Below, piece by piece: positions 1 through 64,000 of a stretch of 64,000 bases of DNA. Within the stretch, counting starts at the first letter, position 1; each line of letters begins with the position of its first letter. This DNA is from Terriglobia bacterium (GTDB lineage Bacteria; Acidobacteriota; Terriglobia; UBA7540): NCBI GenBank assembly GCA_035712365.1, contig DASTAW010000029.1, positions 62,001 through 126,000 on the forward strand, given 5' to 3'. Made by a program: the position numbers and the translations under genes. Below the pieces are notes generated by a model. That model did not search any database and was not told the origin of the DNA. It saw only the letters and a list, made by a program, of their open reading frames with translations.

Positions 1-2
1 TG

Positions 3-182
3 AAGCCGGATTACTCGGCCGCCTGGCGCGAATTGGGAAAATCACTGGTGGGGCTTGAGCGGCTGGATGAGGCGCGCGAGGTTTATACCAAAGGCGCCGC
101 CGTAGCTTGCGAAAAGGGTGATCTGCAAACTCAGCGTGAGATCGAGGTTTTCCTGAGGCGGCTCGAAAAAGCCGGGGGCTAA
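3..182 (+). CDS. C-terminal end of a TPR protein (partial)
   Basis: An open frame enters from the left edge and stops at the TAA at 180-182, leaving 59 residues. The pattern of small and hydrophobic residues (YSAAWRELGKSL, LDEAREVYTKGA) fits one helix pair of a tetratricopeptide repeat followed by a capping helix. The start and most of the protein lie outside the window, so its role cannot be stated. TPR proteins usually act as protein-protein scaffolds. Confidence 0.6.
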   Translation, partial: KPDYSAAWRELGKSLVGLERLDEAREVYTKGAAVACEKGDLQTQREIEVFLRRLEKAGG

Positions 183-233
183 GCCTTCCCGCTTGCGAAA
201 TACTAAAACAATCGGCTGGAATAAAGGCTTCGG

Positions 234-1100
234 CTAGTCGAAGGGAGGCCGTTGCGCCATTTTCAGCCGAAGCTGGCGCGTCAGGCTGGTCTTGACGGTT
301 TCAAATGCTTCGTGCGGGCTGTCCACAAAGCGGATCAGCTTTGACTCCTCCGCGGTGACCGTGCCAGTCTCCCTCAGCCAGTCGAAATTCACCGCTTTCT
401 TCCAGAACCTGGATCCGTAAAGCAGGATGGTTGAGCGATGGCCCATTTTGTGGGTTTGGATCAGCGTCAGGAATTCCCACATTTCGTCCATGGTGCCAAA
501 GCCTCCAGGAAAAACGATGACGGCGCGCGAAGGTTGGGCGAACCACAGTTTGCGCATGAAAAAGTAACGGAACAGGAAGCCCAGTTCCGGAGTGATGTAA
601 GGATTCGAGCCTTGCTCCATGGGCAGCCGGATGTTGAAGCCGATTGAGACCCCTCCGGCTTCCTGCGCGCCCCGATTGGCCGCTTCCATAATTCCCGGTC
701 CACCCCCTGAGCAGACCACAAGAAAATGCTTGCCGTTTTTCAGGCTCAGAGACCAACTGGTGATCAGGTGGGCCAGTTCCCGGGCCTGCTCGTAATATTT
801 TGACATCTTCAGCGCCATGCGCGCGGCGCGCAATTCTTCCTGGGTGGGCTGCGGGCCGCCGCACTTTGCTCGGGTCATCACCTCCCGCAGGTTTTCACGC
901 GCCGTGTCGTGGGGCAACACCCGCGACGACCCGAAAAATACCACGGTGTTTTGCACCCCCGCCCGGCGCAGGCGCACCTGCGGATCCAGATATTCCGCCA
1001 CGATTCGCAGCGTGCGGGCGTCGGCACTGTCCATGAAGCGGTCATCTCGATAGGCGAGCTTGGGTGAACGGGAGTGGTTTTGCCGTGTGAGCTTGCTCAT
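234..1100 (-). CDS. LOG family protein (lysine decarboxylase-like Rossmann fold)
   Basis: The 288-residue protein has both family signatures: GGGPGIMEAA near residue 135 and PGGFGTMDE near residue 200, the latter holding the catalytic Glu. Characterised LOG proteins are nucleoside-5'-monophosphate phosphoribohydrolases (cytokinin-activating type) or related nucleotide hydrolases; bacterial members are often called TIGR00730 family. The frame is open up to an ATG at 1124, but that stretch lies inside a MITE-like repeat (1113-1230), so the ATG at 1100 (MSKLTRQ) is the more likely start. It is convergent with the TPR gene at the left edge. The substrate is not predictable from sequence. Confidence 0.85.
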   Translation of the reverse strand: MSKLTRQNHSRSPKLAYRDDRFMDSADARTLRIVAEYLDPQVRLRRAGVQNTVVFFGSSRVLPHDTARENLREVMTRAKCGGPQPTQEELRAARMALKMSKYYEQARELAHLITSWSLSLKNGKHFLVVCSGGGPGIMEAANRGAQEAGGVSIGFNIRLPMEQGSNPYITPELGFLFRYFFMRKLWFAQPSRAVIVFPGGFGTMDEMWEFLTLIQTHKMGHRSTILLYGSRFWKKAVNFDWLRETGTVTAEESKLIRFVDSPHEAFETVKTSLTRQLRLKMAQRPPFD

Positions 1101-1112
1101 AGTGCCTCTTAA

Positions 1113-1230
1113 TGAGGATTGCATAATAGAGTGACGGACTTCCGTAGCGCCGGCATCTTGCCGGCCCTGAAAATTGCCGCCGGGACGGCGGCGCTACAAA
1201 CGATCTTGTCACCATATTTTGTAATCCTCA
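1113..1230. mobile_element. MITE-like inverted-repeat element, copy 1
   Basis: The 118-bp element is bounded by imperfect terminal inverted repeats: the left end reads TGAGGATTGCATAATA and the reverse complement of the right end reads TGAGGATTACAAAATA, with matching bases (GTGAC) continuing inward. Inside lies a double hairpin enclosed by GTAGCGCC...GGCGCTAC. A shorter copy in the opposite orientation is at 24306-24393. It has no coding capacity. A TTAA abuts the same end in both copies. Confidence 0.8.
1144..1197. repeat. GTAGC...GCTAC three-way-junction hairpin
   Basis: An outer stem GTAGCGCC/GGCGCTAC encloses two inner hairpins (CCGGC-ATCTT-GCCGG and CCGCC-GGGA-CGGCGG). The same outer-stem plus two-arm architecture recurs at 37615-37681 and, with GTAGCACAG/CTGTGCTAC, at 39136-39198. 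This copy is nested in the MITE-like element. Confidence 0.7.
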
Positions 1231-1446
1231 GCAGAAGTAGTATCCGTCTGCAGCGATTTACAGCATAACAAACGGATAGCTTTTTCGTACATTAAGTGGC
1301 GAACCACTGCCGAAATCGAGCGGCGAGCCTGCCGCCGCCGCTTCAGGTCGAGTGCTGAAATGAGGAAGGAGGCGCCGCAGCCAGAGCTCGGACGAGATTC
1401 CAACCAGGCGGGCCCGGGAGAAACCGAAATGCGTGGTGACTGCTGG
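1231..1446. other. Intergenic, no gene seen
   Basis: Between the repeat element and tRNA-Lys there is no open frame with plausible start and composition, and no clear hairpin-plus-T-run terminator. It may hold the leader or trailer of flanking transcripts. Confidence 0.4.
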
Positions 1447-1519
1447 TGAGCCGGCCGGGACTCGAACCCGGAACCCTTGCCTTAAAAGGGCAATGCTCTA
1501 CCACTTGAGCTACCGGCCC
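1447..1519 (-). tRNA. tRNA-Lys (UUU)
   Basis: The reverse strand folds as a cloverleaf: acceptor stem GGGCCGG/CCGGCTC with one G-U pair, a D-arm, anticodon stem TTGCC/GGCAA with loop CTTTTAA (anticodon TTT), and T-loop GGTTCGAGTC. The discriminator is A at 1447 and no CCA is encoded. All arms have canonical lengths. Confidence 0.95.
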
Positions 1520-1748
1520 GCTTGATGAATTCCAGTGAACTGCAACGCGAATGCACTGCTCGCCGCATGCGAATTGCCCGGCGTTCTCTCCAGGCGAGCA
1601 CCGCGGAACGCCGCATTTCACTCGGCTTTGCGCCTGCACCCCGTTCCGTTGCAGTGATATTAGAATGCCCCACCACTTCCTTTGCTGTCAACAAAGCAGC
1701 ACGTCGCGGCAGTTAAACGTAGCTCGCAGCGAGAGTGCTTGTTCGGCG

Positions 1749-1754
1749 TATAAT
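1749..1754 (+). promoter_or_regulatory. Consensus -10 box TATAAT, leaderless start
   Basis: A perfect TATAAT lies 8 nt before the ATG at 1763, so transcription would begin at or 1-2 nt before the start codon. There is no Shine-Dalgarno sequence and no good -35 hexamer 17 nt upstream. A leaderless mRNA is the simplest reading. Confidence 0.5.
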
Positions 1755-1762
1755 TTCTCGCT

Positions 1763-2251
1763 ATGACGGTCGCGGAGATATTCGAAACAGACGGCCTTTC
1801 GCCGTGCGGTCCCGTGCGATGGGACGAGCTTGTGCACGAGAGTTCAATGGGTGTTTACGTAATTGCCCGCACGCACAGACTGGATACCGGCTGCAGACCA
1901 TGCGAATTGGCGCTCCGCAGGCCAATTCCAGCTTACCTCGAAATTGACCGTGACTACGAGCTTAAACGCTGGCTCCGTTATGAGCCTATCATCTACATCG
2001 GGAAGACAAACCAACCCGTATCGAACCGCATTCGGCAGTTCTACCGGCACCGCTGCGGGGCCAGGAGCCCTCATGCTGGCGGACAAATACTGCTGCTACT
2101 GGATTGCGAGCGATGGGTGTATTGGTCGCGATCGCCCAACCCAAGGGAATCCGAGAAGAAGATGCTTCAGGCCTTCAAGGAGCAGGCGGGCCAAAGACCG
2201 TACGCGAACTTTGACGGCAACCGTCGTCAAGCCCGAATTAAACACCTGTAG
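1763..2251 (+). CDS. GIY-YIG-like nuclease domain protein
   Basis: The 162-residue protein shows the order of elements expected of a small GIY-YIG domain: GVYVI near residue 30, IIYIGKT near residue 76, then NRIRQFYRHR with a candidate catalytic Arg, and PRESEKKM with a candidate metal-binding Glu. A long insertion separates the two halves of the signature. GIY-YIG domains cleave DNA and occur in repair, restriction and mobile-element proteins. It stands alone beside tRNA-Lys and is preceded by a -10 box too close to the ATG for a leader. Assignment rests on motifs only; the substrate is unknown. Confidence 0.65.
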   Translation: MTVAEIFETDGLSPCGPVRWDELVHESSMGVYVIARTHRLDTGCRPCELALRRPIPAYLEIDRDYELKRWLRYEPIIYIGKTNQPVSNRIRQFYRHRCGARSPHAGGQILLLLDCERWVYWSRSPNPRESEKKMLQAFKEQAGQRPYANFDGNRRQARIKHL

Positions 2252-2388
2252 CCGGCGGGCCGGCTCCGATATAAGCCAGTCCCTGACCCGCTCGCGCCGA
2301 TTTTGCTTGACTTTTCTGGCCTAGCATGGTAGTCTCCCTTCAGTGCCTGCATGGGTCGAGTTTTTCGGGGCTAAAAGTACACAAAATG

Positions 2389-2540
2389 GGACAAAAAAAC
2401 ACGCTTTTTGAAAAACAAAGCGGAGAAGTTGCTGAAAACACGTGTCTGTGGAAAAAACAAACCGGAAACAAACCGAAAACAAAGCTACCGATCTTGTTGA
2501 AAATACTAGACGATAAAAAACGAACCGGAGAAAAACCGGC
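2389..2540. repeat. A-rich ~65-bp tandem repeat, cluster A
   Basis: The + strand reads as roughly two and a half units containing GTTGCTGAAAACA, AAAAACAAACCGGAAACAAA and AAAGCTACCGATCTTGTTGA. The same units in inverted orientation form a longer cluster at 57510-57712. The composition (A/G-rich, with regular CCGGA blocks) is unlike the neighbouring genes. Open frames across it on either strand are probably incidental. Confidence 0.8.
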
Positions 2541-2653
2541 TTTAATGTAGCCTCCCCATCTTCGCCGCCAGGCTGCTCCATCCGGAAGATGCCGAATTCC
2601 CGCTTGTTTCTTGTTGCGCTCGCGGCTGAGAATGGGATCTTGAAGAGGAAACC

Positions 2654-3340
2654 ATGCAAAACAACGAGCGGGAGCAAACGCTCATCGAATACCTGAAAAC
2701 GATTGATACGCCCACCATCTCAAACGCCATCGAGCAGTTGCGCCTGCGGCCGCGCAGCGAGGGATTCACCCCGCTCCAGGTCCGCTGCCTCTTTCCGGAT
2801 TTCGGGCCGATGTGCGGATACTCAGTGACGGCCCAGGTTGAAACCATGACCGAAGGCAATCCGAGAGAAGAGCGCGGCTACGTCGAGCTGTTTGAGGCGG
2901 TGGAGAAATCGCCCAAGCCTGCGGTGGTTGCGTTTCAGGAAGTCGGCGGACATCCGGACTACACGGCGCATTGCGGCGAGGTGATGGCCACTTTCTTTAA
3001 CCGATTGGGCGCCATTGGCCTGGTGACGGATTGCGCCGTCCGCGACCTTGCAGAGGTCCGGGCCCTTGGCTTCCACTATTTCGCCCGCGGCGCCGTGGCG
3101 AGCCATGCCAATTTCCGCATCGTGCGCGTCTGCGTGCCCATCCACCTGGCGGGGATGGTGGTCCGCCCGCAGGACATTCTGCACGGCGACCAGAACGGAC
3201 TGATCCAGGTCCCCAAAGACGCGCTCGATGGTCTCCCAAAGGCGATTGAATCGGTCCGGACAAGGGAGCGCCGGCTGATGGACATGACCAAAGATCCGAA
3301 CTTCACCGCGAGCCAATTGCGCGGACGTTTTATGCATTAG
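2654..3340 (+). CDS. RraA family protein (HMG/CHA aldolase-like)
   Basis: The 228-residue protein matches the RraA/demethylmenaquinone-methyltransferase-like fold. The active-site stretch GLVTDCAVRDLAEV (near residues 119-132) keeps the Arg-Asp pair used by 4-hydroxy-4-methyl-2-oxoglutarate aldolases, with Cys where family members often have Gly. The ending VRPQDILHGDQNGLIQVP supports the assignment. AGAGGAAACC before the ATG at 2654 is a good ribosome binding site. There is no signal peptide, so it acts in the cytoplasm, unlike the second RraA-like protein at 20973. A class II pyruvate-aldolase role is likely but unproven. Confidence 0.8.
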   Translation: MQNNEREQTLIEYLKTIDTPTISNAIEQLRLRPRSEGFTPLQVRCLFPDFGPMCGYSVTAQVETMTEGNPREERGYVELFEAVEKSPKPAVVAFQEVGGHPDYTAHCGEVMATFFNRLGAIGLVTDCAVRDLAEVRALGFHYFARGAVASHANFRIVRVCVPIHLAGMVVRPQDILHGDQNGLIQVPKDALDGLPKAIESVRTRERRLMDMTKDPNFTASQLRGRFMH

Positions 3341-3362
3341 GCGGAATTTGTTGTGTCGTAGC

Positions 3363-3388
3363 GCCGACCCCGCCCGGGCGGGGTCGGC
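3363..3388. repeat. Perfect 26-nt palindrome after a GTAGC start
   Basis: Two 13-nt arms (GCCGACCCCGCCC and its complement) meet without a loop, directly after GTAGC at 3358-3362. This resembles one arm of the three-way-junction repeats. It sits between the RraA-like gene and larC and could act as a transcript-end hairpin, but no T-run follows. Confidence 0.6.
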
Positions 3389-3553
3389 ATCCAGGAACCT
3401 GCCGTACTGACGCCCGGCGCTGCCATTCGAAAGGGTCTCTTACCCGTCCTTTCATTGACAATCCTTCAAACGAACGCCTAAATTGAAGGTTTCCGCGCTC
3501 TTAGCGGGTGTTTCCCTAAAAGCTGTGGTGAGCGGTGAGCAGAAAGACCCTGA

Positions 3554-4750
3554 ATGATAAATCTGGCCTACCTCGATTGTTCCTCAGGAATCAGCGGCGA
3601 TATGTTTCTGGCCGCTCTCCTCGACGCGGGCGTGGAATACGACCGCCTGCGGAGAGAATTGGCAAAAATCGACCTCGGGCCTTATGAATTCACCCAGAGC
3701 CGGGTGATGCGGGGAGGGCTGGCAGGCAATCATGTAGACATCGTGGCGCCGGGCAAGCAACCGCACCGCCATCTGAGCCACATTGAGAAGCTGATTGGGG
3801 CGGCGTCAATCGACGACGCTGTAAAGCAGAAATCGCTTCAGGTTTTCCGGCGGCTGGGCGAGGCCGAGGCGAAGCTCCATGACCAGCCGATCGAAAAGAT
3901 ACACTTTCACGAAGTGGGAGCGGTGGACGCCATCCTCGACATCGTTGGTGTTTGCCTGGGACTCTTCATGCTGGGAAATCCGGAACTGGTCTGCTCGCCG
4001 CTGAACGTGGGTGGCGGACGCGTGGAGGCGGCGCACGGCACCTTGCCTGTTCCAGCCCCGGCCACGGCCGAATTGCTGAAAGGACTTCCCGTTTACTCGT
4101 CAGGAGTTGAATTCGAACTCGTCACGCCAACAGGCGCCGCGCTGGTTTCAACGCTGGCGGCCGGATTCGGCCCCGTTCCGGCGATGAAAGTAGAGCGCAT
4201 CGGATATGGCGCGGGCGCAAATGATCTCCATGCGCATCCCAACATCGCGCGATTGATGCTGGGCGAGAAGGCCGGTGGCGAAGGGAGTGCGCCGGGCGGC
4301 GCGGGCGATGAAACCGTCCATGTGATCGAAGCCAACATTGACGACATGAATCCGCAACTCTACGGCTACTTTGCGGAAAAGGCGCTCGCGACAGGCGCTC
4401 TCGATGTGACCTGTGCAGCGGCCCAGATGAAGAAGAACCGGCCGGGCCTGCTGGTCACTGTGCTTGCGAAGCCGGAATTCGAAAGCGCGCTCACCCGGCT
4501 GCTGTTCAGCGAGACCACCACCATCGGCGTACGCATCACGCGGGCGCGCCGCAAAGTGCTGGACCGCGAGATGGTCGAGGTTGAAACTGCTTTCGGGGCG
4601 GTGAGAATGAAAATAGCGCGACTCGATGGCGAGATTGTAAACGCCGCGCCGGAATTTGACGATTGCAGGCGCCTGGCTGATGAAAAATCCGTACCGCTGA
4701 AGGACGTAATGCAGGCCGCGCAGGCGGCCTATAAGCTATTGAAACATTGA
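3554..4750 (+). CDS. larC: LarC, nickel insertion protein (nickel-pincer cofactor)
   Basis: The 398-residue protein begins LAYLDCSSGISGDMFLAALL, the hallmark N-terminus of LarC, and contains the metal-binding stretch HFHEVGAVDAILD near residue 115. A C-terminal domain with VIEANIDDMNPQLYGY is also typical. LarC inserts Ni into the pincer nucleotide cofactor of lactate racemase-type enzymes. larB, larE and larA are not in the window, so the user enzyme is unknown. No frameshift between the two LarC halves is seen, unlike species that need programmed frameshifting. It is followed closely by metG, separated by 7-bp repeats. Confidence 0.9.
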   Translation: MINLAYLDCSSGISGDMFLAALLDAGVEYDRLRRELAKIDLGPYEFTQSRVMRGGLAGNHVDIVAPGKQPHRHLSHIEKLIGAASIDDAVKQKSLQVFRRLGEAEAKLHDQPIEKIHFHEVGAVDAILDIVGVCLGLFMLGNPELVCSPLNVGGGRVEAAHGTLPVPAPATAELLKGLPVYSSGVEFELVTPTGAALVSTLAAGFGPVPAMKVERIGYGAGANDLHAHPNIARLMLGEKAGGEGSAPGGAGDETVHVIEANIDDMNPQLYGYFAEKALATGALDVTCAAAQMKKNRPGLLVTVLAKPEFESALTRLLFSETTTIGVRITRARRKVLDREMVEVETAFGAVRMKIARLDGEIVNAAPEFDDCRRLADEKSVPLKDVMQAAQAAYKLLKH

Positions 4751-4790
4751 TTCATTGACCCATTGATTCAATGAATCAATCAACAAATCA
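4745..4790. repeat. 7-bp ATTGATTC-type repeat between larC and metG
   Basis: Variants of ATTGA(T/C)TCA recur on both strands (ATTGATTCATTGACC, ATTGATTCAATGAATCAAT). They occupy the place where the metG ribosome binding site would be. Similar heptamers flank the other end of metG. Confidence 0.6.
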
Positions 4791-4794
4791 GAAA

Positions 4795-6849
4795 ATGAAC
4801 AAATTTTACCTGACCACTCCGCTCTATTACCCGAACGCGCGCCTGCACGTGGGCTCGGCGTACACCACAATTGTCTGCGATGTGATTGCGCGTTACAAGC
4901 GTATGTGCGGCGACGACGTGGCGTTCCTCACCGGCAATGATGAGCACGGCGAGAAGCTGCAGCGCGCGGCGGATGCGGCCGGCGTGCGGCCCGGGGATTT
5001 TGTGGCGGAGAAACGGCGGCAGTTCATCGAGGTATGGAAGAAGCTGGGGATCGATTACACCCACTTTGTCTACACCGACCAACCCGAGCACATTATCAGC
5101 GTCCAGCGGCTCATCCGCCTGGCGCAGAAGAACGAGCCCGGCGTGATCTACAAGGGGACCTATCAGGGGCGCTACTGCGTCTTCGACGAGCGCTACGTTT
5201 CTGACGGCGCCGATCCGGTCAACTGCGACATCTGCGGTCGCCCGGCGGAATTGATCAATGAGCAAAACTATTTTTTCCGGCTCTCTGCCTTCCAGGACCG
5301 CCTGTTGGAACTTTACGAGCAGCATCCCGAATTTGTGCAGCCGGATTTCCGGCGCAATGAGGTGATCAGTTTCGTTAAAAGCGGCTTGCGGGACATCTCG
5401 ATCAGCCGCCGGAGGCTGAAGTGGGGCATCCAGTGGCCCGACGATCCCGAAGAAGTTGTTTACGTCTGGTATGACGCGCTGGCGGGTTATATGACGGGCA
5501 TTGGCTACGCCGAAGGCGAGCAGGGCAGCGCCGAATTTCAAAAACTCTGGCCCGCCGATGTCCACATGATCGGCAAAGACATCATCCGTTTTCACGCCGT
5601 TTACTGGCCGGCATTTCTGATGGCAGCCGGGCTGCCGCTGCCCAAAACCGTCTTCGCGCACGGCTGGATCTATTACGAGCAGGACAAGATGTCGAAATCG
5701 AAAGGCAACGTGGTTTATCCCGAGCCGATCGTGGACGCGCTCGATTCGTTCGGCGCCCCCGGCAACGACGCCCTGCGCTACTACCTGCTGCGCGATACGC
5801 CCTTCGGCCAGGATGCCAGCTTTTCCTATGACGGGCTGGTGCAACGGTATAACTCTGATTTGGCCAATGGGCTTGGGAACCTTGCCAGTAGAACGCTGAT
5901 GATGGTGCAACAGTTCAGGCGCGGGCTGGTTCCGAAGGGCGTAAGCATCGCGGGCCAGCAGGACATATTCCTCCGATTAGACAACTTGATCTTCACGTAC
6001 CAAGATGCCTTCGACCGCTGGGATCTCTCGGGCGCGCTCGGCGCTATTTGGGATTTTCTCTCGGCGGCTGACAAGCTGATTGTGGAGTGGAAGCCCTGGG
6101 AACTCGCAAAATCGAACTCTGTCGGTGACCAGGAAAAGCTCGATGCAACACTCTATAGTGTCGCGAATCTGCTGCGCGTGGTGAGCTTGTTGCTTTATTC
6201 GGTGATGCCCTATAGTGCGGAACGGCTGTGGAAGCTGCTTGGCTGTGAGGGTGACATTAAAGTTCAGAAATTTGAGGATTTGAAATCGCAAAGCCTGAAA
6301 CCGGGGACAAAAGTTGGCAAGCCCGAGCCCATTTTTCCTCGTTTGGACAAGGCTGAGGCTGTAGCCCGGCTGAATGAATTTGCCGAAGCGGACCGCAAGG
6401 GCCATCAGGCGCCAACCGAAAAGGAGAAGACTGTGGAAACGCCATCTGGAGAAAAGCCAGCCAACACGGAACAGGCTCCGGTGCAGCCGACAGGCGCGCC
6501 CACCGCAACGCCCGCGAGCGAGAAAATCTCGATTGAAGACTTTGCCAAAGTGGAGATGCGGGTAGGCGAAATCCTTGCAGCCGAGTCCATTCCAAAAGCA
6601 GACAAGCTGTTGAAGCTTCAGGTGGATATCGGCACGGAAGTCCGGCAGGTGTGCGCGGGCATCGCGGAGCACTATAAGCCCGAGCAACTGGTGGGGATGA
6701 AGGTGGTTTTAGTCACCAACCTGCAACCGCGCAAACTCCGCGGGGTGGAATCGAACGGCATGATCGTTGCTGCCTCCGTTGGTGAGGAGGGCCGTCCTGT
6801 GCTGGCCACCTTCAATGAAGACGTTCCCAAGGGAGCGAAGCTTAGGTAA
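4795..6849 (+). CDS. metG: Methionyl-tRNA synthetase with C-terminal tRNA-binding domain
   Basis: The protein charges tRNA-Met. It has the class I core: YYPNARLHVGSAYTT (HIGH-equivalent), a CDICG knuckle near residue 145 and KMSKSKGN near residue 300. The anticodon-binding helices follow, then a Pro/Ala-rich linker, then a Trbp111/EMAP-type domain (SIEDFAKVEMRVGEIL) that strengthens tRNA binding. The frame is open from an ATG at 4771, but the first eight codons are made of the heptamer repeat, so the ATG at 4795 (MNKFYLTTPLYY) fits the family better. No Shine-Dalgarno sequence precedes either start. At 684 residues it has the usual size for the two-domain form. Confidence 0.95.
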   Translation: MNKFYLTTPLYYPNARLHVGSAYTTIVCDVIARYKRMCGDDVAFLTGNDEHGEKLQRAADAAGVRPGDFVAEKRRQFIEVWKKLGIDYTHFVYTDQPEHIISVQRLIRLAQKNEPGVIYKGTYQGRYCVFDERYVSDGADPVNCDICGRPAELINEQNYFFRLSAFQDRLLELYEQHPEFVQPDFRRNEVISFVKSGLRDISISRRRLKWGIQWPDDPEEVVYVWYDALAGYMTGIGYAEGEQGSAEFQKLWPADVHMIGKDIIRFHAVYWPAFLMAAGLPLPKTVFAHGWIYYEQDKMSKSKGNVVYPEPIVDALDSFGAPGNDALRYYLLRDTPFGQDASFSYDGLVQRYNSDLANGLGNLASRTLMMVQQFRRGLVPKGVSIAGQQDIFLRLDNLIFTYQDAFDRWDLSGALGAIWDFLSAADKLIVEWKPWELAKSNSVGDQEKLDATLYSVANLLRVVSLLLYSVMPYSAERLWKLLGCEGDIKVQKFEDLKSQSLKPGTKVGKPEPIFPRLDKAEAVARLNEFAEADRKGHQAPTEKEKTVETPSGEKPANTEQAPVQPTGAPTATPASEKISIEDFAKVEMRVGEILAAESIPKADKLLKLQVDIGTEVRQVCAGIAEHYKPEQLVGMKVVLVTNLQPRKLRGVESNGMIVAASVGEEGRPVLATFNEDVPKGAKLR

Positions 6850-6950
6850 TTGAGTCATTGGTTGATTGGCTGATTGAATCACGGGACGATTGAGAAATTC
6901 CAGAACAACAGCCAGGGACTCAATCACTCAATCAATAAATGAATCAATGA
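6848..6950. repeat. 7-bp TTGATTG-type repeats between metG and tatD
   Basis: Two blocks (about 6848-6882 and 6918-6950) consist of variants of TTGATTG/CAATCAA, for example TCAATCACTCAATCAATAAA. They match the heptamers before metG and run up to the likely tatD start. Confidence 0.6.
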
Positions 6951-7732
6951 GCCAATTCTTTGTCGATTCCCATTGCCACCTTGACGATGCGCGGTTTGAC
7001 GCTGACCGGGAGGAAGTGATTGAACGGGCGCACGGCGCGGGCGTTCGTTATCTGCTTACGGTGAGCGGCGGCAGCGGCCCGGACGATCTTGTCTCCGGAG
7101 TGCCCATTGCCGCGCGTTACGACTGGATTTACACATCCGCGGGCATCCATCCGCACGAGGCGAGAGGCGCCGAGGAAAGGCACTTTGAGATGCTACGCCA
7201 CGCCACCCGCGAAGAGAAAGTGGTCGCCATCGGTGAGATTGGCTTGGACTATTTTTATGACCATTCGCCGCGCGAGATCCAGCAACGAGTCCTGATCCGG
7301 CAGTTGGAGATCGCCCGAGAGACCCATCTGCCGGTCGTCATCCACTGCCGCGACGCCTGGGATGACCTCGGGGAAGTCATTGCGGGGCATTGGGCCGGTT
7401 CCGGACTCGGCGGCATTCTCCACTGTTTTACGGGGAGCCGCAAGGAAGCTTTCAGGTTCCTCGACTGGGGTTTTATGATTTCCTTTGCCGGAAACGTGAC
7501 CTTCAAGAAGGCGGAGGAGTTGCGGGTTGTGGCAAGCGAAATCCCGTTGGACCGGCTGCTGACTGAAACGGACAGCCCTTATCTTGCGCCCGTACCGAAC
7601 CGTGGCAAGAGGAATGAGCCGGTTTTCGTGCTCGATGTGGCGCGGCAATTGGCGGAGCTTCGCGGCATGACAGCGGAGGAAATGGGAGCTCTGGCTGGAC
7701 GCAATTTTTTGAAATCTCTAGGACTTAAGTGA
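6950..7732 (+). CDS. tatD: TatD family metal-dependent DNase
   Basis: The 260-residue protein opens with FVDSHCHLDD, the metal-binding HxH of TatD, and has AIGEIGLDYFYD (Glu ligand), VVIHCRDAW, LHCFTGS and TETDSPYLAPVP in family order. TatD proteins are 3'-5' exonucleases/deoxyribonucleases acting in DNA repair or turnover. The ATG at 6950 fits the family length; the open frame upstream to 6890 is repeat-derived. A metG-tatD order is common in bacteria, which supports a shared transcript. Confidence 0.93.
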   Translation, partial: SQFFVDSHCHLDDARFDADREEVIERAHGAGVRYLLTVSGGSGPDDLVSGVPIAARYDWIYTSAGIHPHEARGAEERHFEMLRHATREEKVVAIGEIGLDYFYDHSPREIQQRVLIRQLEIARETHLPVVIHCRDAWDDLGEVIAGHWAGSGLGGILHCFTGSRKEAFRFLDWGFMISFAGNVTFKKAEELRVVASEIPLDRLLTETDSPYLAPVPNRGKRNEPVFVLDVARQLAELRGMTAEEMGALAGRNFLKSLGLK

Positions 7733-7861
7733 TGGCTTGCGGGCCGGGACCGGGGCGGCGCGACGAGATACTTTCCTTTGGCGAGCTTTTGTGGGACGAT
7801 GTGAATTCTACGCACTCATTACCAGCGGCGTGATGCACGCGCGCTCCTGTTTTTGCAAAGG

Positions 7862-8881
7862 ATGAAGGTGGCAGCAGACAATCAACGCGTAATTACGCCG
7901 AGAGCTTTGACCGTCAAAGATGTTTTTGACCTTGTGCGGGAAGACCTCGAGAAGGTGGAAAAGGAGTTCTGCCAGCAGACGGTTTCAAGCATCGAGGCCA
8001 TTACTGAGATCGGCCAGTATCTGCAAGTGAGCGGCGGAAAGCGGTTGAGGCCCGTCCTGGTGCTGCTGGCCAGCAAGATGTTTGGTTTTGAAGGCGATCC
8101 GGCCATTCGCATGGGCGCGGCGTACGAGATGATCCATAGCGCGACGCTGGTCCATGACGACGTGATCGACAAGGCGGAAACCCGCCGGGGCCAGCCCTCC
8201 ATCAATTCACGCTGGGGCAACCACATGAGCGTCCTGGCGGGAGACTGGCTGTATATGCAGGCATTCAGCATCGCCCTGGCGGAGCGGAATTTCAAGATTC
8301 TTGACCTGCTGATCGGGCTTACCCAGGTGATGGTTGAAGGGGAACTGCTGCAACTGGCCTACCTCCGCAAAACGGACCTGACCGAGGACGACTATTTTGA
8401 ATTGACGTATCGCAAGACAGCCTGCCTGTTTTCAGCCTGCCTTCGAACGGGCGCCCTGCTTGCTGACCGTCCGGAGGAAGAGGAGAACCTTATCGCGTCA
8501 TACGGCATCAATCTTGGCCTGGCTTTCCAGTTGATTGACGACGTCCTGGACTTTACGTCTTCCGAAAAGAAGCTCGGCAAGCCCGTCGGCAATGACCTGC
8601 GGGAAGGCAAAGTGACCCTGCCGCTCATTTATCTTCTGCAGATGTGCGACCCGGTGGATGCAAAGAAGGTTTCCCGTGTTTTGGATGATGGTGGATTTGA
8701 GAATGTGGCGTTCGCCGAAGTTCTGGAAATGGTGGACCGTTATGGCGCCCTGGATGCGGCCCGGAGGAAGGCAAAGGAATTTGCCGACGAGGCCAAACGC
8801 TGCCTCCGCATCTTCCCGGAGTGCATTTACAAGGACGCATTGGTTTACCTGCCGGACTTTATCATTGCACGCGAATCCTAG
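7862..8881 (+). CDS. Polyprenyl diphosphate synthase (IspB/heptaprenyl type)
   Basis: The protein is a trans-isoprenyl synthase of about 340 residues. It has the first Asp-rich motif LVHDDVIDKAETRRG and the second LIDDVLDFTSSEKKLGKPVGNDLREGK. These bind Mg-diphosphate and the growing chain, making the quinone side chain or another long prenyl chain. The residues before the first Asp motif (AAYEMIHSATL) are small, consistent with a long product, but chain length cannot be set from sequence. The start is uncertain: ATG 7862 has AAAGG directly before it, a TTG lies at 7853, and a GTG at 7868 has better spacing. Confidence 0.88.
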   Translation: MKVAADNQRVITPRALTVKDVFDLVREDLEKVEKEFCQQTVSSIEAITEIGQYLQVSGGKRLRPVLVLLASKMFGFEGDPAIRMGAAYEMIHSATLVHDDVIDKAETRRGQPSINSRWGNHMSVLAGDWLYMQAFSIALAERNFKILDLLIGLTQVMVEGELLQLAYLRKTDLTEDDYFELTYRKTACLFSACLRTGALLADRPEEEENLIASYGINLGLAFQLIDDVLDFTSSEKKLGKPVGNDLREGKVTLPLIYLLQMCDPVDAKKVSRVLDDGGFENVAFAEVLEMVDRYGALDAARRKAKEFADEAKRCLRIFPECIYKDALVYLPDFIIARES

Positions 8882-8898
8882 TCTCTCCCGGTCCCTCC

Positions 8899-9492
8899 AT
8901 GCGGCATCGAGTTCCTTATGAAATTGAGATCAAGCTGAAGGTGGATGATCCGCGCGCTTTCAAAAAAAAGCTCAAAGAAAGCGGTTTCGTGATGGTCGAG
9001 CGCCGCCGCTTCGAGAGCAACCTCGTTTTCGACTTTCGCAATTCGCGTCTGCGGCGCTCACGGTCGCTGCTGCGTCTTCGGAAGACCGCGGGCCGCGATA
9101 TCCTCACCTTCAAGGGGCCTCCGCGTCCCTCAGATTCTTATAAGGTCCGCCCCGAAATTGAGTTGGAGGTCTGCGACGCTGAAACCTTGCAGTGCATCCT
9201 TAAATCGTTAGGTTTGCATCCGATATTCCGCTACGAGAAGTACCGTACGATCTTCGCTGAAAGGGGCCGGCGCAGGACCGCGGATACGCCGGTGGCGGCC
9301 CTGGATGAGACACCCATCGGCACTTACATTGAGTTGGAAGGTCCGGGGGGATGGATCGACCGGAAGGCCATGCGGCTGGGGTACCGCAAGAAGGACTACA
9401 TCAAGGCGAGCTATGCGGCGCTCTACCGGAAACAATGCCGCCGATGCGGGATCAGACCGGAAGACATGGTTTTCCTCCGCCACAAATCTTGA
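8899..9492 (+). CDS. CYTH domain protein (class IV adenylate cyclase-like)
   Basis: The 197-residue protein starts with YEIEIKLKV, the ExExK signature of CYTH phosphohydrolases/cyclases. It continues with basic strands (SLLRLRKTAG, LTFKGPP), EIELEV, YRTIF, TYIELEGP and a C-terminal GYRKKDYIKASYAALY. Such proteins hydrolyse triphosphates (thiamine triphosphate, inorganic triphosphate) or make cAMP. The frame is open further upstream into the preceding gene, but the family N-terminus argues for the ATG at 8899. It is 17 bp from the polyprenyl synthase stop, so co-transcription is likely. Confidence 0.85.
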   Translation: MRHRVPYEIEIKLKVDDPRAFKKKLKESGFVMVERRRFESNLVFDFRNSRLRRSRSLLRLRKTAGRDILTFKGPPRPSDSYKVRPEIELEVCDAETLQCILKSLGLHPIFRYEKYRTIFAERGRRRTADTPVAALDETPIGTYIELEGPGGWIDRKAMRLGYRKKDYIKASYAALYRKQCRRCGIRPEDMVFLRHKS

Positions 9493-9493
9493 T

Positions 9494-9521
9494 TTGGTTC
9501 TTGCGTGGGTTGGGTTATAAT
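9494..9521 (+). promoter_or_regulatory. Candidate sigma-70 promoter for tatA
   Basis: TTGGTT at 9494-9499 and a perfect TATAAT at 9516-9521 are separated by 16 bp. Transcription would start near 9528, leaving a leader of about 40 nt with the site AGAAGGAGC before the tatA ATG at 9568. Confidence 0.55.
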
Positions 9522-9567
9522 TGTATGCTATTCGTAATGTCGGTATCCGTACCAGAAGGAGCTTGAA

Positions 9568-9753
9568 ATGGAAGGTTTGCTTCAACCAACCCATCTGTTC
9601 TTCATCCTGCTGATCGTTCTGATCATCTTTGGGCCGGGAAAGCTGCCGGACCTTGGCCGGGGATTGGGCAAGGGTATTAGAGAATTCAAGGACGCCATTA
9701 AAGGCGGGATAGACAAACCGGTCAATAAAGCCGAAGAAGAAAAGAAAGCGTGA
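9568..9753 (+). CDS. tatA: TatA/E twin-arginine translocase subunit
   Basis: The 61-residue protein has one N-terminal membrane helix (LFFILLIVLIIF) followed by the FGPGKLPDLGRGLGKGIREFK hinge and amphipathic helix of TatA. A short charged tail completes it. TatA oligomers form the pore that exports folded proteins with RR signal peptides. It has AAGGAG well placed before the ATG. tatB and tatC are not adjacent. This gene matters here because at least eight proteins in the window carry TAT-type signals. Confidence 0.92.
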   Translation: MEGLLQPTHLFFILLIVLIIFGPGKLPDLGRGLGKGIREFKDAIKGGIDKPVNKAEEEKKA

Positions 9754-10030
9754 CCTATTCTCTCCTCCTGGTGAGTACCGCCGGCCCGATAGCTGTGGTA
9801 CAACTTCAAGGCCGTCCCCATTACAACAAGGGTCCTGGACTGAGAAGTTCCCGTTCCCCTGAGCGACCGGAGGCAGTTTCTCGCGGTCAGCAGAAATCCT
9901 TATCCGCGGCCTGGCGATTTCTGCCATGGGCCTCTGGATTCGCCGGGGCTCCGTCGCGTTGACTGAGAAATTCGCGCTGTGCTATAAATGAGAACGTCAG
10001 CCTACCGCTGCTCGGGCCGTGATTCCTCAT

Positions 10031-10105
10031 TCCTCGGTAGCTCAATGGTAGAGCATTCGGCTGTTAACCGAAGGGTTGCAGGTTCGAGTCCTGCCCGAGG
10101 AGCCA
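10031..10105 (+). tRNA. tRNA-Asn (GUU), CCA encoded
   Basis: Acceptor stem TCCTCGG/CCGAGGA, D-arm GCTCAATGGTAGAGC, anticodon stem TTCGG/CCGAA with loop CTGTTAA (anticodon GTT), and T-arm GCAGGTTCGAGTCCTGC form a full cloverleaf. The discriminator is G at 10102 and CCA is encoded at 10103-10105. Confidence 0.95.
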
Positions 10106-10250
10106 GTTTTTCGATCACTTAGCGAGACCGCGCATCCGTCTTCCTTCTGAGATGGTGACCAGCCTCTTATGTCATTCCTCCCGAATCCCTGACCGGCTCC
10201 AACCAATGAGCGCACCTGCCATCATACGAGTAGAAAAGCTCCAGCATCCT

Positions 10251-10470
10251 GGCAGGTTGTTGAAAAATTCATGTGGCGAGTCATTCCGAGGGCCGATGTT
10301 CATTTTCGGCCCGAGGAATCTGTTTTGGTTTCAGGGAATTGAAAGAAGCAGGTTCCTCGCGGAGTTTACCCTGATCCCCTTCTCCCTCCATGCGGGATCA
10401 GGGCAGTTCGCAAGCGGAGGGTGCACGGGCTCGAATGACACCCTTTCGAAACGTTTTTCAACAGCCGCCG
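10251..10470. mobile_element. MITE-like element with TGTTGAAAAA ends and CATTCCGAG core
   Basis: The ends are inverted repeats: GGCAGGTTGTTGAAAAA on the left, and GGCGGCTGTTGAAAAACG as the reverse complement of the right end. Internally GTCATTCCGAG (10280-10290) and GAGGAATCTG recur as in a related element at 32005-32135. No reading frame belongs to it. Target duplications are not obvious. Confidence 0.65.
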
Positions 10471-10475
10471 GGTAG

Positions 10476-10823
10476 AAGCACAACCGCAGACGGTGGAAGC
10501 GGCAGGTGACACTTGCATGGATGGTCGAGTACCGAGAAACCTCAACTTTATTGCTGTTTTCGTAAAATTCGCAACCATTCGAGGCAATGCGTAAATAGTT
10601 GTTGAAGTCATAAGCAAGTTAAGGCAAGCTTATGGCCCAAGCTGTCGCAGCGGAAACCCTGAAAGCCCTTACTGAGGAGAGTTCCAGCTTCTGAGGCCGA
10701 GACGAAACATGGTTTCAGGTATGGCCAGAACAGCAAGCTCGATATTCTGCGGGAGCACGTCCAGGCGCACGTGCTGACAAAAGCCAGTGGGCAGTGAAGC
10801 GGCAGAAGATGAGGGGGTTCGAG
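10476..10823. other. Intergenic between repeat element and acyltransferase gene
   Basis: No convincing gene is seen. The stretch is somewhat AT-richer near 10540-10620 and probably holds the promoter of the downstream gene, but no consensus hexamer pair stands out. Confidence 0.35.
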
Positions 10824-11966
10824 ATGGAAGGAGTTAAGGAGCGAGCGGCTAGACACCCAAAGGACGCGGTCCAATCCCCGGTGGTTGCGAGCCGGATTGC
10901 ATCGCTGGATTTCTTTCGTGGTCTGACCATGTTCCTGCTGATCGGGGAATCGACCGAGCTTTACTCGTTACTGCGACATCCGGCTCTACACGGCACCCTG
11001 CTTGGCTTCATAGGCTGGCAACTCGATCATCATCCCTGGAACGGCCTCCACTTCTGGGACCTGGTCCAGCCCTTCTTCATGTTTATCGTCGGTGTGGCGA
11101 TGCCTTTCTCCTTCGGCAGGCGATGGGAGCACGGCGACAGTTGGGCGAAGACCTTCCATCATGCCCTCCAACGGTCCGTGCTGCTGCTCTTCTTTGGCTG
11201 GGCGCTCTATTGCATCGGCCCGGGCCACATCACCTTCGAGTTGTGGAATGTGCTGGCGCAACTCTCTTTTACCTACCTCGTTGCTTTCCTGATGATGCGC
11301 AAATCCACGCGGACGCAAATTGGCTTTACCTTCCTGCTGCTCATTATCACCGAAGTGCTGTACCGGACGTGGCCGGTTGCAGGATTTAATCAGCCCTTCG
11401 TCCCGGACCACAACTTTGGCTCCTGGGTGGATTTGGCGATCATGCCACAGCTTTCTGCCGGACACTGGGTAGCGTTCAACGCAATACCGACGACGGCACA
11501 CACCATGTGGGGGGTACTGGCCGGATGCGTGCTGAAGAGCAGCCGCACCCACTGGAACAAGATCAAGACGCTGGTTGTTCCGGGACTCATTGGCGTCATC
11601 GTCGGTTTTTCGCTGAATCCCGTGGATCCGATCATCAAGCGTATTTGTACCGCTTCCTTTGTGATTGTCAGCGGCGGTTTTTGTCTGCTGGCTCTGGCGC
11701 TTTCCTACTGGCTGATTGACGTGAAAGGCTGGAAGAAGTGGGCCCTCTTCTTCAACATCGTGGGGATGAATCCGCTTTTCATTTACCTGTTTACGAACAG
11801 CTATGGGGCGGAGTGGTTCCACAGGATCGCACAGCCCTTCACCATGGGGTTGTTTGGCTGGGCGGGGCAGCTCACAGGAGAAATAGTAACCAGCGTCGTC
11901 GTCTGGGGCATGCTCTGGTACGTCTGTTACTGGTTGTACAAGAAAAGGATCTTCATTAAGATTTGA
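10824..11966 (+). CDS. HGSNAT-like membrane acyltransferase (DUF5009/DUF1624 type)
   Basis: The protein of about 380 residues has ten or so hydrophobic helices and the N-terminal signature RIASLDFFRGLTMFLL, typical of bacterial relatives of heparan-alpha-glucosaminide N-acetyltransferase. That enzyme passes an acetyl group across a membrane to a terminal glucosamine. HHPWNGLHFWDLVQPFFMF contains the His/Asp region shared by the family. AGGGGG precedes the ATG at 10824, although the frame opens at 10794. It stands upstream of a DUF4380 protein and a PQQ dehydrogenase on the same strand, which fits a role in amino-sugar handling. Substrate is inference. Confidence 0.75.
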   Translation: MEGVKERAARHPKDAVQSPVVASRIASLDFFRGLTMFLLIGESTELYSLLRHPALHGTLLGFIGWQLDHHPWNGLHFWDLVQPFFMFIVGVAMPFSFGRRWEHGDSWAKTFHHALQRSVLLLFFGWALYCIGPGHITFELWNVLAQLSFTYLVAFLMMRKSTRTQIGFTFLLLIITEVLYRTWPVAGFNQPFVPDHNFGSWVDLAIMPQLSAGHWVAFNAIPTTAHTMWGVLAGCVLKSSRTHWNKIKTLVVPGLIGVIVGFSLNPVDPIIKRICTASFVIVSGGFCLLALALSYWLIDVKGWKKWALFFNIVGMNPLFIYLFTNSYGAEWFHRIAQPFTMGLFGWAGQLTGEIVTSVVVWGMLWYVCYWLYKKRIFIKI

Positions 11967-12275
11967 CCCCGCAAGATAGCGGGACGCCGTGTTATGTGGA
12001 CCGGGTCCAGTCGAGGCTTGATGCGCCGAAATCCGAGCCCGAGATTGCGGCGTTTCTGCTTCCTGGAAACGCCGGGCTTCCGGCCGCTGCGCCCAGAGAT
12101 GTTCCCCCGGTTTCCCCGCAATGCAGGAAGCTCGATCGCGAACGGGAATGAACTGCGTTTCCGCATATGGGCGCTTTAGATTCGGGTCCGGGTAAGGCAC
12201 ACAGGTCTGGTGCTCCTGATTTTCACGTCAGGATGTTCCCCGCGCAGCCTGTATCCCAGGGTGGGTGGAGGAGTC

Positions 12276-13685
12276 ATGCGATTGCGTGTGGCGGCCGTCG
12301 CGGTGTTGGCGCTGAGTTTTAGCCTGATATCTGCGGCATTTGCAGTTGGTCAGCAGGATGCCCCAGCGAGCGTCTGCACCGTTCAGCAAGCAGACTTTCA
12401 CGGCTGGAAAGCCGAGCAGATTTCGAACCAGTGGACGACACTGACCATCGTTCCGCAACTGGGCGGACGGTTGATGCAGGTCGAATTCGGCGGTCATCCT
12501 TATTTGTTTGTAAATCCCCAATACTATGGCCAGTATTTGCCTCCTTCCGAAGGAGCGGCCAAGGGCAAATGGTTCAACTACGGCGGCGACAAGGACTGGC
12601 CCCTGCCCGAAGGTTCCGAGGATGAGCAACACTGGGCGAGCGCCCGCTCCGACGTGCTGGACGACGGTGAATATTCACTAAAGGTCATCTCGCAAGGCAC
12701 GCAGTGTGCCGTCCAGTTGGAGGGTCCCTCTGACCCCAGGACGGGCCTTCAGTACTCACGCGTGATCAGCCTTGGCGCGAGTTCTCCGCGCATCACATTT
12801 CACGCAGTGATGAAGAACATCACCGGACATCCGATTGATTGGTCCATCCAATCGGTTTCCCAGTATGACACTGCCGACCCGCGCGACAAATCGCAATACA
12901 ACCACCAGTTCTGGGCGTTTACGCCCGTCAATCCGAACAGTTCTTATCTTGAAAGCTATCACGTACGCAGCGGACCGGCCGATCACCCCTCGTTTTCCAT
13001 CCGCGACGGCAGCCTGTTTGCTTTGCATTGGAAGTACCTGGAGGCGGAGGTCTGGCTGGATTCGCCGGCCGGTTGGGTGGCGGTTGTGGATGGCTTGCGG
13101 CAATATGCTATGGTGGAGCGCTTCAAATACCAAAAGACGGAAGAGTATCCCGGCAAAGCGTCGGTTATTTTTTACCTGAACGGGGCCAGGCTCCATCTCG
13201 ACCAGAATGGCATGCCCGCACTGCGGCCGTTGAACGCGCTGGACACGCCATACTACATGGAAGCGGAGTTAAACAGCCCAATGGTACATCTTCCAGCGGG
13301 AGGGACCTACGCCTTTGACACCGAATGGTTCCCGACCCGCGTGGGAGAGAACTTCAAGACCGTCAATGACGCCGGGTTGGTCAGCAATCCGCTGACGGTG
13401 ACCGAGACGGCAGGCGGCCTGAAGCTCGGAGGATCGTTTGGCGTATTCTACGCGGGACATCTGATTGCTCATCTCTACGACCGCGGAGGAATGCCGGTCA
13501 CCGACGTTCCTCTCATGGACGTTTCTCCTCTCGAGCTGGTAAAGCTCGACAAGACCATCGAGGTCCCGCCGGGCGTGGCCTGGCTTTCGGTCCACCTGGT
13601 GGACGCAGAGGGTTCGGATCGCGGAGCGCTGGGCGAGGTCCACGTGAATCCCCAGGAGACAATTCAACTGAATGAACCGCGCTAA
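12276..13685 (+). CDS. DUF4380-like exported protein
   Basis: The 469-residue protein has a signal peptide (MRLRVAAVAVLALSFSLI, cleavage near AAFAVGQ). The start of the mature part, LTIVPQLGGRLMQVEFGG, with LFVNP and KWFNYGGDKDWPLPEG, resembles the DUF4380 beta-sandwich, a fold related to galactose mutarotase and seen in carbohydrate-linked proteins. GGAGGAG lies just before the ATG at 12276. Its stop overlaps the start of the PQQ dehydrogenase by 14 nt, so the two are translationally linked. Binding or modification of sugars outside the cytoplasm is a reasonable guess only. Confidence 0.6.
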   Translation: MRLRVAAVAVLALSFSLISAAFAVGQQDAPASVCTVQQADFHGWKAEQISNQWTTLTIVPQLGGRLMQVEFGGHPYLFVNPQYYGQYLPPSEGAAKGKWFNYGGDKDWPLPEGSEDEQHWASARSDVLDDGEYSLKVISQGTQCAVQLEGPSDPRTGLQYSRVISLGASSPRITFHAVMKNITGHPIDWSIQSVSQYDTADPRDKSQYNHQFWAFTPVNPNSSYLESYHVRSGPADHPSFSIRDGSLFALHWKYLEAEVWLDSPAGWVAVVDGLRQYAMVERFKYQKTEEYPGKASVIFYLNGARLHLDQNGMPALRPLNALDTPYYMEAELNSPMVHLPAGGTYAFDTEWFPTRVGENFKTVNDAGLVSNPLTVTETAGGLKLGGSFGVFYAGHLIAHLYDRGGMPVTDVPLMDVSPLELVKLDKTIEVPPGVAWLSVHLVDAEGSDRGALGEVHVNPQETIQLNEPR

Positions 13686-15315
13686 AGCAACTTTGCTTCT
13701 CGGGATTGGGATTCTCCTTCTGGTTTCGCTCCCATGCTTTGGACAGCGGGGCCCCGTCTCCGCACGTATTGACGTGAACGAGCGCGATCTGCTGGCCAAG
13801 CCCGTCGGGGCGAACTGGACCTCGTACAACGGCGACTATACCGGCCGGCGCTATTCGAGCCTCTCGCAGATCACTCGCGAAAACGTCGACCGTCTCCGCG
13901 CGCAATGGGTATTCCATTCGAGGAATTCCCAACGGATGGAAGCGACCCCCGTTGTGATTAACGGCGTAATGTACATAACCAGCGCCAACGACGCCTATGC
14001 GCTAGATGCGCGCACGGGCCGGATGCTGTGGAGCCACACCCGCCCGATCACCACAGGCCTGATCGAAGATGCCTCCGCGCACCACAACCGGGGCGTCGCC
14101 GTCTGGCGTTCCAGGGTTTACATGGAAACTGACGATGCTCACCTCCTGTGTCTGGATGCCCGCAGCGGCAATCTGATCTGGGACGTGACGTTCGGAGACA
14201 TCAAGGAGAACCCTGCAAACGGCGCCACCAGCGCCCCGCTGATCGTTAACGGCAAGGTGATTATTGCCCCCGCCGGCGGCGACGCGGGGGTGAGAGGGCG
14301 GATTGAAGCGTTCGACGCAGAGACCGGCAAACTTGTGTGGAACTTCTGGACCATTCCAGGACCGGGTGAACCGAACTTTGGCACCTGGGGCGATGGCGAC
14401 ATCTGGCAGCACGGTGGCGCCACGGCCTGGATGCCGGGAACGTACGATGCCGAGACGAACACTCTCTACTGGGGCACCGGAAACGCGGCCCCGGACTTTG
14501 AAGGATCGCAACGCCCTGGGGATAATCTATATAGCGCCTGCGTGCTGGCGCTCGATCCCGATTCCGGAAAGCTGAAGTGGTATTTTCAATTTACTCCACA
14601 CGACCTGGGCGATTTTGATGCCGTCGAAACGCCTGTCCTCATCGATGGCAGTTACAAGGGCGAGCCGCGAAAGCTGCTGGTGGAAGCAAACCGCAACGGC
14701 TTCCTCTACGTGCTCGACCGGACGAATGGCAGGTTTCTCGGCGCTACTCTATTCGAACCGTCGGTTAATTGGGCCAAAGGCATTGACGCCCATGGCCGGC
14801 CAATAACCACCGGCGTGATTCCCACTCCAGATGGAACAAAATTTTGCCCGGGTATTGTGGGCGCCACCAACTGGTTCTCGCCATCGTACAATCCCCAGAC
14901 GCACCTTTTTTATTTCATGGCCCTCCGCACCTGCAACATCAGCCGCGCCACGCCTCAGCCTTTTGTCAAAGGCGAGAGTTATTACAACACGGGTGTTGAA
15001 CGCGTCCCCGGCGAGCAAGGGCAGAAAACCTTTGTGGCCTTTGACGTCGCCAACGGGAAAATCGCATGGCGCTATCCTCAGATCGGCAGAGGCAACTCCT
15101 GGGGGGGAACGATGACCACGGCAGGAGGCCTGGTCTTCTTCGGCGACGATGCCGAAAGTTTTGAGGCCATTGACGCACGCGACGGCACACCGCTTTGGCA
15201 TTTCAATACGGGACAGGAGATGCACGCTTCCCCCATGGCTTATGCGGTGGACGGCAAGCAGTATGTTGCCATCGCCGCAGGAAGCGACATCTTCAGTTTT
15301 GCCTTGCCGGATTAA
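13672..15315 (+). CDS. PQQ-dependent dehydrogenase (methanol/ethanol/glucose family)
   Basis: The 547-residue quinoprotein has a Sec signal peptide (LLLGIGILLLVSLPCFG) and the repeated Trp-docking motifs of the eight-bladed propeller (DARTGRMLWSH, DARSGNLIWD, DAETGKLVWNF, DPDSGKLKWYF). It oxidises an alcohol or sugar in the periplasm and passes electrons to a cytochrome c. Asp314 (in DLGDFD) aligns with the catalytic Asp and Asp316 with the extra ligand seen in lanthanide-dependent members. It lacks a C-terminal haem domain, so a separate cytochrome is needed; one lies at 18126. An SD-like AGGAG is 13 nt from the ATG. Confidence 0.88.
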   Translation: MNRAKATLLLGIGILLLVSLPCFGQRGPVSARIDVNERDLLAKPVGANWTSYNGDYTGRRYSSLSQITRENVDRLRAQWVFHSRNSQRMEATPVVINGVMYITSANDAYALDARTGRMLWSHTRPITTGLIEDASAHHNRGVAVWRSRVYMETDDAHLLCLDARSGNLIWDVTFGDIKENPANGATSAPLIVNGKVIIAPAGGDAGVRGRIEAFDAETGKLVWNFWTIPGPGEPNFGTWGDGDIWQHGGATAWMPGTYDAETNTLYWGTGNAAPDFEGSQRPGDNLYSACVLALDPDSGKLKWYFQFTPHDLGDFDAVETPVLIDGSYKGEPRKLLVEANRNGFLYVLDRTNGRFLGATLFEPSVNWAKGIDAHGRPITTGVIPTPDGTKFCPGIVGATNWFSPSYNPQTHLFYFMALRTCNISRATPQPFVKGESYYNTGVERVPGEQGQKTFVAFDVANGKIAWRYPQIGRGNSWGGTMTTAGGLVFFGDDAESFEAIDARDGTPLWHFNTGQEMHASPMAYAVDGKQYVAIAAGSDIFSFALPD

Positions 15316-15339
15316 TGGAGTGCCGTGCCCCAGGAATGG

Positions 15340-16221
15340 TCAGATCGTGCTCTGGCCTCCTATGGCTGGTGATGAAAGAGATCCGGTGCGACGGGCGCCG
15401 TAATCGGGCGGAGACATCAGCGCCACAGCGTATTTGAAGCGGCTGCTGTCTTTCTGTCCAATTCTTGCCAGGCTGCCGCGTGCCACGGCCAGGCTCCGGT
15501 AGTAATCATCGTAGTGAAATCCCGTTTCACCCCTCCACATGGGGAAAACCGCGCAGGCTTCAACCCAGCGGTTGAAAACGTCGCTGACGTCCAGATAGAT
15601 ATCCTGCCGGAAGCCCTCCGCGTCCTCCCAGTTCTCAGCAAACAGAAGCTTACCCACCGAATGGGCCGTGTCTTTTCGTTTGATTCCTGGAAGCCCGGCA
15701 TAAAAGATCGCATCGTCCACGATGTTGTAACAGGCGCGATGGTCCTTGTGGTAGCTGCCCTTCCAATGCGTGATGATGATTTCCGGCTTGTGCTGCCGGA
15801 TGGCGTCGCACACCGCGAAGCGCGCTTCCTCGTCGTCGGGAAGTTCGCCGTCGGGGTAGGAAAGATAGGCCGTCTGTGCTCCCAGGATTTTGGCTGCCTT
15901 GCCGGTGGCCGATACCTGCATAGCGCCGTATTCCGCCTCTGCAATGGCCGGATTGCCCCGCTCGCCGTGGGTGAGGTTGAGAAAAATTCCCCGGCCCCCT
16001 GTGCTCACCTGACGGCCCACCGCTGCGCCCATGGTGAACAAGGCGTCTCCCGGATGAGCGGCAATGGCCATCAGCATGCCTGGCGCGGACTGCTCGGGGG
16101 TGTTTTCGGAAGGTCTCTGCCCAGGATTAGCACCGGGTCGGGCGCTGCCTGTTCCCACGGAAAGCGCGGCAGCCCCCATCCCAAGTTCTTTCAAAACGTC
16201 CCGGCGGGAGTGGTGCTTCAT
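15340..16221 (-). CDS. PIG-L family deacetylase, TAT-exported
   Basis: The 293-residue protein starts with a twin-arginine signal (HHSRRDVLKELGMGAAALS). The mature part has AAHPGDALF, the zinc site that usually reads HPDD, here with Gly in place of the first Asp. THGERGN, SYPDGELPDD and the second zinc motif HKDHRACYN follow. PIG-L enzymes remove acetyl from N-acetylglucosamine-type groups. The frame is open to 16338, but only the ATG at 16221 gives a signal peptide at the N-terminus. It lies 38 bp downstream of the SelA-like gene on the same strand, suggesting an operon. Confidence 0.85.
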   Translation of the reverse strand: MKHHSRRDVLKELGMGAAALSVGTGSARPGANPGQRPSENTPEQSAPGMLMAIAAHPGDALFTMGAAVGRQVSTGGRGIFLNLTHGERGNPAIAEAEYGAMQVSATGKAAKILGAQTAYLSYPDGELPDDEEARFAVCDAIRQHKPEIIITHWKGSYHKDHRACYNIVDDAIFYAGLPGIKRKDTAHSVGKLLFAENWEDAEGFRQDIYLDVSDVFNRWVEACAVFPMWRGETGFHYDDYYRSLAVARGSLARIGQKDSSRFKYAVALMSPPDYGARRTGSLSSPAIGGQSTI

Positions 16222-16259
16222 AGGAATTAGCTTTCGCGTTCTGCCGCCACAGTAGGGAA

Positions 16260-17540
16260 TCAGGCCGCGCTGGCCTTGGAAAGGACCTCGTGGAGACGCC
16301 TGGCAACAATCGCATCTTCTCCCGGCTGCATCATCCAAACGCCCACCACGATTATGTTCGGTCCGGCCGGAAGGCCATTCATCAGGCTGCCGGCATTGCC
16401 ACCCGTGGCTGGGTTCAGCGCAATGCTCGGCGTTCCCTGCAAGAGCTGGGTCTTCACGTCCTTGCCGGAGATCTTCACCCGTTTCATGTCATAGGTAATC
16501 AACAGGTGCGGGACGTTATTGGCTACCGGCGGCACAAAAATCCGGGTTTCGACCGATGGAATTTTCTGAACGGCGGCGGCAATCGTCTCAGCGCGCTTCT
16601 GGAAATCGGCGCGCATCGCCGCCTCATCCTGGTCAACGAACCAATCAACAGCCGCCACAAGTCCCACGATCTGTTCCTTGGAGACTTTCATGCCGCGCCC
16701 AACCGTGTCGCTGTAAGGGCAATTGTTCATCGCGGCCGCGTCAATCAGCTCTTTGCGGCCCAACAGCAATCCGCTGTTCTGGGGTCCACGCAAGCCTTTG
16801 CCGCCCGAAAACTGCACCAGGTCAAACCCCATCTGGGTGTACTCCCACAGCCGCGATATGGGCGGGACGTCAGCAGCCGCGTCGTTCGAGGCCGGCACGC
16901 CGTGCTTGTGCGCGATGCGGATCCAGTCTTCGCGGCTGATCTGCCCGCCCTGTGCAGCGTTAAAAAAATGCGCCATGGCCGTACGCGGCGTGAAAGCACG
17001 ATCGTAATCCTCCAGCGTTTCCACCTCCACCATCTTGACCCCGCAGCAACGGATGGCATGATCGTATTCGTACCGGTGCGCCCTTTGAATCAGCACTTCA
17101 TTGGGCAGATCGGAAACATCGTTCGGCACATTGAGGATGGCGCGCTCTCTCCCGCGAGTCATGGAGGCAGCCGTTGCCAGCGTCACTGCGGACGCCGCCC
17201 CGTCGCTTACCATCGCTGCTTCGCAACGCAATCTTTTGGCCAGATATTCTCCGGCGGCCTTTTGCAGCTCAATCAGTCCTACCGGATTCAAGGCCGCGCG
17301 TTCGACGGCTGCACGCACCTGCGGAGGCATGATGGACGCCGTCAGGATCGTATACGTGCCTGCCGCGTTGATAAAAGGAGTCACTCCCAGCTTGGCGTAG
17401 TAATCTTCTCCGGCTGGCGCTTCGTGACCCTGTGGCGCCGCAGCAAGGTCGGGGACCTGGCGCCCCGCTATTGCCGAAGCGGCGAGGACACCGCTTCCCC
17501 ACTTAAAAAATTTTCGTCGCGAAAGAAAGCTGGTTGCCAT
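16260..17540 (-). CDS. SelA-like PLP enzyme, TAT-exported (paralogue 1)
   Basis: The 426-residue protein has a textbook TAT signal (SRRKFFKWGSGVLAASAIAG). The body is a fold-type I PLP enzyme of the SelA / D-glucosaminate-6-phosphate ammonia-lyase group: TPFINAAGTYTILTAS at the front, DAAADVPP for the PLP-ring Asp, and QFSGGKGLRGPQNSG with the Schiff-base Lys. Characterised relatives eliminate ammonia from amino-sugar acids or make selenocysteyl-tRNA; SelA function is unlikely for an exported protein. A paralogue of the same length is at 33321-34601. It heads a minus-strand pair with the PIG-L gene. Confidence 0.82.
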   Translation of the reverse strand: MATSFLSRRKFFKWGSGVLAASAIAGRQVPDLAAAPQGHEAPAGEDYYAKLGVTPFINAAGTYTILTASIMPPQVRAAVERAALNPVGLIELQKAAGEYLAKRLRCEAAMVSDGAASAVTLATAASMTRGRERAILNVPNDVSDLPNEVLIQRAHRYEYDHAIRCCGVKMVEVETLEDYDRAFTPRTAMAHFFNAAQGGQISREDWIRIAHKHGVPASNDAAADVPPISRLWEYTQMGFDLVQFSGGKGLRGPQNSGLLLGRKELIDAAAMNNCPYSDTVGRGMKVSKEQIVGLVAAVDWFVDQDEAAMRADFQKRAETIAAAVQKIPSVETRIFVPPVANNVPHLLITYDMKRVKISGKDVKTQLLQGTPSIALNPATGGNAGSLMNGLPAGPNIIVVGVWMMQPGEDAIVARRLHEVLSKASAA

Positions 17541-18125
17541 AAGTTTGCCTCTTCTATCTGATTCAAACGGTCAGGACCGGCCGCTCGACCAATGACCGGT
17601 TGACTCGACGGATGTCTTGAAAAGAGCCTGCAAGCATCCTTCTGCCTGTTCCTGAGCTACGCCTAAATTACCTTGCCGGGACGGGTGGGTCAAGCAATTA
17701 TCCTGCACGGCTTGCCCCGTTTTGCTGCCAGGCATCGCCGCAAAGCCGCGCAGGTGCGCCTTCCTGGAAGTCAGAGCGGGACCAGAATTACCTGTTCGCG
17801 GATCAGCGCCGTGCGCCAGCGCCAGGGGGTCGGACATTCAGGTCCGACAGAAAACGTGTGATTACACTGCCGGTCGAGCAAATTGACAGCGCCCATGGGT
17901 TGCCGTAGACTGCCCGGAGTCGCGGGCAGCAGGAAATGAACGGAAACGCTTACAGAAAAGGGAGACACTAACCCGGTCGAAATTGCTTATGGACTGGGAC
18001 GATTTGTCTTGTCCATGCGGGGCGGCCAAAGGGCGCTTGATATGAATAGACCGAAGGGCGATGCCGGCTTGATAGGAACCGTGCAGCGGCGCCGGCAGCA
18101 GTGCGGAAGAGCAGCGCATCGACAT
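17541..18125. other. Divergent intergenic region
   Basis: This separates the minus-strand SelA-like/PIG-L pair from the plus-strand cytochrome c gene and should hold both promoters. Several short open frames cross it but none has family features. No consensus hexamer pair, riboswitch or operator palindrome is obvious. Confidence 0.4.
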
Positions 18126-18968
18126 GTGGATGGCAACTCCACGCCGACCACCACACGGCGCACGATCTTCCTCTGCGCCTGTCTTTTCGCCATCGCAACG
18201 GTTTGCCCTGCTCAACAGACCAACTCAAACATGGGACAGCAGCAACGCGATCACGCAAGGCGGTCGTTTGCGAACCGCTGCGCCCCCTGCCACGGTCTGG
18301 ATGGGCGTGGCGGCGAACACGCCCCTGCCATTGTTAACACTTCGGGCGCATCGGCCAGATCGGACCAGGAAGTGGCGCGGATAATCCGCAGCGGCATTCC
18401 CGACAAAGGGATGCCGTCGTTCCACTTCCTGACGAACCCGCAGATCGATGAGATTATCAGCTACATCCGGTATTTGCGGGGCGGCGGAAACACCGCGAAT
18501 CTGAAGGGCGAGCCGGCAGCGGGATCAAAACTCTTTTTCGGCACCGCCCGATGCTCTGACTGCCACATGATGAACGGCAAAGGGGGCTTTATCGCGTCTG
18601 ACCTGTCTGAGTTCGGGCGCACTCACTCAGAAGAGGAAATCCGAGAAATGATCGTGCAGCCCAATAAGGTCCCTAGTCCCGAGGGGCAACGGGTCACGAT
18701 CGTCACGAAGTCTGGCCAGACTCTGTCCGGCCTGGCGCGAAACGAGGACAATTTCTCAATCGCATTGCTTAGCGAAGACGGCGTCTTTCATCTTCTGATG
18801 AAGTCCGAAATCTCGAAGATGACCCGCGAACCGCAGTCGATCATGCCGGACGACTACGGAAAAAAGCTGAGCTCGGCGCAACTGGATGACCTTGCCAGCT
18901 TTTTGATTCTTAGCTCAGCCCATAAAAGCCCGCCGACCGGGAGCGAGAGTTCGGAAGGCTCCGAATGA
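18126..18968 (+). CDS. Dihaem cytochrome c, exported
   Basis: Starting at the GTG at 18126 gives 280 residues with a signal peptide (RRTIFLCACLFAIATVCPAQ). Two haem motifs follow: CAPCH at about 52-56 and CSDCH at about 143-147. GMPSFHFL may supply the distal Met of the first haem. The C-terminal third (VTIVTKSGQTLSGLARNED) resembles the tail of Acidobacteriota/Verrucomicrobia haem-binding proteins. The frame opens further upstream at 18009, but that leaves the signal peptide buried. It is a candidate electron acceptor for the PQQ dehydrogenase at 13672. The exact start is uncertain. Confidence 0.85.
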   Translation: MDGNSTPTTTRRTIFLCACLFAIATVCPAQQTNSNMGQQQRDHARRSFANRCAPCHGLDGRGGEHAPAIVNTSGASARSDQEVARIIRSGIPDKGMPSFHFLTNPQIDEIISYIRYLRGGGNTANLKGEPAAGSKLFFGTARCSDCHMMNGKGGFIASDLSEFGRTHSEEEIREMIVQPNKVPSPEGQRVTIVTKSGQTLSGLARNEDNFSIALLSEDGVFHLLMKSEISKMTREPQSIMPDDYGKKLSSAQLDDLASFLILSSAHKSPPTGSESSEGSE

Positions 18969-19034
18969 TGGTCCCGAGAGGTCCACTCGGCGTTGGCTGC
19001 GGCAAATAACATATGGAAAGGTGTGGCGTCCTCA

Positions 19035-20009
19035 ATGAAATCAATAATCGTCGGATTGGCCCTGTTACTTTCGCTGCCGGTCGCGCTGAAGGCGCAGGCG
19101 CAGCATGCTCCACGCAAATTCGAGCTCCGCGCAAATTCGCCAAAGTTCTGGAAGCTGATTGGGCGGCATGCGCAAATGAAGCGCGTGGCGACCGGGTTCG
19201 GTTTTACGGAGGGGCCTGTGTGGGACCCGCACGGGTTTCTCTACGTGAGCGACGAAATCCAAAACAAGATTTTTAGGGTTTATCCCGATGGGCACAAGGA
19301 AACTTTGATTTCTCTGGGCAATCCCGACGGAAACACGTTCGACCGCGAATTTCATCTTCTCGATTGCGCGAGTGTGCTGAGGGCGGTTATTCAGGTCGAT
19401 CCCGACGGCCATTACAAGGTGCTGGCGGACCAGGTTGAAGGAAAGAAGTTCAATACCCCGAACGATATTGTGATTGGCCCTGACGGCGCCATCTACTTTA
19501 CCAACCCTACCCTTGATCTTACCAAAGACCAGAAACAGGAGATTCCTTACCAGGGCATTTACCGGCTCGATGCGCAAGGCGACGTTCAGCTCCTTGCCAA
19601 AGATATGGCCCAGCCGAACGGGCTGGCGTTTTCACCGGACGGCAAGAAACTTTACGTGGACGACAGCGAGCGGAAGGACATCCGCGTGTATGATTTTCTG
19701 CCGGGCGGCAAATTGGCAAACGGCCGTCAGTTCGGAACCGAAGAGGGCGGCCCGCATGAAGGCGTTCCTGACGGCATGCGGGTGGACCGCAAGGGCAACC
19801 TGTTCGTCACCGGGCCTCTCGGCGTCTGGGTCTGGGACCCCGAAGGAAACCATCTGGGCACGATTGTGGTCCCCGAACAGCCGGCCAATCTGGCCTGGGG
19901 CGATCGGGGTTACGGCACGCTCTACCTGACGGCGACGACATCGGTCTACAAGATCCGTACGCGGGACCGCGGGTTCATTCCTTACCTGTCGAAGCCGAAA
20001 CGTCACTGA
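19035..20009 (+). CDS. SMP-30/gluconolactonase/LRE family protein, exported
   Basis: The 324-residue protein has a signal peptide (MKSIIVGLALLLSLPVALKA) and a six-bladed propeller with FTEGPVWDP (metal-binding Glu), NTPNDIVIGPDGAIYFTNP and LAFSPDGKKLYVDDS. These are the calcium-site Glu, Asn and Asp stretches of sugar-lactonases. The enzyme would open an aldonolactone to the acid in the periplasm. It follows the cytochrome c gene by 66 bp on the same strand. Lactonase activity is inferred from the family; some members have other esterase roles. Confidence 0.85.
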   Translation: MKSIIVGLALLLSLPVALKAQAQHAPRKFELRANSPKFWKLIGRHAQMKRVATGFGFTEGPVWDPHGFLYVSDEIQNKIFRVYPDGHKETLISLGNPDGNTFDREFHLLDCASVLRAVIQVDPDGHYKVLADQVEGKKFNTPNDIVIGPDGAIYFTNPTLDLTKDQKQEIPYQGIYRLDAQGDVQLLAKDMAQPNGLAFSPDGKKLYVDDSERKDIRVYDFLPGGKLANGRQFGTEEGGPHEGVPDGMRVDRKGNLFVTGPLGVWVWDPEGNHLGTIVVPEQPANLAWGDRGYGTLYLTATTSVYKIRTRDRGFIPYLSKPKRH

Positions 20010-20295
20010 CCGTTTGGCGCCAGGACTTCCGGGATGGCGTTGCCTTGCGATCTCCTTTTTCCTTCGACGCATCTGACTCGAACTGCATCAACTCCGCGGG
20101 TACTCGGGTGGACCATGCCACATCGACCTTTGTAGCTACACAAAACAATTGCAACAAGCCCGGTTCTCGCGTATAAGTGGGGGTCGAATAAATCCAAACT
20201 TCCGGTGTGATTCACCAGTCGAGATTGAGACGCGGGAACACCCCTCGCGTGCCGACCGCGGGTGGATCTTTCATGGCGCCGGCCAAGGAGAGGAA

Positions 20296-20784
20296 ATGAA
20301 GAAAGCGACGATTGTCCTGGCGATTGCTTCGGTGGCAGCGATAACGTTTGGCTGTGCGGGGCCAAGTAACCAACAGCCTGCGGAGGCGGCTGCCCAGATG
20401 CCCGCCGAACATGTGCAGGCCATCAACCCGCCGGGAACTCCGGCAGGGTTGCCGTTCAGCAATGGAATTCTTGTGGGTAATACCCTTTACGTGGCGGGTA
20501 CGCAGGGAACCGACGCCAACGGAAAGCTTCCGCCGGATATTGAGAGCCAGACCCGGGCCGCCCTGCAGTTGATCCAGAAAATCGTCGAGGGCGGAGGGAT
20601 GACCATGGGCAACGTGGTGGCCGTGAACGTCTATCTGTCGGACGTTAATGAGTTCGGGAAGATGAACAACGCCTACAAGACGTTTTTCCCCGATCCCAAA
20701 CCCACGCGTACAACCGTGCAGGTGGCCAAGCTGGTGAATGGCGCAAAAATTGAAATCTCCGCTATCGCCGTAAAGCCGCGCTAG
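20296..20784 (+). CDS. RidA family lipoprotein
   Basis: The 162-residue protein begins with a lipoprotein-type signal (MKKATIVLAIASVAAITFGC) and AAGGAGAGG before the ATG at 20296. The mature part is a RidA (YjgF/UK114) domain: GILVGNTLYVAGTQGTD, VYLSDVNEFGKMN, and the active-site region PTRTTVQVAKLVNGAKIEI with the catalytic Arg and Glu kept. RidA hydrolyses reactive enamines/imines released by PLP enzymes. RidA is normally cytoplasmic, so membrane anchoring outside is unusual and pairs naturally with the exported SelA-like enzyme nearby. Confidence 0.85.
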   Translation: MKKATIVLAIASVAAITFGCAGPSNQQPAEAAAQMPAEHVQAINPPGTPAGLPFSNGILVGNTLYVAGTQGTDANGKLPPDIESQTRAALQLIQKIVEGGGMTMGNVVAVNVYLSDVNEFGKMNNAYKTFFPDPKPTRTTVQVAKLVNGAKIEISAIAVKPR

Positions 20785-20827
20785 TGTAGTAATTCCCATT
20801 ACGCAAGGCCAGGCCGTTGTGAGAGGC

Positions 20828-20888
20828 CGAAAATTGGGGCGCCAGCGAATGGCCCGAACGCAAAGCGGCGGCAAGCCGCCGCACTCCA
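20828..20888. repeat. Dispersed hairpin repeat, copy 1 of 2
   Basis: The stretch CGAAAATTGGGGCGCCAGCG through GCGGCGGCAAGCCGCCGC and CACTCCA matches 59843-59905 at most positions in the same orientation. It ends in a GC hairpin (GCGGCGGC-AA-GCCGCCGC). Confidence 0.7.
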
Positions 20889-20972
20889 TAACCCGCAAGT
20901 CTGGTGAAGCTTTTGCTGTTCGACTCCGGCAGGCTTGATCGAATGACCAAAGCGAAGGGAGAACAGAGAACC

Positions 20973-21899
20973 ATGATTCAACGCAGGGGCGCTAGGATTT
21001 TCTTCGGCATCGTGCTCGTCCTGAGTTCTTCCTTTTTTGCGATTCCCGCTTATGGCCAGCTTGGAATGTTTTCTCATCAGCAACTCATCGAGTTTACGCC
21101 GGATTGGCACGGGGCGCGGTTTGCCGACGGACGTCCGGACGTGCCCGATTCCATGCTGCAGCGCTTGCAGGACGTGACGGCGGAACAAGCCTGGGAAGTG
21201 CTGCAGCGCGCGGGATATCACAACCAGTTTGAGTCTGGGTGGACGGTAGTCAACCCGCAGAAGCAGAGGCTGGTGGGACGCGTGGTGACGGCGGTGTTCA
21301 TGCCGTTTCGGCCCGACTTGGATTCGGTAATCCGTGCCAATGGCAAGAAGGAAGGGGAATCAGTTCAGGGCGAGAATTCCTGGATCATCAACCGGCTGCA
21401 GCCGGGGGACGTAATGGTGGTGGACCTGTTTGGGAAAATCAAGGACGGGACGATCATCGGGGGGAACCTGGCCACCTCGGTGTACACAAAGACCCATAAC
21501 GGAATCATCGTGAATGGGTCGATCCGCGATACGGCCGAGATCGAGGAGATGAAAGGGTTCGAGGTTTTTTGCCGCGGGACGGACCCATCAGCTTTGCGGA
21601 ACGTGACGCTGATGGGAATCAACGTGCCCATCCGCATGGGGCAGGCGACCGTCATGCCGGGGGACATCGCGGTGAGCGATCCGGAAGGGATCACGTTTAT
21701 CCCGCCGCAACTGGCGGAGCAGGTGGCGGACCACGCGGAAATGGACCACCTGGTCGATGATTGGGGATTTATGATGCTGCGGGAGAAGAAGTACAGCCCT
21801 GGGCAAATCGACGGCCGATGGACGCCGCAGATGATTGAAGAGTTCAATGCTTACGCGGCCAAACGTGGATCGAAGCTGAGGATGCCAGTTCCAAAATAG
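20973..21899 (+). CDS. RraA-like aldolase family protein, exported
   Basis: The 308-residue protein has a Sec signal (RRGARIFFGIVLVLSSSFFA, cleavage near AYGQ) and AAGGGAGAAC before the ATG at 20973. The core holds the RraA pattern: VDLFGKIKDGTIIGGNLA and GIIVNGSIRDTAEIEEM with the Arg-Asp pair, then MPGDIAVSDPEGITFIPP. Cytoplasmic relatives cleave 2-keto-4-hydroxy acids to pyruvate. An N-terminal extension and a C-terminal WTPQMIEEFNAYAAKRG tail enlarge it relative to standard RraA. Together with the SelA-like and RidA proteins it could complete breakdown of a keto-deoxy sugar acid, but this is inference. Confidence 0.78.
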   Translation: MIQRRGARIFFGIVLVLSSSFFAIPAYGQLGMFSHQQLIEFTPDWHGARFADGRPDVPDSMLQRLQDVTAEQAWEVLQRAGYHNQFESGWTVVNPQKQRLVGRVVTAVFMPFRPDLDSVIRANGKKEGESVQGENSWIINRLQPGDVMVVDLFGKIKDGTIIGGNLATSVYTKTHNGIIVNGSIRDTAEIEEMKGFEVFCRGTDPSALRNVTLMGINVPIRMGQATVMPGDIAVSDPEGITFIPPQLAEQVADHAEMDHLVDDWGFMMLREKKYSPGQIDGRWTPQMIEEFNAYAAKRGSKLRMPVPK

Positions 21900-22025
21900 A
21901 ACTTGATCGTTTGATTTAGCACGGCAGAGATATCCCACCTTTATTGAACAGGGCAGCAGTCCCAATCGCGATCATTGTCAGTTTTCATCCGGGTCTGCCG
22001 CGATTTCGAACGGAGCCATTCAGCA

Positions 22026-24308
22026 ATGAAAAACGCTGATGACAGTGTTCTCCAGCCTCGCATGTCGCGGCGCAGGTTTCTGACCGGCACGGCAGGAGCT
22101 GCCGCGCTGTCGTCGCTGTCTGGCGTGGCTTCCGCCGAACCGGCGATCGGCCAAAGCAGCGGAGGTGAAGCGATCTCTAACACAACGCTGCTCCGCGTTG
22201 ACGTAAATCCAGGCCATGTGGTGAACTCTTTTGACCCTGATGAAAGCCTGGGAAGTTCGATGGACGAATTGTCCCCATCGATCATCGAAAAGATCTACAC
22301 TCCTGAAATTATTCGTGAGTGCCTTTCCGCGGGCTGGGGACCCATTACCTACCGCCTCCACACCGAACTGGCGATTGAAGCCTGGCATTGGAATTCGGAC
22401 GGCGAGTGGAGTGACCCTGGCAAGCGGCAAGGGTACTTTACCGGCAATGCAACGCCCAAAGAGTCTTTGCGCAATTCGTTTGGCTATCCGCTTCCGCGCC
22501 GCGGCACCACCAGCAACGGAGGGGCCGCCCGAGGCTACTCGCGGCTGACGGACGGCGATTCCGATACCTTCTGGAAGAGCAATCCCTACCTGACGCGGAC
22601 CTATACCGGAGAGGATGACGCGCTGCATCCCCAGTGGATCATCCTGGACCTTGCTGCGATGCACAAAGTGAATGCCATTCGCATCGACTGGGGCAACCCG
22701 TATGCGAGTGCTTACGACGTGCAATACTGGACCGGCAACGACCCCATGAGCTGGGAGGGCCAGTATACTGCGGGCGGCGGAGGGGTTGCGCAGCAAGCCT
22801 CGGGGCGCTGGAACCTTTTCACCTATGGCAAAGTGCGTGACGGAAGCGGTGGGCGAGTGACGCTGAAGCTTTCCCGGTCGCCAGTGGCAACACGTTGGAT
22901 TCGGGTCGTGATGACGAAGTCCGCTAATGGCCCGGGACCGTCTGCCACCGGCGATCCGCGCGACCGGCTTGGCTATGCGATCCATCAGGTATATGCAGGC
23001 ACACTACAGGATGATAGAACCTTTGTCGACCTGGTGAAACACGCCCCTGACGCCAGCCAGACGGCAACCTACTGTTCCTCGACGGACCCCTGGCATTCCG
23101 CTTCTGACCTGAATCCTCACGGCTCGCAGACCGGGTTTGATTTGTTTTTCACCAGCGGGATCACGAACAAGCTGCCGGCCATCATCCCCGTGGCTATTCT
23201 CTACAGCATTCCGGAAGACGCCGCAGCCCAGATCGCATATCTCAAGAAACGAGGTTATCCTGTCGGGCGGGTTGAGATGGGCGAAGAATGCGACGGGCAA
23301 TATTACATGCCCGAAGATTACGCTGCTCTCTATCTGCAATTCGCTGATGCCATCCACAAGGTTGATCCTGACATCAAGCTTGGCGGGCCGGTGTTTCAGG
23401 GCATCAACCAGGACATTTCCGTCTGGCCGGACGTGCAGGGACGGACTTCCTGGTTCGGGCGCTTTTTGGATTACCTCAAGGCGCGCGGGCGAATTCAGGA
23501 CCTCACCTTCGTCTCCTTTGAACACTATCCCTTTGATCCATGTTCGGTGAACTGGGCGGATCTCTATCGCGAGCCGGAACTGACGCGAAGCTGCCTCCAG
23601 GCGCTGCGCGATGACGGTCTGCCGGATGGCGTACCGCTGATGAATACGGAGAGCAATGTTTCCTGGGAGATGACGCCGTATATGTCGGACATCTTCTCTG
23701 GTCTTTGGCTGGCCGACAGCGTCGGCAGCTTCTTTCTCGAGGGCGGCGGCGCCTATTTCCATTCGCCCATCCAGCCTCAGGCGCCCAACCATGGGTGCCG
23801 CGGATGGGGCACCTGGAGCAACTTCGTTTGCGACTCCAATTTTAAGATCAAAGGATATACGGCGGAGTACTACGCCAGCCATCTGATCAACCTGGAATGG
23901 GCGTCCCATCACTCGGGCGTTCACCACATGTTTCGAGTTGTGGGGACCGTGCCGGATGCCGCGGGAAACGCGCTGATTACGAGCTATGCGCTGCAGCGGC
24001 CGGACAGCGATTGGGCAATCTTGCTGATTAACAAAGACCAGAATAATGCCCGGACGATTCAGGTGGCGTTTGAGGATTCAGAAAGCGGGCGGGTGAGCCA
24101 TTTTGCGGGTCAGGTCCAGGTGGTGACGTACGGCAGCGAACAATACGTCTGGCATTCAACGGGACCGGACTCCCACGCCGACCCGGACGATCCGCCCCGA
24201 CGCGCGACTGTTCCTGGCGGCCCGGACGCGCGTTTCACATTGCCGAAAGCTTCCATCACCGTGCTGCGGGGCAGGCTTGAAGCTGGAGAGCGGCAACAGT
24301 CCTACTGA
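22026..24308 (+). CDS. Glycosidase-like protein with discoidin domain, TAT-exported
   Basis: The 760-residue protein starts with a TAT signal (MSRRRFLTGTAGAAALSS). A discoidin (F5/8 type C)-like segment near residues 180-320 (SRLTDGDSDTFWKSNPY, HPQWIILDLAAMHKVNAIRI) binds carbohydrate. A TIM-barrel-like part follows: RVEMGEECDGQYYMPEDYAA has a Glu suited as acid/base and PLMNTESNVSWEM a Glu suited as nucleophile, the spacing of clan A retaining glycosidases. The glycoside hydrolase family cannot be named. The stop codon TGA at 24306 is the first three bases of a MITE-like element, so the original C-terminus may have been cut. Confidence 0.65.
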   Translation: MKNADDSVLQPRMSRRRFLTGTAGAAALSSLSGVASAEPAIGQSSGGEAISNTTLLRVDVNPGHVVNSFDPDESLGSSMDELSPSIIEKIYTPEIIRECLSAGWGPITYRLHTELAIEAWHWNSDGEWSDPGKRQGYFTGNATPKESLRNSFGYPLPRRGTTSNGGAARGYSRLTDGDSDTFWKSNPYLTRTYTGEDDALHPQWIILDLAAMHKVNAIRIDWGNPYASAYDVQYWTGNDPMSWEGQYTAGGGGVAQQASGRWNLFTYGKVRDGSGGRVTLKLSRSPVATRWIRVVMTKSANGPGPSATGDPRDRLGYAIHQVYAGTLQDDRTFVDLVKHAPDASQTATYCSSTDPWHSASDLNPHGSQTGFDLFFTSGITNKLPAIIPVAILYSIPEDAAAQIAYLKKRGYPVGRVEMGEECDGQYYMPEDYAALYLQFADAIHKVDPDIKLGGPVFQGINQDISVWPDVQGRTSWFGRFLDYLKARGRIQDLTFVSFEHYPFDPCSVNWADLYREPELTRSCLQALRDDGLPDGVPLMNTESNVSWEMTPYMSDIFSGLWLADSVGSFFLEGGGAYFHSPIQPQAPNHGCRGWGTWSNFVCDSNFKIKGYTAEYYASHLINLEWASHHSGVHHMFRVVGTVPDAAGNALITSYALQRPDSDWAILLINKDQNNARTIQVAFEDSESGRVSHFAGQVQVVTYGSEQYVWHSTGPDSHADPDDPPRRATVPGGPDARFTLPKASITVLRGRLEAGERQQSY

Positions 24309-24393
24309 GAATTGCAAAATATGGTGACAAGTTCGTTTGTAGCGCCGCCGTCCCGGCGGCACTGAAGTTCCTCGCTCTATTATGCAATCCTCA
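24306..24393. mobile_element. MITE-like inverted-repeat element, copy 2
   Basis: The 88-bp copy is inverted relative to 1113-1230. Its ends are TGAGAATTGCAAAATA and, as reverse complement of the right end, TGAGGATTGCATAATA. It retains TATGGTGACAAG, CGTTTGTAGCGCCGCC and CTCTATTATGCAATCC from copy 1 but only one internal hairpin. Its first bases supply the stop codon of the upstream gene. TTAAG follows the right end as in copy 1. Confidence 0.8.
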
Positions 24394-24434
24394 TTAAGCG
24401 CCTGTGCAAGCAGGCGCAAGGCAACTGATACAAC

Positions 24435-26015
24435 TCAGGGCAGCCCCAGCTCTTTCTTCACACCCTCGTAAAAGACTTCTCTGTCGCTGATATTTTGCTT
24501 CTTGAGTTTGGCGAAGGCGGCGGCCGCGCGTGCGGACTTCTCTTTTTCGCCCAGCCTGTTGTAAGCCTGGACGAGCTGATAATAGCCCTGGGCCAGACTG
24601 GGATCGAGGCTGATTGCTTTTTCGGTTTCCTGGGCTGCCAGGTCAGGATGATTGCTCCGCAGCAGGAGTTTTCCAAGCTGGTAGTGGAGCGGCGCGTATT
24701 TCGGATCGACGCTAATGGCCTGCCTGTAAACCGCTTCGGCATCGGCAAGGCGGTCCTGCCGCATCAGAATTTCGCCCAGGTAGTACCGGAAGTGCGCGTT
24801 GCCCGGGCTCAATTCAACCGCTTTGCGGAGATACGCCTCGCCTTCCTGATTGTTCCCTTCACTGGCGAGGCTGACCGCGTAAAGGAAAAGCGCACGGGCG
24901 GAATCGGGCTGAAGCTCAAACGATTCCTGGAGGTACTTCCGCGCTTCTGGGTATCGCTTTTCGCAATAGAGGCTCACCCCGGCGCTGTAATACGGGTCCG
25001 GCCACTTCGGGGCCAGCTTGATGGCCTTTTCCAGCAGCGAGAGCGCGGAGTCGTGCTGGCCAAGGTGCTGATCAATTCGAGCGGCGAGCAACAGATACTG
25101 AGGCTGGCTGGGGTCCATGCTGACCGCCGTGGTCGCATCCTTAGCCGCGACGGCGTATTCCCGCAACAGATATTTCGCCCCGGCCAGGAGATAATAATCT
25201 TCCGCCGTCTCAGGGCTTTTGATGAGTGCGATCGCTTGCTGAGGCTGCTTCGATTCCAGGTAAGCCACCGCAAGCGCGTGCCGGAATTCCGTCGAGTCAG
25301 GCCGCAGAGCGTGCGCTCGTGAGAGATATGGGACGGCGTCGTCGGCCTCGTGGTTTTCCAGGAACAACTGGCCAACGGCCGCCTGCCAGTTGAAGTCCGA
25401 GTCCAAAGGCATCGCCGCTTTCCTGGCCTCCGCCCTGGCTTCATCAAGCCTGTTTGCCGCCAGTTCCGCGCGGACCAGATTGTAAGCAACCTCGGGCCTG
25501 CTCTCACCGGGCGTCTGGGCCTTGAGCAAGTGCTCAATGGCCTCATCCGGCTTGCCTTCGTCCAGAAGGACGACCCCAAGGTTGTAATTTGCGTTGAGGT
25601 CGTTCGGGCGCAGGGACACGGCAACCCGGAGCTCCCGAAGTCCTTCCCCGGCTTCTTTGTTTCGCAGGAGCGCCATGCCAAGCCCGTAATGAGAGCTGAA
25701 ATCATTCGGTTGCATTTTAACGGCGTATTCAAAGGCCGCGATCGCCCCTGCCGTGTTGCCGCTCTGGAACTCAACCTCTCCCAGCAGCTCGTAAGCCTTG
25801 GCGTTTGCCGGGTCAATCCGGACGGCCAATTCGAGTTCCGCTCTGGCACGGTCGAAGTCCTTCTGCGCCAGATACTTACTTGCCTGGTCGAGATGGGCGA
25901 GGGCGGATTGGGATGCTGCCCCGCTGGTCTGCCTGGCAGAGTAAGGCGAAGCGGCGGCGAGGCTTGCGACGAGCACAGCCAAAGCAAAATTCTTTAGACG
26001 CCGATGCCACACCAT
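24435..26015 (-). CDS. TPR-repeat protein, exported or anchored
   Basis: From the ATG at 26015 the protein has 526 residues with an N-terminal hydrophobic signal (RLKNFALAVLVASLAAASPY). At least ten TPR units follow (for example LGEVEFQSGNTAGAIAAFEY, YNLGVVLLDEGKPDEAIEHL, YQLGKLLLRSNHPDLAAQET). It is a likely periplasmic scaffold. The frame continues upstream to 26276 with further ATGs at 26126 and 26099, the latter preceded by CCGAGG, so a cytoplasmic N-terminal extension is possible. It is divergent from the TonB-type receptor gene, which has a second TPR gene on its other side. Confidence 0.75.
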   Translation of the reverse strand: MVWHRRLKNFALAVLVASLAAASPYSARQTSGAASQSALAHLDQASKYLAQKDFDRARAELELAVRIDPANAKAYELLGEVEFQSGNTAGAIAAFEYAVKMQPNDFSSHYGLGMALLRNKEAGEGLRELRVAVSLRPNDLNANYNLGVVLLDEGKPDEAIEHLLKAQTPGESRPEVAYNLVRAELAANRLDEARAEARKAAMPLDSDFNWQAAVGQLFLENHEADDAVPYLSRAHALRPDSTEFRHALAVAYLESKQPQQAIALIKSPETAEDYYLLAGAKYLLREYAVAAKDATTAVSMDPSQPQYLLLAARIDQHLGQHDSALSLLEKAIKLAPKWPDPYYSAGVSLYCEKRYPEARKYLQESFELQPDSARALFLYAVSLASEGNNQEGEAYLRKAVELSPGNAHFRYYLGEILMRQDRLADAEAVYRQAISVDPKYAPLHYQLGKLLLRSNHPDLAAQETEKAISLDPSLAQGYYQLVQAYNRLGEKEKSARAAAAFAKLKKQNISDREVFYEGVKKELGLP

Positions 26016-26689
26016 GCGCCTAATGTTAGACCAATCGAGCCATGGCCATCGGATTTTCTCAATCAGGCGCCATAGTCCGGAGGAGGGCGCAAAAGCCATG
26101 AAACCTCGGTAGATTTCGCTTGACATCGCCAACTCACCAGTGGTACCTCTGAGACGTAACGAACTGATATTATCCTGTCGAAAATTCCATACTATGGGAG
26201 GGTTGTTCTGGTGTTGCGAAGCCCCATCAGGCAGGATGCCAAACGGGTTGTTGCGCTCGATCCTATCCTCCCACATTTAATTTAATGACAGGATGCAGTT
26301 TTCTTTCGATGGTGCGTGTTTCACTTCTATGCGCTAATAGATGAGCCGCTTGCGGGCTGACGTGAGGTGCTGTTCTCCAGGGCGCCGAGGCTGTACGCCG
26401 ATCATGCGCCGCCGGGAAGGGTGCATCACGTTGCAGCGAGTTGGTCTGCGGGATCTCCTGCGTCGGGAAGGGCTCTGTGTTTCACGCTGCTCGGTTTCCA
26501 TTCACTTTCGCGGCGTGAGAACTTGCCCTGCATAAGGTCCGTCTCGGATGTATTCAGCGTGGCCGAGGCTGATAACCGTCCGTTGAATTCGATGAGCAGC
26601 GGGTGTGTACAGGCGGGTCGCCCGAGTGCTTCACGCTGGGTGCAGACAGCGAAGTAGACTGATTCAGATACAGGAGGAGGAACCTCACA
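26016..26689. other. Divergent intergenic region before the receptor gene
   Basis: If the TPR gene starts at 26015, about 670 bp separate it from the receptor. The stretch at 26270-26290 (CACATTTAATTTAATGACAG) is locally AT-rich and could hold promoters. No RNA gene or palindromic operator is evident. Confidence 0.35.
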
Positions 26690-29600
26690 ATGAAACAGGG
26701 GCGATTCTCTCAGGTCATGCTGGTTGTTTTGGCTTTGACGATGGTCGCTGTGGTTCCGCAGTTGCGAGCGCAGACGGACACGGGGTCCGTCTCCGGCGCG
26801 GTAACGGACCCGTCGGGTGCTGCCGTTCCGGGGGCCAATGTTACCCTGCGTAACGGTGAGACGGGCTCGGTGACGAAAACCACCTCAAACTCCAGCGGGG
26901 TCTATGGCTTCCCTGTGGTGCCGGTTGGCTCAAACTACAGCGTTACGGTGGAGGCAAAGGGCTTCAGGACTTATGTGCAGAGTGGAATCACTCTGCTCAT
27001 CAATCAGGCCCTGCGCGTCGATGCCAAGCTCGCCATCGGTAGCGAACAGCAGTCGGTGGAAGTTTCGGCCCAGGCGGTCCAGGTAGCCACCGAAAATACT
27101 TCCATGGGCGACGTGATCGAGAGCCGCAAAATGCTCTCTCTGCCGCTCAACGGCCGCAGCTACATCGATCTGCTCGGTCTCCAGGCTGGCGTCGTGCCGG
27201 AAACCACCCAGGGATCATTGCAGGATCGCCCGGTGGCAGGCACTGGCAACTCCGGAAACTTCTCGGTAAATGGAGGCAGGGAAGCTGCCAACGGATTCAT
27301 GCTGAATGGCGGCAGCGTGGAAGAGGGGAGAAACAATGGCGCCGGCCTCGTCCCCAATCTGGATTCGATCGAGGAATTCAAGGTGATCACCAACGCCGGC
27401 TCGGCAGAATATGGCCAGTATTCCGGAGCGATTGTCAACGTGGTGACCAAAGGCGGCACGAATGAATGGCACGGTTCCGGGTTTGAGTTCGTTCGCAACG
27501 AGAAGTTCGACGCACGTAACTTCTTCGATCCGGACCGCGGAGCATTTAAGAGGAATCAGTTTGGAGGCACCATTGGCGGGCCGATCATCAAGAACCGGCT
27601 TTTCATTTTCGGCGATTATCAGGGAACGCGCCAGTCTCTCGGAGTTTCAACCGGCTCGATCTCGGTGCCTACTGCCGATCAGCGGGCAGGCAATGTGGCT
27701 GACTTGCTTGATCCGAATCCTAGCAAGTTTTCGCCTTCGCTCGTCAAGGGGTGCGCTCCGGGGAATGGTTGTCTGAACGACGTCTTGAGCGCCCGACTGG
27801 GTTATACCGTGAATGACGGGGAACCGTATTACACTCCTGGCTGCGCGAGTACCGCGGCTTGTGTTTTCCCCGGTGGCATCATTCCCCAGAGCGCCTGGTC
27901 GGCGCCTTCCCTTGCACTCGAGCAATTTATTCCCGAGCCAACTCCCGGCCTGGGCGGTGCGACGTTCTCGACGACGTCTCAAAAACAGCACTTGCGTGAC
28001 GATAAATTCTCCGCGCGTGGAGACCTTGATACCGCAGGCTATGGCCGCTGGTCATTGTACTATGCGCTTGATAACACCAACCTGCTGGATCCTTTCCCTG
28101 CGGCGAACGTTCCGGGTTTCGCTGCTTCAACTCCCCAGCAGGCGATGCAAACCGTCCTCAGCAATACCCGCACATTCGGTTCGAGGAATGTGAATGAAGC
28201 CCACGCCGCTTTCTTCCGCACCGCCATGACCCAGCGCCAGCCCCAGGGAGGCTTGGTGTCGGACCTGTCCTCGCTGGGATTCGTCACGGGAGGTTTAGGC
28301 ATCATTCCTGTGGTGCCGAGCCTTCAGGGTGTCCCTCTTACCACGCTTGACAACACGGGAGTCAGCTTCGGTCTGCCGGACGGCACAACCGGCCAGTTTA
28401 ACAACACCTATCAGGTGTCCGATAGCTTCTCCTCGGTCCGGGGAAGACACACCATAAAGTTCGGAGGCAACTACCAGCGGTTCCAGATCAACGAAAGAAA
28501 CACTTACGCCCAGAACGGCGTCTTTGATTTCGATGGCTCGGAAACGGGCAGCGACTTTGCCGATTTTCTGATTGGGGCGCCGGTGGGGTTTATCCAATCC
28601 AGCAGGCAGTTTCTGGATTCACGATCAGAATACGGCGCGCTGTATGTGGCAGACAGCTACAAGATGAAATCGAACTTGACGCTCAATTACGGGTTAAGGT
28701 GGGAAACCAGCACCTTCTTCCGTGACAAGTTAAATAGGACCCCGAGCAATTGCAGAATCCAGGCGATTAACTATAATGTCCAGTCGACGATATATCCGAC
28801 TGCGCCCAAGGGCTGGCTGTGTCCTGGAGATCCGGGCGTCGCCCAAGGTCTGGCTCCCAACGATTACAAGAATTTCGCGCCCCGGATCGGCGTCGCATAC
28901 TCTCCCGGTTTCAGCAGCGGCCTGATAGGCAAGGTCTTTGGCGGCCCCGGCAAATCCAGCATCCGCGCCTCCTATGGCATTTACTACACGAACGTCGAAG
29001 ACCTCACCCAGTTTTTCGAGGTAGGTGATGTTCCGGCAGGTCTGTTTTACGTGAGTCCCACGCAGGTTTACTATGACCTTCCGTATAAAAACCGCGCAAC
29101 CCCGGGAGGCCCCGGCCAGCGGTTCCCCTTTACGGTTCCCAATCCGCAAACCATCAACTGGGCGCAGCTACAGCCTATCGCGAGTTCTCCCGGATTTGAT
29201 CTGAACAACAAGCTTCCTTACTCACAGCACTATGACTTCAGCATCCAGCGACAGTTTGGCGGCTCGACGCTCATGACTCTCGCCTATGTAGGGACAAACG
29301 GGCATCACCTGATAGCCGGTTATTCGGCAAATCCAGGTATCGCAGCCGTCTGTCTGGCGACACCGGGTTGCGATCGAAATGGTGAAGACTCCACATACGC
29401 CCTGAACGGAGGAAACTTTCAATACGGGACGCGTTCCCATTCGGTGACTTCGGGCCGATTCGCATTCGGACAGGGCCTGGGCGCCATACTGGACTTCGGG
29501 AGTAACAACTACACAGCAACGATTGCCAATTCCGCATACAATTCCCTGCAAGTTACGATGGAGAAAAGGGTGGGCGCCGTGCAGTTTCTTGGCGCTTACA

Positions 29601-30241
29601 CCTGGTCAAAATCCATTGATGATTCCTCGGCGTTTGCGCAAAATATCAATCCGTTTAACGCAAAATTGAGCAGAGGTCTCTCCTCGTACGACATTGCACA
29701 CAACTTCGTTTTCAGCTACACCTGGGCGCTGCCAGGCCCGTCTGCGGGAATCGGGAGAGCAGTGCTGGGCGGGTGGATATTTTCAGGAATTACGCGGCTG
29801 ACGACGGGCTTCCCGATCGGTATGAGTAGCGGAGGAGACTACTCGCTTTGCGGATGCTCGGGCGTAGACCGGCCGAACTGGACTGGGCAATCCATTGAGA
29901 CCTTCGATCCCAGAAAGACTGAAAACAACCAGTGGTTCTCGCCGGACACTTTCTTCCCTGAGTACGGCAGGGACCCCAACAACAAGATTCTCGGTGTTCC
30001 AGGCAACGCCGGACGGGCCTTCTTCCACGGCCCCGGAATTATCAACTTCGACATGGCGGTGCATAAAGACTTCAAGTTTACCGAGAGAGTTGGGCTGGAG
30101 TACCGCGCTGAATTCTTCAACGCGTTTAACCACGCTCAGTTCTACAATCCCTCAGGCAGCTTTACGTCGAGCACCTTCGGCCAGGTCACAAGCGCCCGCG
30201 CCCCTCGCATCATCCAGATGGGCATGAAGCTAAGCTTCTGA
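26690..30241 (+). CDS. Oar-like TonB-dependent receptor
   Basis: The 1183-residue outer-membrane protein has a signal peptide (MLVVLALTMVAVVPQLRAQ). A carboxypeptidase-regulatory-like domain follows (GSVSGAVTDPSGAAVPGANV, residues about 30-110), then a plug-like segment (LPLNGRSYIDLLGLQAGVVP, FSVNGGREAANGFMLNGG) and a long beta-barrel. It ends MGMKLSF with the terminal Phe recognised by the BAM machinery. Acidobacteriota carry many such receptors, thought to import or bind polysaccharide products. AGGAGGAACC before the ATG is a strong ribosome binding site. The ligand is unknown; flanking TPR genes and nearby sugar enzymes suggest glycan fragments. Confidence 0.88.
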   Translation: MKQGRFSQVMLVVLALTMVAVVPQLRAQTDTGSVSGAVTDPSGAAVPGANVTLRNGETGSVTKTTSNSSGVYGFPVVPVGSNYSVTVEAKGFRTYVQSGITLLINQALRVDAKLAIGSEQQSVEVSAQAVQVATENTSMGDVIESRKMLSLPLNGRSYIDLLGLQAGVVPETTQGSLQDRPVAGTGNSGNFSVNGGREAANGFMLNGGSVEEGRNNGAGLVPNLDSIEEFKVITNAGSAEYGQYSGAIVNVVTKGGTNEWHGSGFEFVRNEKFDARNFFDPDRGAFKRNQFGGTIGGPIIKNRLFIFGDYQGTRQSLGVSTGSISVPTADQRAGNVADLLDPNPSKFSPSLVKGCAPGNGCLNDVLSARLGYTVNDGEPYYTPGCASTAACVFPGGIIPQSAWSAPSLALEQFIPEPTPGLGGATFSTTSQKQHLRDDKFSARGDLDTAGYGRWSLYYALDNTNLLDPFPAANVPGFAASTPQQAMQTVLSNTRTFGSRNVNEAHAAFFRTAMTQRQPQGGLVSDLSSLGFVTGGLGIIPVVPSLQGVPLTTLDNTGVSFGLPDGTTGQFNNTYQVSDSFSSVRGRHTIKFGGNYQRFQINERNTYAQNGVFDFDGSETGSDFADFLIGAPVGFIQSSRQFLDSRSEYGALYVADSYKMKSNLTLNYGLRWETSTFFRDKLNRTPSNCRIQAINYNVQSTIYPTAPKGWLCPGDPGVAQGLAPNDYKNFAPRIGVAYSPGFSSGLIGKVFGGPGKSSIRASYGIYYTNVEDLTQFFEVGDVPAGLFYVSPTQVYYDLPYKNRATPGGPGQRFPFTVPNPQTINWAQLQPIASSPGFDLNNKLPYSQHYDFSIQRQFGGSTLMTLAYVGTNGHHLIAGYSANPGIAAVCLATPGCDRNGEDSTYALNGGNFQYGTRSHSVTSGRFAFGQGLGAILDFGSNNYTATIANSAYNSLQVTMEKRVGAVQFLGAYTWSKSIDDSSAFAQNINPFNAKLSRGLSSYDIAHNFVFSYTWALPGPSAGIGRAVLGGWIFSGITRLTTGFPIGMSSGGDYSLCGCSGVDRPNWTGQSIETFDPRKTENNQWFSPDTFFPEYGRDPNNKILGVPGNAGRAFFHGPGIINFDMAVHKDFKFTERVGLEYRAEFFNAFNHAQFYNPSGSFTSSTFGQVTSARAPRIIQMGMKLSF

Positions 30242-30338
30242 CCGGGGCATTTGAAGACGCTTTCCAGCCGGGCTGCGTAGCGGCCACAGCATGTTCGCAG
30301 TCGCGCTGCCCGGTTTTCCCCATGGTGAAGGAAATGTA

Positions 30339-31937
30339 ATGCCGGGTGCTTTGGGTGGGACTGGCCGCATCAGGAGAACCTTCTGGCGCGGTCTGCTTTT
30401 TCTGCTGCCCTCAGGGCTGATATTTTACAGCACGCCTTCCCGGGCCCAGACCCAGGGGCCTTCCAACGCAGACCAGCAATTGGCTGTTCAGCTAAATAAA
30501 GATGGCATTGGTCTCGCCAAAAAGTCTGACTACGCCTCCGCCATAGAGAAATTCCGCCGCGCCAGTGAACTCTGGCCGCAGTTTCCTGACTCGCAATACA
30601 ACCTGGCAGCAACGCTTGAAAAGATCGGCCAGCTTGACCAGGCAATCAGCGCCTACAAGGCCGCCGTCCGCCTGAAACCTGATTCCGGACCCATGCACCT
30701 TGCGCTGGGACTGGCGTTGGCAAAGGACCAGGAGCTAGCGGGCGCTGCAAATGAGCTTCAGCAGGCGGTTGCGCTGTCGCCACAAGACCCTCTAGCGCAT
30801 TACAATCTTGGCCTGACCTATGAGCAGCAAGGCAAGCCGCAGGATGCCCTGGTCGAGTATCGGAAGGCCATCCAGATCCGCCCGGAATTTGGTCCTGCGC
30901 ACGAGCGGTTGGGGATTGTATTGCGCCGCCAGGGAAAGCAGCCTGAAGCAATTGAGGAATTCCAGTCCGCCGTTCGCCTTTCTCCCGAGGATGCAGATGC
31001 GCATTACAATCTCGGCCTCGCTCTGAAATCAGAGGGAAAACCGGACGAGGCGCTGAAAGAGATGGATGAAGCCCTCCGCTTGAAGCCGGACTTTGAGCAG
31101 GCCCGCTATAACCGGGCGATGATCATTCGCAGTCGCGGAGAGCAGGCACAAGCGAAGAAGGAGATGCAGGAAATTGCCGGCCTGAGCGAGTTCAGAGCCA
31201 AGGTGGCGCAGGCGAAGCACCTGACCTTGTCGGCGGCCGATCATCTGAAGGACCGCGAACCCGACAAGGCTCTTGCCGATCTTGCACCAGCACTGGAATA
31301 CTGGAAAGACAATCCCGCCGCCTATTACCTGAAGGGTCTGGCTTTTGAACAGAAAGCAGATTTAGCAGAAGCACGGGCCAATCTTGAAAAAGCCGTTGAC
31401 CTGAAGCCGGATTACCCGGAAGCACTGATCGGCCTGGGCCGCGTGCTGTGGGAACTCGGCGATCGTCAGGAGGCGATCGGTGAATTTGACAAGGCCGTTG
31501 CGGTTGCCCCTGATCTTGCAGAAGCGCATTACAATCGCGGCCTGGCGCAAGCCTGGTTGGGTGATGCCACAAGCGCCGCCGCTGAGTTCCGCACGGCGCT
31601 TGCTTTGAAGCCTGACTATGTTGACGCCGGCATCAACCTTGGCCTGACGCTCATGAAAATGCGGAAACTCGACGAGGCAATTCGACAATTCAAATCAATG
31701 GCCAAGGCATTCCCCGAGAGCGCTGGTGTCCAGAACAATCTGGGCCTGGCGCTGCTTGAACAAGGAAACGTCAATGAGGCTGCCGAGGCATTCCGGCAAT
31801 CGCTGCGGCTGGACCCGGATTCGGCGGAGGCGCACTACAATCTGGCGCTCGCTCTCAGGAAGGAAGGCCAGGGTGAGGCTGCGGCGACGGAATTCAGGAG
31901 AGCGCAGGACCTGAATCCCTCCCTGCCGCCGCCCTGA
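30339..31937 (+). CDS. TPR-repeat protein, exported
   Basis: The 532-residue protein starts at the ATG at 30339, preceded by AAGGA, with a signal peptide (FWRGLLFLLPSGLIFYSTPS). About 12-13 TPR units follow (YNLAATLEKIGQLDQAISAY, YNLGLTYEQQGKPQDALVEY, YNLALALRKEGQGEAAATEF), ending NPSLPPP. The repeats are highly regular, like the TPR arm of O-GlcNAc-transferase-type proteins, but no catalytic domain is attached. It lies 97 bp after the receptor gene on the same strand and is probably co-transcribed with it. Confidence 0.83.
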   Translation: MPGALGGTGRIRRTFWRGLLFLLPSGLIFYSTPSRAQTQGPSNADQQLAVQLNKDGIGLAKKSDYASAIEKFRRASELWPQFPDSQYNLAATLEKIGQLDQAISAYKAAVRLKPDSGPMHLALGLALAKDQELAGAANELQQAVALSPQDPLAHYNLGLTYEQQGKPQDALVEYRKAIQIRPEFGPAHERLGIVLRRQGKQPEAIEEFQSAVRLSPEDADAHYNLGLALKSEGKPDEALKEMDEALRLKPDFEQARYNRAMIIRSRGEQAQAKKEMQEIAGLSEFRAKVAQAKHLTLSAADHLKDREPDKALADLAPALEYWKDNPAAYYLKGLAFEQKADLAEARANLEKAVDLKPDYPEALIGLGRVLWELGDRQEAIGEFDKAVAVAPDLAEAHYNRGLAQAWLGDATSAAAEFRTALALKPDYVDAGINLGLTLMKMRKLDEAIRQFKSMAKAFPESAGVQNNLGLALLEQGNVNEAAEAFRQSLRLDPDSAEAHYNLALALRKEGQGEAAATEFRRAQDLNPSLPPP

Positions 31938-32004
31938 GACGGCGGAACCCGGTTGCTTTCGGTGCACGAATATTTCAGAACGTGTGGTTTGCGAACCGTA
32001 ACAG

Positions 32005-32135
32005 AGCCTGTCATTCCGATCCCGCAGAGCGGGAGAGGAATCTGCTGTAGTTGTGTGCGACTGGAAACAAAGCAGATTCCTCGGGCTGACTTGACAACAT
32101 CGGCGCTCGGAATGACCGGGAGAGTTTTTCAGCGC
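32005..32135. mobile_element. Nested inverted-repeat element with CATTCCGA core
   Basis: Outer arms GTCATTCCGA (32010-32019) and TCGGAATGAC (32107-32116) enclose inner arms AGGAATCTGCT (32036-32046) and AGCAGATTCCT (32071-32081). The layout and the CATTCCGA/GAGGAATCTG words match the element at 10251-10470. It fills the 335-bp gap between the TPR gene and the RidA gene. Confidence 0.7.
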
Positions 32136-32272
32136 CGAAGAGCACTCGCGTGCTGGATTCTGGCGTCCGAAAGTTATAGAATCTGCCGTACAAATCAACG
32201 TTGCTTTTTTCAGGGTTAGCAATCCCAGGTCATATGTATTGCTTCACAATGGGAGCCTCAGGAGGGAACAGC

Positions 32273-32767
32273 ATGTTCAATATACCAGGGACGCACGAGC
32301 CAGTCACGAATTTGGCGCATTCGCCCAAAGCGGAAGCTGGTCCAGCCGCAGCTTTCTCCGGCGTTGCCGCGCAGGGCCAGGGCGGAGTCCAGAAACTCGG
32401 TTACGATGGCCAGCCTGCCAAGGGAGGGATCTCCCCGGTGGTTGTACACGATGGCCTGATCTACGTGGCGGGCCAGGGCGCCAATGAGCATCAGGAGGAG
32501 GCGACGCTGGACATTACGACCCACGTTCAGAGGGCGATGGACAACGTCAAGAAGCTGGTGGAGGCGGCGGGCGGCGACATGGACCATGTCCTGCAACTCA
32601 CCGTGTATCTGGCGACGCTGGAATTTTACGACGCCATGAACAAGGCTTACCGTCCATATTTTCCGAACCGAGGTCCGGCCCGCTGCACGGTTGCGGTGGC
32701 CGGGATTCCCGGCAAATCTTTGGTTGAAATAAGTTGCATTGCGGCAGTCGTCCGCCAACAAGGATGA
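32273..32767 (+). CDS. RidA family protein (cytoplasmic form)
   Basis: The 164-residue protein uses the ATG at 32273, preceded by AGGAGG. It has GLIYVAGQGANEHQ, VYLATLEFYDAMNKAYRPYF, and the active-site region ARCTVAVAGIPGKSLVEI with the catalytic Arg and Glu kept. No signal peptide is present. RidA deaminates imine intermediates of PLP enzymes. It is followed 26 bp later by a second RidA that does carry an export signal; the two are about 60 % alike over the core by eye, so this is a recent tandem duplication with split location. Confidence 0.88.
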   Translation: MFNIPGTHEPVTNLAHSPKAEAGPAAAFSGVAAQGQGGVQKLGYDGQPAKGGISPVVVHDGLIYVAGQGANEHQEEATLDITTHVQRAMDNVKKLVEAAGGDMDHVLQLTVYLATLEFYDAMNKAYRPYFPNRGPARCTVAVAGIPGKSLVEISCIAAVVRQQG

Positions 32768-32793
32768 ACCTGACTGACGAACAGGAGGAGACG

Positions 32794-33261
32794 ATGGACA
32801 CCAATCGAAATGAGAAACGGCGAACTTTCCTGACCAATCTGGCGGCGGTTGCAGCGTCGGTATGGGGGGCGCCCAAACTGCTGGCGCAGGCTGGCGATGC
32901 GCAGGCTGCCGCTCCACAGGCCAGCCCTAGACATCACGGTCCCATGGTGCACAACGGGCTGATTTACATCTCGGGCCAGGGAGCAAATGACAGCGGGGCC
33001 GTGGAGGGCGCGACGATTGAGGACCACACAAAAAAAGTGATGGAGAACATCAAGCGCATTGTGGAAGAGGGTGGCGGGACCATGGACAGCATTCTGCAAC
33101 TGAATGTCTACCTGGCCACCCTGGAACATTATGAAGGGATGAACAAGGTTTATTATTCCTACTTCCCTAACGGCGGGCCGGCCCGTTGCACGGTTGCGGT
33201 GGCCGGCATCCCGGGCCGCTCGCTGCTGGAGATCAACGGGATTGCAGCGGTGGTGAAATGA
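32794..33261 (+). CDS. RidA family protein, TAT-exported
   Basis: The 155-residue protein starts at the ATG at 32794 behind AGGAGG and has a TAT-type signal (KRRTFLTNLAAVAASVWGAP, cleavage near LLAQA). The core repeats the RidA features of its neighbour: GLIYISGQGAND, VYLATLEHYEGMNKVYYSYF, ARCTVAVAGIPGRSLLEI. Export of a RidA in folded form is uncommon. It converges on the minus-strand SelA-like gene at 33321, whose product is exported by the same route, so a shared periplasmic reaction is plausible. Confidence 0.88.
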   Translation: MDTNRNEKRRTFLTNLAAVAASVWGAPKLLAQAGDAQAAAPQASPRHHGPMVHNGLIYISGQGANDSGAVEGATIEDHTKKVMENIKRIVEEGGGTMDSILQLNVYLATLEHYEGMNKVYYSYFPNGGPARCTVAVAGIPGRSLLEINGIAAVVK

Positions 33262-33320
33262 GAGGCAAATTGAGCGGGCCGCTTGCAGCCGTATTTCAAC
33301 GCCTGCAAAGCACGCCCGCT

Positions 33321-34601
33321 TCAGGCCGACTTGCGCGCTTCCGTTAGGACCTCACGCAGCCGCCGGCCAACAATAAGGTCTTCTCCATTCTGAAGGCTCA
33401 TGGAGATGATCTCGAGATGGTTGTCGGCGCCGGGCCTCATAAAGTCTTTATCGAGCCGGGCCAGCACTCCGCTCGGATTGCTGGCTGTCAGGACTTCGAT
33501 TCTGGGCTCCCCATCGCTCAGCTTCTTCGCGCAATCCTGCACGCTGAATTTCCAGGCTTGCTCGTCCCACATGACCCTCAGTGTGGGGTAGCGGTTTCCG
33601 CCCTTGGGCACATAGATATTGGTCTTGACGCCGGGCACGGTGTCCACCAGTTTGGCGATCCGCTTGACCCGCGCGTCCCACTGCCGATAGAGGGTGTCCG
33701 GATCTAATTTCGTCCACGCTTCCACAGCCGCCAGGCAGCCCATGATTTCTTCTTTTCCCACTTTCATGGGCCGGCATACGGCGCCTTCCCAGGGGTTCGT
33801 GTTGGCCAGCGCCGCTTCAATCAAATCTTTCCGCCCGAGCAGAAGACCGGAACACTGCGGTCCCAGCAGGCCCTTGCCGCCGCTGAAGCAATAGAGATCG
33901 CAGCCCATCTGTGAATAGAGCCACAAATTCGAGATGGGCGGAATGCCGGCGGCATCGTCCAGCAGCAGAGGCACGCCCGCGCGCTTGGTGATCTCCAATG
34001 CTTTCTTGAGTGGGTCGCCCAGGCGGGTGGTGTAAACCATGGCGGTCTTGTCGTTGATCGCGCTCTGCAATTCTTCGGGCGTATGGACGACCACCAGCTT
34101 GCCGCCTGCCAGCCGAATCGCGTTGTCAAAAGCAATGCGGCCGCCGAACATGATCACCTGGTCTTTCATGCCGGTCGTGTCCGGCAATTGCCAGATCTTC
34201 TGTGGGTCGGTTCCCGCGATGCAACCGGCTGTGGCCGAAGCCATGGCCCCGGCAGCGCCGGAAGTCACCATGCCCGACTCCGCGCCGGAGAGTTCCGCCA
34301 GCCGCCGGCCTACAGCGTGTTGAAGCTCGTTGATGTCGACATAATGCCTGGCTGCTTCCAATTGGGCTTGCTTCACTTCTGGAAGTTCCAGGCTGGCGCT
34401 GAGATAAGTCCAGGTCCCGCGCGCGTTGATCAGCGTTCGGACGCCCAGGTCCTTATAAGTGGGGACCTGGTTTCGAGTTAAGTTTTTGACGCCGGTCCGG
34501 GCCTTGCCAAACATGTCCTGGGCGGCGATCTGCCCCAATAAGGGCAGGGCTACCGCCCACTTGACGAATGTTCGCCGATCAGACGATAACTTCGTGGCCA
34601 T
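33321..34601 (-). CDS. SelA-like PLP enzyme, TAT-exported (paralogue 2)
   Basis: The 426-residue protein starts at the ATG at 34601, placed 5 nt after GGAGGTGG, with a TAT signal (SSDRRTFVKWAVALPLLGQ). It matches paralogue 1 along its length: RTLINARGTWTYLSASLELP, LLDDAAGIPP, CFSGGKGLLGPQCSGLLLGR with the Schiff-base Lys, and the ending GRRLREVLTEA. The family includes D-glucosaminate-type ammonia-lyases and amino-acid racemase relatives. It is upstream of nothing on its strand but lies downstream of the dehydratase genes at 34762 and 36229, which run in the same direction. Confidence 0.82.
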   Translation of the reverse strand: MATKLSSDRRTFVKWAVALPLLGQIAAQDMFGKARTGVKNLTRNQVPTYKDLGVRTLINARGTWTYLSASLELPEVKQAQLEAARHYVDINELQHAVGRRLAELSGAESGMVTSGAAGAMASATAGCIAGTDPQKIWQLPDTTGMKDQVIMFGGRIAFDNAIRLAGGKLVVVHTPEELQSAINDKTAMVYTTRLGDPLKKALEITKRAGVPLLLDDAAGIPPISNLWLYSQMGCDLYCFSGGKGLLGPQCSGLLLGRKDLIEAALANTNPWEGAVCRPMKVGKEEIMGCLAAVEAWTKLDPDTLYRQWDARVKRIAKLVDTVPGVKTNIYVPKGGNRYPTLRVMWDEQAWKFSVQDCAKKLSDGEPRIEVLTASNPSGVLARLDKDFMRPGADNHLEIISMSLQNGEDLIVGRRLREVLTEARKSA

Positions 34602-34761
34602 TGCTGCCACCTCCACGCAATTCTGGAATTAAAAAATGCAGCCTGTTATCTGGCAGGCTGCTCAGTATATCATCGCGCGCGAAACTGGGCATCGTGCATT
34701 CGCCGCACAGCCTTCCGCCAGAAAGAGCCGCCGTCCCCGGACGTCTCCAGCGCACCCTCGC

Positions 34762-36132
34762 TCAGCTCCACAAACGGTCCCAGGAGCGTTCCTCGTCCCA
34801 CTGAGTGGTTGGTTCGAAATAGCCTGTACCAGGTTTCAGGTGCTGCCGGACGACATCCTCGTTGAGGGTCACGCCAAGGCCGGGCCGGTCAGGCACGGTG
34901 ATATAGCCCCTGTGGATGATCGGTTTATCAATGCCCTCCACAAGGTCCTGCCACCACGGCACGTCGAGGGAGTGATTTTCCATGGCGAGAAAGTTCCGGG
35001 TGGCTGCCGCGCAGTGGACGCTGGCCAGACAGGCAATGGGCGTTCCCGCCATGTGCATGGCCATTGGGACCCCATATTTGAAAGCCATATCGCCGATTCG
35101 GTGGGTCCGCAGGATTCCACCGGAGGATGAAAGGTCGGGATGAATTTTATCCACGGCATGGTTTGCGCAAAGGGTTTCAAAATCTTCCTCGCGGTAGATG
35201 TCTTCGCCGGTGAGTGTTGGCGTAGGACTCTCAGCGGTAATGCGCTTCAGCAGATCGGTGTAATACCAGGGGACCACATCTTCAATCCATGAAAGGTTGA
35301 ACTTTTCATAGGCCTCGCCCAGGCGGATGCAAGACTTGACCCCGATGTGTCCCAGATGGTCCATGGATAGCGGAATCTCCATGCCCACCGCCTCGCGCAC
35401 GGCTGCCACAAATTCGCTCAATTTTTCGATGCCCTTGTCGGTGACTTCCGTCGCGACGAACGGATGCGGCTGGAAATCTTCCTCCCACTTGCTCAGTCCG
35501 GAAGGCCGCGTCACCGTGCCGGGAATATCTTCGACGAGATTGATCCCAAGGTCCATTTTCAACCACGTCAGGCCCATCTCTTCCTTGCGAGCCTTCATGC
35601 GCTGGGCGTAGATTCCAGGGTCCTTGGATTCGGTGGTATCCGCGTAAATCCTGATCTCGTCGCGCCATTTGCCGCCCAGCATCTGGTAGATGGGAACGTT
35701 GTAAACCTTCCCCGCAATGTCCCACAGCGCCATCTCGATGGAGACCACTCCGCCCGCCTGGCGCGCATCACCGCCAAATTGCTTGATCTTCTGGAAGATG
35801 TAGTCAACGCGAAGAGGGTTCTCGCCGAGGATGCGGCCCTTGAGCATCAGCGCGTAGGTTGCGCTTGCTCCATCACGCACCTCGCCCAGCCCGTAAACAC
35901 CCTGGTTGGTGTCAATCCGTATGATGGGGCAGGGGCTTGGACCCGGTTTCACGACCGTTGCGACGCGAAGGTCGGTGATCTTCAGGGTTGACGGACTTGA
36001 ATTGGTATTAACGTGCTGCTGAATCTGCGCTTCCGCTCCGGCTTCCGAGCCAAGAAGCGCGCCGCCGAGCATAGCGGCAGAAGACTTTAGAACTCCCCGC
36101 CGGTTAATCCTCATAGCATCCTCTTTGGACAT
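34762..36132 (-). CDS. Enolase-superfamily (MR/MLE) sugar-acid dehydratase-like, TAT-exported
   Basis: The 456-residue protein starts at the ATG at 36132 behind GGAGGTGAT, with a TAT-type signal (MRINRRGVLKSSAAMLGG). The body is mandelate-racemase/muconate-lactonising type: capping domain, WLKMDLGIN with a candidate Lys base, metal ligands in LSMDHLGH, WIEDVVPW and TLTGEDIY, and a candidate His acid in AMHMAGTP. The layout favours galactonate/mannonate/rhamnonate-type dehydratases, which form 2-keto-3-deoxy acids. Exact substrate is not readable. It is 96 bp downstream of the mannonate dehydratase gene. Confidence 0.8.
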   Translation of the reverse strand: MSKEDAMRINRRGVLKSSAAMLGGALLGSEAGAEAQIQQHVNTNSSPSTLKITDLRVATVVKPGPSPCPIIRIDTNQGVYGLGEVRDGASATYALMLKGRILGENPLRVDYIFQKIKQFGGDARQAGGVVSIEMALWDIAGKVYNVPIYQMLGGKWRDEIRIYADTTESKDPGIYAQRMKARKEEMGLTWLKMDLGINLVEDIPGTVTRPSGLSKWEEDFQPHPFVATEVTDKGIEKLSEFVAAVREAVGMEIPLSMDHLGHIGVKSCIRLGEAYEKFNLSWIEDVVPWYYTDLLKRITAESPTPTLTGEDIYREEDFETLCANHAVDKIHPDLSSSGGILRTHRIGDMAFKYGVPMAMHMAGTPIACLASVHCAAATRNFLAMENHSLDVPWWQDLVEGIDKPIIHRGYITVPDRPGLGVTLNEDVVRQHLKPGTGYFEPTTQWDEERSWDRLWS

Positions 36133-36228
36133 CGTTCCATCACCTCCTCAGTTTCTCGTGGGCTGGCCCTGCGGCGCCGTTCAATTCCGTTCGATTAGTG
36201 CGCCGCCAATGGCTGGCGCCAACGACCA

Positions 36229-37332
36229 CTAAACGTAGGGAATGTGCCGGCTGGCCAGAATTCCTTTGATATACCCCACGCCAAAAATCTTGCCCAGTAT
36301 GCCGTACCCCGGATGGACGTTGACCTCGCCATCAAGGATCGGGTCATGGTCGGGACGCAACGGAACGTGGACGCCGCTGTCATGGAGCGCCTGATAAACC
36401 TTTCCGAAATCAATGGCGCCGTCGTCCTGAAAAGTCTCCACAAAATTGTTCCGCGTGCCTCGAAGGTTGCGCGAGTGGATGAAAAAGATCTTCTTCTCGC
36501 GGCCGAATTCACGCGCGACGGCCTCGAGATCTGCGCCCATCAGATAGTAAACCGATATCTCAAACGTCACGCCGTTCACCGGACTTGGCACAATGCTCAT
36601 CACGCGGCGGTAGGCGTCGGGGCTGATGATGATGCGGGCAATGCCGCGCAGTTCGGGCACGGGCGGATCGTCGGGGTGCAGGGCCATCTTCACATTCGTC
36701 TTCTCGGCTTCCGGCATGACGGCTTTCAGGAAGTAGGTGACGTTGTCCCACATCTTTTCTTCGCTGATTCGGCCCCACTTTGTGAGCTCTTTGGGAACCT
36801 CGCTGACGTTGAAGGAAACAGTGCTGCAGCCGCCGCGCCCAGGGAGGTGCATCCGGGTGCGATACCAGTCAATGCCTGCCATGAAGTCATAGCAGACCAT
36901 CGGAATGCCCGCCTTGCCGATGGCATGGATCGCCGCGATATAGTTTTCAATCTCTTCGTCGCGCCCCGGCAGCCCGAGCTTGATTTTCTCCGCCGGCACC
37001 GGATGGCTCTCAATGCCTGCGATGGTAAGCCCAGCGGCTTCGTAGTCGGCCTTGATTTTGGCCACCGTATCGACATAGCGGGAGCGCGGCACGCGGCTGA
37101 GCTCGCCAGCCGTCCCGGCAATCGCATGAGTGACGCCGATCTGCTTTGCGAGTTTCACTCTGTGCGGATCGTCGATGCCACACACCAGGCAGATCTTGAA
37201 CTTGTCCTCATCGGCCACTCCTTTGTCTTGTGCCGCGCGAGCCGGCGCCTCTTTGGCAGCCGAAGGTAGAGCGGTTGCGGCAAGGGCTGCCAACGCGCCC
37301 TGCATGCATTCGCGCCGATTGAGTTTGGGCAT
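36229..37332 (-). CDS. Mannonate dehydratase (UxuA)-like, TAT-exported
   Basis: The 367-residue protein begins at the ATG at 37332 behind GGAGGG and has an RR signal (KLNRRECMQGALAALAATAL). The TIM barrel shows UxuA features: AGIESHPVP, IPMVCYDFMAG, LHPDDPPVPELRG, FFIHSRNLRG, and PLRPDHDP with the metal-binding His/Cys set (CYDF, HPDD, HSRN, RPDH). UxuA converts D-mannonate to 2-keto-3-deoxygluconate in hexuronate breakdown and is normally cytoplasmic. An exported form is unusual. The signal has a Cys after RRE, so a lipoprotein reading is possible but weak. Confidence 0.82.
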   Translation of the reverse strand: MPKLNRRECMQGALAALAATALPSAAKEAPARAAQDKGVADEDKFKICLVCGIDDPHRVKLAKQIGVTHAIAGTAGELSRVPRSRYVDTVAKIKADYEAAGLTIAGIESHPVPAEKIKLGLPGRDEEIENYIAAIHAIGKAGIPMVCYDFMAGIDWYRTRMHLPGRGGCSTVSFNVSEVPKELTKWGRISEEKMWDNVTYFLKAVMPEAEKTNVKMALHPDDPPVPELRGIARIIISPDAYRRVMSIVPSPVNGVTFEISVYYLMGADLEAVAREFGREKKIFFIHSRNLRGTRNNFVETFQDDGAIDFGKVYQALHDSGVHVPLRPDHDPILDGEVNVHPGYGILGKIFGVGYIKGILASRHIPYV

Positions 37333-37614
37333 ATGGATTCCCTCCCCGGGCCTTCTGCCTTGGGAAATTTCCAAATGAGGACGTTAAGATCGATCTCGAA
37401 ACCACAAACCAGGACGGCAGTTTATCCGGAAAGAGGACTCGAGGCAAGCCAAGCCTGTGACATTGTGCTGCACCCGAAAAGCCCCGGATGCGAGGGTTTC
37501 ATTACAAGTCTCCTTGTGACTGTGGTACAGTTCTTCCCCTGGATTGGGACATCTGGATTGTGCTTTGCGGCTGAGGTCGCAACGTGGCGGCCTTTTCCCG
37601 GTTTTCTTGCTTTT

Positions 37615-37681
37615 GTAGCGCCGATCCCGCGCCCAGCGGGATCGGCACGTGCCCACCCCGCCCTGGCGGGGTGGGCGCTAC
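37615..37681. repeat. GTAGC...GCTAC three-way-junction hairpin
   Basis: Outer stem GTAGCGCC/GGCGCTAC encloses two GC-rich hairpins (CCGATCCCGC-GCCCA-GCGGGATCGG and CCCACCCCGCC-CT-GGCGGGGTGGG). Same architecture as 1144-1197 and 39136-39198. It lies in the 415-bp divergent gap between uxuA-like and amidohydrolase genes, 67 bp before the latter's start. Confidence 0.75.
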
Positions 37682-37747
37682 CTGTGCCGGCATTTTTTGA
37701 CGTCAGGATTTAATGAAGTGATTAACCTCCACCACGGAGCGGGTCTC

Positions 37748-39112
37748 ATGATAAGCCGACGAACTCTGCAAATAGCTTTCTTTATTGCAATCCTGATCGG
37801 TCCGGTTCCCTTCGCGTCCGGGCAGCAGCAGGCGCCCCGCTACGATCTGCTGCTGAAAGGCGGGCACGTGATCGATCCCGCCAACAACATTGACCAGGTG
37901 ATGGACGTGGCGGTTGTGGGCAGCAAGATAGCCGCTGTCGGGCCGGACATCCCCGCAGCGGAAGCGGGGAAGGTGGTCGATGTCCATGGCCTTTACGTGA
38001 CGCCGGGCCTCGTCGATATTCACGTCCACATCGGGTATGGAGGCGCGCCGGACGACTGGTATTCGCCCAGCGCGCGGTCGCACACGGCGCCCTTCGGATT
38101 TCCGCCGGACCTCATGCTGGCTTCGGGTGTCACCACCGCGGTTGACGCCGGCAGCTCCGGCGCGGCAACGTTCCTGCGCGAAAAAGAGATGGTGATGGAG
38201 CATTCGCAGGTCCGCGTGCTGGCCTTCCTGAACATTGTCGCGGACGGAATGAACGGCGGTCTCGAGCAGACGGTTGACCAGATGGACCCGAAGCGGTGCG
38301 CCGAGACCGTCGAAAGCAATCGCGACGTGATCGTCGGCGTGAAAACGGCGCACTATTGGACGGGCTTGCCCTGGGACCCTGAGCATCAGCCGTGGACGGG
38401 CGTTGACCGCGCGGAAGAGTGTGGCCGCGCAGCGAACGTGCCGGTGATGGTTGATTTCTGGCCGCGCCCGCCCCTGCGGTCGTATGCGGAGCTGATCCTT
38501 AAGAAGATGCGTCCGGGCGACATCCACACGCATGTCTTCGCGCAGCAGTTCCCCATCATCCTGTCGAACGGCAAGCTGAATCCCATCATGGAAGAGGCCC
38601 GCAAGCGTGGAGTGATTTTTGACGTCGGGCACGGCGGCGGCAGCTTCTGGTTCCGCAACGCCGTCCCGGCCGTCGAGCAGGGATTTTTGCCGGACTCGAT
38701 TTCGACTGACCTGCACACGGAAAGCATGACCTGGAAGGCCGTCAGCATGGTGAACGTGATGTCGAAATTCCTGGCGATGGGAGTTCCGCTCGCGACGGTG
38801 ATTCGTGAATCGACGGTGGACCCGGCGAAGGAGATCCACCGGACGGAGCTGGGCACGCTCTCAGTGGGCCGCGACGCCGATATTGCCGTGCTGCAGGAAC
38901 TGCACGGAAATTTCAGTTATGCCGACGACGGCTATGCCCGCCTCGACGGCAATGCCAAACTGATCGCTCGCCTGACGGTGCGCGCCGGCCGGATTGTGTT
39001 TGATCCTTCAGGACTCAGTATGGTGGAGTGGAAAAAGGCCCGGAAGCAGTATTTCACCGCGCCCGGCGAAGGCGGCCATCATCCTTCCACCGCCGACGAC
39101 TTTCCCCGGTAG
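37748..39112 (+). CDS. Amidohydrolase/deacetylase family metallohydrolase, exported
   Basis: The 454-residue protein has an N-terminal signal (MISRRTLQIAFFIAILIGPV, cleavage near FASGQQ). It shows the amidohydrolase layout: small beta domain (YDLLLKGGHVIDPANN), VTPGLVDIHVHIG with the HxH metal site, VDFWPRPPL, DIHTHVF, VIFDVGHGGGSF, and the ending LSVGRDADIAVLQ. Relatives include D-aminoacylases, dihydroorotase-like and N-acetyl-amino-acid deacetylases. The RR in the signal may allow TAT export. It is transcribed away from the dehydratase cluster. Hydrolysis of an amide or N-acyl sugar-derived compound is a guess. Confidence 0.82.
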   Translation: MISRRTLQIAFFIAILIGPVPFASGQQQAPRYDLLLKGGHVIDPANNIDQVMDVAVVGSKIAAVGPDIPAAEAGKVVDVHGLYVTPGLVDIHVHIGYGGAPDDWYSPSARSHTAPFGFPPDLMLASGVTTAVDAGSSGAATFLREKEMVMEHSQVRVLAFLNIVADGMNGGLEQTVDQMDPKRCAETVESNRDVIVGVKTAHYWTGLPWDPEHQPWTGVDRAEECGRAANVPVMVDFWPRPPLRSYAELILKKMRPGDIHTHVFAQQFPIILSNGKLNPIMEEARKRGVIFDVGHGGGSFWFRNAVPAVEQGFLPDSISTDLHTESMTWKAVSMVNVMSKFLAMGVPLATVIRESTVDPAKEIHRTELGTLSVGRDADIAVLQELHGNFSYADDGYARLDGNAKLIARLTVRAGRIVFDPSGLSMVEWKKARKQYFTAPGEGGHHPSTADDFPR

Positions 39113-39135
39113 CGGGAATGGCGGGACTCGGCGAA

Positions 39136-39198
39136 GTAGCACAGCCACTCCTGGCTGTGAGTATGGGATAAAAACACAGGCAAGAGTGCCTGTGCTAC
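39136..39198. repeat. GTAGCACAG...CTGTGCTAC three-way-junction hairpin
   Basis: Outer arms GTAGCACAG/CTGTGCTAC enclose two hairpins, CACAGCCACTCCTGGCTGTG and CACAGGCAAGAGTGCCTGTG. The fold is the same as for 37615-37681 but with different stem sequence. It lies 23 bp after the amidohydrolase stop and could stabilise or end that transcript. Confidence 0.7.
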
Positions 39199-39388
39199 GG
39201 ATAGGCCAATGACTTTTTATCGCCGCAACCTTCCGCACTGGCATCCTGAACGTAAAGATATCTTTCTGACTTGGAGGCTGTTTGGGTCGCTGCCCGGGTC
39301 AGCCCGGAGGTGAGGTGTATCCTGAACTTCGTGATTCTTGGCCCGGGGGAATTCTATGGCATAAGGGTTGCGACAATGAGGCATAGCC

Positions 39389-39889
39389 TTGAGCGCAACA
39401 TCGCCTGGCTTGGCAACTACCGCCGGCTCGTCACGGCACGACCACCCTTTTGCGGCTCTGAACGTCCTGGAAGGGACCGTCATCGGTCACTGCATGCCCA
39501 GGCACCGACATCAAGAGTTCCTCAAGTTCTTCCGACTCCTTCAGCGGGAAACTCCACCACAACTTGATCTGCATATGGTTTTCGACAACTACGGAACCCA
39601 CAAACATCCGGTGATTCAGAGTTGGTTGGCGAAACACCCGAGATTCCATCTGCACTTCACGCCCACGGGCTCCTCCTGGCTCAACCTGGTGGAGCGCTGG
39701 TTCCGAGAGTTGACCAACAAGCGGATTCGGCGCGGCACCTTCGGCAGCGTCAGAGAACTGGTTGTCGCCATCCGCGAATACCTCGACCACAACAACCAAC
39801 AACCCAGGCCCTTCGTCTGGAAATCAAGCGCCGAGCACATACTCCAAAAAGTGGCTCGTTGTAAAGCTACCTACGAGACACTACACTAG
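39389..39889 (+). pseudogene. IS630-family transposase remnant (C-terminal DDE part)
   Basis: The readable part from about 39440 encodes FAALNVLEGTVIGHCMPRHR, LDLHMVFDNYGTHKHPV and FTPTGSSWLNLVERWFRELT, the second Asp and Glu region of IS630-type DDE transposases. The N-terminal helix-turn-helix half and the first catalytic Asp are missing, and no inverted-repeat ends were found. The stop codon shares the CTAG at 39886-39889 with the stop of EF-P on the other strand. It is a dead fragment. Confidence 0.85.
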
Positions 39890-40443
39890 TTAGAACGGGC
39901 AAGGTAAGAGCCGTTGGAGGTATCGATTCGAATAACTTCACCTTCGTCGATAAATGGAGGAACCTGGACCACCAGGCCCGTTTCCATCTTGGCGGCCTTG
40001 GTGACATTGGTGGCGGATGCGCCTTTAATACCCGGCTCGGTTTCCACGACCTTCAGGTCAACCGTTGCGGGCAATGAGATATCGATGGGGCGGCCGTCGT
40101 AAAAGTCGATTTTCAAAATGACGTCCGGCATCATGTATTGCGCCCGGTCGCCAACCACTTCCCTGGAAAGATGGTATTGTTCGTAGGTGCCGGTATTCAT
40201 GAAGTAAAACATTTCCGCGTCCGAGTAGAGATACTGCATATCGACTTCATCGATGACGGCGCGTTCAACCGTGTCTTCTGAACGGAAACGGTGGTCGCTC
40301 ATAGCGCCGGTGCGCAGGTTCCGCATACGAGCCTGGACGAAGGCGCGCAGGTTACCCGGGGTGCGGTGCTCCGCCTTGTGGATAGAAAAGAGCTCGCCGT
40401 TGTGATTGATGACCATTCGTGGCCGGAGATCGTTTGCATTCAT
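39886..40443 (-). CDS. efp: Elongation factor P
   Basis: The 185-residue protein has the three-domain EF-P length and pattern: KOW-like N-domain (MVINHNGELFSIHKAEHRTP), central OB domain (FMNTGTYEQYHLSREVVGD) and C-terminal OB domain (GLVVQVPPFIDEGEVIRIDT). EF-P relieves ribosome stalling at polyproline. The loop tip reads TPGNLRAF, so Asn31 stands where E. coli has the modified Lys34 and other groups have rhamnosylated Arg; EpmA/EarP-type modification at this residue is therefore not expected. No modification gene is adjacent. Its stop overlaps that of the IS630 remnant. Confidence 0.95.
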   Translation of the reverse strand: MNANDLRPRMVINHNGELFSIHKAEHRTPGNLRAFVQARMRNLRTGAMSDHRFRSEDTVERAVIDEVDMQYLYSDAEMFYFMNTGTYEQYHLSREVVGDRAQYMMPDVILKIDFYDGRPIDISLPATVDLKVVETEPGIKGASATNVTKAAKMETGLVVQVPPFIDEGEVIRIDTSNGSYLARSN

Positions 40444-40706
40444 TCTGGTTTTCTCGCTAGAAGTTAAGGCTAGGTTTCGAGCCGGGGACTTGGGGACAAA
40501 GACTTCGGCACGAACAGACCCGTTGATTATTCTACCGGCATGTCCGCAGACTCGTCAACTTTCACGGCGAACGCCAGATCATTGCAAGGAGAAGAGATTC
40601 AGCGATAAGATACCTGCTTGTTCTTATGCCGAGGTAAACATTCCAGCTACACTGGATCGGCTCCGACGACGTCGAAGGCTTTCTAGTATTCGCAGAGGCA
40701 ACGCCC

Positions 40707-42632
40707 TTGTGTGGCATTACTGGTTTTACCCGTAAGAGACTTGAAGCTGACAGCGGGCGTATCCGCGACGCAGTAGCTACGCTGATCCACAGAGGGCCTG
40801 ACCAACAGGGAGTCTATCAGTCCGAGCTTGCCGCGCTTGGCGCAACACGCCTTAAAATCATCGACCTTGACTCCGGCGACCAGCCTATCGTGGCAGAAGA
40901 CGGCGACACCGTCATCGCCTTTAATGGTGAAGTCTACAACCATGCTGAGCTCCGAAACGAGCTGGAGGGGCTGGGCCATCGCTTCAGGTCCCGTACAGAC
41001 ACCGAAACCGTCCTCGAGGCGTTCCGGGAGTGGGATACGGATTGCTTCTCCCGGCTCCGCGGGATGTTCGCTGTCGCACTGTGGACTGAATCGACCCGGA
41101 GACTTGTTCTGGCCCGCGACCGGCTTGGCATTAAACCACTCTACATTTACCGCCTGAACGAAGATGTTCTCTTTGGCTCTGAGCTGAAGGCCCTATTTGT
41201 CCATCCTGAAGTCGAGCGCCGGCTCAGCCTGGCGGGGCTCAACTGTTTTCTTTCGCTGAATTACGTGCCCTGCCCGCGGACGCTCGTGGAAGGAGTTGAA
41301 AAACTCCCCCCTGGACATCTGCTCGAATGGCGCGACGGCCAGATCAGCACACGATGCTTCTGGCGGCTTTCCTTTCAGGAACAGGCGCACTGGACTTTGG
41401 AAACCGCCAAAGAACAACTGGATTTTCTCCTGCGCGAGTCCATGCGCGAGCACATGATTTCCGATGTGCCGCTTGGCATCTGGCTGAGTGGCGGGATTGA
41501 TTCTTCCACGATCCTGCACTATGCGGCGGCGGCCACTCCCTCGAGATTGAAAACGTTCTCGATCACTTTTCGCGGCCGAAGCTTTGACGAAACGGGCTAT
41601 GTCCGGCAAGTCTCTGCGCATTACGGCACCGATCATCACGAATTTGATTTGAATCCTGAAACGGACCTCGCAAGCGCCATCGAAGATTTCGCATACTTCT
41701 CCGATGAGCCCAGCGCCGATTCCGGCGCGCTTCCGGTCTGGTGCCTGTCCAAAATGAGCCGCCAGCACGTGACCGTCGCCCTCAGCGGCGAAGGCGGCGA
41801 CGAACTTCTGGGTGGCTATCTGACGTACGTGGCGGACCGGTGGGCGGGCCTCGCGCGGCGGTTTCCGAGGCGCGTGCGCCAGGCCGCTTTGAAGCTCGCT
41901 CAATTGGTGCCCGTCTCCGACGAAAAAATCGGCCTCGAATACAAATTGAAACGTTTTCTGGAAGGGTCGCTTCTTCCGGCTGAAAGGGCCCATCTGCACT
42001 GGAACGGAACGTTCTCTGAAGCTGAGAAGAAATCATTCTTCGCCGGCGCCGACGATCAGTACCTCGACACAGTGTTAAGCCAGGTTCCCGCAGGATCCAG
42101 CAAGCCCGGTTGCCTGAATCGTTTGCTCTGGCTCGACCAGATCTGCTACCTGCCGGACGACATCCTCTATAAGACCGACCGAATGAGCATGGCGCATGCG
42201 CTGGAAGTCAGGCCGCCGTTCCTCGACCACCGGCTTGTGGAATTCTGCGCATCTCTTCCGGTCGAACTCAAGGTGCGTGGAAACCGGCGGAAATACCTGT
42301 TAGAGGAACTGATGAAAAGCAAGCTCCCGCCCGTTGTCCTGCGCCGGAAGAAGATTGGCCTGGATATTCCTACCCACGACTGGCTGCGCGGCCCGCTTCG
42401 GGAGCTGCTGAACGATACGCTCTCGGCCGGCGCCATCAAGCGGACAGGGCTGTTTAGCGCCGAGGTCGTCCAGGATTTCATCCGCCGGCATATGGAGCGG
42501 CGTGGAAATTTCGGGTTCCACCTTTGGGGCTTGATGATATTTTTCCTTTGGTTAAATAAATGGCAGATCCAGACAGCACCGGCATCCGAACCGCAACGGG
42601 AATCTCTCGAAAAGGCCGTTACCTTTACCTAA
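40707..42632 (+). CDS. asnB: Asparagine synthase (glutamine-hydrolysing), AsnB type
   Basis: The 641-residue amidotransferase starts at a TTG (40707), fixed because the next codon is the N-terminal nucleophile Cys of CGITGFTR. The glutaminase domain continues with IHRGPDQQG and FNGEVYNH. The synthase domain has the PP-loop LSGGIDSSTI near residue 257 and ALSGEGGDELLGGY. It transfers ammonia from glutamine to an acid group with ATP. Members next to glycosyltransferases often act in surface-polysaccharide synthesis rather than making asparagine. Its last 73 nt overlap the next gene in another frame. Confidence 0.9.
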   Translation: MCGITGFTRKRLEADSGRIRDAVATLIHRGPDQQGVYQSELAALGATRLKIIDLDSGDQPIVAEDGDTVIAFNGEVYNHAELRNELEGLGHRFRSRTDTETVLEAFREWDTDCFSRLRGMFAVALWTESTRRLVLARDRLGIKPLYIYRLNEDVLFGSELKALFVHPEVERRLSLAGLNCFLSLNYVPCPRTLVEGVEKLPPGHLLEWRDGQISTRCFWRLSFQEQAHWTLETAKEQLDFLLRESMREHMISDVPLGIWLSGGIDSSTILHYAAAATPSRLKTFSITFRGRSFDETGYVRQVSAHYGTDHHEFDLNPETDLASAIEDFAYFSDEPSADSGALPVWCLSKMSRQHVTVALSGEGGDELLGGYLTYVADRWAGLARRFPRRVRQAALKLAQLVPVSDEKIGLEYKLKRFLEGSLLPAERAHLHWNGTFSEAEKKSFFAGADDQYLDTVLSQVPAGSSKPGCLNRLLWLDQICYLPDDILYKTDRMSMAHALEVRPPFLDHRLVEFCASLPVELKVRGNRRKYLLEELMKSKLPPVVLRRKKIGLDIPTHDWLRGPLRELLNDTLSAGAIKRTGLFSAEVVQDFIRRHMERRGNFGFHLWGLMIFFLWLNKWQIQTAPASEPQRESLEKAVTFT

Positions 42633-44389
42633 TCGTCCTTCTTTTTGCCTCAGTCATTTTTCTGGGATCCGTAATTTCACCACCTTCCCTGATGGACGAT
42701 GTCGATGCGGTGCAGGCTCAAATTGCCCGCAATATGCTGGAATCAGGCGATTGGGTGACTGCGCGCCTGGATGGCGTTGCATACCTCGAGAAGGCGCCCT
42801 TGGTCTATTGGACCATGGCGTCCTCTTATGCTGTTTTTGGGGTGCACGACTGGGCTGCCCGTATCCCCATCGCGCTCGCGGCGATCGCACTTTGCCTTCT
42901 GACCGCCTGGTTTGGCGTCTGGGCTTTTGGGTGCCGAGCGGGGTTCTACGCAGGCTTATGCCTGGCCACGTGCGTGGGCCTCTATCTCTTTACCAGAATT
43001 CTCATCCCCGATGTCATGCTGACAGCCACTATCGGGCTGGCACTACTGGCGTTTCTGCGCGCCCTTGACGATGATGAGCCCCATCCGCGCCTTTGGGCAT
43101 TCATTCTGGCTGCAAGCATGGGCGTGGGCCTGCTGCTGAAGAGTCTGATCGGCGTTGTCTTCCCGTGCGGCGCGGCCCTCGTGTACCTTCTGGTGACGCG
43201 CCAACTGTTGCTGAAACGGACCTGGCAGAGGCTCCATCCCTGGAGCGGAGCGGCGGTGGTCCTTCTGATTGCCGCCCCCTGGCACATACTCGCTACGCTT
43301 CGGAACCCGCCGTACTTTGCTTTCACGCTTCACAGCGGCCCGGGAGAGTATCACGGCTTCCTTTGGTTTTACTTTATCAACGAACAACTACTGCGCTTTC
43401 TGAATTTGCGCTTTCCGCGTGACTACAACACCGTGCCCCGGCTCTATTTCTGGCTGCTCAACCTTGTCTGGCTTTTTCCGTGGACCGTTTACCTTCCGGC
43501 CACGGCGCGCCTTTCCTTCAAACCCACGGATCGCCCAGGACGGGCCCGCCTGCTGGCCCTGTGTTGGGCTGGATTCGTTCTTGTCTTTTTCACGTTTTCA
43601 ACCACGCAGGAATACTACTCGATGCCCTGCTACCCCGCTCTTGCATTGCTATTGGGTTCCGCCATGGCAACGGACGGCAAGAGCCGGTGGCTGCGTTACG
43701 GGACGAAGTTTTTGGCTGTTCTCACCGGACTCTGTGCGGTTGCCGCAGCAGCGGTCCTCGTAGCAGTTCGAGGTGTCCCGACACCGGGCGATATCTCCTC
43801 GGCCCTGACCAGCCACCCTGCCGCCTACACTCTTGCGCTGGGCCATCTGGAGGACCTTACCCTGCGGTCGTTCGCGTATTTGCGTATGCCTCTGGGACTT
43901 GCAGCAGTTGCCTTCCTTCTTGGCGCCATTGGAGCCTGGTTTCTGAAAACGAAACGGGCCTTTCTCGCCATTGCATTGATGATGGTCCTCTTCATTCATG
44001 CGGCTAGAATGGCAATGGCAGTTTTCGATCCTTACATGTCTTCTCACCCAGTTGCTGAGGCGCTCAAGCGATCCCCAGCGGGGAAATTGATCGTAGACGA
44101 CCAGTACTATGCCTTTTCAGCAATTTTCTTTTACACCAACCGCCGAGCATTGCTGCTCAACGGCAGAGTGACAAACCTCGAGTACGGTTCCTACGCCCCA
44201 GGGGCTCCAAATGTGTTCATAAATGACACAGATTTTAGGAGACTATGGCTTTTGGATCAACGATACTACCTTGTGGCATACGATTCGGCACTGCCTCGCT
44301 TCCGGAACCTCGTGGGATCTGGCAATCTCCACATGATTATACAAAGCGGTGGGCAGGTGCTCCTGACCAATGAACCCCCTGGAAACTGA
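42560..44389 (+). CDS. ArnT-like glycosyltransferase (GT39/GT83 family)
   Basis: The 609-residue membrane protein has an N-terminal helix (YLYLIVLLFASVIFLGSVI), then the acidic loop SPPSLMDDVDAVQAQIARNM with the metal-binding Asp typical of GT-C enzymes, LEKAPLVYW, and ten or more further helices. ArnT-type enzymes transfer a sugar from undecaprenyl phosphate to lipid A or another acceptor. The ATG at 42560 lies inside asnB with 73 nt overlap; a later start would lose the first helix. No good ribosome binding site is seen, so translation coupling is likely. Confidence 0.85.
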   Translation: MADPDSTGIRTATGISRKGRYLYLIVLLFASVIFLGSVISPPSLMDDVDAVQAQIARNMLESGDWVTARLDGVAYLEKAPLVYWTMASSYAVFGVHDWAARIPIALAAIALCLLTAWFGVWAFGCRAGFYAGLCLATCVGLYLFTRILIPDVMLTATIGLALLAFLRALDDDEPHPRLWAFILAASMGVGLLLKSLIGVVFPCGAALVYLLVTRQLLLKRTWQRLHPWSGAAVVLLIAAPWHILATLRNPPYFAFTLHSGPGEYHGFLWFYFINEQLLRFLNLRFPRDYNTVPRLYFWLLNLVWLFPWTVYLPATARLSFKPTDRPGRARLLALCWAGFVLVFFTFSTTQEYYSMPCYPALALLLGSAMATDGKSRWLRYGTKFLAVLTGLCAVAAAAVLVAVRGVPTPGDISSALTSHPAAYTLALGHLEDLTLRSFAYLRMPLGLAAVAFLLGAIGAWFLKTKRAFLAIALMMVLFIHAARMAMAVFDPYMSSHPVAEALKRSPAGKLIVDDQYYAFSAIFFYTNRRALLLNGRVTNLEYGSYAPGAPNVFINDTDFRRLWLLDQRYYLVAYDSALPRFRNLVGSGNLHMIIQSGGQVLLTNEPPGN

Positions 44390-44695
44390 TTGATCTGTAA
44401 GCGCCAGTTGCTAATGCATTTTATGGGTCAGGTCAGCCCTTAGGCGCCTTGTGGCCTGGAGCGCAGCCGAACCATGGCCAGGAGGGCTTGTGGTTCCCCT
44501 GGCATGGCCATCGTTATATGCGTAATCAAGCTGCGTAAGTGCTTCATCAGGTGTTAGTTACCTGCTTTGGATCGTCTTTTTGGGCCGCCTCGTTTACTAT
44601 GAGTGGAGAGCCAAATCGTTGATGGTCGGGGGTTTATCAGGTAATTGCCACAACAACAGGGTCAATCGGCAGCGGATATGAGCGGGAACTGATCA
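44390..44695. other. Intergenic, imperfect inverted repeat only
   Basis: CCATGGCCAGG near 44470 and CCTGGCATGG near 44500 form an imperfect hairpin with one bulge, possibly ending the asnB-glycosyltransferase transcript. No gene is seen. The start of the next gene is itself uncertain, so the gap may be larger. Confidence 0.35.
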
Positions 44696-45895
44696 GTGCG
44701 TTGCGACTACTATTATGGCGAGATGATTTATTCCTACGATCTATCGCCTACTCAACCTTACCTGTTCGAACGGGGCGAAACTGCGGCAGCGGTTGATACG
44801 TCCTTATCAGAGTTGCGGACTTTGTGCCGGCAAGCTTTAAGATCAGTTTTGAGCACAGTGTTACAACCCATGTTCAAGCAAAAACTCAAACTGCTCATGC
44901 TGCTGATTTGCCTGGTATTGTTTGCGCTTCTGGTTGCTGAAACCGGGCCCGCCGTGATTGCCTCTCGCGTATACGACGTTGGCCTGGGCTTCCTTCTGCT
45001 GATTGTTATTTCGGGTGTCAGGCATCTTTTGCGGACCTTGGCCTGGTACTTCGCAATCGAACACCAGGCTCGGCGAGTACGTTTCCGGGACCTTTTTGGG
45101 ATGCGTATCGCAGGCGAGGCGATTACGGACCTGACCATCCTGGGGCCGCTGCTTGGTGAAACGGTAAAAGGTGTCGCCCTCTCAAGACAAGTCACCGCCG
45201 AGCACAGCGCATCCTCAATTGTTGTTGAGAACCTTGCTTACAGCTTCGCCGTAGGGCTGTTTGTAGTAAGCGGCCTTTTACTGTTCATCACGGAGTTTCC
45301 CCTCCATTCTTCGATTCGAGCAGTCATCCTGACAGCCCTTGTGGGCCTGCTCCTTGCAGGCTCCCTGGTTGTACTCATTGTCAAGAAGCGATATCGCCTG
45401 GTCAGCAGGTCGCTCGACGGGCTGAACAAGCTGAACTGGCGCTGGGTGGGCCGTCTCCAGGATCGACGGGAGAAGGTGGCCCGGTTTGAAGAGAACGTCT
45501 ACAATTTCTGGCACGCCCATAGAGCTTCTGTGGCACTGATGCTGATGCTGGAGATTCTTTCCATCTGCGCCGGGGTGATCGAGGCATGGATCATTCTGGG
45601 CCTTACGGTGCATCGCACATCGTTGTTCGCCGCCTTCATGGTTGAGACCGTCAACCGTGTTGTGAATCTGTTCTTCGCATTCGTCCCCTTGCGGATTGGC
45701 GTAGACGAAGGTGGTGCAGCATTAGTGCTCAGAACGGTGGGGTTCGGCGCGGTCGAAGGAGTATCGCTGGCGATCATCCGGAAGATCCGCACTCTATTCT
45801 GGGTCGCTATTGGACTCGTGCTGGTGAGCCACTATTCAATGGCACTGAAGAAAGAGCCACAGAAAAGCTCCTCCGTTATGACGGCGTCTAAATGA
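44696..45895 (+). CDS. Lysylphosphatidylglycerol synthase TM-region/UPF0104 family membrane protein
   Basis: The product has six to eight hydrophobic helices (LKLLMLLICLVLFALLVAET, GFLLLIVISGVRHLLRTLAW) and the family region MRIAGEAITDLTILGPLLGE. Proteins of this group flip or pass lipids; HpnL, a hopanoid-locus member, has the same fold. The frame opens with GTG at 44696; a start at ATG 44870 directly before the first helix is at least as likely, since the preceding 58 residues have no family match. The stop overlaps the next start as ATGA. Confidence 0.78.
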   Translation: MRCDYYYGEMIYSYDLSPTQPYLFERGETAAAVDTSLSELRTLCRQALRSVLSTVLQPMFKQKLKLLMLLICLVLFALLVAETGPAVIASRVYDVGLGFLLLIVISGVRHLLRTLAWYFAIEHQARRVRFRDLFGMRIAGEAITDLTILGPLLGETVKGVALSRQVTAEHSASSIVVENLAYSFAVGLFVVSGLLLFITEFPLHSSIRAVILTALVGLLLAGSLVVLIVKKRYRLVSRSLDGLNKLNWRWVGRLQDRREKVARFEENVYNFWHAHRASVALMLMLEILSICAGVIEAWIILGLTVHRTSLFAAFMVETVNRVVNLFFAFVPLRIGVDEGGAALVLRTVGFGAVEGVSLAIIRKIRTLFWVAIGLVLVSHYSMALKKEPQKSSSVMTASK

Positions 45896-46830
45896 AGAAG
45901 CTGATCGTGAACGCGGACGATTTTGGCCTTACGGAGGGCATCAACCGGGCAATACTGGACGGCCACAACAATGGCATCATCACCAGCACGACGCTGATGG
46001 CCAACGGCATGGCGTTCGATTCCGCCGTGGCAGCGCGTTCAACTGCACCAGCCCTGGGCATCGGCGTCCACCTGAATCTGACGCAAGGCCGCCCGGTCTC
46101 CCTGCCTTCCAGGGTTCCTTCGATTGTCACTTCCGAGAGTTCCTTTTATCCCAGCCCGGGCGTCCTGATACGACAAATTCTGAGGCGCCGTGTCAGGCTT
46201 GCCGATATAGAAACAGAGCTGCGAAGCCAGATTGACAAGGTTGCCTCGGCCGGGATCCGCATCACTCACCTGGATAGCCACAAACACGTCCACTTGGGCC
46301 CTCCCGTCTTCAGCATCGTGGTAAAGCTCGCGCGGGAGTATGGGATCGGCTGCATCCGCTGCCCCATTGAGCCAGCTTGGAGCGCACTGGGCCCCCTGCT
46401 CCGCCGGCGTCGTGGGTGGATGCGCATGACCAGGCAATACGTTCTGGGCCGGGCACTCTCCACGCTCGCTGCGTTCCAGACGAAAAAGATAAGAGGAGCG
46501 GGGCTGCATCGGACGGAACGTTTCTATGGCCTCAGCCAGACAGGCTTCCTGAACACCAACACACTGGGCACACTTCTCCGGGGGCTGCCGAGGGGAACTA
46601 GTGAATTGATGTGCCATCCGGGCTACTTGGACGAGGCACTCCTGAAAACGCGCACCCGGCTCCGCGCCGAGAGGGAAACGGAGCTTGCAGCCCTCACCAG
46701 CCAGCACATCCGCGGCCTTGTGGCTGAGATGGGAATTGAGTTGATTTCCTACGACAAGCTGCTTCCGGCCGTGGACCCGGCGACCCGGAAATGCAACGAA
46801 CGGCTGCGCGAAAGCATCCCAAGGGGTTAA
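45892..46830 (+). CDS. hpnK: YdjC/HpnK family carbohydrate deacetylase
   Basis: The 312-residue protein begins KLIVNADDFGLTEGINRAIL and contains THLDSHKHVHLGP, the metal site of the ChbG/YdjC/HpnK family, which removes acetyl groups from N-acetyl-sugars. HpnK is the hopanoid-locus version. The start ATG overlaps the stop of the upstream membrane protein (ATGA), and a GT2 enzyme follows 45 bp later, so a single operon is likely. The deacetylase could act on a lipid-linked GlcNAc made by that GT2. The hpnK name is by family and context, not proof of a hopanoid role. Confidence 0.82.
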   Translation: MKKLIVNADDFGLTEGINRAILDGHNNGIITSTTLMANGMAFDSAVAARSTAPALGIGVHLNLTQGRPVSLPSRVPSIVTSESSFYPSPGVLIRQILRRRVRLADIETELRSQIDKVASAGIRITHLDSHKHVHLGPPVFSIVVKLAREYGIGCIRCPIEPAWSALGPLLRRRRGWMRMTRQYVLGRALSTLAAFQTKKIRGAGLHRTERFYGLSQTGFLNTNTLGTLLRGLPRGTSELMCHPGYLDEALLKTRTRLRAERETELAALTSQHIRGLVAEMGIELISYDKLLPAVDPATRKCNERLRESIPRG

Positions 46831-46874
46831 CATAGTGGTTTTAGTCCTGCGCACAGCCGTGGAGGAGGGTCTTG

Positions 46875-47894
46875 ATGGAGAAACAGAGAACGGCACGATA
46901 TTCAGTCGTGATTCCACTGTTTAACGAAGAAGAAAACCTTCGGCTGCTCTATATGAAGGTAGTGGAAATCATGGATGCGGTGGGAGACACTTACCAGGTC
47001 GTCTTCGTAGATGATGGCAGTTCCGATAAGACCTGCGATTTGCTCCGCGAGATCTGCGCCAACGACAGGCGCGTGACCGCTGTCCGCCTTCGCAGAAACT
47101 TCGGCCAGACCACGGCATTACAGGCGGGATTTGATTATGCTGAAGGCGAAGTGATCATTTCGCTCGATGGCGACCTGCAGCACGACCCGGCAGAAATTCC
47201 GCAATTTATCTCCAAGATCAACGAGGGCTACGACCTGGTGAGCGGATGGCGAGTGAAGAGGATGGACACCTGGCTGACTCGGCGCCTTCCCAGCCGAATT
47301 GCAAATTGGCTGATGGCCAGGTTGTCTGGAGTGGACATCCACGACTTCGGCACCACGTTCAAGGCCTACCGGCGCGAGATACTTCAGCACATGCGGCTTT
47401 ATGGCGACCATCACCGGTTTATACCGGCGCTGGCCAGCTCTTTTGGCGCCCGGATCGCTGAAATTCCGATCAAAAATATCCCGCGAACGAACGGGAAATC
47501 GAACTATGGGATCTCGCGGACGATCCGGGTGATCATCGACCTGATCAGCATCAAGTTTCTTCTGGAATATTCCACGCGACCGCTGCAGTTCTTTGGGTTG
47601 GTTGGCTTCGCAAGCACCGGGCTGGGGACCCTGATCGGATTTTTCCTGGCCTTCAAGAAAGTCTTTCTCGGCCAGTCGGTTATGCTGCAGCACGGGCCAT
47701 TGCTGTTCCTGGCGGTCTTGCTGATTCTGAGTGGCATCCAGCTCCTTTCGGTAGGGCTGGTTGGCGAGATGGTTACGCGAACATATTTTGAATCGCAACA
47801 GAAAGCCACTTATGCGGTCCAGGAAATCATTTCCCGTGGAGGGCACGAACAGAAAAACGAGGGCGCGAGGATTGGGGTGGGTTCGTATGGATAA
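46875..47894 (+). CDS. GT2 glycosyltransferase, polyprenyl-phosphate (ArnC/GtrB-like)
   Basis: The 339-residue protein starts at the ATG at 46875 behind GGAGGAGG. The GT-A domain has SVVIPLFNEEENLRLLY, VVFVDDGSSDKT, and ISLDGDLQHDP with the DxD-type metal site, then GTTFKAYRREIL. Two C-terminal helices (FFGLVGFASTGLGTLIGFFL and LLFLAVLLILSGIQLLSVGL) anchor it. This is the layout of enzymes that load a sugar onto undecaprenyl phosphate (ArnC, GtrB, DPM). With an ArnT-like transferase and a deacetylase nearby, it suggests lipid-linked amino-sugar decoration. Confidence 0.88.
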   Translation: MEKQRTARYSVVIPLFNEEENLRLLYMKVVEIMDAVGDTYQVVFVDDGSSDKTCDLLREICANDRRVTAVRLRRNFGQTTALQAGFDYAEGEVIISLDGDLQHDPAEIPQFISKINEGYDLVSGWRVKRMDTWLTRRLPSRIANWLMARLSGVDIHDFGTTFKAYRREILQHMRLYGDHHRFIPALASSFGARIAEIPIKNIPRTNGKSNYGISRTIRVIIDLISIKFLLEYSTRPLQFFGLVGFASTGLGTLIGFFLAFKKVFLGQSVMLQHGPLLFLAVLLILSGIQLLSVGLVGEMVTRTYFESQQKATYAVQEIISRGGHEQKNEGARIGVGSYG

Positions 47895-47917
47895 AAGGTG
47901 GCGCAGACCTGTTGTTG

Positions 47918-48781
47918 CTAAGGCCGATAGCCGCGTCGTCCGCAGAAGACGGAAAGGGCAATCCAGAACTTCAGCGGCCGTGGCAGCCGCACTCGTTTTC
48001 CAAAAACGTTATAATTTCTGGCCTTGATGCGGGTGAGTATTCGCCAATAGACAGCTCCCATGATTTCCGCAATTACCATTGACCGGCGGTCCTCGGGGGC
48101 CAGAGTTTGCCGCGCCAGGGAAAAATAGCGGCGCGCTCGTTCGGCTTCGAACTCCATCAGTTCGGTAAATCTGCCGCCGGGTTTGCCATCCAGAAAGGAC
48201 CGGGGAGGCACTCCAAAGCGTTCGAGATCTGCTTCAGGAAGATAGACACGTTGACGCCGCGCGTCGCTTTGAAGATCGCGCAGAATGTTAACAAGCTGGA
48301 GCGCCATTCCCAGGTTTGCAGCATACTTACGGGTTAGAAGGTTCCTGTAGCCGAAAATCTCGATGGAGATGAGGCCGATCGTGGAGGCCACGCGATAGCA
48401 ATAGAGTGAAAGCTCCTCGAAGGTGCGGTAGCGCTGCGGGCTGAGGTCCATCTCAATCCCACGCAGCAGTTCCTCGAAATGTTCCCGGGGAATCTGGAAT
48501 CGATTGACGGCACGGGCAAGCGCAGCAAGTTCGGGGCCAAGCTCATTGCCGGGAAGACCGCCGGCCCCGTAGCAGCGATCCAGGTCCTGCCGGCAGAGTT
48601 CAAGCTGTCGGCGGGCTTCTTCTACAGGAAGGTTGCTGTCGGACACATCGTCGCTGCGCCGGGCGAAGGCGTAGACAGCCTCAATCGCCGCCCGCTTCTC
48701 TGGCGGCAGGAAAACAAAAGAATAGTAAAAGTTCGTGATGCGGGCATTTGTAAAGTGTTGCGAGGTTTGGCGAGGGCTCAT
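47918..48781 (-). CDS. hpnD: Squalene/phytoene synthase family (HpnD-like)
   Basis: The 287-residue protein has TNFYYSFVFLPPEKRAAIEA, the first Asp-rich motif AFARRSDDVSD, YCYRVASTIGLI and the second motif LQLVNILRDLQSDARRQRVYLP. These are the head-to-head prenyl condensation sites of trans-isoprenyl synthases. HpnD makes presqualene diphosphate in hopanoid-forming bacteria; phytoene synthase is the main alternative. The convergent hpnK-like and GT2 genes support a hopanoid link, but HpnC, HpnE and squalene-hopene cyclase are not in the window. Confidence 0.82.
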   Translation of the reverse strand: MSPRQTSQHFTNARITNFYYSFVFLPPEKRAAIEAVYAFARRSDDVSDSNLPVEEARRQLELCRQDLDRCYGAGGLPGNELGPELAALARAVNRFQIPREHFEELLRGIEMDLSPQRYRTFEELSLYCYRVASTIGLISIEIFGYRNLLTRKYAANLGMALQLVNILRDLQSDARRQRVYLPEADLERFGVPPRSFLDGKPGGRFTELMEFEAERARRYFSLARQTLAPEDRRSMVIAEIMGAVYWRILTRIKARNYNVFGKRVRLPRPLKFWIALSVFCGRRGYRP

Positions 48782-48985
48782 AAGAATTCAAGTTGAACAC
48801 GGCTGGGGATCATCCGTTACGGAGCACCCGGGAACACTGCGTCGAATCTGGACTGACCCATCCATTCTATTTCTTTTTCGATGCTGGAGATTAGTCCAAC
48901 ATTAGAATTTATGTAAAGTGTTTCGCAAAACAACGGTAAAGACTATTCACATTCGAATCTTGCCTAAACGATTGGAGTTGAAACA

Positions 48986-49927
48986 ATGTCCACGTATCTG
49001 GTTACCGGCGGAGCAGGCTTTATAGGCTCGAACGTTATCGGTGAGCTTGTGCGGCGCGGTGAGACAGTCCGCGTCCTGGATAATCTGGCCACCGGCCACA
49101 TCGAAAACCTCGCGTCGGTCAGGGAAAAGATCGAGTGGCACCAGGCGGACATCCGGAACCTTGAAAGCATTCGCCCTGATTTCGAGGGTGTGGACTACAT
49201 CATCCATCTGGCGGCCATTCCCTCGGTGCCGCGCTCGGTTGAGGACCCGCTGACGTCCAACGCTGTCAACATTGACGGCACCCTGAATGTCCTGCTGGCA
49301 GCGCGCGACGCCGGGGCAAAGAGGGTGGTGTTTTCGGCATCGTCCGCCGCATACGGCGACCATCCTGCGCTGCCCCGCGTGGAGTCGCAGGAACCTCGCC
49401 CGCTTTCACCCTACGCACTGACCAAACTAGCGGGCGAGTATTACTGCAAAATCTTTGCGCAGGTCTATGGCCTCGAGACCGTGTCGCTTCGCTACTTCAA
49501 TATCTTCGGCCCTCACCAGAGCCCGGACTCGGCTTACTCCGGAGTGCTGTCACTGTTCATCGCCGCCTACGTGAACGGGAACACTCCCACCATTCTGGGA
49601 GACGGCGAGCAGTCCCGCGACTTCACCTACATTGCCAACGCTGTTGACGCCACGCTGCGCGCCTGTACGGCCCCCAAGGCGTCCGGCCAGGTGATCAACG
49701 TAGGGACCGGGGAGCGCCACACGCTGAATGAAACCATCAAAATCCTGAACAGGATTTTCGATCGCCAGGTCACGCCGCACTATGGCCCGGTGCGCGCGGG
49801 AGATGTTCAGCATTCGCATGCTGATATTTCTTTGGCGCGCCAACTGCTGAGCTACGAGCCAGGCGTGCGGTTTGAGGAAGGGCTGCGTAAAACCGTAGAC
49901 TGGTTCCGTTCAAGCCGCTCTTCGTGA
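48986..49927 (+). CDS. NAD-dependent sugar epimerase/dehydratase
   Basis: The 313-residue short-chain (extended) dehydrogenase starts with YLVTGGAGFIGSNV (NAD-binding GxxGxxG), has FSASSAAYGDHP and SPYALTKLAGEYYC with the catalytic Ser/Tyr/Lys set, and RYFNIFGPHQSPDSAYSGV for the nucleotide-sugar end. It resembles UDP-glucose/UDP-GlcNAc 4-epimerases. It would supply an epimerised NDP-sugar for the glycosyltransferases in this region. A divergent promoter region of about 200 bp separates it from the hpnD-like gene. Confidence 0.9.
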   Translation: MSTYLVTGGAGFIGSNVIGELVRRGETVRVLDNLATGHIENLASVREKIEWHQADIRNLESIRPDFEGVDYIIHLAAIPSVPRSVEDPLTSNAVNIDGTLNVLLAARDAGAKRVVFSASSAAYGDHPALPRVESQEPRPLSPYALTKLAGEYYCKIFAQVYGLETVSLRYFNIFGPHQSPDSAYSGVLSLFIAAYVNGNTPTILGDGEQSRDFTYIANAVDATLRACTAPKASGQVINVGTGERHTLNETIKILNRIFDRQVTPHYGPVRAGDVQHSHADISLARQLLSYEPGVRFEEGLRKTVDWFRSSRSS

Positions 49928-50153
49928 AACCGGAGTTGAAGACGCCTCACAAGTCGCTCGCCGCGATCGTCCCTCCGCCAGCCGAGCTGACGGCTCTCTG
50001 TTCCCGCCACTCCCGGTTAAACCCGAGCAGGAAAATCGCCGATTACCAGAACGGCAGCCTGTCAGCCAGAATCTTCTGGCGGCGCGGCCGTGCCGCGTTC
50101 CAGCAGGCGCAGAGCTAATTTCGTCCGGCGGGACAGCACGGCGGGGAGAAGTC

Positions 50154-52469
50154 TTGTTACATCTCTGGAGATCTACGTCCGTCATCTTCCTGGTATTCCT
50201 TGCTGTGCTTTCTGAAGGTTGCGGCGGCGGAAGCGCGGCTTTAGCACCGGCTCCTGCGGTCAGTATATCCATATCTCCGGGCAACGCTACATTGCTCGAC
50301 GGCCAGACGGTCACCTTCACCGCAACCATAACCGGTTCGTCCAACAAGAACGTTACCTGGAAGGTGAGCGGGGTGGCAGGGGGGAACAGCACCGTCGGGA
50401 CCGTGGCCTCAACGGGGCTGTATACGGCCCCGGCAAGACCTCCATCGCCGAACACAGTCAGCGTGACGGCAACCAGCGCGGCAGATCCAACCCAGTCCGC
50501 CGGCGCCGTGGTAACCGTTGTGAATCCTGGTCCAGCGCTTTATTCCATTTCACCGGATGCCGCCACTGCCGGCGGTCCCGACACTGCACTTGCCGTGGAC
50601 GGGACGGGCTTTACCGCTCAGTCGGTCGTCTACTTCGGCGCTACGGCGCTGGCCACAGCGTTTGTAAGCGAAACGCAACTGACCGCCACGGTTCCTTCTT
50701 CCCTGCTGGTTTCAACCGGCACGTTCAGCATTACGGCAGCGACTCCGGCTCCCGGTGGCGGCACCTCCACTTCACTGAACCTGACCGTGTGGTCCGGATA
50801 TCCTCGAAGCGGCGCCGGCAGCGTCCTTGGCGGTCCTCCGCCGCCACTCCCGCAGGTTCCTCACAATGGGACCCTGGTTTCCGTGCTCGACTGGACGTCA
50901 AAGGACAATGAGGGAGATTCCGAAGACGTGCTCAGCGCCGACCACCTGCTTACGGAGATGGGCATACCCAACATCGATACCACCGACTTCGCCATCGCCG
51001 CGGCGAACCCCTTCCTGGTAGTGGCAGGCGTCCTGAACACTGCGTTAGCCCTGTCGCCCACGGACACCAGCAACCTCACCAGCTACGTCAATGGCGGGGG
51101 AACGCTTTACCTTTGGGAACCGAATGTCAGCGGCCTGTTGGCGGCGCTCGGCATTTCTTCACCACCGAATGACTACATCAACCTGGCGGATGAGCAACGC
51201 CCGCTCAGCTTCGACACAGCTCAGAACGATCCCCTGCTGAAGTACATTGATGCGCCAGAGGAGATCAACTGGGCGCCCTTCTTCCCTGCCAGCGATGTTA
51301 CGCGCGGTTACTCCAGCAGCTCGTGCACGACGCTGGCCACGTGGAGCACAGGCGACGCCGCCGTTTTGAAGTGCAACATCGGATCGGGGCGGGCATACGT
51401 GTTCGGATGGCGGCTCCGGCCGCTGATCGAGTTGCCGGAGCTGCAGCTCGGCAACGACACCGGGCCGCAGGGCGTTAATGCCATCGTTCCGGACGCGGAT
51501 AACTGCCGGCTGATGATGCGCGCCACCTATGAAGCCTACGCGGCCGCTCCGCAGGAACGCCAGTGGGCGCCGGGCGGCCATCATGCTGCGCTGATCATCA
51601 CCCATGATGTGGACGCCATCGTGTCTTACCAGAACGTTCCTGCCGGTGTTGATTTGGAAAACAGCCTGGGCTTCAAGTCGACGTACCTGTTTACCACGAG
51701 TCCCTACGACAACGGCTGGATCGGTGGAATGTATAGCGCCGCCGGACATGAGGACATCCAATACGCGCTCGATCATGGATTCGACGTCCAGAGCCACAGT
51801 TTCGGGCATTTCCCTGACTTCCAAACGGCCATCTACAGCCTGACCGACCCGCCATCGGAGACCGCCGCAAATTACCAGCCTATGTTTAACTTCATCTCTT
51901 CCACGCCGTATTGCTGCACCACCGGAATGAGCGTTATCGGAGAAGCCGGAGTCAGCAAGTGGCTGCTCGAAAATGACTTCAACGTTCCCATTACGGCTTT
52001 CCGCGCGGGCTACACCGAGATTCCTCCCACGTTCCTCCAGGGGCTTTCAGCCGCCGGCTACCGGCGGGACCTGAGCTATCTCAACGACCTTGCGCGGGGA
52101 GCGTTTCCGTTTGTAACCTTCACCCTGGACACCACTACCACCCCAGCCACTGTAACCACCTACCGCGTGATGGAATATCCCATGTCCATTTCAGACGATG
52201 CATCGCCGGCGGCCGGTCTTACGGGCCTCGACACAACAACGGTCAGCCAGTATGTCGATGCCTGGATGAAGGTCATCAAGTTCAACTATGACAACAACGC
52301 GCCCACCGTCCTGCTGCTTCATCCCATCGACACCACTGCGCGCTTCCAGGTTATTCAGCAGCTTCTCGCCGAAATTCAGAACCAGGGTCTGGACCTGTGG
52401 ATCGGAGACCTCACCGCCTTCGCGAAGTTCTGGGAAGCTCAGGGAGTAACCGACGCAAAGTGGCCATGA
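50154..52469 (+). CDS. Exported Ig-like/IPT protein with polysaccharide-deacetylase-like C-domain
   Basis: The protein (771 residues) starts at a TTG (50154) behind GGGGAGAAG. A hydrophobic signal (SVIFLVFLAVLSEGCGGG) looks lipoprotein-like, though the residues before Cys are atypical. A bacterial Ig-like domain (SISPGNATLLDGQTVTFTAT) and an IPT/TIG-like domain (ISPDAATAGGPDTALAVDGT) follow. The C-terminal 300 residues include LIITHDVDAIVSY and FDVQSHSFGHFPDF, matching the Asp and His metal motifs of NodB-type deacetylases. It probably acts on cell-surface or environmental glycan. The domain boundaries are approximate. Confidence 0.7.
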   Translation: MLHLWRSTSVIFLVFLAVLSEGCGGGSAALAPAPAVSISISPGNATLLDGQTVTFTATITGSSNKNVTWKVSGVAGGNSTVGTVASTGLYTAPARPPSPNTVSVTATSAADPTQSAGAVVTVVNPGPALYSISPDAATAGGPDTALAVDGTGFTAQSVVYFGATALATAFVSETQLTATVPSSLLVSTGTFSITAATPAPGGGTSTSLNLTVWSGYPRSGAGSVLGGPPPPLPQVPHNGTLVSVLDWTSKDNEGDSEDVLSADHLLTEMGIPNIDTTDFAIAAANPFLVVAGVLNTALALSPTDTSNLTSYVNGGGTLYLWEPNVSGLLAALGISSPPNDYINLADEQRPLSFDTAQNDPLLKYIDAPEEINWAPFFPASDVTRGYSSSSCTTLATWSTGDAAVLKCNIGSGRAYVFGWRLRPLIELPELQLGNDTGPQGVNAIVPDADNCRLMMRATYEAYAAAPQERQWAPGGHHAALIITHDVDAIVSYQNVPAGVDLENSLGFKSTYLFTTSPYDNGWIGGMYSAAGHEDIQYALDHGFDVQSHSFGHFPDFQTAIYSLTDPPSETAANYQPMFNFISSTPYCCTTGMSVIGEAGVSKWLLENDFNVPITAFRAGYTEIPPTFLQGLSAAGYRRDLSYLNDLARGAFPFVTFTLDTTTTPATVTTYRVMEYPMSISDDASPAAGLTGLDTTTVSQYVDAWMKVIKFNYDNNAPTVLLLHPIDTTARFQVIQQLLAEIQNQGLDLWIGDLTAFAKFWEAQGVTDAKWP

Positions 52470-52593
52470 TTGATCCGCCGTTTGCCTACGTTGCAGCATT
52501 CCAGCATTAACGCAAGCAAGAACGGAAACGCCGCCGATGAGGCGCAACGCCGTAGTCCAGACTTGGGTCAGGAAATAAGATCATCGCGAGGTA

Positions 52594-52680
52594 TGGTGCG
52601 GAAGGGGGGACTCGAACCCCCACGGTCTCGCGACCGCCAGCCCCTCAAGCTGGTGCGTCTGCCAATTCCGCCACTTCCGC
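52594..52680 (-). tRNA. tRNA-Leu (GAG), CCA encoded
   Basis: On the reverse strand the acceptor stem is GCGGAAG/CTTCCGC, the anticodon stem CCAGC/GCTGG has loop TTGAGGG (anticodon GAG), and a long variable arm (GGCGGTCGCGAGACCGT region) marks a class II tRNA. CCA is encoded at 52594-52596. It lies just downstream of secG, a common arrangement. Confidence 0.95.
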
Positions 52681-52745
52681 ATGGGAGGCAAATTTGATTG
52701 ACCCATGCTGAGAACGCATGGCGTCGTGTAGGCCGTTCCTTTTCC

Positions 52746-53063
52746 TCACTTCTTGGCTGGCGCCGCCGGTGCGATTGGGACAGCCGGGGCGGTATGGGTC
52801 TGGGCCGGCGCGTTTTGCATCACCGAGTTTGATGTCGCTTTCGTAGCCCAGATCGCCAGCGTTATCGAAGTCGCCATGAAAATGAAGCCCAGCACCCAGG
52901 TGATCTTGGCCAGGGTCGTCACCGCCCCGCGGGGACCAAAAGCCGCCTGGCTTGAGCCGCCAAAGGCCGCCGCCATATCCACGTTCTCTCCGCCCTGGAT
53001 CAGGACGACAACGATCAGCAGGATGCTCGAAATAACCTGGAGGGCCGTAACTGCAAAGTCCAT
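52746..53063 (-). CDS. secG: SecG preprotein translocase subunit
   Basis: The 105-residue protein has two helices (LQVISSILLIVVVLIQGGEN and TWVLGFIFMATSITLAIWAT) joined by the conserved loop AAFGGSSQAAFGPRGA. SecG assists SecYE protein export. The ATG at 53063 has AAGGGAG before it; the longer open frame to 53177 is not supported. The Ala/Pro-rich tail is normal. It lies 40 bp after tpiA, an arrangement found in many bacteria. Confidence 0.93.
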   Translation of the reverse strand: MDFAVTALQVISSILLIVVVLIQGGENVDMAAAFGGSSQAAFGPRGAVTTLAKITWVLGFIFMATSITLAIWATKATSNSVMQNAPAQTHTAPAVPIAPAAPAKK

Positions 53064-53103
53064 AAAAAACTCCCTTTCAAACTGCGCGCCGCAGGGCACG
53101 TTT

Positions 53104-53862
53104 TCAGGCCGAGGGATAATTGATAATCGCCGCGAAGGAATCAACTTTGAGGCTTGCGCCGCCCACCAGCGCCCCATCGATATCGGGCTGGGCCATCAGC
53201 CCTTTAATGTTCTCGGGCTTGACGCTTCCGCCATAAAGGACCCTCACGCGCTGGGCCTGATCTTCGCCAAACTGCCCATGCGCCAGTCCACGCAAATATG
53301 CATGGCTTTCCTGTGCCTGCTCGGGAGTAGCGGTGCGGCCGGTCCCAATCGCCCACACGGGCTCATAAGCCACAATGATACGGGAAAACTCAGAGGGGGT
53401 CAACCCGGCGAAGCCGCGCTGAAACTGGCGTTCGAGCACCTGCTGCGTCTCATTGCTTTCGCGCTCATCCAGCGTTTCACCAACGCAGACAATGGGAGTC
53501 AATCCCGCAGCGAGCGCGGCCTTGAGCTTGCGGTTCACCTGCTCGTCGGTTTCGCCGTGGTCCTGCCGCCGCTCGGAGTGGCCGATGATCACATGCGAGC
53601 AGCCGGCGTCCACCAGCATTCCCGGAGCGACATCGCCGGTGTGCGCCCCTTCGGCGTCCCAGTGGACGTCCTGGGCAGCCACTCCGATCCCGCTTCCCCT
53701 GGCGGCCTCGGCGGCGGCGGCCAGAGCGGTAAAAGGGGGAGCCACCACCACGTCGCAGTGATGAACTCCCGCGATGCCTGGCTTGAGCCCTTCGATGAAC
53801 GCGGCAGCCTCTCCGCGCGTCTTGTACATCTTCCAGTTGCCAGCAATTACAGGTCTCCGCAT
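53104..53862 (-). CDS. tpiA: Triosephosphate isomerase
   Basis: The 252-residue enzyme has VIAGNWKMYKT (catalytic Lys), IIGHSERRQ (catalytic His), AYEPVWAIGTG (catalytic Glu) and RVLYGGSVKPEN (phosphate loop). It interconverts dihydroxyacetone phosphate and glyceraldehyde-3-phosphate in glycolysis. The ATG at 53862 fits the family; the frame upstream to 53931 is repeat-derived. It is separated from pgk by two accessory genes. Confidence 0.97.
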   Translation of the reverse strand: MRRPVIAGNWKMYKTRGEAAAFIEGLKPGIAGVHHCDVVVAPPFTALAAAAEAARGSGIGVAAQDVHWDAEGAHTGDVAPGMLVDAGCSHVIIGHSERRQDHGETDEQVNRKLKAALAAGLTPIVCVGETLDERESNETQQVLERQFQRGFAGLTPSEFSRIIVAYEPVWAIGTGRTATPEQAQESHAYLRGLAHGQFGEDQAQRVRVLYGGSVKPENIKGLMAQPDIDGALVGGASLKVDSFAAIINYPSA

Positions 53863-53886
53863 GTCGCTTCCATCTCCATCTGCCGT

Positions 53887-53929
53887 GAGTAGGCAGTCAG
53901 CAGTAAGCAGTAGGCAGAAAGCAGTCAAC
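53887..53929. repeat. 7-bp CAGTAGG/GCAGTAA-type repeats before tpiA
   Basis: Heptamer variants (GTAGGCAGTCAGCAGTAAGC, AGTAGGCAGAAAGCAGTCA) fill the start of the gap. The same words occur at 55010-55060 and 56261-56330 in the gaps before and after pgk. Confidence 0.65.
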
Positions 53930-53977
53930 ACTCGACAGTGCGCGGTACCCTCACTGCCCGACTCCGGCAGGAGTTAC

Positions 53978-54376
53978 TCACCTCGGTGTAAACTTCTGTG
54001 GGTTAGCCATTATGCCACCCAGCATTCTCCCTAATTCCTCGTAGGCGACTGAAAGGCGTTTGTGATCCGCATCGAGCAAATATCCACAGTCCAGCGCGAA
54101 GTCCAGCCACACCTGTGTTTCCGTCGCCTCGGCATCACAATCCGTCATCTTACTGAGAAACATGTTAGGGTATCGGCGCTTACGATAACCTTCCGCGATG
54201 TTCGCCGCCACGCTGCGCGAGGAACGGCGAATCTGGCTCGTGAGTGAATAGCGCTCGTCTTCGGGAAACCTTTTCGACAACCTGAAAATCTCCCTGGCCA
54301 GATTAAAGGCGACCTGATACACCTTCAGGTCTCTGTGGCCGCGTACAATTAGGTTCCCGTCGATTGACGCTCGCAT
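53978..54376 (-). CDS. Four-helix-bundle protein (23S rRNA IVP / S23 family)
   Basis: The 132-residue protein shows the family words DLKVYQVAFNLAREIFRLSK, LTSQIRRSSRSVAANIAEGY and a Leu/Ala-rich C-terminal helix. These small helical bundles were first found in 23S rRNA intervening sequences and form pentamers; their function is not known. It sits between tpiA and the HNH remnant, inside an otherwise glycolytic gene set on the same strand, which suggests late insertion. Confidence 0.88.
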   Translation of the reverse strand: MRASIDGNLIVRGHRDLKVYQVAFNLAREIFRLSKRFPEDERYSLTSQIRRSSRSVAANIAEGYRKRRYPNMFLSKMTDCDAEATETQVWLDFALDCGYLLDADHKRLSVAYEELGRMLGGIMANPQKFTPR

Positions 54377-54561
54377 CCCACTCCGCCTTCTAAAAAACTG
54401 CCTAATGGGTCAGCGAACCACCCTGGGCAAGTCAGTGCTGCTCATGTCCAGATCTCCTATCGCCTTCACGCGCGTGCACTTGCGCTTCAGGAAGAGACTT
54501 CATGGGACGATTGCCCGTCCCCTCCCAAGGTTGCAATCGTGGCAAAGAATTTGGAGATTAT

Positions 54562-54986
54562 CTAACGTAATTTTTCTCCGTTTGCAACTGCCAGGATATA
54601 ATCGGCGTGTAGAACGATATTCAGGTGCGAAGCCGGACTTCTGCCGCAAGCAACGCAACGAAATCGGTCCCGCATGAAAGCTTTGAATCTGAGGCCCGCG
54701 AGTACTTCTCGGCGGTCGGACTGAATGCTCGGCTTCTGGATCGCTTCGTCTTTTCGCAAATTGGCTGACCGACGTAGAGATGTTCCAGTCCCGCCTTTTG
54801 AAGTGCCTGCTTCCAACCGCCGAATCTCCGAGAGAGCGTTTTTGCCGATACCTTCGCGCCGAATCGCCTAAAGGCGGTTTTTGTCAGCGGCTCATCTCGC
54901 GGCAGCAATTCTGCAATTCGCCTTAGCTCATCGAGCAGCGCTCCGTCCGTGTTGTCCGGAAGAAAGTCGATTTCGTAACGGCTCAT
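54562..54986 (-). pseudogene. HNH homing-endonuclease-like gene, frameshifted and truncated
   Basis: One frame (from the ATG at 54986) encodes a homing-endonuclease-associated repeat (AKVSAKTLSRRFGGWKQALQ) and runs on out of homology after EKTKRSRS. Another frame, open at 54562-54816, encodes FKAFMRDRFRCVACGRSPAS, the Cys-knuckle start of an HNH domain. A frameshift near 54720-54750 would join them. The HNH part then ends early: LHADYILAVANG where active members read LHxDHI, so the catalytic His pair is altered too. It is a decaying gene between pgk and tpiA. Confidence 0.75.
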
Positions 54987-55009
54987 TTGTCCCCGCCGCC
55001 AACTGGCTA

Positions 55010-55060
55010 TTGCCTTCCGCCGACTGCCTGCTGCCCTCTGCCTTCTGCCTACTGCTTTTC
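55010..55060. repeat. 7-bp CTGCCTT/CTGCCTA repeats before the HNH remnant
   Basis: Reads as variants of CTGCCTTCTGCCTACTGC, the complement of the repeat words at 53887-53929 and 56261-56297. It lies between the pgk stop and the HNH remnant start. Confidence 0.65.
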
Positions 55061-56239
55061 CGGCAGGGCTTCGACGCCGGGCAGCTTGAGCCCTGACAGG
55101 AACTCGAGTGAAGCGCCGCCGCCGGTCGAGATGTGCGTGATCCTATCTTCGATGCCGGCCTTGTGGACCGCCGCCACGGAATCCCCGCCGCCAACAATTG
55201 ATACCGCTCCGGATCCGGCAACGGCGCGCGCCACTTCCATGGTGCCCTGCGCAAACTGGTCAATCTCAAACACGCCCATGGGGCCGTTCCAGATGATCAT
55301 TTTGGCTTTTTTGATCTCGGAGGCGTAATCCGCTCTCGTTTTCGGTCCGATGTCAACGCCCAGGCGGTCAGCGGGAATGCCGGCGGAGTTGACCGTCTCA
55401 GCTTTGGCCGAGGCGTCCAGCTTATCGGCTACAACGTGGTCCTGGGGCAAACGGAAGTTCACCTTCTTCTCTTTGGCCTGTTGCAGCAGTTCCTTCGCCA
55501 GGTCAAGTTTGTCGGCCTCAAATTTTGACAGGCCCACCTCCACGCCCTGCGATTTGAGAAAAGTGTAGGCCATGGCCCCGCCGATCAGGACGGTGTCGGC
55601 AAAGCCCATCAGGTTCTGCAGGAACTTGATCTTGTCAGAAACCTTGGCGCCGCCCACAATGGCCACGTACGGGTGCAACGGGTTGTCGAGGGCTTTGCCA
55701 AGATATTCGAGTTCCTTTTCCATCAGCAGGCCCGCCGCTTTCACGGGAACGTAGTGGGTGATGCCTTCCGTGGAAGCGTGCGCGCGGTGCGCGGAGCCGA
55801 ATGCGTCATTGATGTAAACTTCAGCTTTGACGGCCAGTTGCTTGGCAAATTCCGGGTCGTTGGCTTCCTCTTCCTTGTGGAAACGCAGGTTCTCAAGCAG
55901 GACAACGCCGCCTTGCTTCAATTCCTCCTCCTGCTTGTCCGCCTGCGGGCCGACGCAGTCCGAGGCAAAGCTGACCGGTTTATTCAGCAGCGCGGCCAGG
56001 CGCTCGGCGGCCGGCTGCAGGCTCATCTTCGGATTCACTTTTCCTTTGGGCCTGCCGAGGTGAGATGCCAACACCAGCTTCGCCCCGCGGTCAACCGCCA
56101 ACCGGATGCTCGGTAGGCTGGCGCGGATCCGTGTGTCGTCAGTAATCTCTCCCTGGTCGTCGAGCGGCACGTTGAAGTCAACCCGCATGAACACCACTCT
56201 GCCTTTCAGATCAACATCGCGAATCGACAGTTTCGACAT
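55049..56239 (-). CDS. pgk: Phosphoglycerate kinase
   Basis: The 396-residue enzyme starts LSIRDVDLKGRVVFMRVDFN, includes LASHLGRPKGKVNP, and ends with the nucleotide-binding SIVGGGDSVAAVHKAG and HISTGGGASLEFL. It makes ATP from 1,3-bisphosphoglycerate. Length is standard. The last few codons (LPEKQ) fall in the flanking 7-bp repeats. It follows gap by about 100 bp of repeat DNA. Confidence 0.97.
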   Translation of the reverse strand: MSKLSIRDVDLKGRVVFMRVDFNVPLDDQGEITDDTRIRASLPSIRLAVDRGAKLVLASHLGRPKGKVNPKMSLQPAAERLAALLNKPVSFASDCVGPQADKQEEELKQGGVVLLENLRFHKEEEANDPEFAKQLAVKAEVYINDAFGSAHRAHASTEGITHYVPVKAAGLLMEKELEYLGKALDNPLHPYVAIVGGAKVSDKIKFLQNLMGFADTVLIGGAMAYTFLKSQGVEVGLSKFEADKLDLAKELLQQAKEKKVNFRLPQDHVVADKLDASAKAETVNSAGIPADRLGVDIGPKTRADYASEIKKAKMIIWNGPMGVFEIDQFAQGTMEVARAVAGSGAVSIVGGGDSVAAVHKAGIEDRITHISTGGGASLEFLSGLKLPGVEALPEKQ

Positions 56240-56260
56240 CAGTCGTCACTCCTTGTTAAA

Positions 56261-56330
56261 AACAGTAGGCAGAAGGCAGAAAGCAGAAGGCAGAAACTTC
56301 CGGCTTCTGCCTTCCTGCTCCGGGCTTCTG
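56261..56330. repeat. 7-bp GCAGAAG-type repeats between gap and pgk
   Basis: GTAGGCAGAAGGCAGAAAGC then GAAGGCAGAAACTTCC, followed by the inverted form GGCTTCTGCCTTCC and CGGGCTTCTGCG, so the block can fold back on itself. It occupies nearly the whole gap. Confidence 0.7.
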
Positions 56331-56338
56331 CGTGATGC

Positions 56339-57409
<1,071 letters not shown>

Positions 57410-57509
57410 TTAAGTCAAATTGGGGTCCACGGGTCCCCTCGCATGGGCGGGACCACGACGGCTGTGACACAAAATCAAAACCAACAACTCCATTACCAAT
57501 TGCGTTCGG

Positions 57510-57712
57510 CTGTTTTTTCGCTGGCTTGTATTTTCAGCAAGATCGGTAGCTTTGTTTTTAGGTTTGTTCCGGTTTGTTTTTTCCACAGCTACCTGTTTTC
57601 AACAACTTCTCCGCTTCGTTTTCCGGTTTGTTCCGGTTTGTTTTTTGTCCATTTCTCTTTGTTTTCAACAACCTCTCCGGTTCGTTTTTCAAAAAAGGTA
57701 TTCTTTTTTGTT
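57510..57712. repeat. A-rich ~65-bp tandem repeat, cluster B (inverted)
   Basis: On the reverse strand this reads as about three units with GTTGTTGAAAAC, AACAAACCGGAACAAACC and AAAGCTACCGATCTTGCTGA, matching cluster A at 2389-2540. Units differ at single bases. It lies upstream of gap. Two overlapping open frames cross it in the + direction (57443-57859 and 57552-57821) but have no family features. Confidence 0.82.
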
Positions 57713-58501
57713 TTTGCTCCCAACAATTGGCAGGGAAAATGGCCTTGGTTTAGCTCGCAAAGTTCCTACTTTACCGGCGCCCATTCGTCACCCGCCACTG
57801 AGAAGACCGCCGGGCCAATGATGGATCGCGCGCTGCAAACACCACGCCTCATTCCCTGATCCTGCACCGAACCTTCGCTGTTTAACTTCGCAGGCTTTGC
57901 AAGACATGCCCCGGTCCCGCGCCTTACCGGGAAGCAGTTATTGGAGGCTATCATACTAGCCGACGAAAGTCAAGCAAAATCGGCGGGGAGAGGCTGGAAG
58001 TCAGGAGCCAGGAGCCTGAAGTCAGGAGCGGCGGGTCAGTGCTGTAGACTTTCCCGATGATTGCTTCAGCGGCTGAAGCCTTTGGCCGGAGCGGCCTGTC
58101 AAATGTCGGAGCTGAAGCTTCGACCTTTGGAAGAAAAAGCAGCAGCCTTGGATGGGCCACGTTGGGCCGGGGTGGCGCAGATATCGAGTTTTGATATCTG
58201 CGTTCAGCGAAGCTGAGAGGGTTTGCGACGTGCGGTGCAGGAGCCGCAGTTATGGCGGCGACGGGCCATCGTCAGGTTGGAGATGGTTTTTGGAAGATAC
58301 CTCGAACATAGCAATGGGCCGACTGGAATGGACACCAGCAATAGCCCCTCGCCCCGCGAGACCGCAGATACTGCAAGGCGAGCATCTGCGCCACCCGCGT
58401 ATCGCGAAGCCGTTCTCGCAGTGCGGGGGCGCCCCCACCTTCGGCCCGCGACTGTGCCCACAGGAAGAGGATATCTGCCGTCAGTTATGGAGGGGGATTG
58501 G
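57713..58501. other. Intergenic with 7-bp repeats and a hairpin
   Basis: A block at 57998-58029 repeats variants of GTCAGGA/GCCAGGA. A strong hairpin (CGCAGATATC-7-nt loop-GATATCTGCG) lies at 58176-58202. At 58437-58462 the words CCTTCGGCCCGCGACTGTGC recur in near-identical form at 59810-59835, flanking the YD-repeat gene. No gene is convincing here. Confidence 0.5.
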
Positions 58502-59773
58502 TCACTTGGTCAGGACCTGATACTGGCACCCGCTATCCGTGAACTCGGTGCATTCTGCAACCCATTGGTGGCCACGATCATCACGAAATTGCAATCCGGC
58601 GGAAACCCGGAAGACGGCCCCACCATCGACCTGCATGGACGTGGGAAACCCGCGAGCGGCGTATTGAACGGAAAGCACGCATCGATGCTTCTTTACATTC
58701 TCCACGTGCTTCAGGCCACCCGAAGCATCGTAGGTGTAGGAGAGTATTTCGCCCGCGGCGTTCGTCGAGAGGGAAAGACGCTTCTGGTTGTCATAACTGT
58801 AGGAGGCTCTTCCTCCAGCGCTATCTTCGATGGAAATTATGAACGGCCCCCGATAGTAAAGTTTCATCCAGCGCCCGTCGCTGGAGCGGACCTCGTGGAG
58901 ATTGCCATCGCGGTCGCGCTCGAGCGTGAGACTCGCGCCCGACGGTTCAGTTAACCCCACCAGCGCACCCTCCTGTGGTCGCTGGGCATAATAGGAATCG
59001 GGAAAGACAATCGATCTGCCATCGGGCAAATCATAGTCCCATCCGTTGCCATTCCAGCCGGCGAGCGCCTTGTCGAACTCCGACCGCGTACTGCGAGACT
59101 TATATACGGCCTCGGCGTAGCCGGTGCCTTTGCTAATCCGATTGAACAGAACGCCGCTCCTGTCAGCAAGCCAGAGAGTCTGGTCCATGTAGGGGCTGCG
59201 GTGGCCAGTTGGATAGGTGAGATACTCATTGGGAAGGTAAACCTGATAATTCGAATTCCAATCTACGTAGCGTTGGACGACGCGCGTAAACGCGATCGGA
59301 GGATCGCCGGGCAAGTAGAGGTCAGTCTGCACAAACATCACCGTCACGTCGTTCAGACTGAGTTCCACCGCGTTCGCCGGAGGGCCGCCCGGAACCAGAT
59401 CCAGGCAGTCACGGAAAGGGCTGCCCGATGGTTTTGGCCCTCTGGACGGAGGCGCAGGAACACTTAGACTCCCCGTTTCAACGATCCCCTCCGCGACGGA
59501 TAGCACCAGACAGGGAAAACTTCCTAATGGTCCATTAAGCGCAGCCGGAGCCGCTTTGGCCAGCACATCCTCCTCTTCGCGAAGACGCCGCCGAAGCACA
59601 GAATCGAGCCGTCGTGGGACAATCTTGACGACTCCCGTAGCGACCTCAATTCTAAACACGACCCAGGGAGCAAACCAGCGTATGAATAACACGAGTCCGA
59701 CCGCTACGATTCCGAAGATCGCCCACTCAATCAGTTTACGTTTTGTTCTATTAACCTTGTCAGGTCCGCCCAT
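58502..59773 (-). CDS. Membrane-anchored YD/RHS-repeat protein
   Basis: The 423-residue protein has one N-terminal helix (AIFGIVAVGLVLFIRWFAPW) after a short basic start. The outer part has a front DUF6531-like stretch (DLYLPGDPPIAFTRVVQRYV, DYDLPDGRSIVFPD) and two to three YD repeats (GGRASYSYDNQKRLS, GEILSYTYDASGGLKHVEN). It ends without the RHS core or a toxin domain. Full-length RHS proteins carry toxins; this one looks like a minimal shell fragment. No immunity-type gene is adjacent. Composition is like its neighbours. Confidence 0.75.
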   Translation of the reverse strand: MGGPDKVNRTKRKLIEWAIFGIVAVGLVLFIRWFAPWVVFRIEVATGVVKIVPRRLDSVLRRRLREEEDVLAKAAPAALNGPLGSFPCLVLSVAEGIVETGSLSVPAPPSRGPKPSGSPFRDCLDLVPGGPPANAVELSLNDVTVMFVQTDLYLPGDPPIAFTRVVQRYVDWNSNYQVYLPNEYLTYPTGHRSPYMDQTLWLADRSGVLFNRISKGTGYAEAVYKSRSTRSEFDKALAGWNGNGWDYDLPDGRSIVFPDSYYAQRPQEGALVGLTEPSGASLTLERDRDGNLHEVRSSDGRWMKLYYRGPFIISIEDSAGGRASYSYDNQKRLSLSTNAAGEILSYTYDASGGLKHVENVKKHRCVLSVQYAARGFPTSMQVDGGAVFRVSAGLQFRDDRGHQWVAECTEFTDSGCQYQVLTK

Positions 59774-59842
59774 TGGGACTTTCGCCTCACGAATATGCAG
59801 CTTGCTCCCGCCTTCGGCCCGCGACGGTGCCCGCGTAAAGAG

Positions 59843-59905
59843 CCTGAAAATTGTGGGGCCAACGAATGGGCCTCGCGCAAAGCGGCGGCGAGCCGCCGCA
59901 CTCCA
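59843..59905. repeat. Dispersed hairpin repeat, copy 2 of 2
   Basis: Matches 20828-20888 in the same orientation: CTGAAAATTGTGGGGCCAAC, then GCAAAGCGGCGGCGAGCC and GCCGCACTCCA. It ends with the GC hairpin GCGGCGGC-GA-GCCGCCGC, just after the Gfo/Idh gene stop. Confidence 0.7.
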
Positions 59906-59912
59906 GGGGCAT

Positions 59913-61277
59913 TTAACCCAGCAGCTTCATTTTTTCCGGGTCCCAGCGGACGACGGCTTTGCGGTCGTAGCTGAGGTTGCTGAGCAGGGCCGCCCCGGCG
60001 GCGCGGAATCCGAAGACAGGGTCTTCCACCACGGGGCGGCGGGCGCGGACGGCGTCGAAGAAATTCTTCAGGTGGTCGTAGGTGTCGTTGTAGCCCTCGG
60101 GGGCGATGTATTTTTCTTCGCCCAGCGGGATGTCACCTGAAGGATGCATGATGGGATACTTCTTGCGGTAGGCGGCCAGAAATTCCTTCTGCATGCCCGT
60201 GGCGAAACTATTCACCGAGTAGCCCGGCTCTTTCTCGCGCGGGACCCTTGAGAGACCGACACCATCTCCGTATATGGTCATGGTGCCTTCCGAACCCGTA
60301 AACACCAGGCCCTCGCTTTCGGCGCCGCCATCGACAAAGTTGACGCGCAGGCTCAGGTTGAAGCCCTCAGGATAATCGAACAGGCCCAGCAGCACGTCCG
60401 GCACGTCGCGGCCGTCGTTCCAGAAGCGAAGCCCGCCCGTGGCCACGGCGTGCGTGGGGCCGTTGACACCCGCGACAAAATGGGTGCCGCTGAACAGATG
60501 GACGAAAAGGTCTCCGGCTTCGCCCGAGCCATAGGCTTTCCACTTGCGCCACTGGAAAAAGTGTTCGGGGTTCCAGGGAATTTTAGGCGCTGTGCCGAGG
60601 AAGCGCGGCCAGTCACAAGTTTCGGTAGAGGCGTCGAGTGGAACGGAATAATTCCAGGCGCCGATGGAAGAGTTGCGGTCCCACCAGGCCGTAACCATGT
60701 TCAATTTGCCGATGGCGCCTGAGGCCAGCAGTTCCTTCGCCTTGCGGTAAATCATGGAGCTGACGCGCTGGCTGCCCACCTGCAGGATGCGGCCGGTGCG
60801 CTGCGCCGTTTCGATGATTTTGGGTCCATCGGAGTAGAGATGGATCATGGGCTTTTCAAGATAGACGTCTTTGCCGGCGCTCATGGCATCGACGGCCGCC
60901 CGCATGTGCCAATGATCGGGCGTGCCGATGATCACGGCATCAATGTCCTTGCGTGCCAGAATTTCCGCATAATCGCGCGTCGTCTGAATGTCGGCTCCCC
61001 AAAGCTCTTTGGCGTGAGCGAGGCGCCCGTCGTAGCAGTCCGCAACGGCCCTCACCTTCACACCCGGCACCTGCGCGGCCGTTTTCGTGTCCGACTGCCC
61101 CCGGCCCCCGGCGCCAATCAAGGCAATCTGCAAATGATCGTTGGCCGCCACTGGCCTTGCCGGTGCTTCCTGCCGTTCGGCCATGGCGTGGACCTGCACG
61201 CCGCCGGAGATGAAAGTGCCCGCCGACATGATGCCACCCGTTTTCAGAAACCTTCTCCGATTCACCTTTTCCGCCAT
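59913..61277 (-). CDS. Gfo/Idh/MocA family oxidoreductase, TAT-exported
   Basis: The 454-residue protein has a TAT signal (EKVNRRRFLKTGGIMSAGTF). The Rossmann part has QIALIGAGGRGQ, and VIIGTPDHWHMRAAVDA and VYLEKPMIH contain the family EKP motif. The second domain carries the substrate side. Glucose-fructose oxidoreductase-type enzymes keep NAD(P) bound and can therefore work outside the cytoplasm after folded export. The substrate is unknown; the gene stands alone on its strand between unrelated genes. Confidence 0.88.
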   Translation of the reverse strand: MAEKVNRRRFLKTGGIMSAGTFISGGVQVHAMAERQEAPARPVAANDHLQIALIGAGGRGQSDTKTAAQVPGVKVRAVADCYDGRLAHAKELWGADIQTTRDYAEILARKDIDAVIIGTPDHWHMRAAVDAMSAGKDVYLEKPMIHLYSDGPKIIETAQRTGRILQVGSQRVSSMIYRKAKELLASGAIGKLNMVTAWWDRNSSIGAWNYSVPLDASTETCDWPRFLGTAPKIPWNPEHFFQWRKWKAYGSGEAGDLFVHLFSGTHFVAGVNGPTHAVATGGLRFWNDGRDVPDVLLGLFDYPEGFNLSLRVNFVDGGAESEGLVFTGSEGTMTIYGDGVGLSRVPREKEPGYSVNSFATGMQKEFLAAYRKKYPIMHPSGDIPLGEEKYIAPEGYNDTYDHLKNFFDAVRARRPVVEDPVFGFRAAGAALLSNLSYDRKAVVRWDPEKMKLLG

Positions 61278-61448
61278 GGGTCTTCACCGCCTGAAAAATT
61301 GGACTGATCGACGCTGGGTACTCTACTGGGCTAAGCCGCAGCGGACAATCCTGAATTGAACTCTCAATTGAACTCTGGGTTCTTGTATCAGATATCGACG
61401 ACCGATCCCACGCAGGTTTTGTCGCGCCATTCTTCAGGTCGGCTATTG

Positions 61449-61454
61449 TATACT
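61449..61454 (+). promoter_or_regulatory. -10 box TATACT, leaderless start
   Basis: TATACT ends 8 nt before the ATG at 61463, so the transcript would start at the codon, as at 1749. There is no Shine-Dalgarno sequence and the -35 region is poor. Confidence 0.4.
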
Positions 61455-61462
61455 GCTTTGCG

Positions 61463-61705
61463 ATGCCCACGGTCAAAGATCTCCCTGGCCCATATAGATT
61501 TTTCTTTTATAGCTTCGATTGCAACGAACCGGTGCATGTTCACGTCCAACGTGAGAAAATGGTATGTAAGTTCTGGCTGGAGCCGGTTGAGCTCGCTCGG
61601 AGTCGCGGCTTCTCGGAACGGGAGATAAGCCTGATTCGACAGCTCATCGAATCGAATCTGAGCAAAATCAAGAAGGAATGGAATGAGCACTGCAACCCTG
61701 ACTGA
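61463..61705 (+). CDS. DUF4160 domain protein
   Basis: The 80-residue protein has YRFFFYSFDCNEPVHVHVQR and CKFWLEPVELARSRGFSERE, typical of DUF4160, a small family that usually pairs with DUF2442 in putative toxin-antitoxin or stress modules. The next gene begins inside its last codons (23-nt overlap) and starts with a DUF2442 domain, so the pair is preserved. A consensus-like -10 box lies directly upstream. Confidence 0.85.
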   Translation: MPTVKDLPGPYRFFFYSFDCNEPVHVHVQREKMVCKFWLEPVELARSRGFSEREISLIRQLIESNLSKIKKEWNEHCNPD

Positions 61706-62540
61706 GCCTAGGATTGTTTCGGTTGACGTTACAAGCCAAGCTATTGTCGCTCGTCTCCTAGATGGCCGGGTGGTAAGTGTGCCGTTAGAATGGTCGTGGC
61801 GCCTGACGAAGGCAACGCCCGATCAGCGAAAGCATTGGGAAATCATCGGAGGCGGCGAGGGAGTTCACTGGCCGGATGTCGATGAGGATATCAGCGTCGA
61901 GGGCATGTTGAGAGGCGTCCCGGCAAAACGTCCTTCCCGAGCCCACGACGCTACACCGTCCTACTCGGGGCAGATGCAGATCACTTTAGGCCTCGATTTC
62001 GTCAGCGCCGACGAACCGGAACTTCTGGATGCGGTGCGTAATGCTTTTCCACAGCACCTCCGACCTCGCGTTTACGCCAAGGTCCTATGCTCCGGCATGG
62101 ACACGCCTCTATTTGTGCTAGGGATTACGGCATTGGGGTGGGGCGGCAAAAGGCTCCTGACGCCCGCGCTGGACGAACTCGGCGTTTATCTCCAGAATGC
62201 TGTCAGGGCATTCGTCGGCAAGCGCCAACAACGACTACCAGGCGTCCGGGTAGACCTCAGCGGTGAGAACCTGGAAATCGAGATCAAAATCGACGTAGAA
62301 ACCACCGCTCTTTTGGGATGGGCAGCCCCGAACGAAAGGCTTTCAGAGTTGAGGCAGCTTCTTGTCGAGGCTATGAAGGACGCTGTGGTTTCCGAGGCAG
62401 ACAGACTTTTCGTAGCTTGGAACGGGCAATCCGAAGGCTGGGAGCTACAGCAGGTGTGGCCCAAAGACATGGACACCACACGGGTGTATTACCTCCGCGA
62501 CGACAACACTGGCACATGGGTGGTCAAGCGAATTGGTTAA
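61683..62540 (+). CDS. DUF2442 domain fused to an unrecognised C-terminal region
   Basis: Of 285 residues, the first 85 form DUF2442 (RIVSVDVTSQAIVARLLDGR, SVPLEWSWRLTKATPDQRKH, GEGVHWPDVDEDISVEGML). The remaining 200 residues have no recognised family. They include a semi-hydrophobic stretch (PLFVLGITALGWGGKRLLTP), a beta-rich part (LSGENLEIEIKIDVETTALL) and a Trp-rich end (GQSEGWELQQVWPKD). Stand-alone DUF2442 proteins are about 80-100 residues. The fusion could add an effector to a two-gene module. No function is claimed. Confidence 0.7.
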   Translation: MSTATLTEPRIVSVDVTSQAIVARLLDGRVVSVPLEWSWRLTKATPDQRKHWEIIGGGEGVHWPDVDEDISVEGMLRGVPAKRPSRAHDATPSYSGQMQITLGLDFVSADEPELLDAVRNAFPQHLRPRVYAKVLCSGMDTPLFVLGITALGWGGKRLLTPALDELGVYLQNAVRAFVGKRQQRLPGVRVDLSGENLEIEIKIDVETTALLGWAAPNERLSELRQLLVEAMKDAVVSEADRLFVAWNGQSEGWELQQVWPKDMDTTRVYYLRDDNTGTWVVKRIG

Positions 62541-62677
62541 GGGCATGGCAAATGCAAAGGTGTCTCCAGATCCCCGATATTGTAAGGAAACGCGGCACCA
62601 TTGTATATTACGCCTCTACTCTAAGCGCCAGCAGACGTTTAGAAGGAACAAAAGCCTGCCAACAACGTTGAAGATAC

Positions 62678-63559
62678 CTAATACTGGTGGATCTTGACGA
62701 CGGTGTCGCCGTTGAAGGTGACGAATAGGGTGTGGGGCGGCAGGCCGTAGAGCCAGTCTTCCGTCTCCTCTCCGTTTGCGGCGGTTTGCCGCACTTTGCG
62801 GAAGGGCGCGCCCTTGGCTGAGAGCACGGCGTCGCGGTTCATGCCCACCACAACTTCGTGCTTCTTGATGGCCTCTTTGAATTTTTCAGGCACTTTCGGC
62901 GAATAGAGTTCCGTGGGCAGCTTGCGGTTAAAATCGAGGGCCGCGCTCAGCAGCTTCTTGGCATCATCCACGCTCAGATCCGGGACCTTTTCACCCTTAA
63001 ACGTCAGGGTGATGGAAGACCCGTAGGCGATCGGGTTTTGCTGTTGCTGTTGAACAACGGGCTGCATCATGTCGCCGGGGCCGCCCATCCCGATCTGAAT
63101 GTGCTGGTACCATTTCTTGCGATTCTTTCCGCCGTTGTTGATCTCGAAAACTACATCATGCGCTGAAAACTTGATCTGGGTGATTTCGACCGGTATTCCC
63201 GGCTGGATTGCAGCGCCGTTGCTGCGGAGCTCTTTTTCCGCCCGGTCCATGTCGAGCTTGCCCTGGTCATTGATATATACGCCGTGCTTTCCGCGTGGCA
63301 GCATCACCTTGGCTACGGCAATTTCACGGTCCAGTCCGCGGATCAGCAGGATGCGTCCCAACTGATCAAGGTGGTCTTCTGTTTCCTCCTTCGCCAACAA
63401 AGGCGCAGGAACGAGAAGCAGAACGGCAACAACGGCCGCCAGCAGGGCACAACACCAGTCTCGATTTCTGCTTCGGAAATTTTGTTTGCCGAACGTCGGT
63501 TGGCTGGCAGACAGCAAATGGAGGAAGGATAACAGACCGAAAGGCTCACGGTATTTCAT
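62678..63559 (-). CDS. Exported hypothetical protein with BamE-like C-terminal domain
   Basis: The 293-residue protein has a hydrophobic segment (CCALLAAVVAVLLLVPAPLL) about 40 residues in, so either a long signal peptide or an anchor. The middle (GIPVEITQIKFSAHDVVFEI, GSSITLTFKGEKVPDLSVDD) is a beta-rich domain with a PVVQQQQQNP spacer. The end, VVVGMNRDAVLSAKGAP to GLPPHTLFVTFNGDTVVKI, follows the SmpA/OmlA/BamE pattern of a helix then three strands. No partner gene is adjacent. The function is unknown. Confidence 0.6.
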   Translation of the reverse strand: MKYREPFGLLSFLHLLSASQPTFGKQNFRSRNRDWCCALLAAVVAVLLLVPAPLLAKEETEDHLDQLGRILLIRGLDREIAVAKVMLPRGKHGVYINDQGKLDMDRAEKELRSNGAAIQPGIPVEITQIKFSAHDVVFEINNGGKNRKKWYQHIQIGMGGPGDMMQPVVQQQQQNPIAYGSSITLTFKGEKVPDLSVDDAKKLLSAALDFNRKLPTELYSPKVPEKFKEAIKKHEVVVGMNRDAVLSAKGAPFRKVRQTAANGEETEDWLYGLPPHTLFVTFNGDTVVKIHQY

Positions 63560-63976
63560 ACCCGTACCCACTCTTCGGCGCTATCGTTGCGCCGTTCCTG
63601 GCGTTTCCCGGGCGGGAAATCATCAGGAGAAAAATGGGGAACCGCGGTTCACTTTTCGCTTCTTAAACCGAGTGACAGCCCCCTGATGTCGCTGGTTGCA
63701 CAGACAACGCCTGGAAACGAAAATAAACCGTTCCCGCCGCGATCACGCCTAAGCACAGGATACTACCTTCCGGGCCGGATGCGCCAGCAGTGCGTCAAAA
63801 AGTTGCAAAATTTTTGCTTGAAGCGCGCCGGTGGTAAGCTCCATACCGCTGACGATCAACCCGCGCTGCGCCGGGAGCCTTTGCGCTCATGATCTTGCCC
63901 GCGAAAGTCAAGGCCAGCTTGCGTTACGTTCAGGATGGTGCTTTAATTGGCCGCCTGAATGGTAATGGGAGGCGCC
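63560..63976. other. Intergenic before the last gene
   Basis: A short frame at 63889-63984 encodes 31 residues without features and is probably not a gene. No strong terminator or promoter pair is seen. The upstream part is divergent from the hypothetical gene. Confidence 0.35.
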
Positions 63977-64000
63977 ATGAGTAATCCAATTCGAAATCTC
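63977..64000 (+). CDS. Start of a truncated gene at the window edge
   Basis: GGGAGGCGCC sits directly before an ATG at 63977, and the frame (MSNPIRNL) is open to the window end. Eight residues do not allow identification. Confidence 0.45.

Follow-up and report, generated by a model that had tools for sequence, protein, structure and literature searches.

A soil acidobacterium and many relatives export normally cytoplasmic enzymes, probably for nitrogen removal from oxidised amino sugars

Genes and export signals in the window

The window, the whole stretch of 64,000 nt that was analysed, covers positions 62,001-126,000 of contig DASTAW010000029.1 from the Terriglobia bacterium assembly GCA_035712365.1. 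Families were assigned with Pfam and NCBIfam profiles, and export calls took into account the N-termini, the possible start codons and the ribosome sites. The genes fall into two clusters with about 8 kb between them (Table 1). A sequence-only reading of this DNA had named the families of the first cluster and ascribed an export signal to every soluble protein among them. All of these families are present, each supported by Pfam or NCBIfam, and the N-termini, taken with the candidate starts and ribosome sites, bear out the signals. The named set is real but covers about 10.8-24.3 kb, rather than the 15.3-24.3 kb assigned to it, and a second cluster at 32.3-39.1 kb had gone unmentioned.

Inspection of the N-termini in the first cluster gave Tat signals for the PIG-L, SelA-like and F5/8C-domain proteins, and Sec signals for the PQQ-dehydrogenase-like, SMP-30, RidA (with an atypical lipobox) and RraA-like proteins. 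PIG-L begins about 38 bp downstream of SelA1, so the two likely share an operon. The second cluster contains two RidA genes (one with a Tat signal), a second Tat SelA-like enzyme, Tat enolase-superfamily and UxuA-like proteins, and an EF_0837-type amidohydrolase with a Sec signal. These export signals are beyond chance expectation. Under a strict Tat rule, 79 of 82 SelA homologues and 30 of 44 RidA proteins score positive, against shuffled expectations of 1.3 and 0.8, and none of 12 cytoplasmic window proteins or 4 cytoplasmic SelA homologues does. RidA is usually seen as a cytoplasmic guard against reactive enamines, and sugar-acid PLP lyases are usually seen as cytoplasmic as well. An open-access literature search returned nothing on point for exported RidA, an exported SelA-like lyase or COG3964. 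The window also holds a further Tat sugar enzyme, a Gfo/Idh protein, at 59913-61277.

Table 1. Features of the two clusters and of the interval between them
Feature	Position	Strand	Evidence
NagX/HGSNAT-like membrane acyltransferase	10794..11966	+	NF046061 140 bits, far under cut-off 480
PQQ-dehydrogenase-like beta-propeller, Sec	13672..15315	+	PF01011 304 bits; TIGR03075 482.7 (cut-off 480.05)
PIG-L type deacetylase, Tat	15340..16221	-	PF02585 82.5 bits; MKHHSRRDVLKELGMGAAALSVG; 83% identical SelA1 neighbour in locus L013
SelA1, Tat DgaE/SelA-like fold-type-I PLP enzyme, putative amino-sugar-acid ammonia-lyase	16260..17540	-	TIGR01437 E 5.5e-47; Tat MATSFLSRRKFFKW
c-type cytochrome, exported, two CxxCH	18126..18968	+	PF13442, TIGR02603; signal only with GTG start
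SMP-30/gluconolactonase-like, Sec signal	19035..20009	+	PF08450 162 bits
RidA1, Sec signal, atypical lipobox	20296..20784	+	PF01042 105 bits; MKKATIVLAIASVAAITFGCA
RraA/HMG-aldolase-like, Sec signal	20973..21899	+	PF03737 87 bits; IRD active-site motif aligns with 3NOJ
F5/8C-domain glycosidase-like, Tat	22062..24308	+	PF00754, weak GH39; MSRRRFLTGTAG
TonB-dependent-receptor-like outer-membrane protein, between clusters	26690..30241	+	N-terminal carboxypeptidase-regulatory-like domain
RidA2, without signal	32273..32767	+	tblastn and ORF; PF01042 83 bits at matching place
RidA3, Tat signal	32794..33261	+	KRRTFLTNLAAVAASVWG; PF01042 85 bits; strong ribosome site
SelA2, second Tat SelA/DgaE-like enzyme	33321..34601	-	TIGR01437 E 9e-46; signal SSDRRTFVKWAVALPLLG
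Enolase-superfamily, Tat, sugar-acid dehydratase-like	34762..36132	-	PF13378/PF02746; under all NCBIfam cut-offs
UxuA-like mannonate dehydratase, Tat	36229..37332	-	PF03786 239 bits; NF003027 213.8 (cut-off 191)
EF_0837-type amidohydrolase/deacetylase, Sec	37748..39112	+	NF006689 379 (cut-off 371)

Active-site residues of the SelA-like enzymes

By sequence, the nearest characterised relative of SelA1 is DgaE, the D-glucosaminate-6-P ammonia-lyase, and SelA1 scores under both DgaE family cut-offs (160 vs 385 bits for TIGR01437 and 128 vs 600 bits for NF047797). Selenocysteine synthase SelA (TIGR00474) was ruled out by a score of 34.3 bits against a cut-off of 267.9 and by the export of the protein. 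In the alignment, K and R occupy the positions of DgaE Lys213, the PLP lysine (numbered 217 in the text of PMC9529869), and Arg226, which serves the alpha-carboxylate, in both SelA1 and SelA2; the Arg226 position is variable in the family, with R or K in 73 of 94. Arg301 and Arg332, whose phosphate role in DgaE was assigned by manual docking (PMC9529869), are absent: SelA1 has H and N at these sites and SelA2 has T and L. The alignment does not cover Arg346. Also absent are His162 and His163, which correspond to A/Q in SelA1 and G/D in SelA2 in a loop that aligns across gaps, and histidine is not among the common residues at these gapped positions in the exported homologues. The H163A mutant of DgaE releases the enamine (PMC9529869). 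The absence of the two phosphate arginines and of the His-163 donor fits an unphosphorylated amino-sugar acid as substrate and the release of an enamine that is handled by RidA. It should be mentioned that both loop histidines are kept in the cytoplasmic Rhizobium and Thalassospira homologues, which RidA also adjoins, so that RidA is not strictly tied to the loss of that histidine. The catalytic Arg135 and Glu150 of RidA are invariant among 14 aligned sequences (alignment A3). In a tree with five non-exported sequences, in which the long branches L118 and L119 are placed with no support, the 93 exported sequences form one clade (support 0.945) and the cytoplasmic homologues fall outside it.

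The AF2 model of SelA1 (pLDDT 82) has Cap15 as its top structural match (8T7J, Z 38.7, 29% identity), slightly over DgaE (Z 36.8). SelA-like enzymes could accordingly be pictured as Cap15-like, O2-dependent PLP oxygenases or decarboxylases whose substrates are beta-hydroxy-alpha-amino acids, while RidA clears imines. The substrate of Cap15 is itself a sugar-derived beta-hydroxy-alpha-amino acid (PMC6384614), and PvdN is named with Cap15 among the O2-using PLP enzymes (PMC7497351). However, Z values of the predicted model that lie within about 2 of each other do not tell Cap15 from DgaE, the sequence profile favours DgaE (193 vs 176 bits), and the deacylase, lactonase and aldolase neighbours better suit a lyase that yields a keto acid. 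We consider such an oxygenase unlikely.

Equally unlikely, in our estimate, is a module for N-acyl-D-amino acids or peptidoglycan-derived beta-hydroxy amino acids of the D-serine/D-threonine type, in which the amidohydrolase would act as a D-aminoacylase, and the SelA-like enzyme would dehydrate D-amino acids together with RidA, as in serine/threonine dehydratases. The classical RidA target, 2-aminoacrylate, agrees with this chemistry. OngC, the PLP deaminase of the ong pathway, also deaminates D-serine and D-threonine (PMC9537276), and the deacetylase OngB descends from D-aminoacylases (PMC12017989). The SelA-like fold is nevertheless unlike that of OngC (fold type III), and the neighbours are of a sugar type, comprising lactonase, RraA, NagX, glucose dehydrogenase, aldose epimerase and galactonate dehydratase.

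Conserved core and local additions

The conserved unit is an exported core. Besides one or two Tat SelA/DgaE-like lyases, it comprises a Tat or Sec RidA, an RraA-like protein with a Sec signal and an EF_0837-type deacylase that is exported as well, and a TonB receptor often adjoins it. In the phylum sample, the lyase occurs in 43 of 396 genomes, and 35 of the 40 genomes with the amidohydrolase fall among these 43 (P about 5e-37). Locus counts are not phylogenetically independent, so the genus-level test is the fairer one; 18 of 21 amidohydrolase genera fall among 23 SelA genera of 211. Within 1.5 kb of SelA at 71 loci, RidA is found in 34, the amidohydrolase in 29, a TonB-receptor-like protein in 18 and an exported RraA in 14. 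An amidohydrolase 70-74% identical to that of the window immediately adjoins SelA1 in loci L015-L018. On the Granulicella tundricola plasmid pACIX902, TonB receptor, RraA, SelA1, RidA, SelA2, amidohydrolase and lactonase follow one another in one direction, and the gene order at other Terriglobia loci is similar. Other phyla were sampled through 11 loci and plasmid matches.

Across the phylum, exported SelA-like, RidA and RraA-like proteins are repeatedly found together; for these three, neither a lack of joint conservation nor a cytoplasmic location was found. The expectation that they occur as exported forms only does not hold for RidA, the genome carrying four RidA genes without a signal.

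PIG-L, the PQQ-like dehydrogenase, the cytochrome, SMP-30 and the glycosidase are local additions. The exact gene list of the sequence-only reading was not seen again, even in locus L013, the closest relative found (SelA 79-80%), which keeps SelA, PIG-L and NagX near one another but lacks cytochrome, SMP-30, RidA and RraA genes over about 10 kb upstream. The F5/8C protein (777 aa, with a weak GH39-like stretch, E 0.055), which had been counted with this set, does not track with the SelA genomes and was rejected as a core member; it occurs in 6 of 297 genomes, the other five all without SelA. Elsewhere, analogous enzymes, whether C1 oxidases, lactonases or deacylases, are found repeatedly close to SelA-like genes. 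Non-orthologous replacement is seen in Granulicella, with an AA7/BBE-type FAD protein and a lactonase, in Daejeonella, where Tat-SelA is accompanied by a lipoprotein-type SGL and a GSDH-cytochrome, and in Halosolutus, where PIG-L, SelA and Rid are joined by glucose 1-dehydrogenase and a lactonase.

The full first cluster might instead form a single dedicated pathway whose PQQ enzyme would oxidise an N-acetyl amino sugar with made or salvaged PQQ. The adjacency of SelA1 and PIG-L in the window, with cytochrome, SMP-30, RidA and RraA divergent from them, speaks for it, as does locus L016, which has PQQdh, RidA, CytC, amidohydrolase and SelA1. Against it, PIG-L, SMP-30 and the glycosidase are not conserved with SelA. 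The PQQ-like protein scores 531 against the TIGR04528 'acido-empty-quinoprotein' cut-off of 650; Asn and the catalytic Asp are present, and the vicinal Cys pair (CC of 1KB0) is replaced. In the genome, which is 98.9% complete, PqqC was not found and no PqqE match passed its cut-off; the PqqC control was silent in all control genomes. The cell may salvage PQQ, but with no pqqC or pqqE found and the Cys pair replaced, the PQQ oxidation step is weak and doubtful. A single pathway made of the whole cluster is slightly less probable still than the two alternatives above. That unrelated exported enzymes are neighbours by chance in a phylum that sends many sugar enzymes through Tat, as the Gfo/Idh, UxuA and enolase proteins of the window might suggest, is very improbable given how strongly SelA, RidA and the amidohydrolase are linked and co-occur.

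Proposed pathway and comparison with known systems

Taken together, the soil acidobacterium and many relatives send out enzymes that normally stay in the cytoplasm, namely a PLP ammonia-lyase with the RidA that assists it, a deacylase and an aldolase-like protein, probably so that oxidised amino sugars, for instance fragments of chitin, lose their nitrogen within the cell envelope. Amino-sugar-acid chemistry, which the sequence-only reading had proposed, is the best reading, since DgaE is the nearest characterised relative, a haloarchaeal cluster combines PIG-L, SelA-like and Rid proteins, and the ong pathway needs a deacetylase, a PLP deaminase and RidA; the order of its reactions is still conjectural. 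We see about an even chance that the window holds a local version of an exported, presumably periplasmic module for taking nitrogen from 2-amino-2-deoxy-aldonic acids that carry no phosphate. Judged by homology and neighbours, glucosaminate derived from oxidised chitin or GlcNAc is the most plausible substrate.

The families, export signals, gene linkage and residue pattern are observed, and the following steps are predicted from them. The compound would be admitted by the TonB receptor. C1 oxidation and a lactonase would then give the aldonic acid; the PQQ-like protein, cytochrome c and SMP-30 may serve here, in what is the weakest step, and other families may take these roles elsewhere. The amine would be exposed by a deacylase, PIG-L in this genome and the EF_0837-type amidohydrolase in most relatives. 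From its homology and its conserved PLP and carboxylate residues, the Tat-exported SelA-like enzyme is predicted to eliminate the C3 hydroxyl and, lacking the product-protonating histidine of DgaE, probably releases an enamine. The co-exported RidA would turn this into a 2-keto-3-deoxy acid and ammonia. The exported RraA-like protein may split the acid into pyruvate plus an aldehyde; alternatively, the cell may take the acid up.

More tentatively, and at somewhat less than even odds, we propose that Acidobacteriota and some Gemmatimonadota and Bacteroidota carry out nitrogen removal, and perhaps C-C cleavage, of oxidised amino sugars wholly outside the cytoplasm, with a Tat PLP lyase that has lost its own proton donor paired with a dedicated exported RidA, in an export-bearing clade that arose once. 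Such a conserved exported pair would show that cells both use and contain enamine chemistry in their envelope, and would give RidA a physiological partner. It would also suggest how abundant soil bacteria use oxidised chitin as a source of nitrogen and carbon with no prior sugar import and no ATP spent on phosphorylation.

SelA1 shares with DgaE the fold, the PLP lysine and the carboxylate arginine, at about 27% identity over 355 residues, and differs in its Tat export, its missing histidines and phosphate arginines and its scores under the family cut-offs. Cap15 is equally close in fold but is biosynthetic, O2-dependent and found in another gene context. With selenocysteine synthase SelA the superfamily is in common, whereas the SelA-like proteins of the window are exported. 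The amidohydrolase resembles the EF_0837/COG3964 enzymes (2OGJ; PRK09237/TIGR03583), passing the NF006689 cut-off with the His, Lys and Asp positions conserved; unlike them, it is Sec-exported and linked to Tat-SelA. The haloarchaeal clusters, namely the cytoplasmic cluster at Halosolutus locus L138 and the predicted Natrarchaeobius pathway, for which a 2025 paper assumes a phosphorylation step (PMC12343721), likewise combine a PIG-L/CE14 deacetylase, SelA-like and Rid proteins, glucose 1-dehydrogenase and lactonase, but their SelA-like and Rid proteins have no export signal. The SelA-like proteins of Halosolutus and Haloprofundus also lack DgaE Arg301 and Arg332. The cytoplasmic ong pathway for GlcNAc1A in Pseudoalteromonas employs the deacetylase OngB, the PLP deaminase OngC, the RidA protein OngD, which is essential in vivo, and KdgK (PMC9537276). 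It shares with the window TonB receptors and the logic of converting an N-acetyl-aldonate to KDG and NH3 by deacetylase, PLP deaminase and RidA. In place of the D-aminoacylase-type OngB, the fold type III OngC and the kinase, the window has EF_0837 and PIG-L deacylases, fold type I SelA-like enzymes and RraA, all exported.

Exported genes of the two clusters

All of the gene families named in the sequence-only reading, which had proposed an envelope-located pathway for amino-sugar oxidation and cleavage, were found in the window (see table). On the minus strand, SelA1, one of two exported SelA/DgaE-like PLP enzymes and a putative amino-sugar-acid ammonia-lyase, is adjacent to the PIG-L deacetylase with ~38 bp between them. 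SelA1 is transcribed divergently from the plus-strand genes, with nearly 600 bp in between; on that strand, the cytochrome, the lactonase-like SMP-30, RidA, the aldolase-like RraA and the glycosidase-like F5/8C protein follow in succession. At candidate starts with ribosome sites, PIG-L (MKHHSRRDVL), the SelA-like protein (MATSFLSRRKFFKW) and the F5/8C protein have Tat signals; those on the PQQ-dehydrogenase-like (PQQ-like) protein, SMP-30, RidA and the RraA-like protein are of the Sec type. The cytochrome has an export signal if a GTG start is used.

The window also contains a second exported cluster, absent from the list of the sequence-only reading. Since each cluster has a SelA together with an exported RidA, there are two exported SelA-RidA pairs in the window. 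Additional related genes of the window and the host genome are included in the table. Multi-domain exported RidA proteins, like the one in the host genome, also occur near SelA at three loci of the collected set (L073, L079 and L100).

Coordinates of the clusters and of individual genes (L numbers denote collected loci, C numbers contigs of the host genome)
Feature	Source	Position	Remarks
First cluster	window	15340-24308	span given in the sequence-only reading; the full set of named families covers ~10.8-24.3 kb
SelA1	window	16260-17540 (-)	
Second cluster	window	32273-39112 (32.3-39.1 kb)	RidA without signal; Tat RidA; Tat SelA2; Tat enolase-superfamily protein; Tat UxuA-like protein; Sec EF_0837-type amidohydrolase
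Gfo/Idh/MocA oxidoreductase	window	59913-61277	Tat-exported; glycoside 3-dehydrogenase relative (BT_2158 family, below cut-off)
Three-domain RidA protein	L126/L150, host contig C19	~7.9-9.3 kb	exported, Sec signal
EF_0837-type amidohydrolase, second copy	L151, host contig C64	8704-10029	74% identical
Third SelA/DgaE-like protein	L101, host contig C27	9841-11295	Tat-type signal by simple heuristic
Halosolutus cluster	L138	4992-10834	PIG-L, SelA-like, Rid, glucose 1-dehydrogenase, lactonase

Linkage and export in relatives

Orthologues of SelA1 with a twin-arginine motif near the N-terminus are present in Acidobacteriota, Gemmatimonadota (L019, L020) and Bacteroidota (L022, L023). By a strict Tat rule, 79/82 SelA sequences are positive against a shuffled expectation of 1.3, and among the three negatives, one reads TTRRTFV and another TTRRAFV; for RidA, the count is 30/44 (0.8 expected). 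The same rule was positive for none of 12 cytoplasmic window proteins, none of four cytoplasmic SelA homologues and 5% of other long ORFs. The Gly-x-x-Arg-Asp motif is kept in all 18 exported-type RraA proteins.

The SelA profile has a match in 43/396 genomes of the phylum. Neighborhoods of up to 20 kb were examined at a total of 71 loci, the first locus set included. Within 1.5 kb of SelA, RidA is found at 34 of these loci, the amidohydrolase at 29, a TonB receptor at 18 and exported RraA at 14. From the seven RidA genes in the 4.67 Mb host genome, we estimate that chance would place a RidA this close in under 1% of cases. The amidohydrolase profile matched 40 genomes, 35 of which are SelA genomes (hypergeometric 5e-37); at the genus level, 18/21 amidohydrolase genera are among the SelA genera (23/211; 8e-19). 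At four loci (L015-L018), a counterpart of the second-cluster amidohydrolase, 68-74% identical, directly adjoins SelA1, and L016 additionally carries the PQQ-dehydrogenase-like protein, RidA, cytochrome and SelA2. The order TonB receptor-RraA-SelA1-RidA-SelA2-amidohydrolase-lactonase is seen on plasmid pACIX902 (300,292 bases) of Granulicella tundricola. In operons of the Granulicella type (L062-L078, L134), a pair of distinct Tat SelA paralogues lies in tandem, the longer one with Gln at the position of DgaE Arg226; the two may act on different substrates or form a mixed complex.

The recurrence of exported SelA, RidA and RraA together bears out one part of the sequence-only reading. However, conservation of PIG-L, SMP-30 and the glycosidase with this core was not seen among the relatives compared, and PQQ synthesis genes were not found in the host genome. 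The PQQ-like protein has no vicinal Cys pair, and the PQQ step is a weak point of the pathway reading. The underlying observation is confirmed and the reading partly supported; we have broadened it to a conserved exported SelA-RidA-deacylase-RraA module.

Candidate reaction of the SelA-like enzymes

The closest characterized protein by sequence is DgaE, a D-glucosaminate-6-P ammonia-lyase. In the alignment, SelA1 and SelA2 retain Lys213 and Arg226 of DgaE and lack Arg301, Arg332 and His162/163. According to manual docking in DgaE, Arg301 and Arg332 are among the arginines close to the substrate phosphate, and Arg226 is close to the carboxylate; in the H163A mutant, the enamine is released (PMC9529869). 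Based on these residue roles, the SelA-like enzymes would act on an unphosphorylated substrate and release an enamine, with RidA, in which the catalytic Arg and Glu are invariant, as the putative partner. It should be mentioned that RidA also adjoins cytoplasmic SelA homologues that retain the histidines, so loss of the histidines is a plausible but not a necessary reason for RidA.

The SelA1 AF2 model (pLDDT 82) has Cap15, a PLP monooxygenase-decarboxylase, and DgaE as its closest folds. Because Cap15 is near in predicted fold and O2-dependent (PMC6384614), an oxygenase activity remains a rival to the proposed ammonia-lyase reaction.

Substrate class and comparison with known pathways

Genes for enzymes that oxidize C1, open lactones or remove acyl groups recur near SelA-like genes, with the families differing from one cluster to another: PIG-L, PQQ-like protein and SMP-30 in the window, a lipoprotein-type SGL (lactonase-like) and GSDH-cytochrome in Daejeonella, a lactonase together with an FAD oxidase-like protein of the BBE type in Granulicella, and the set in the table for Halosolutus. 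The cytoplasmic GlcNAc1A (ong) pathway follows the same logic, with RidA being essential (PMC9537276), and a similar haloarchaeal route has been predicted (PMC12343721). Together with the recurring neighbors, these two systems point to amino-aldonic acids as the substrate class of the putative ammonia-lyase, although they do not prove it. The Halosolutus SelA-like protein also lacks DgaE Arg301 and Arg332, which raises the possibility that the kinase assumed in the related route of haloarchaea is dispensable.
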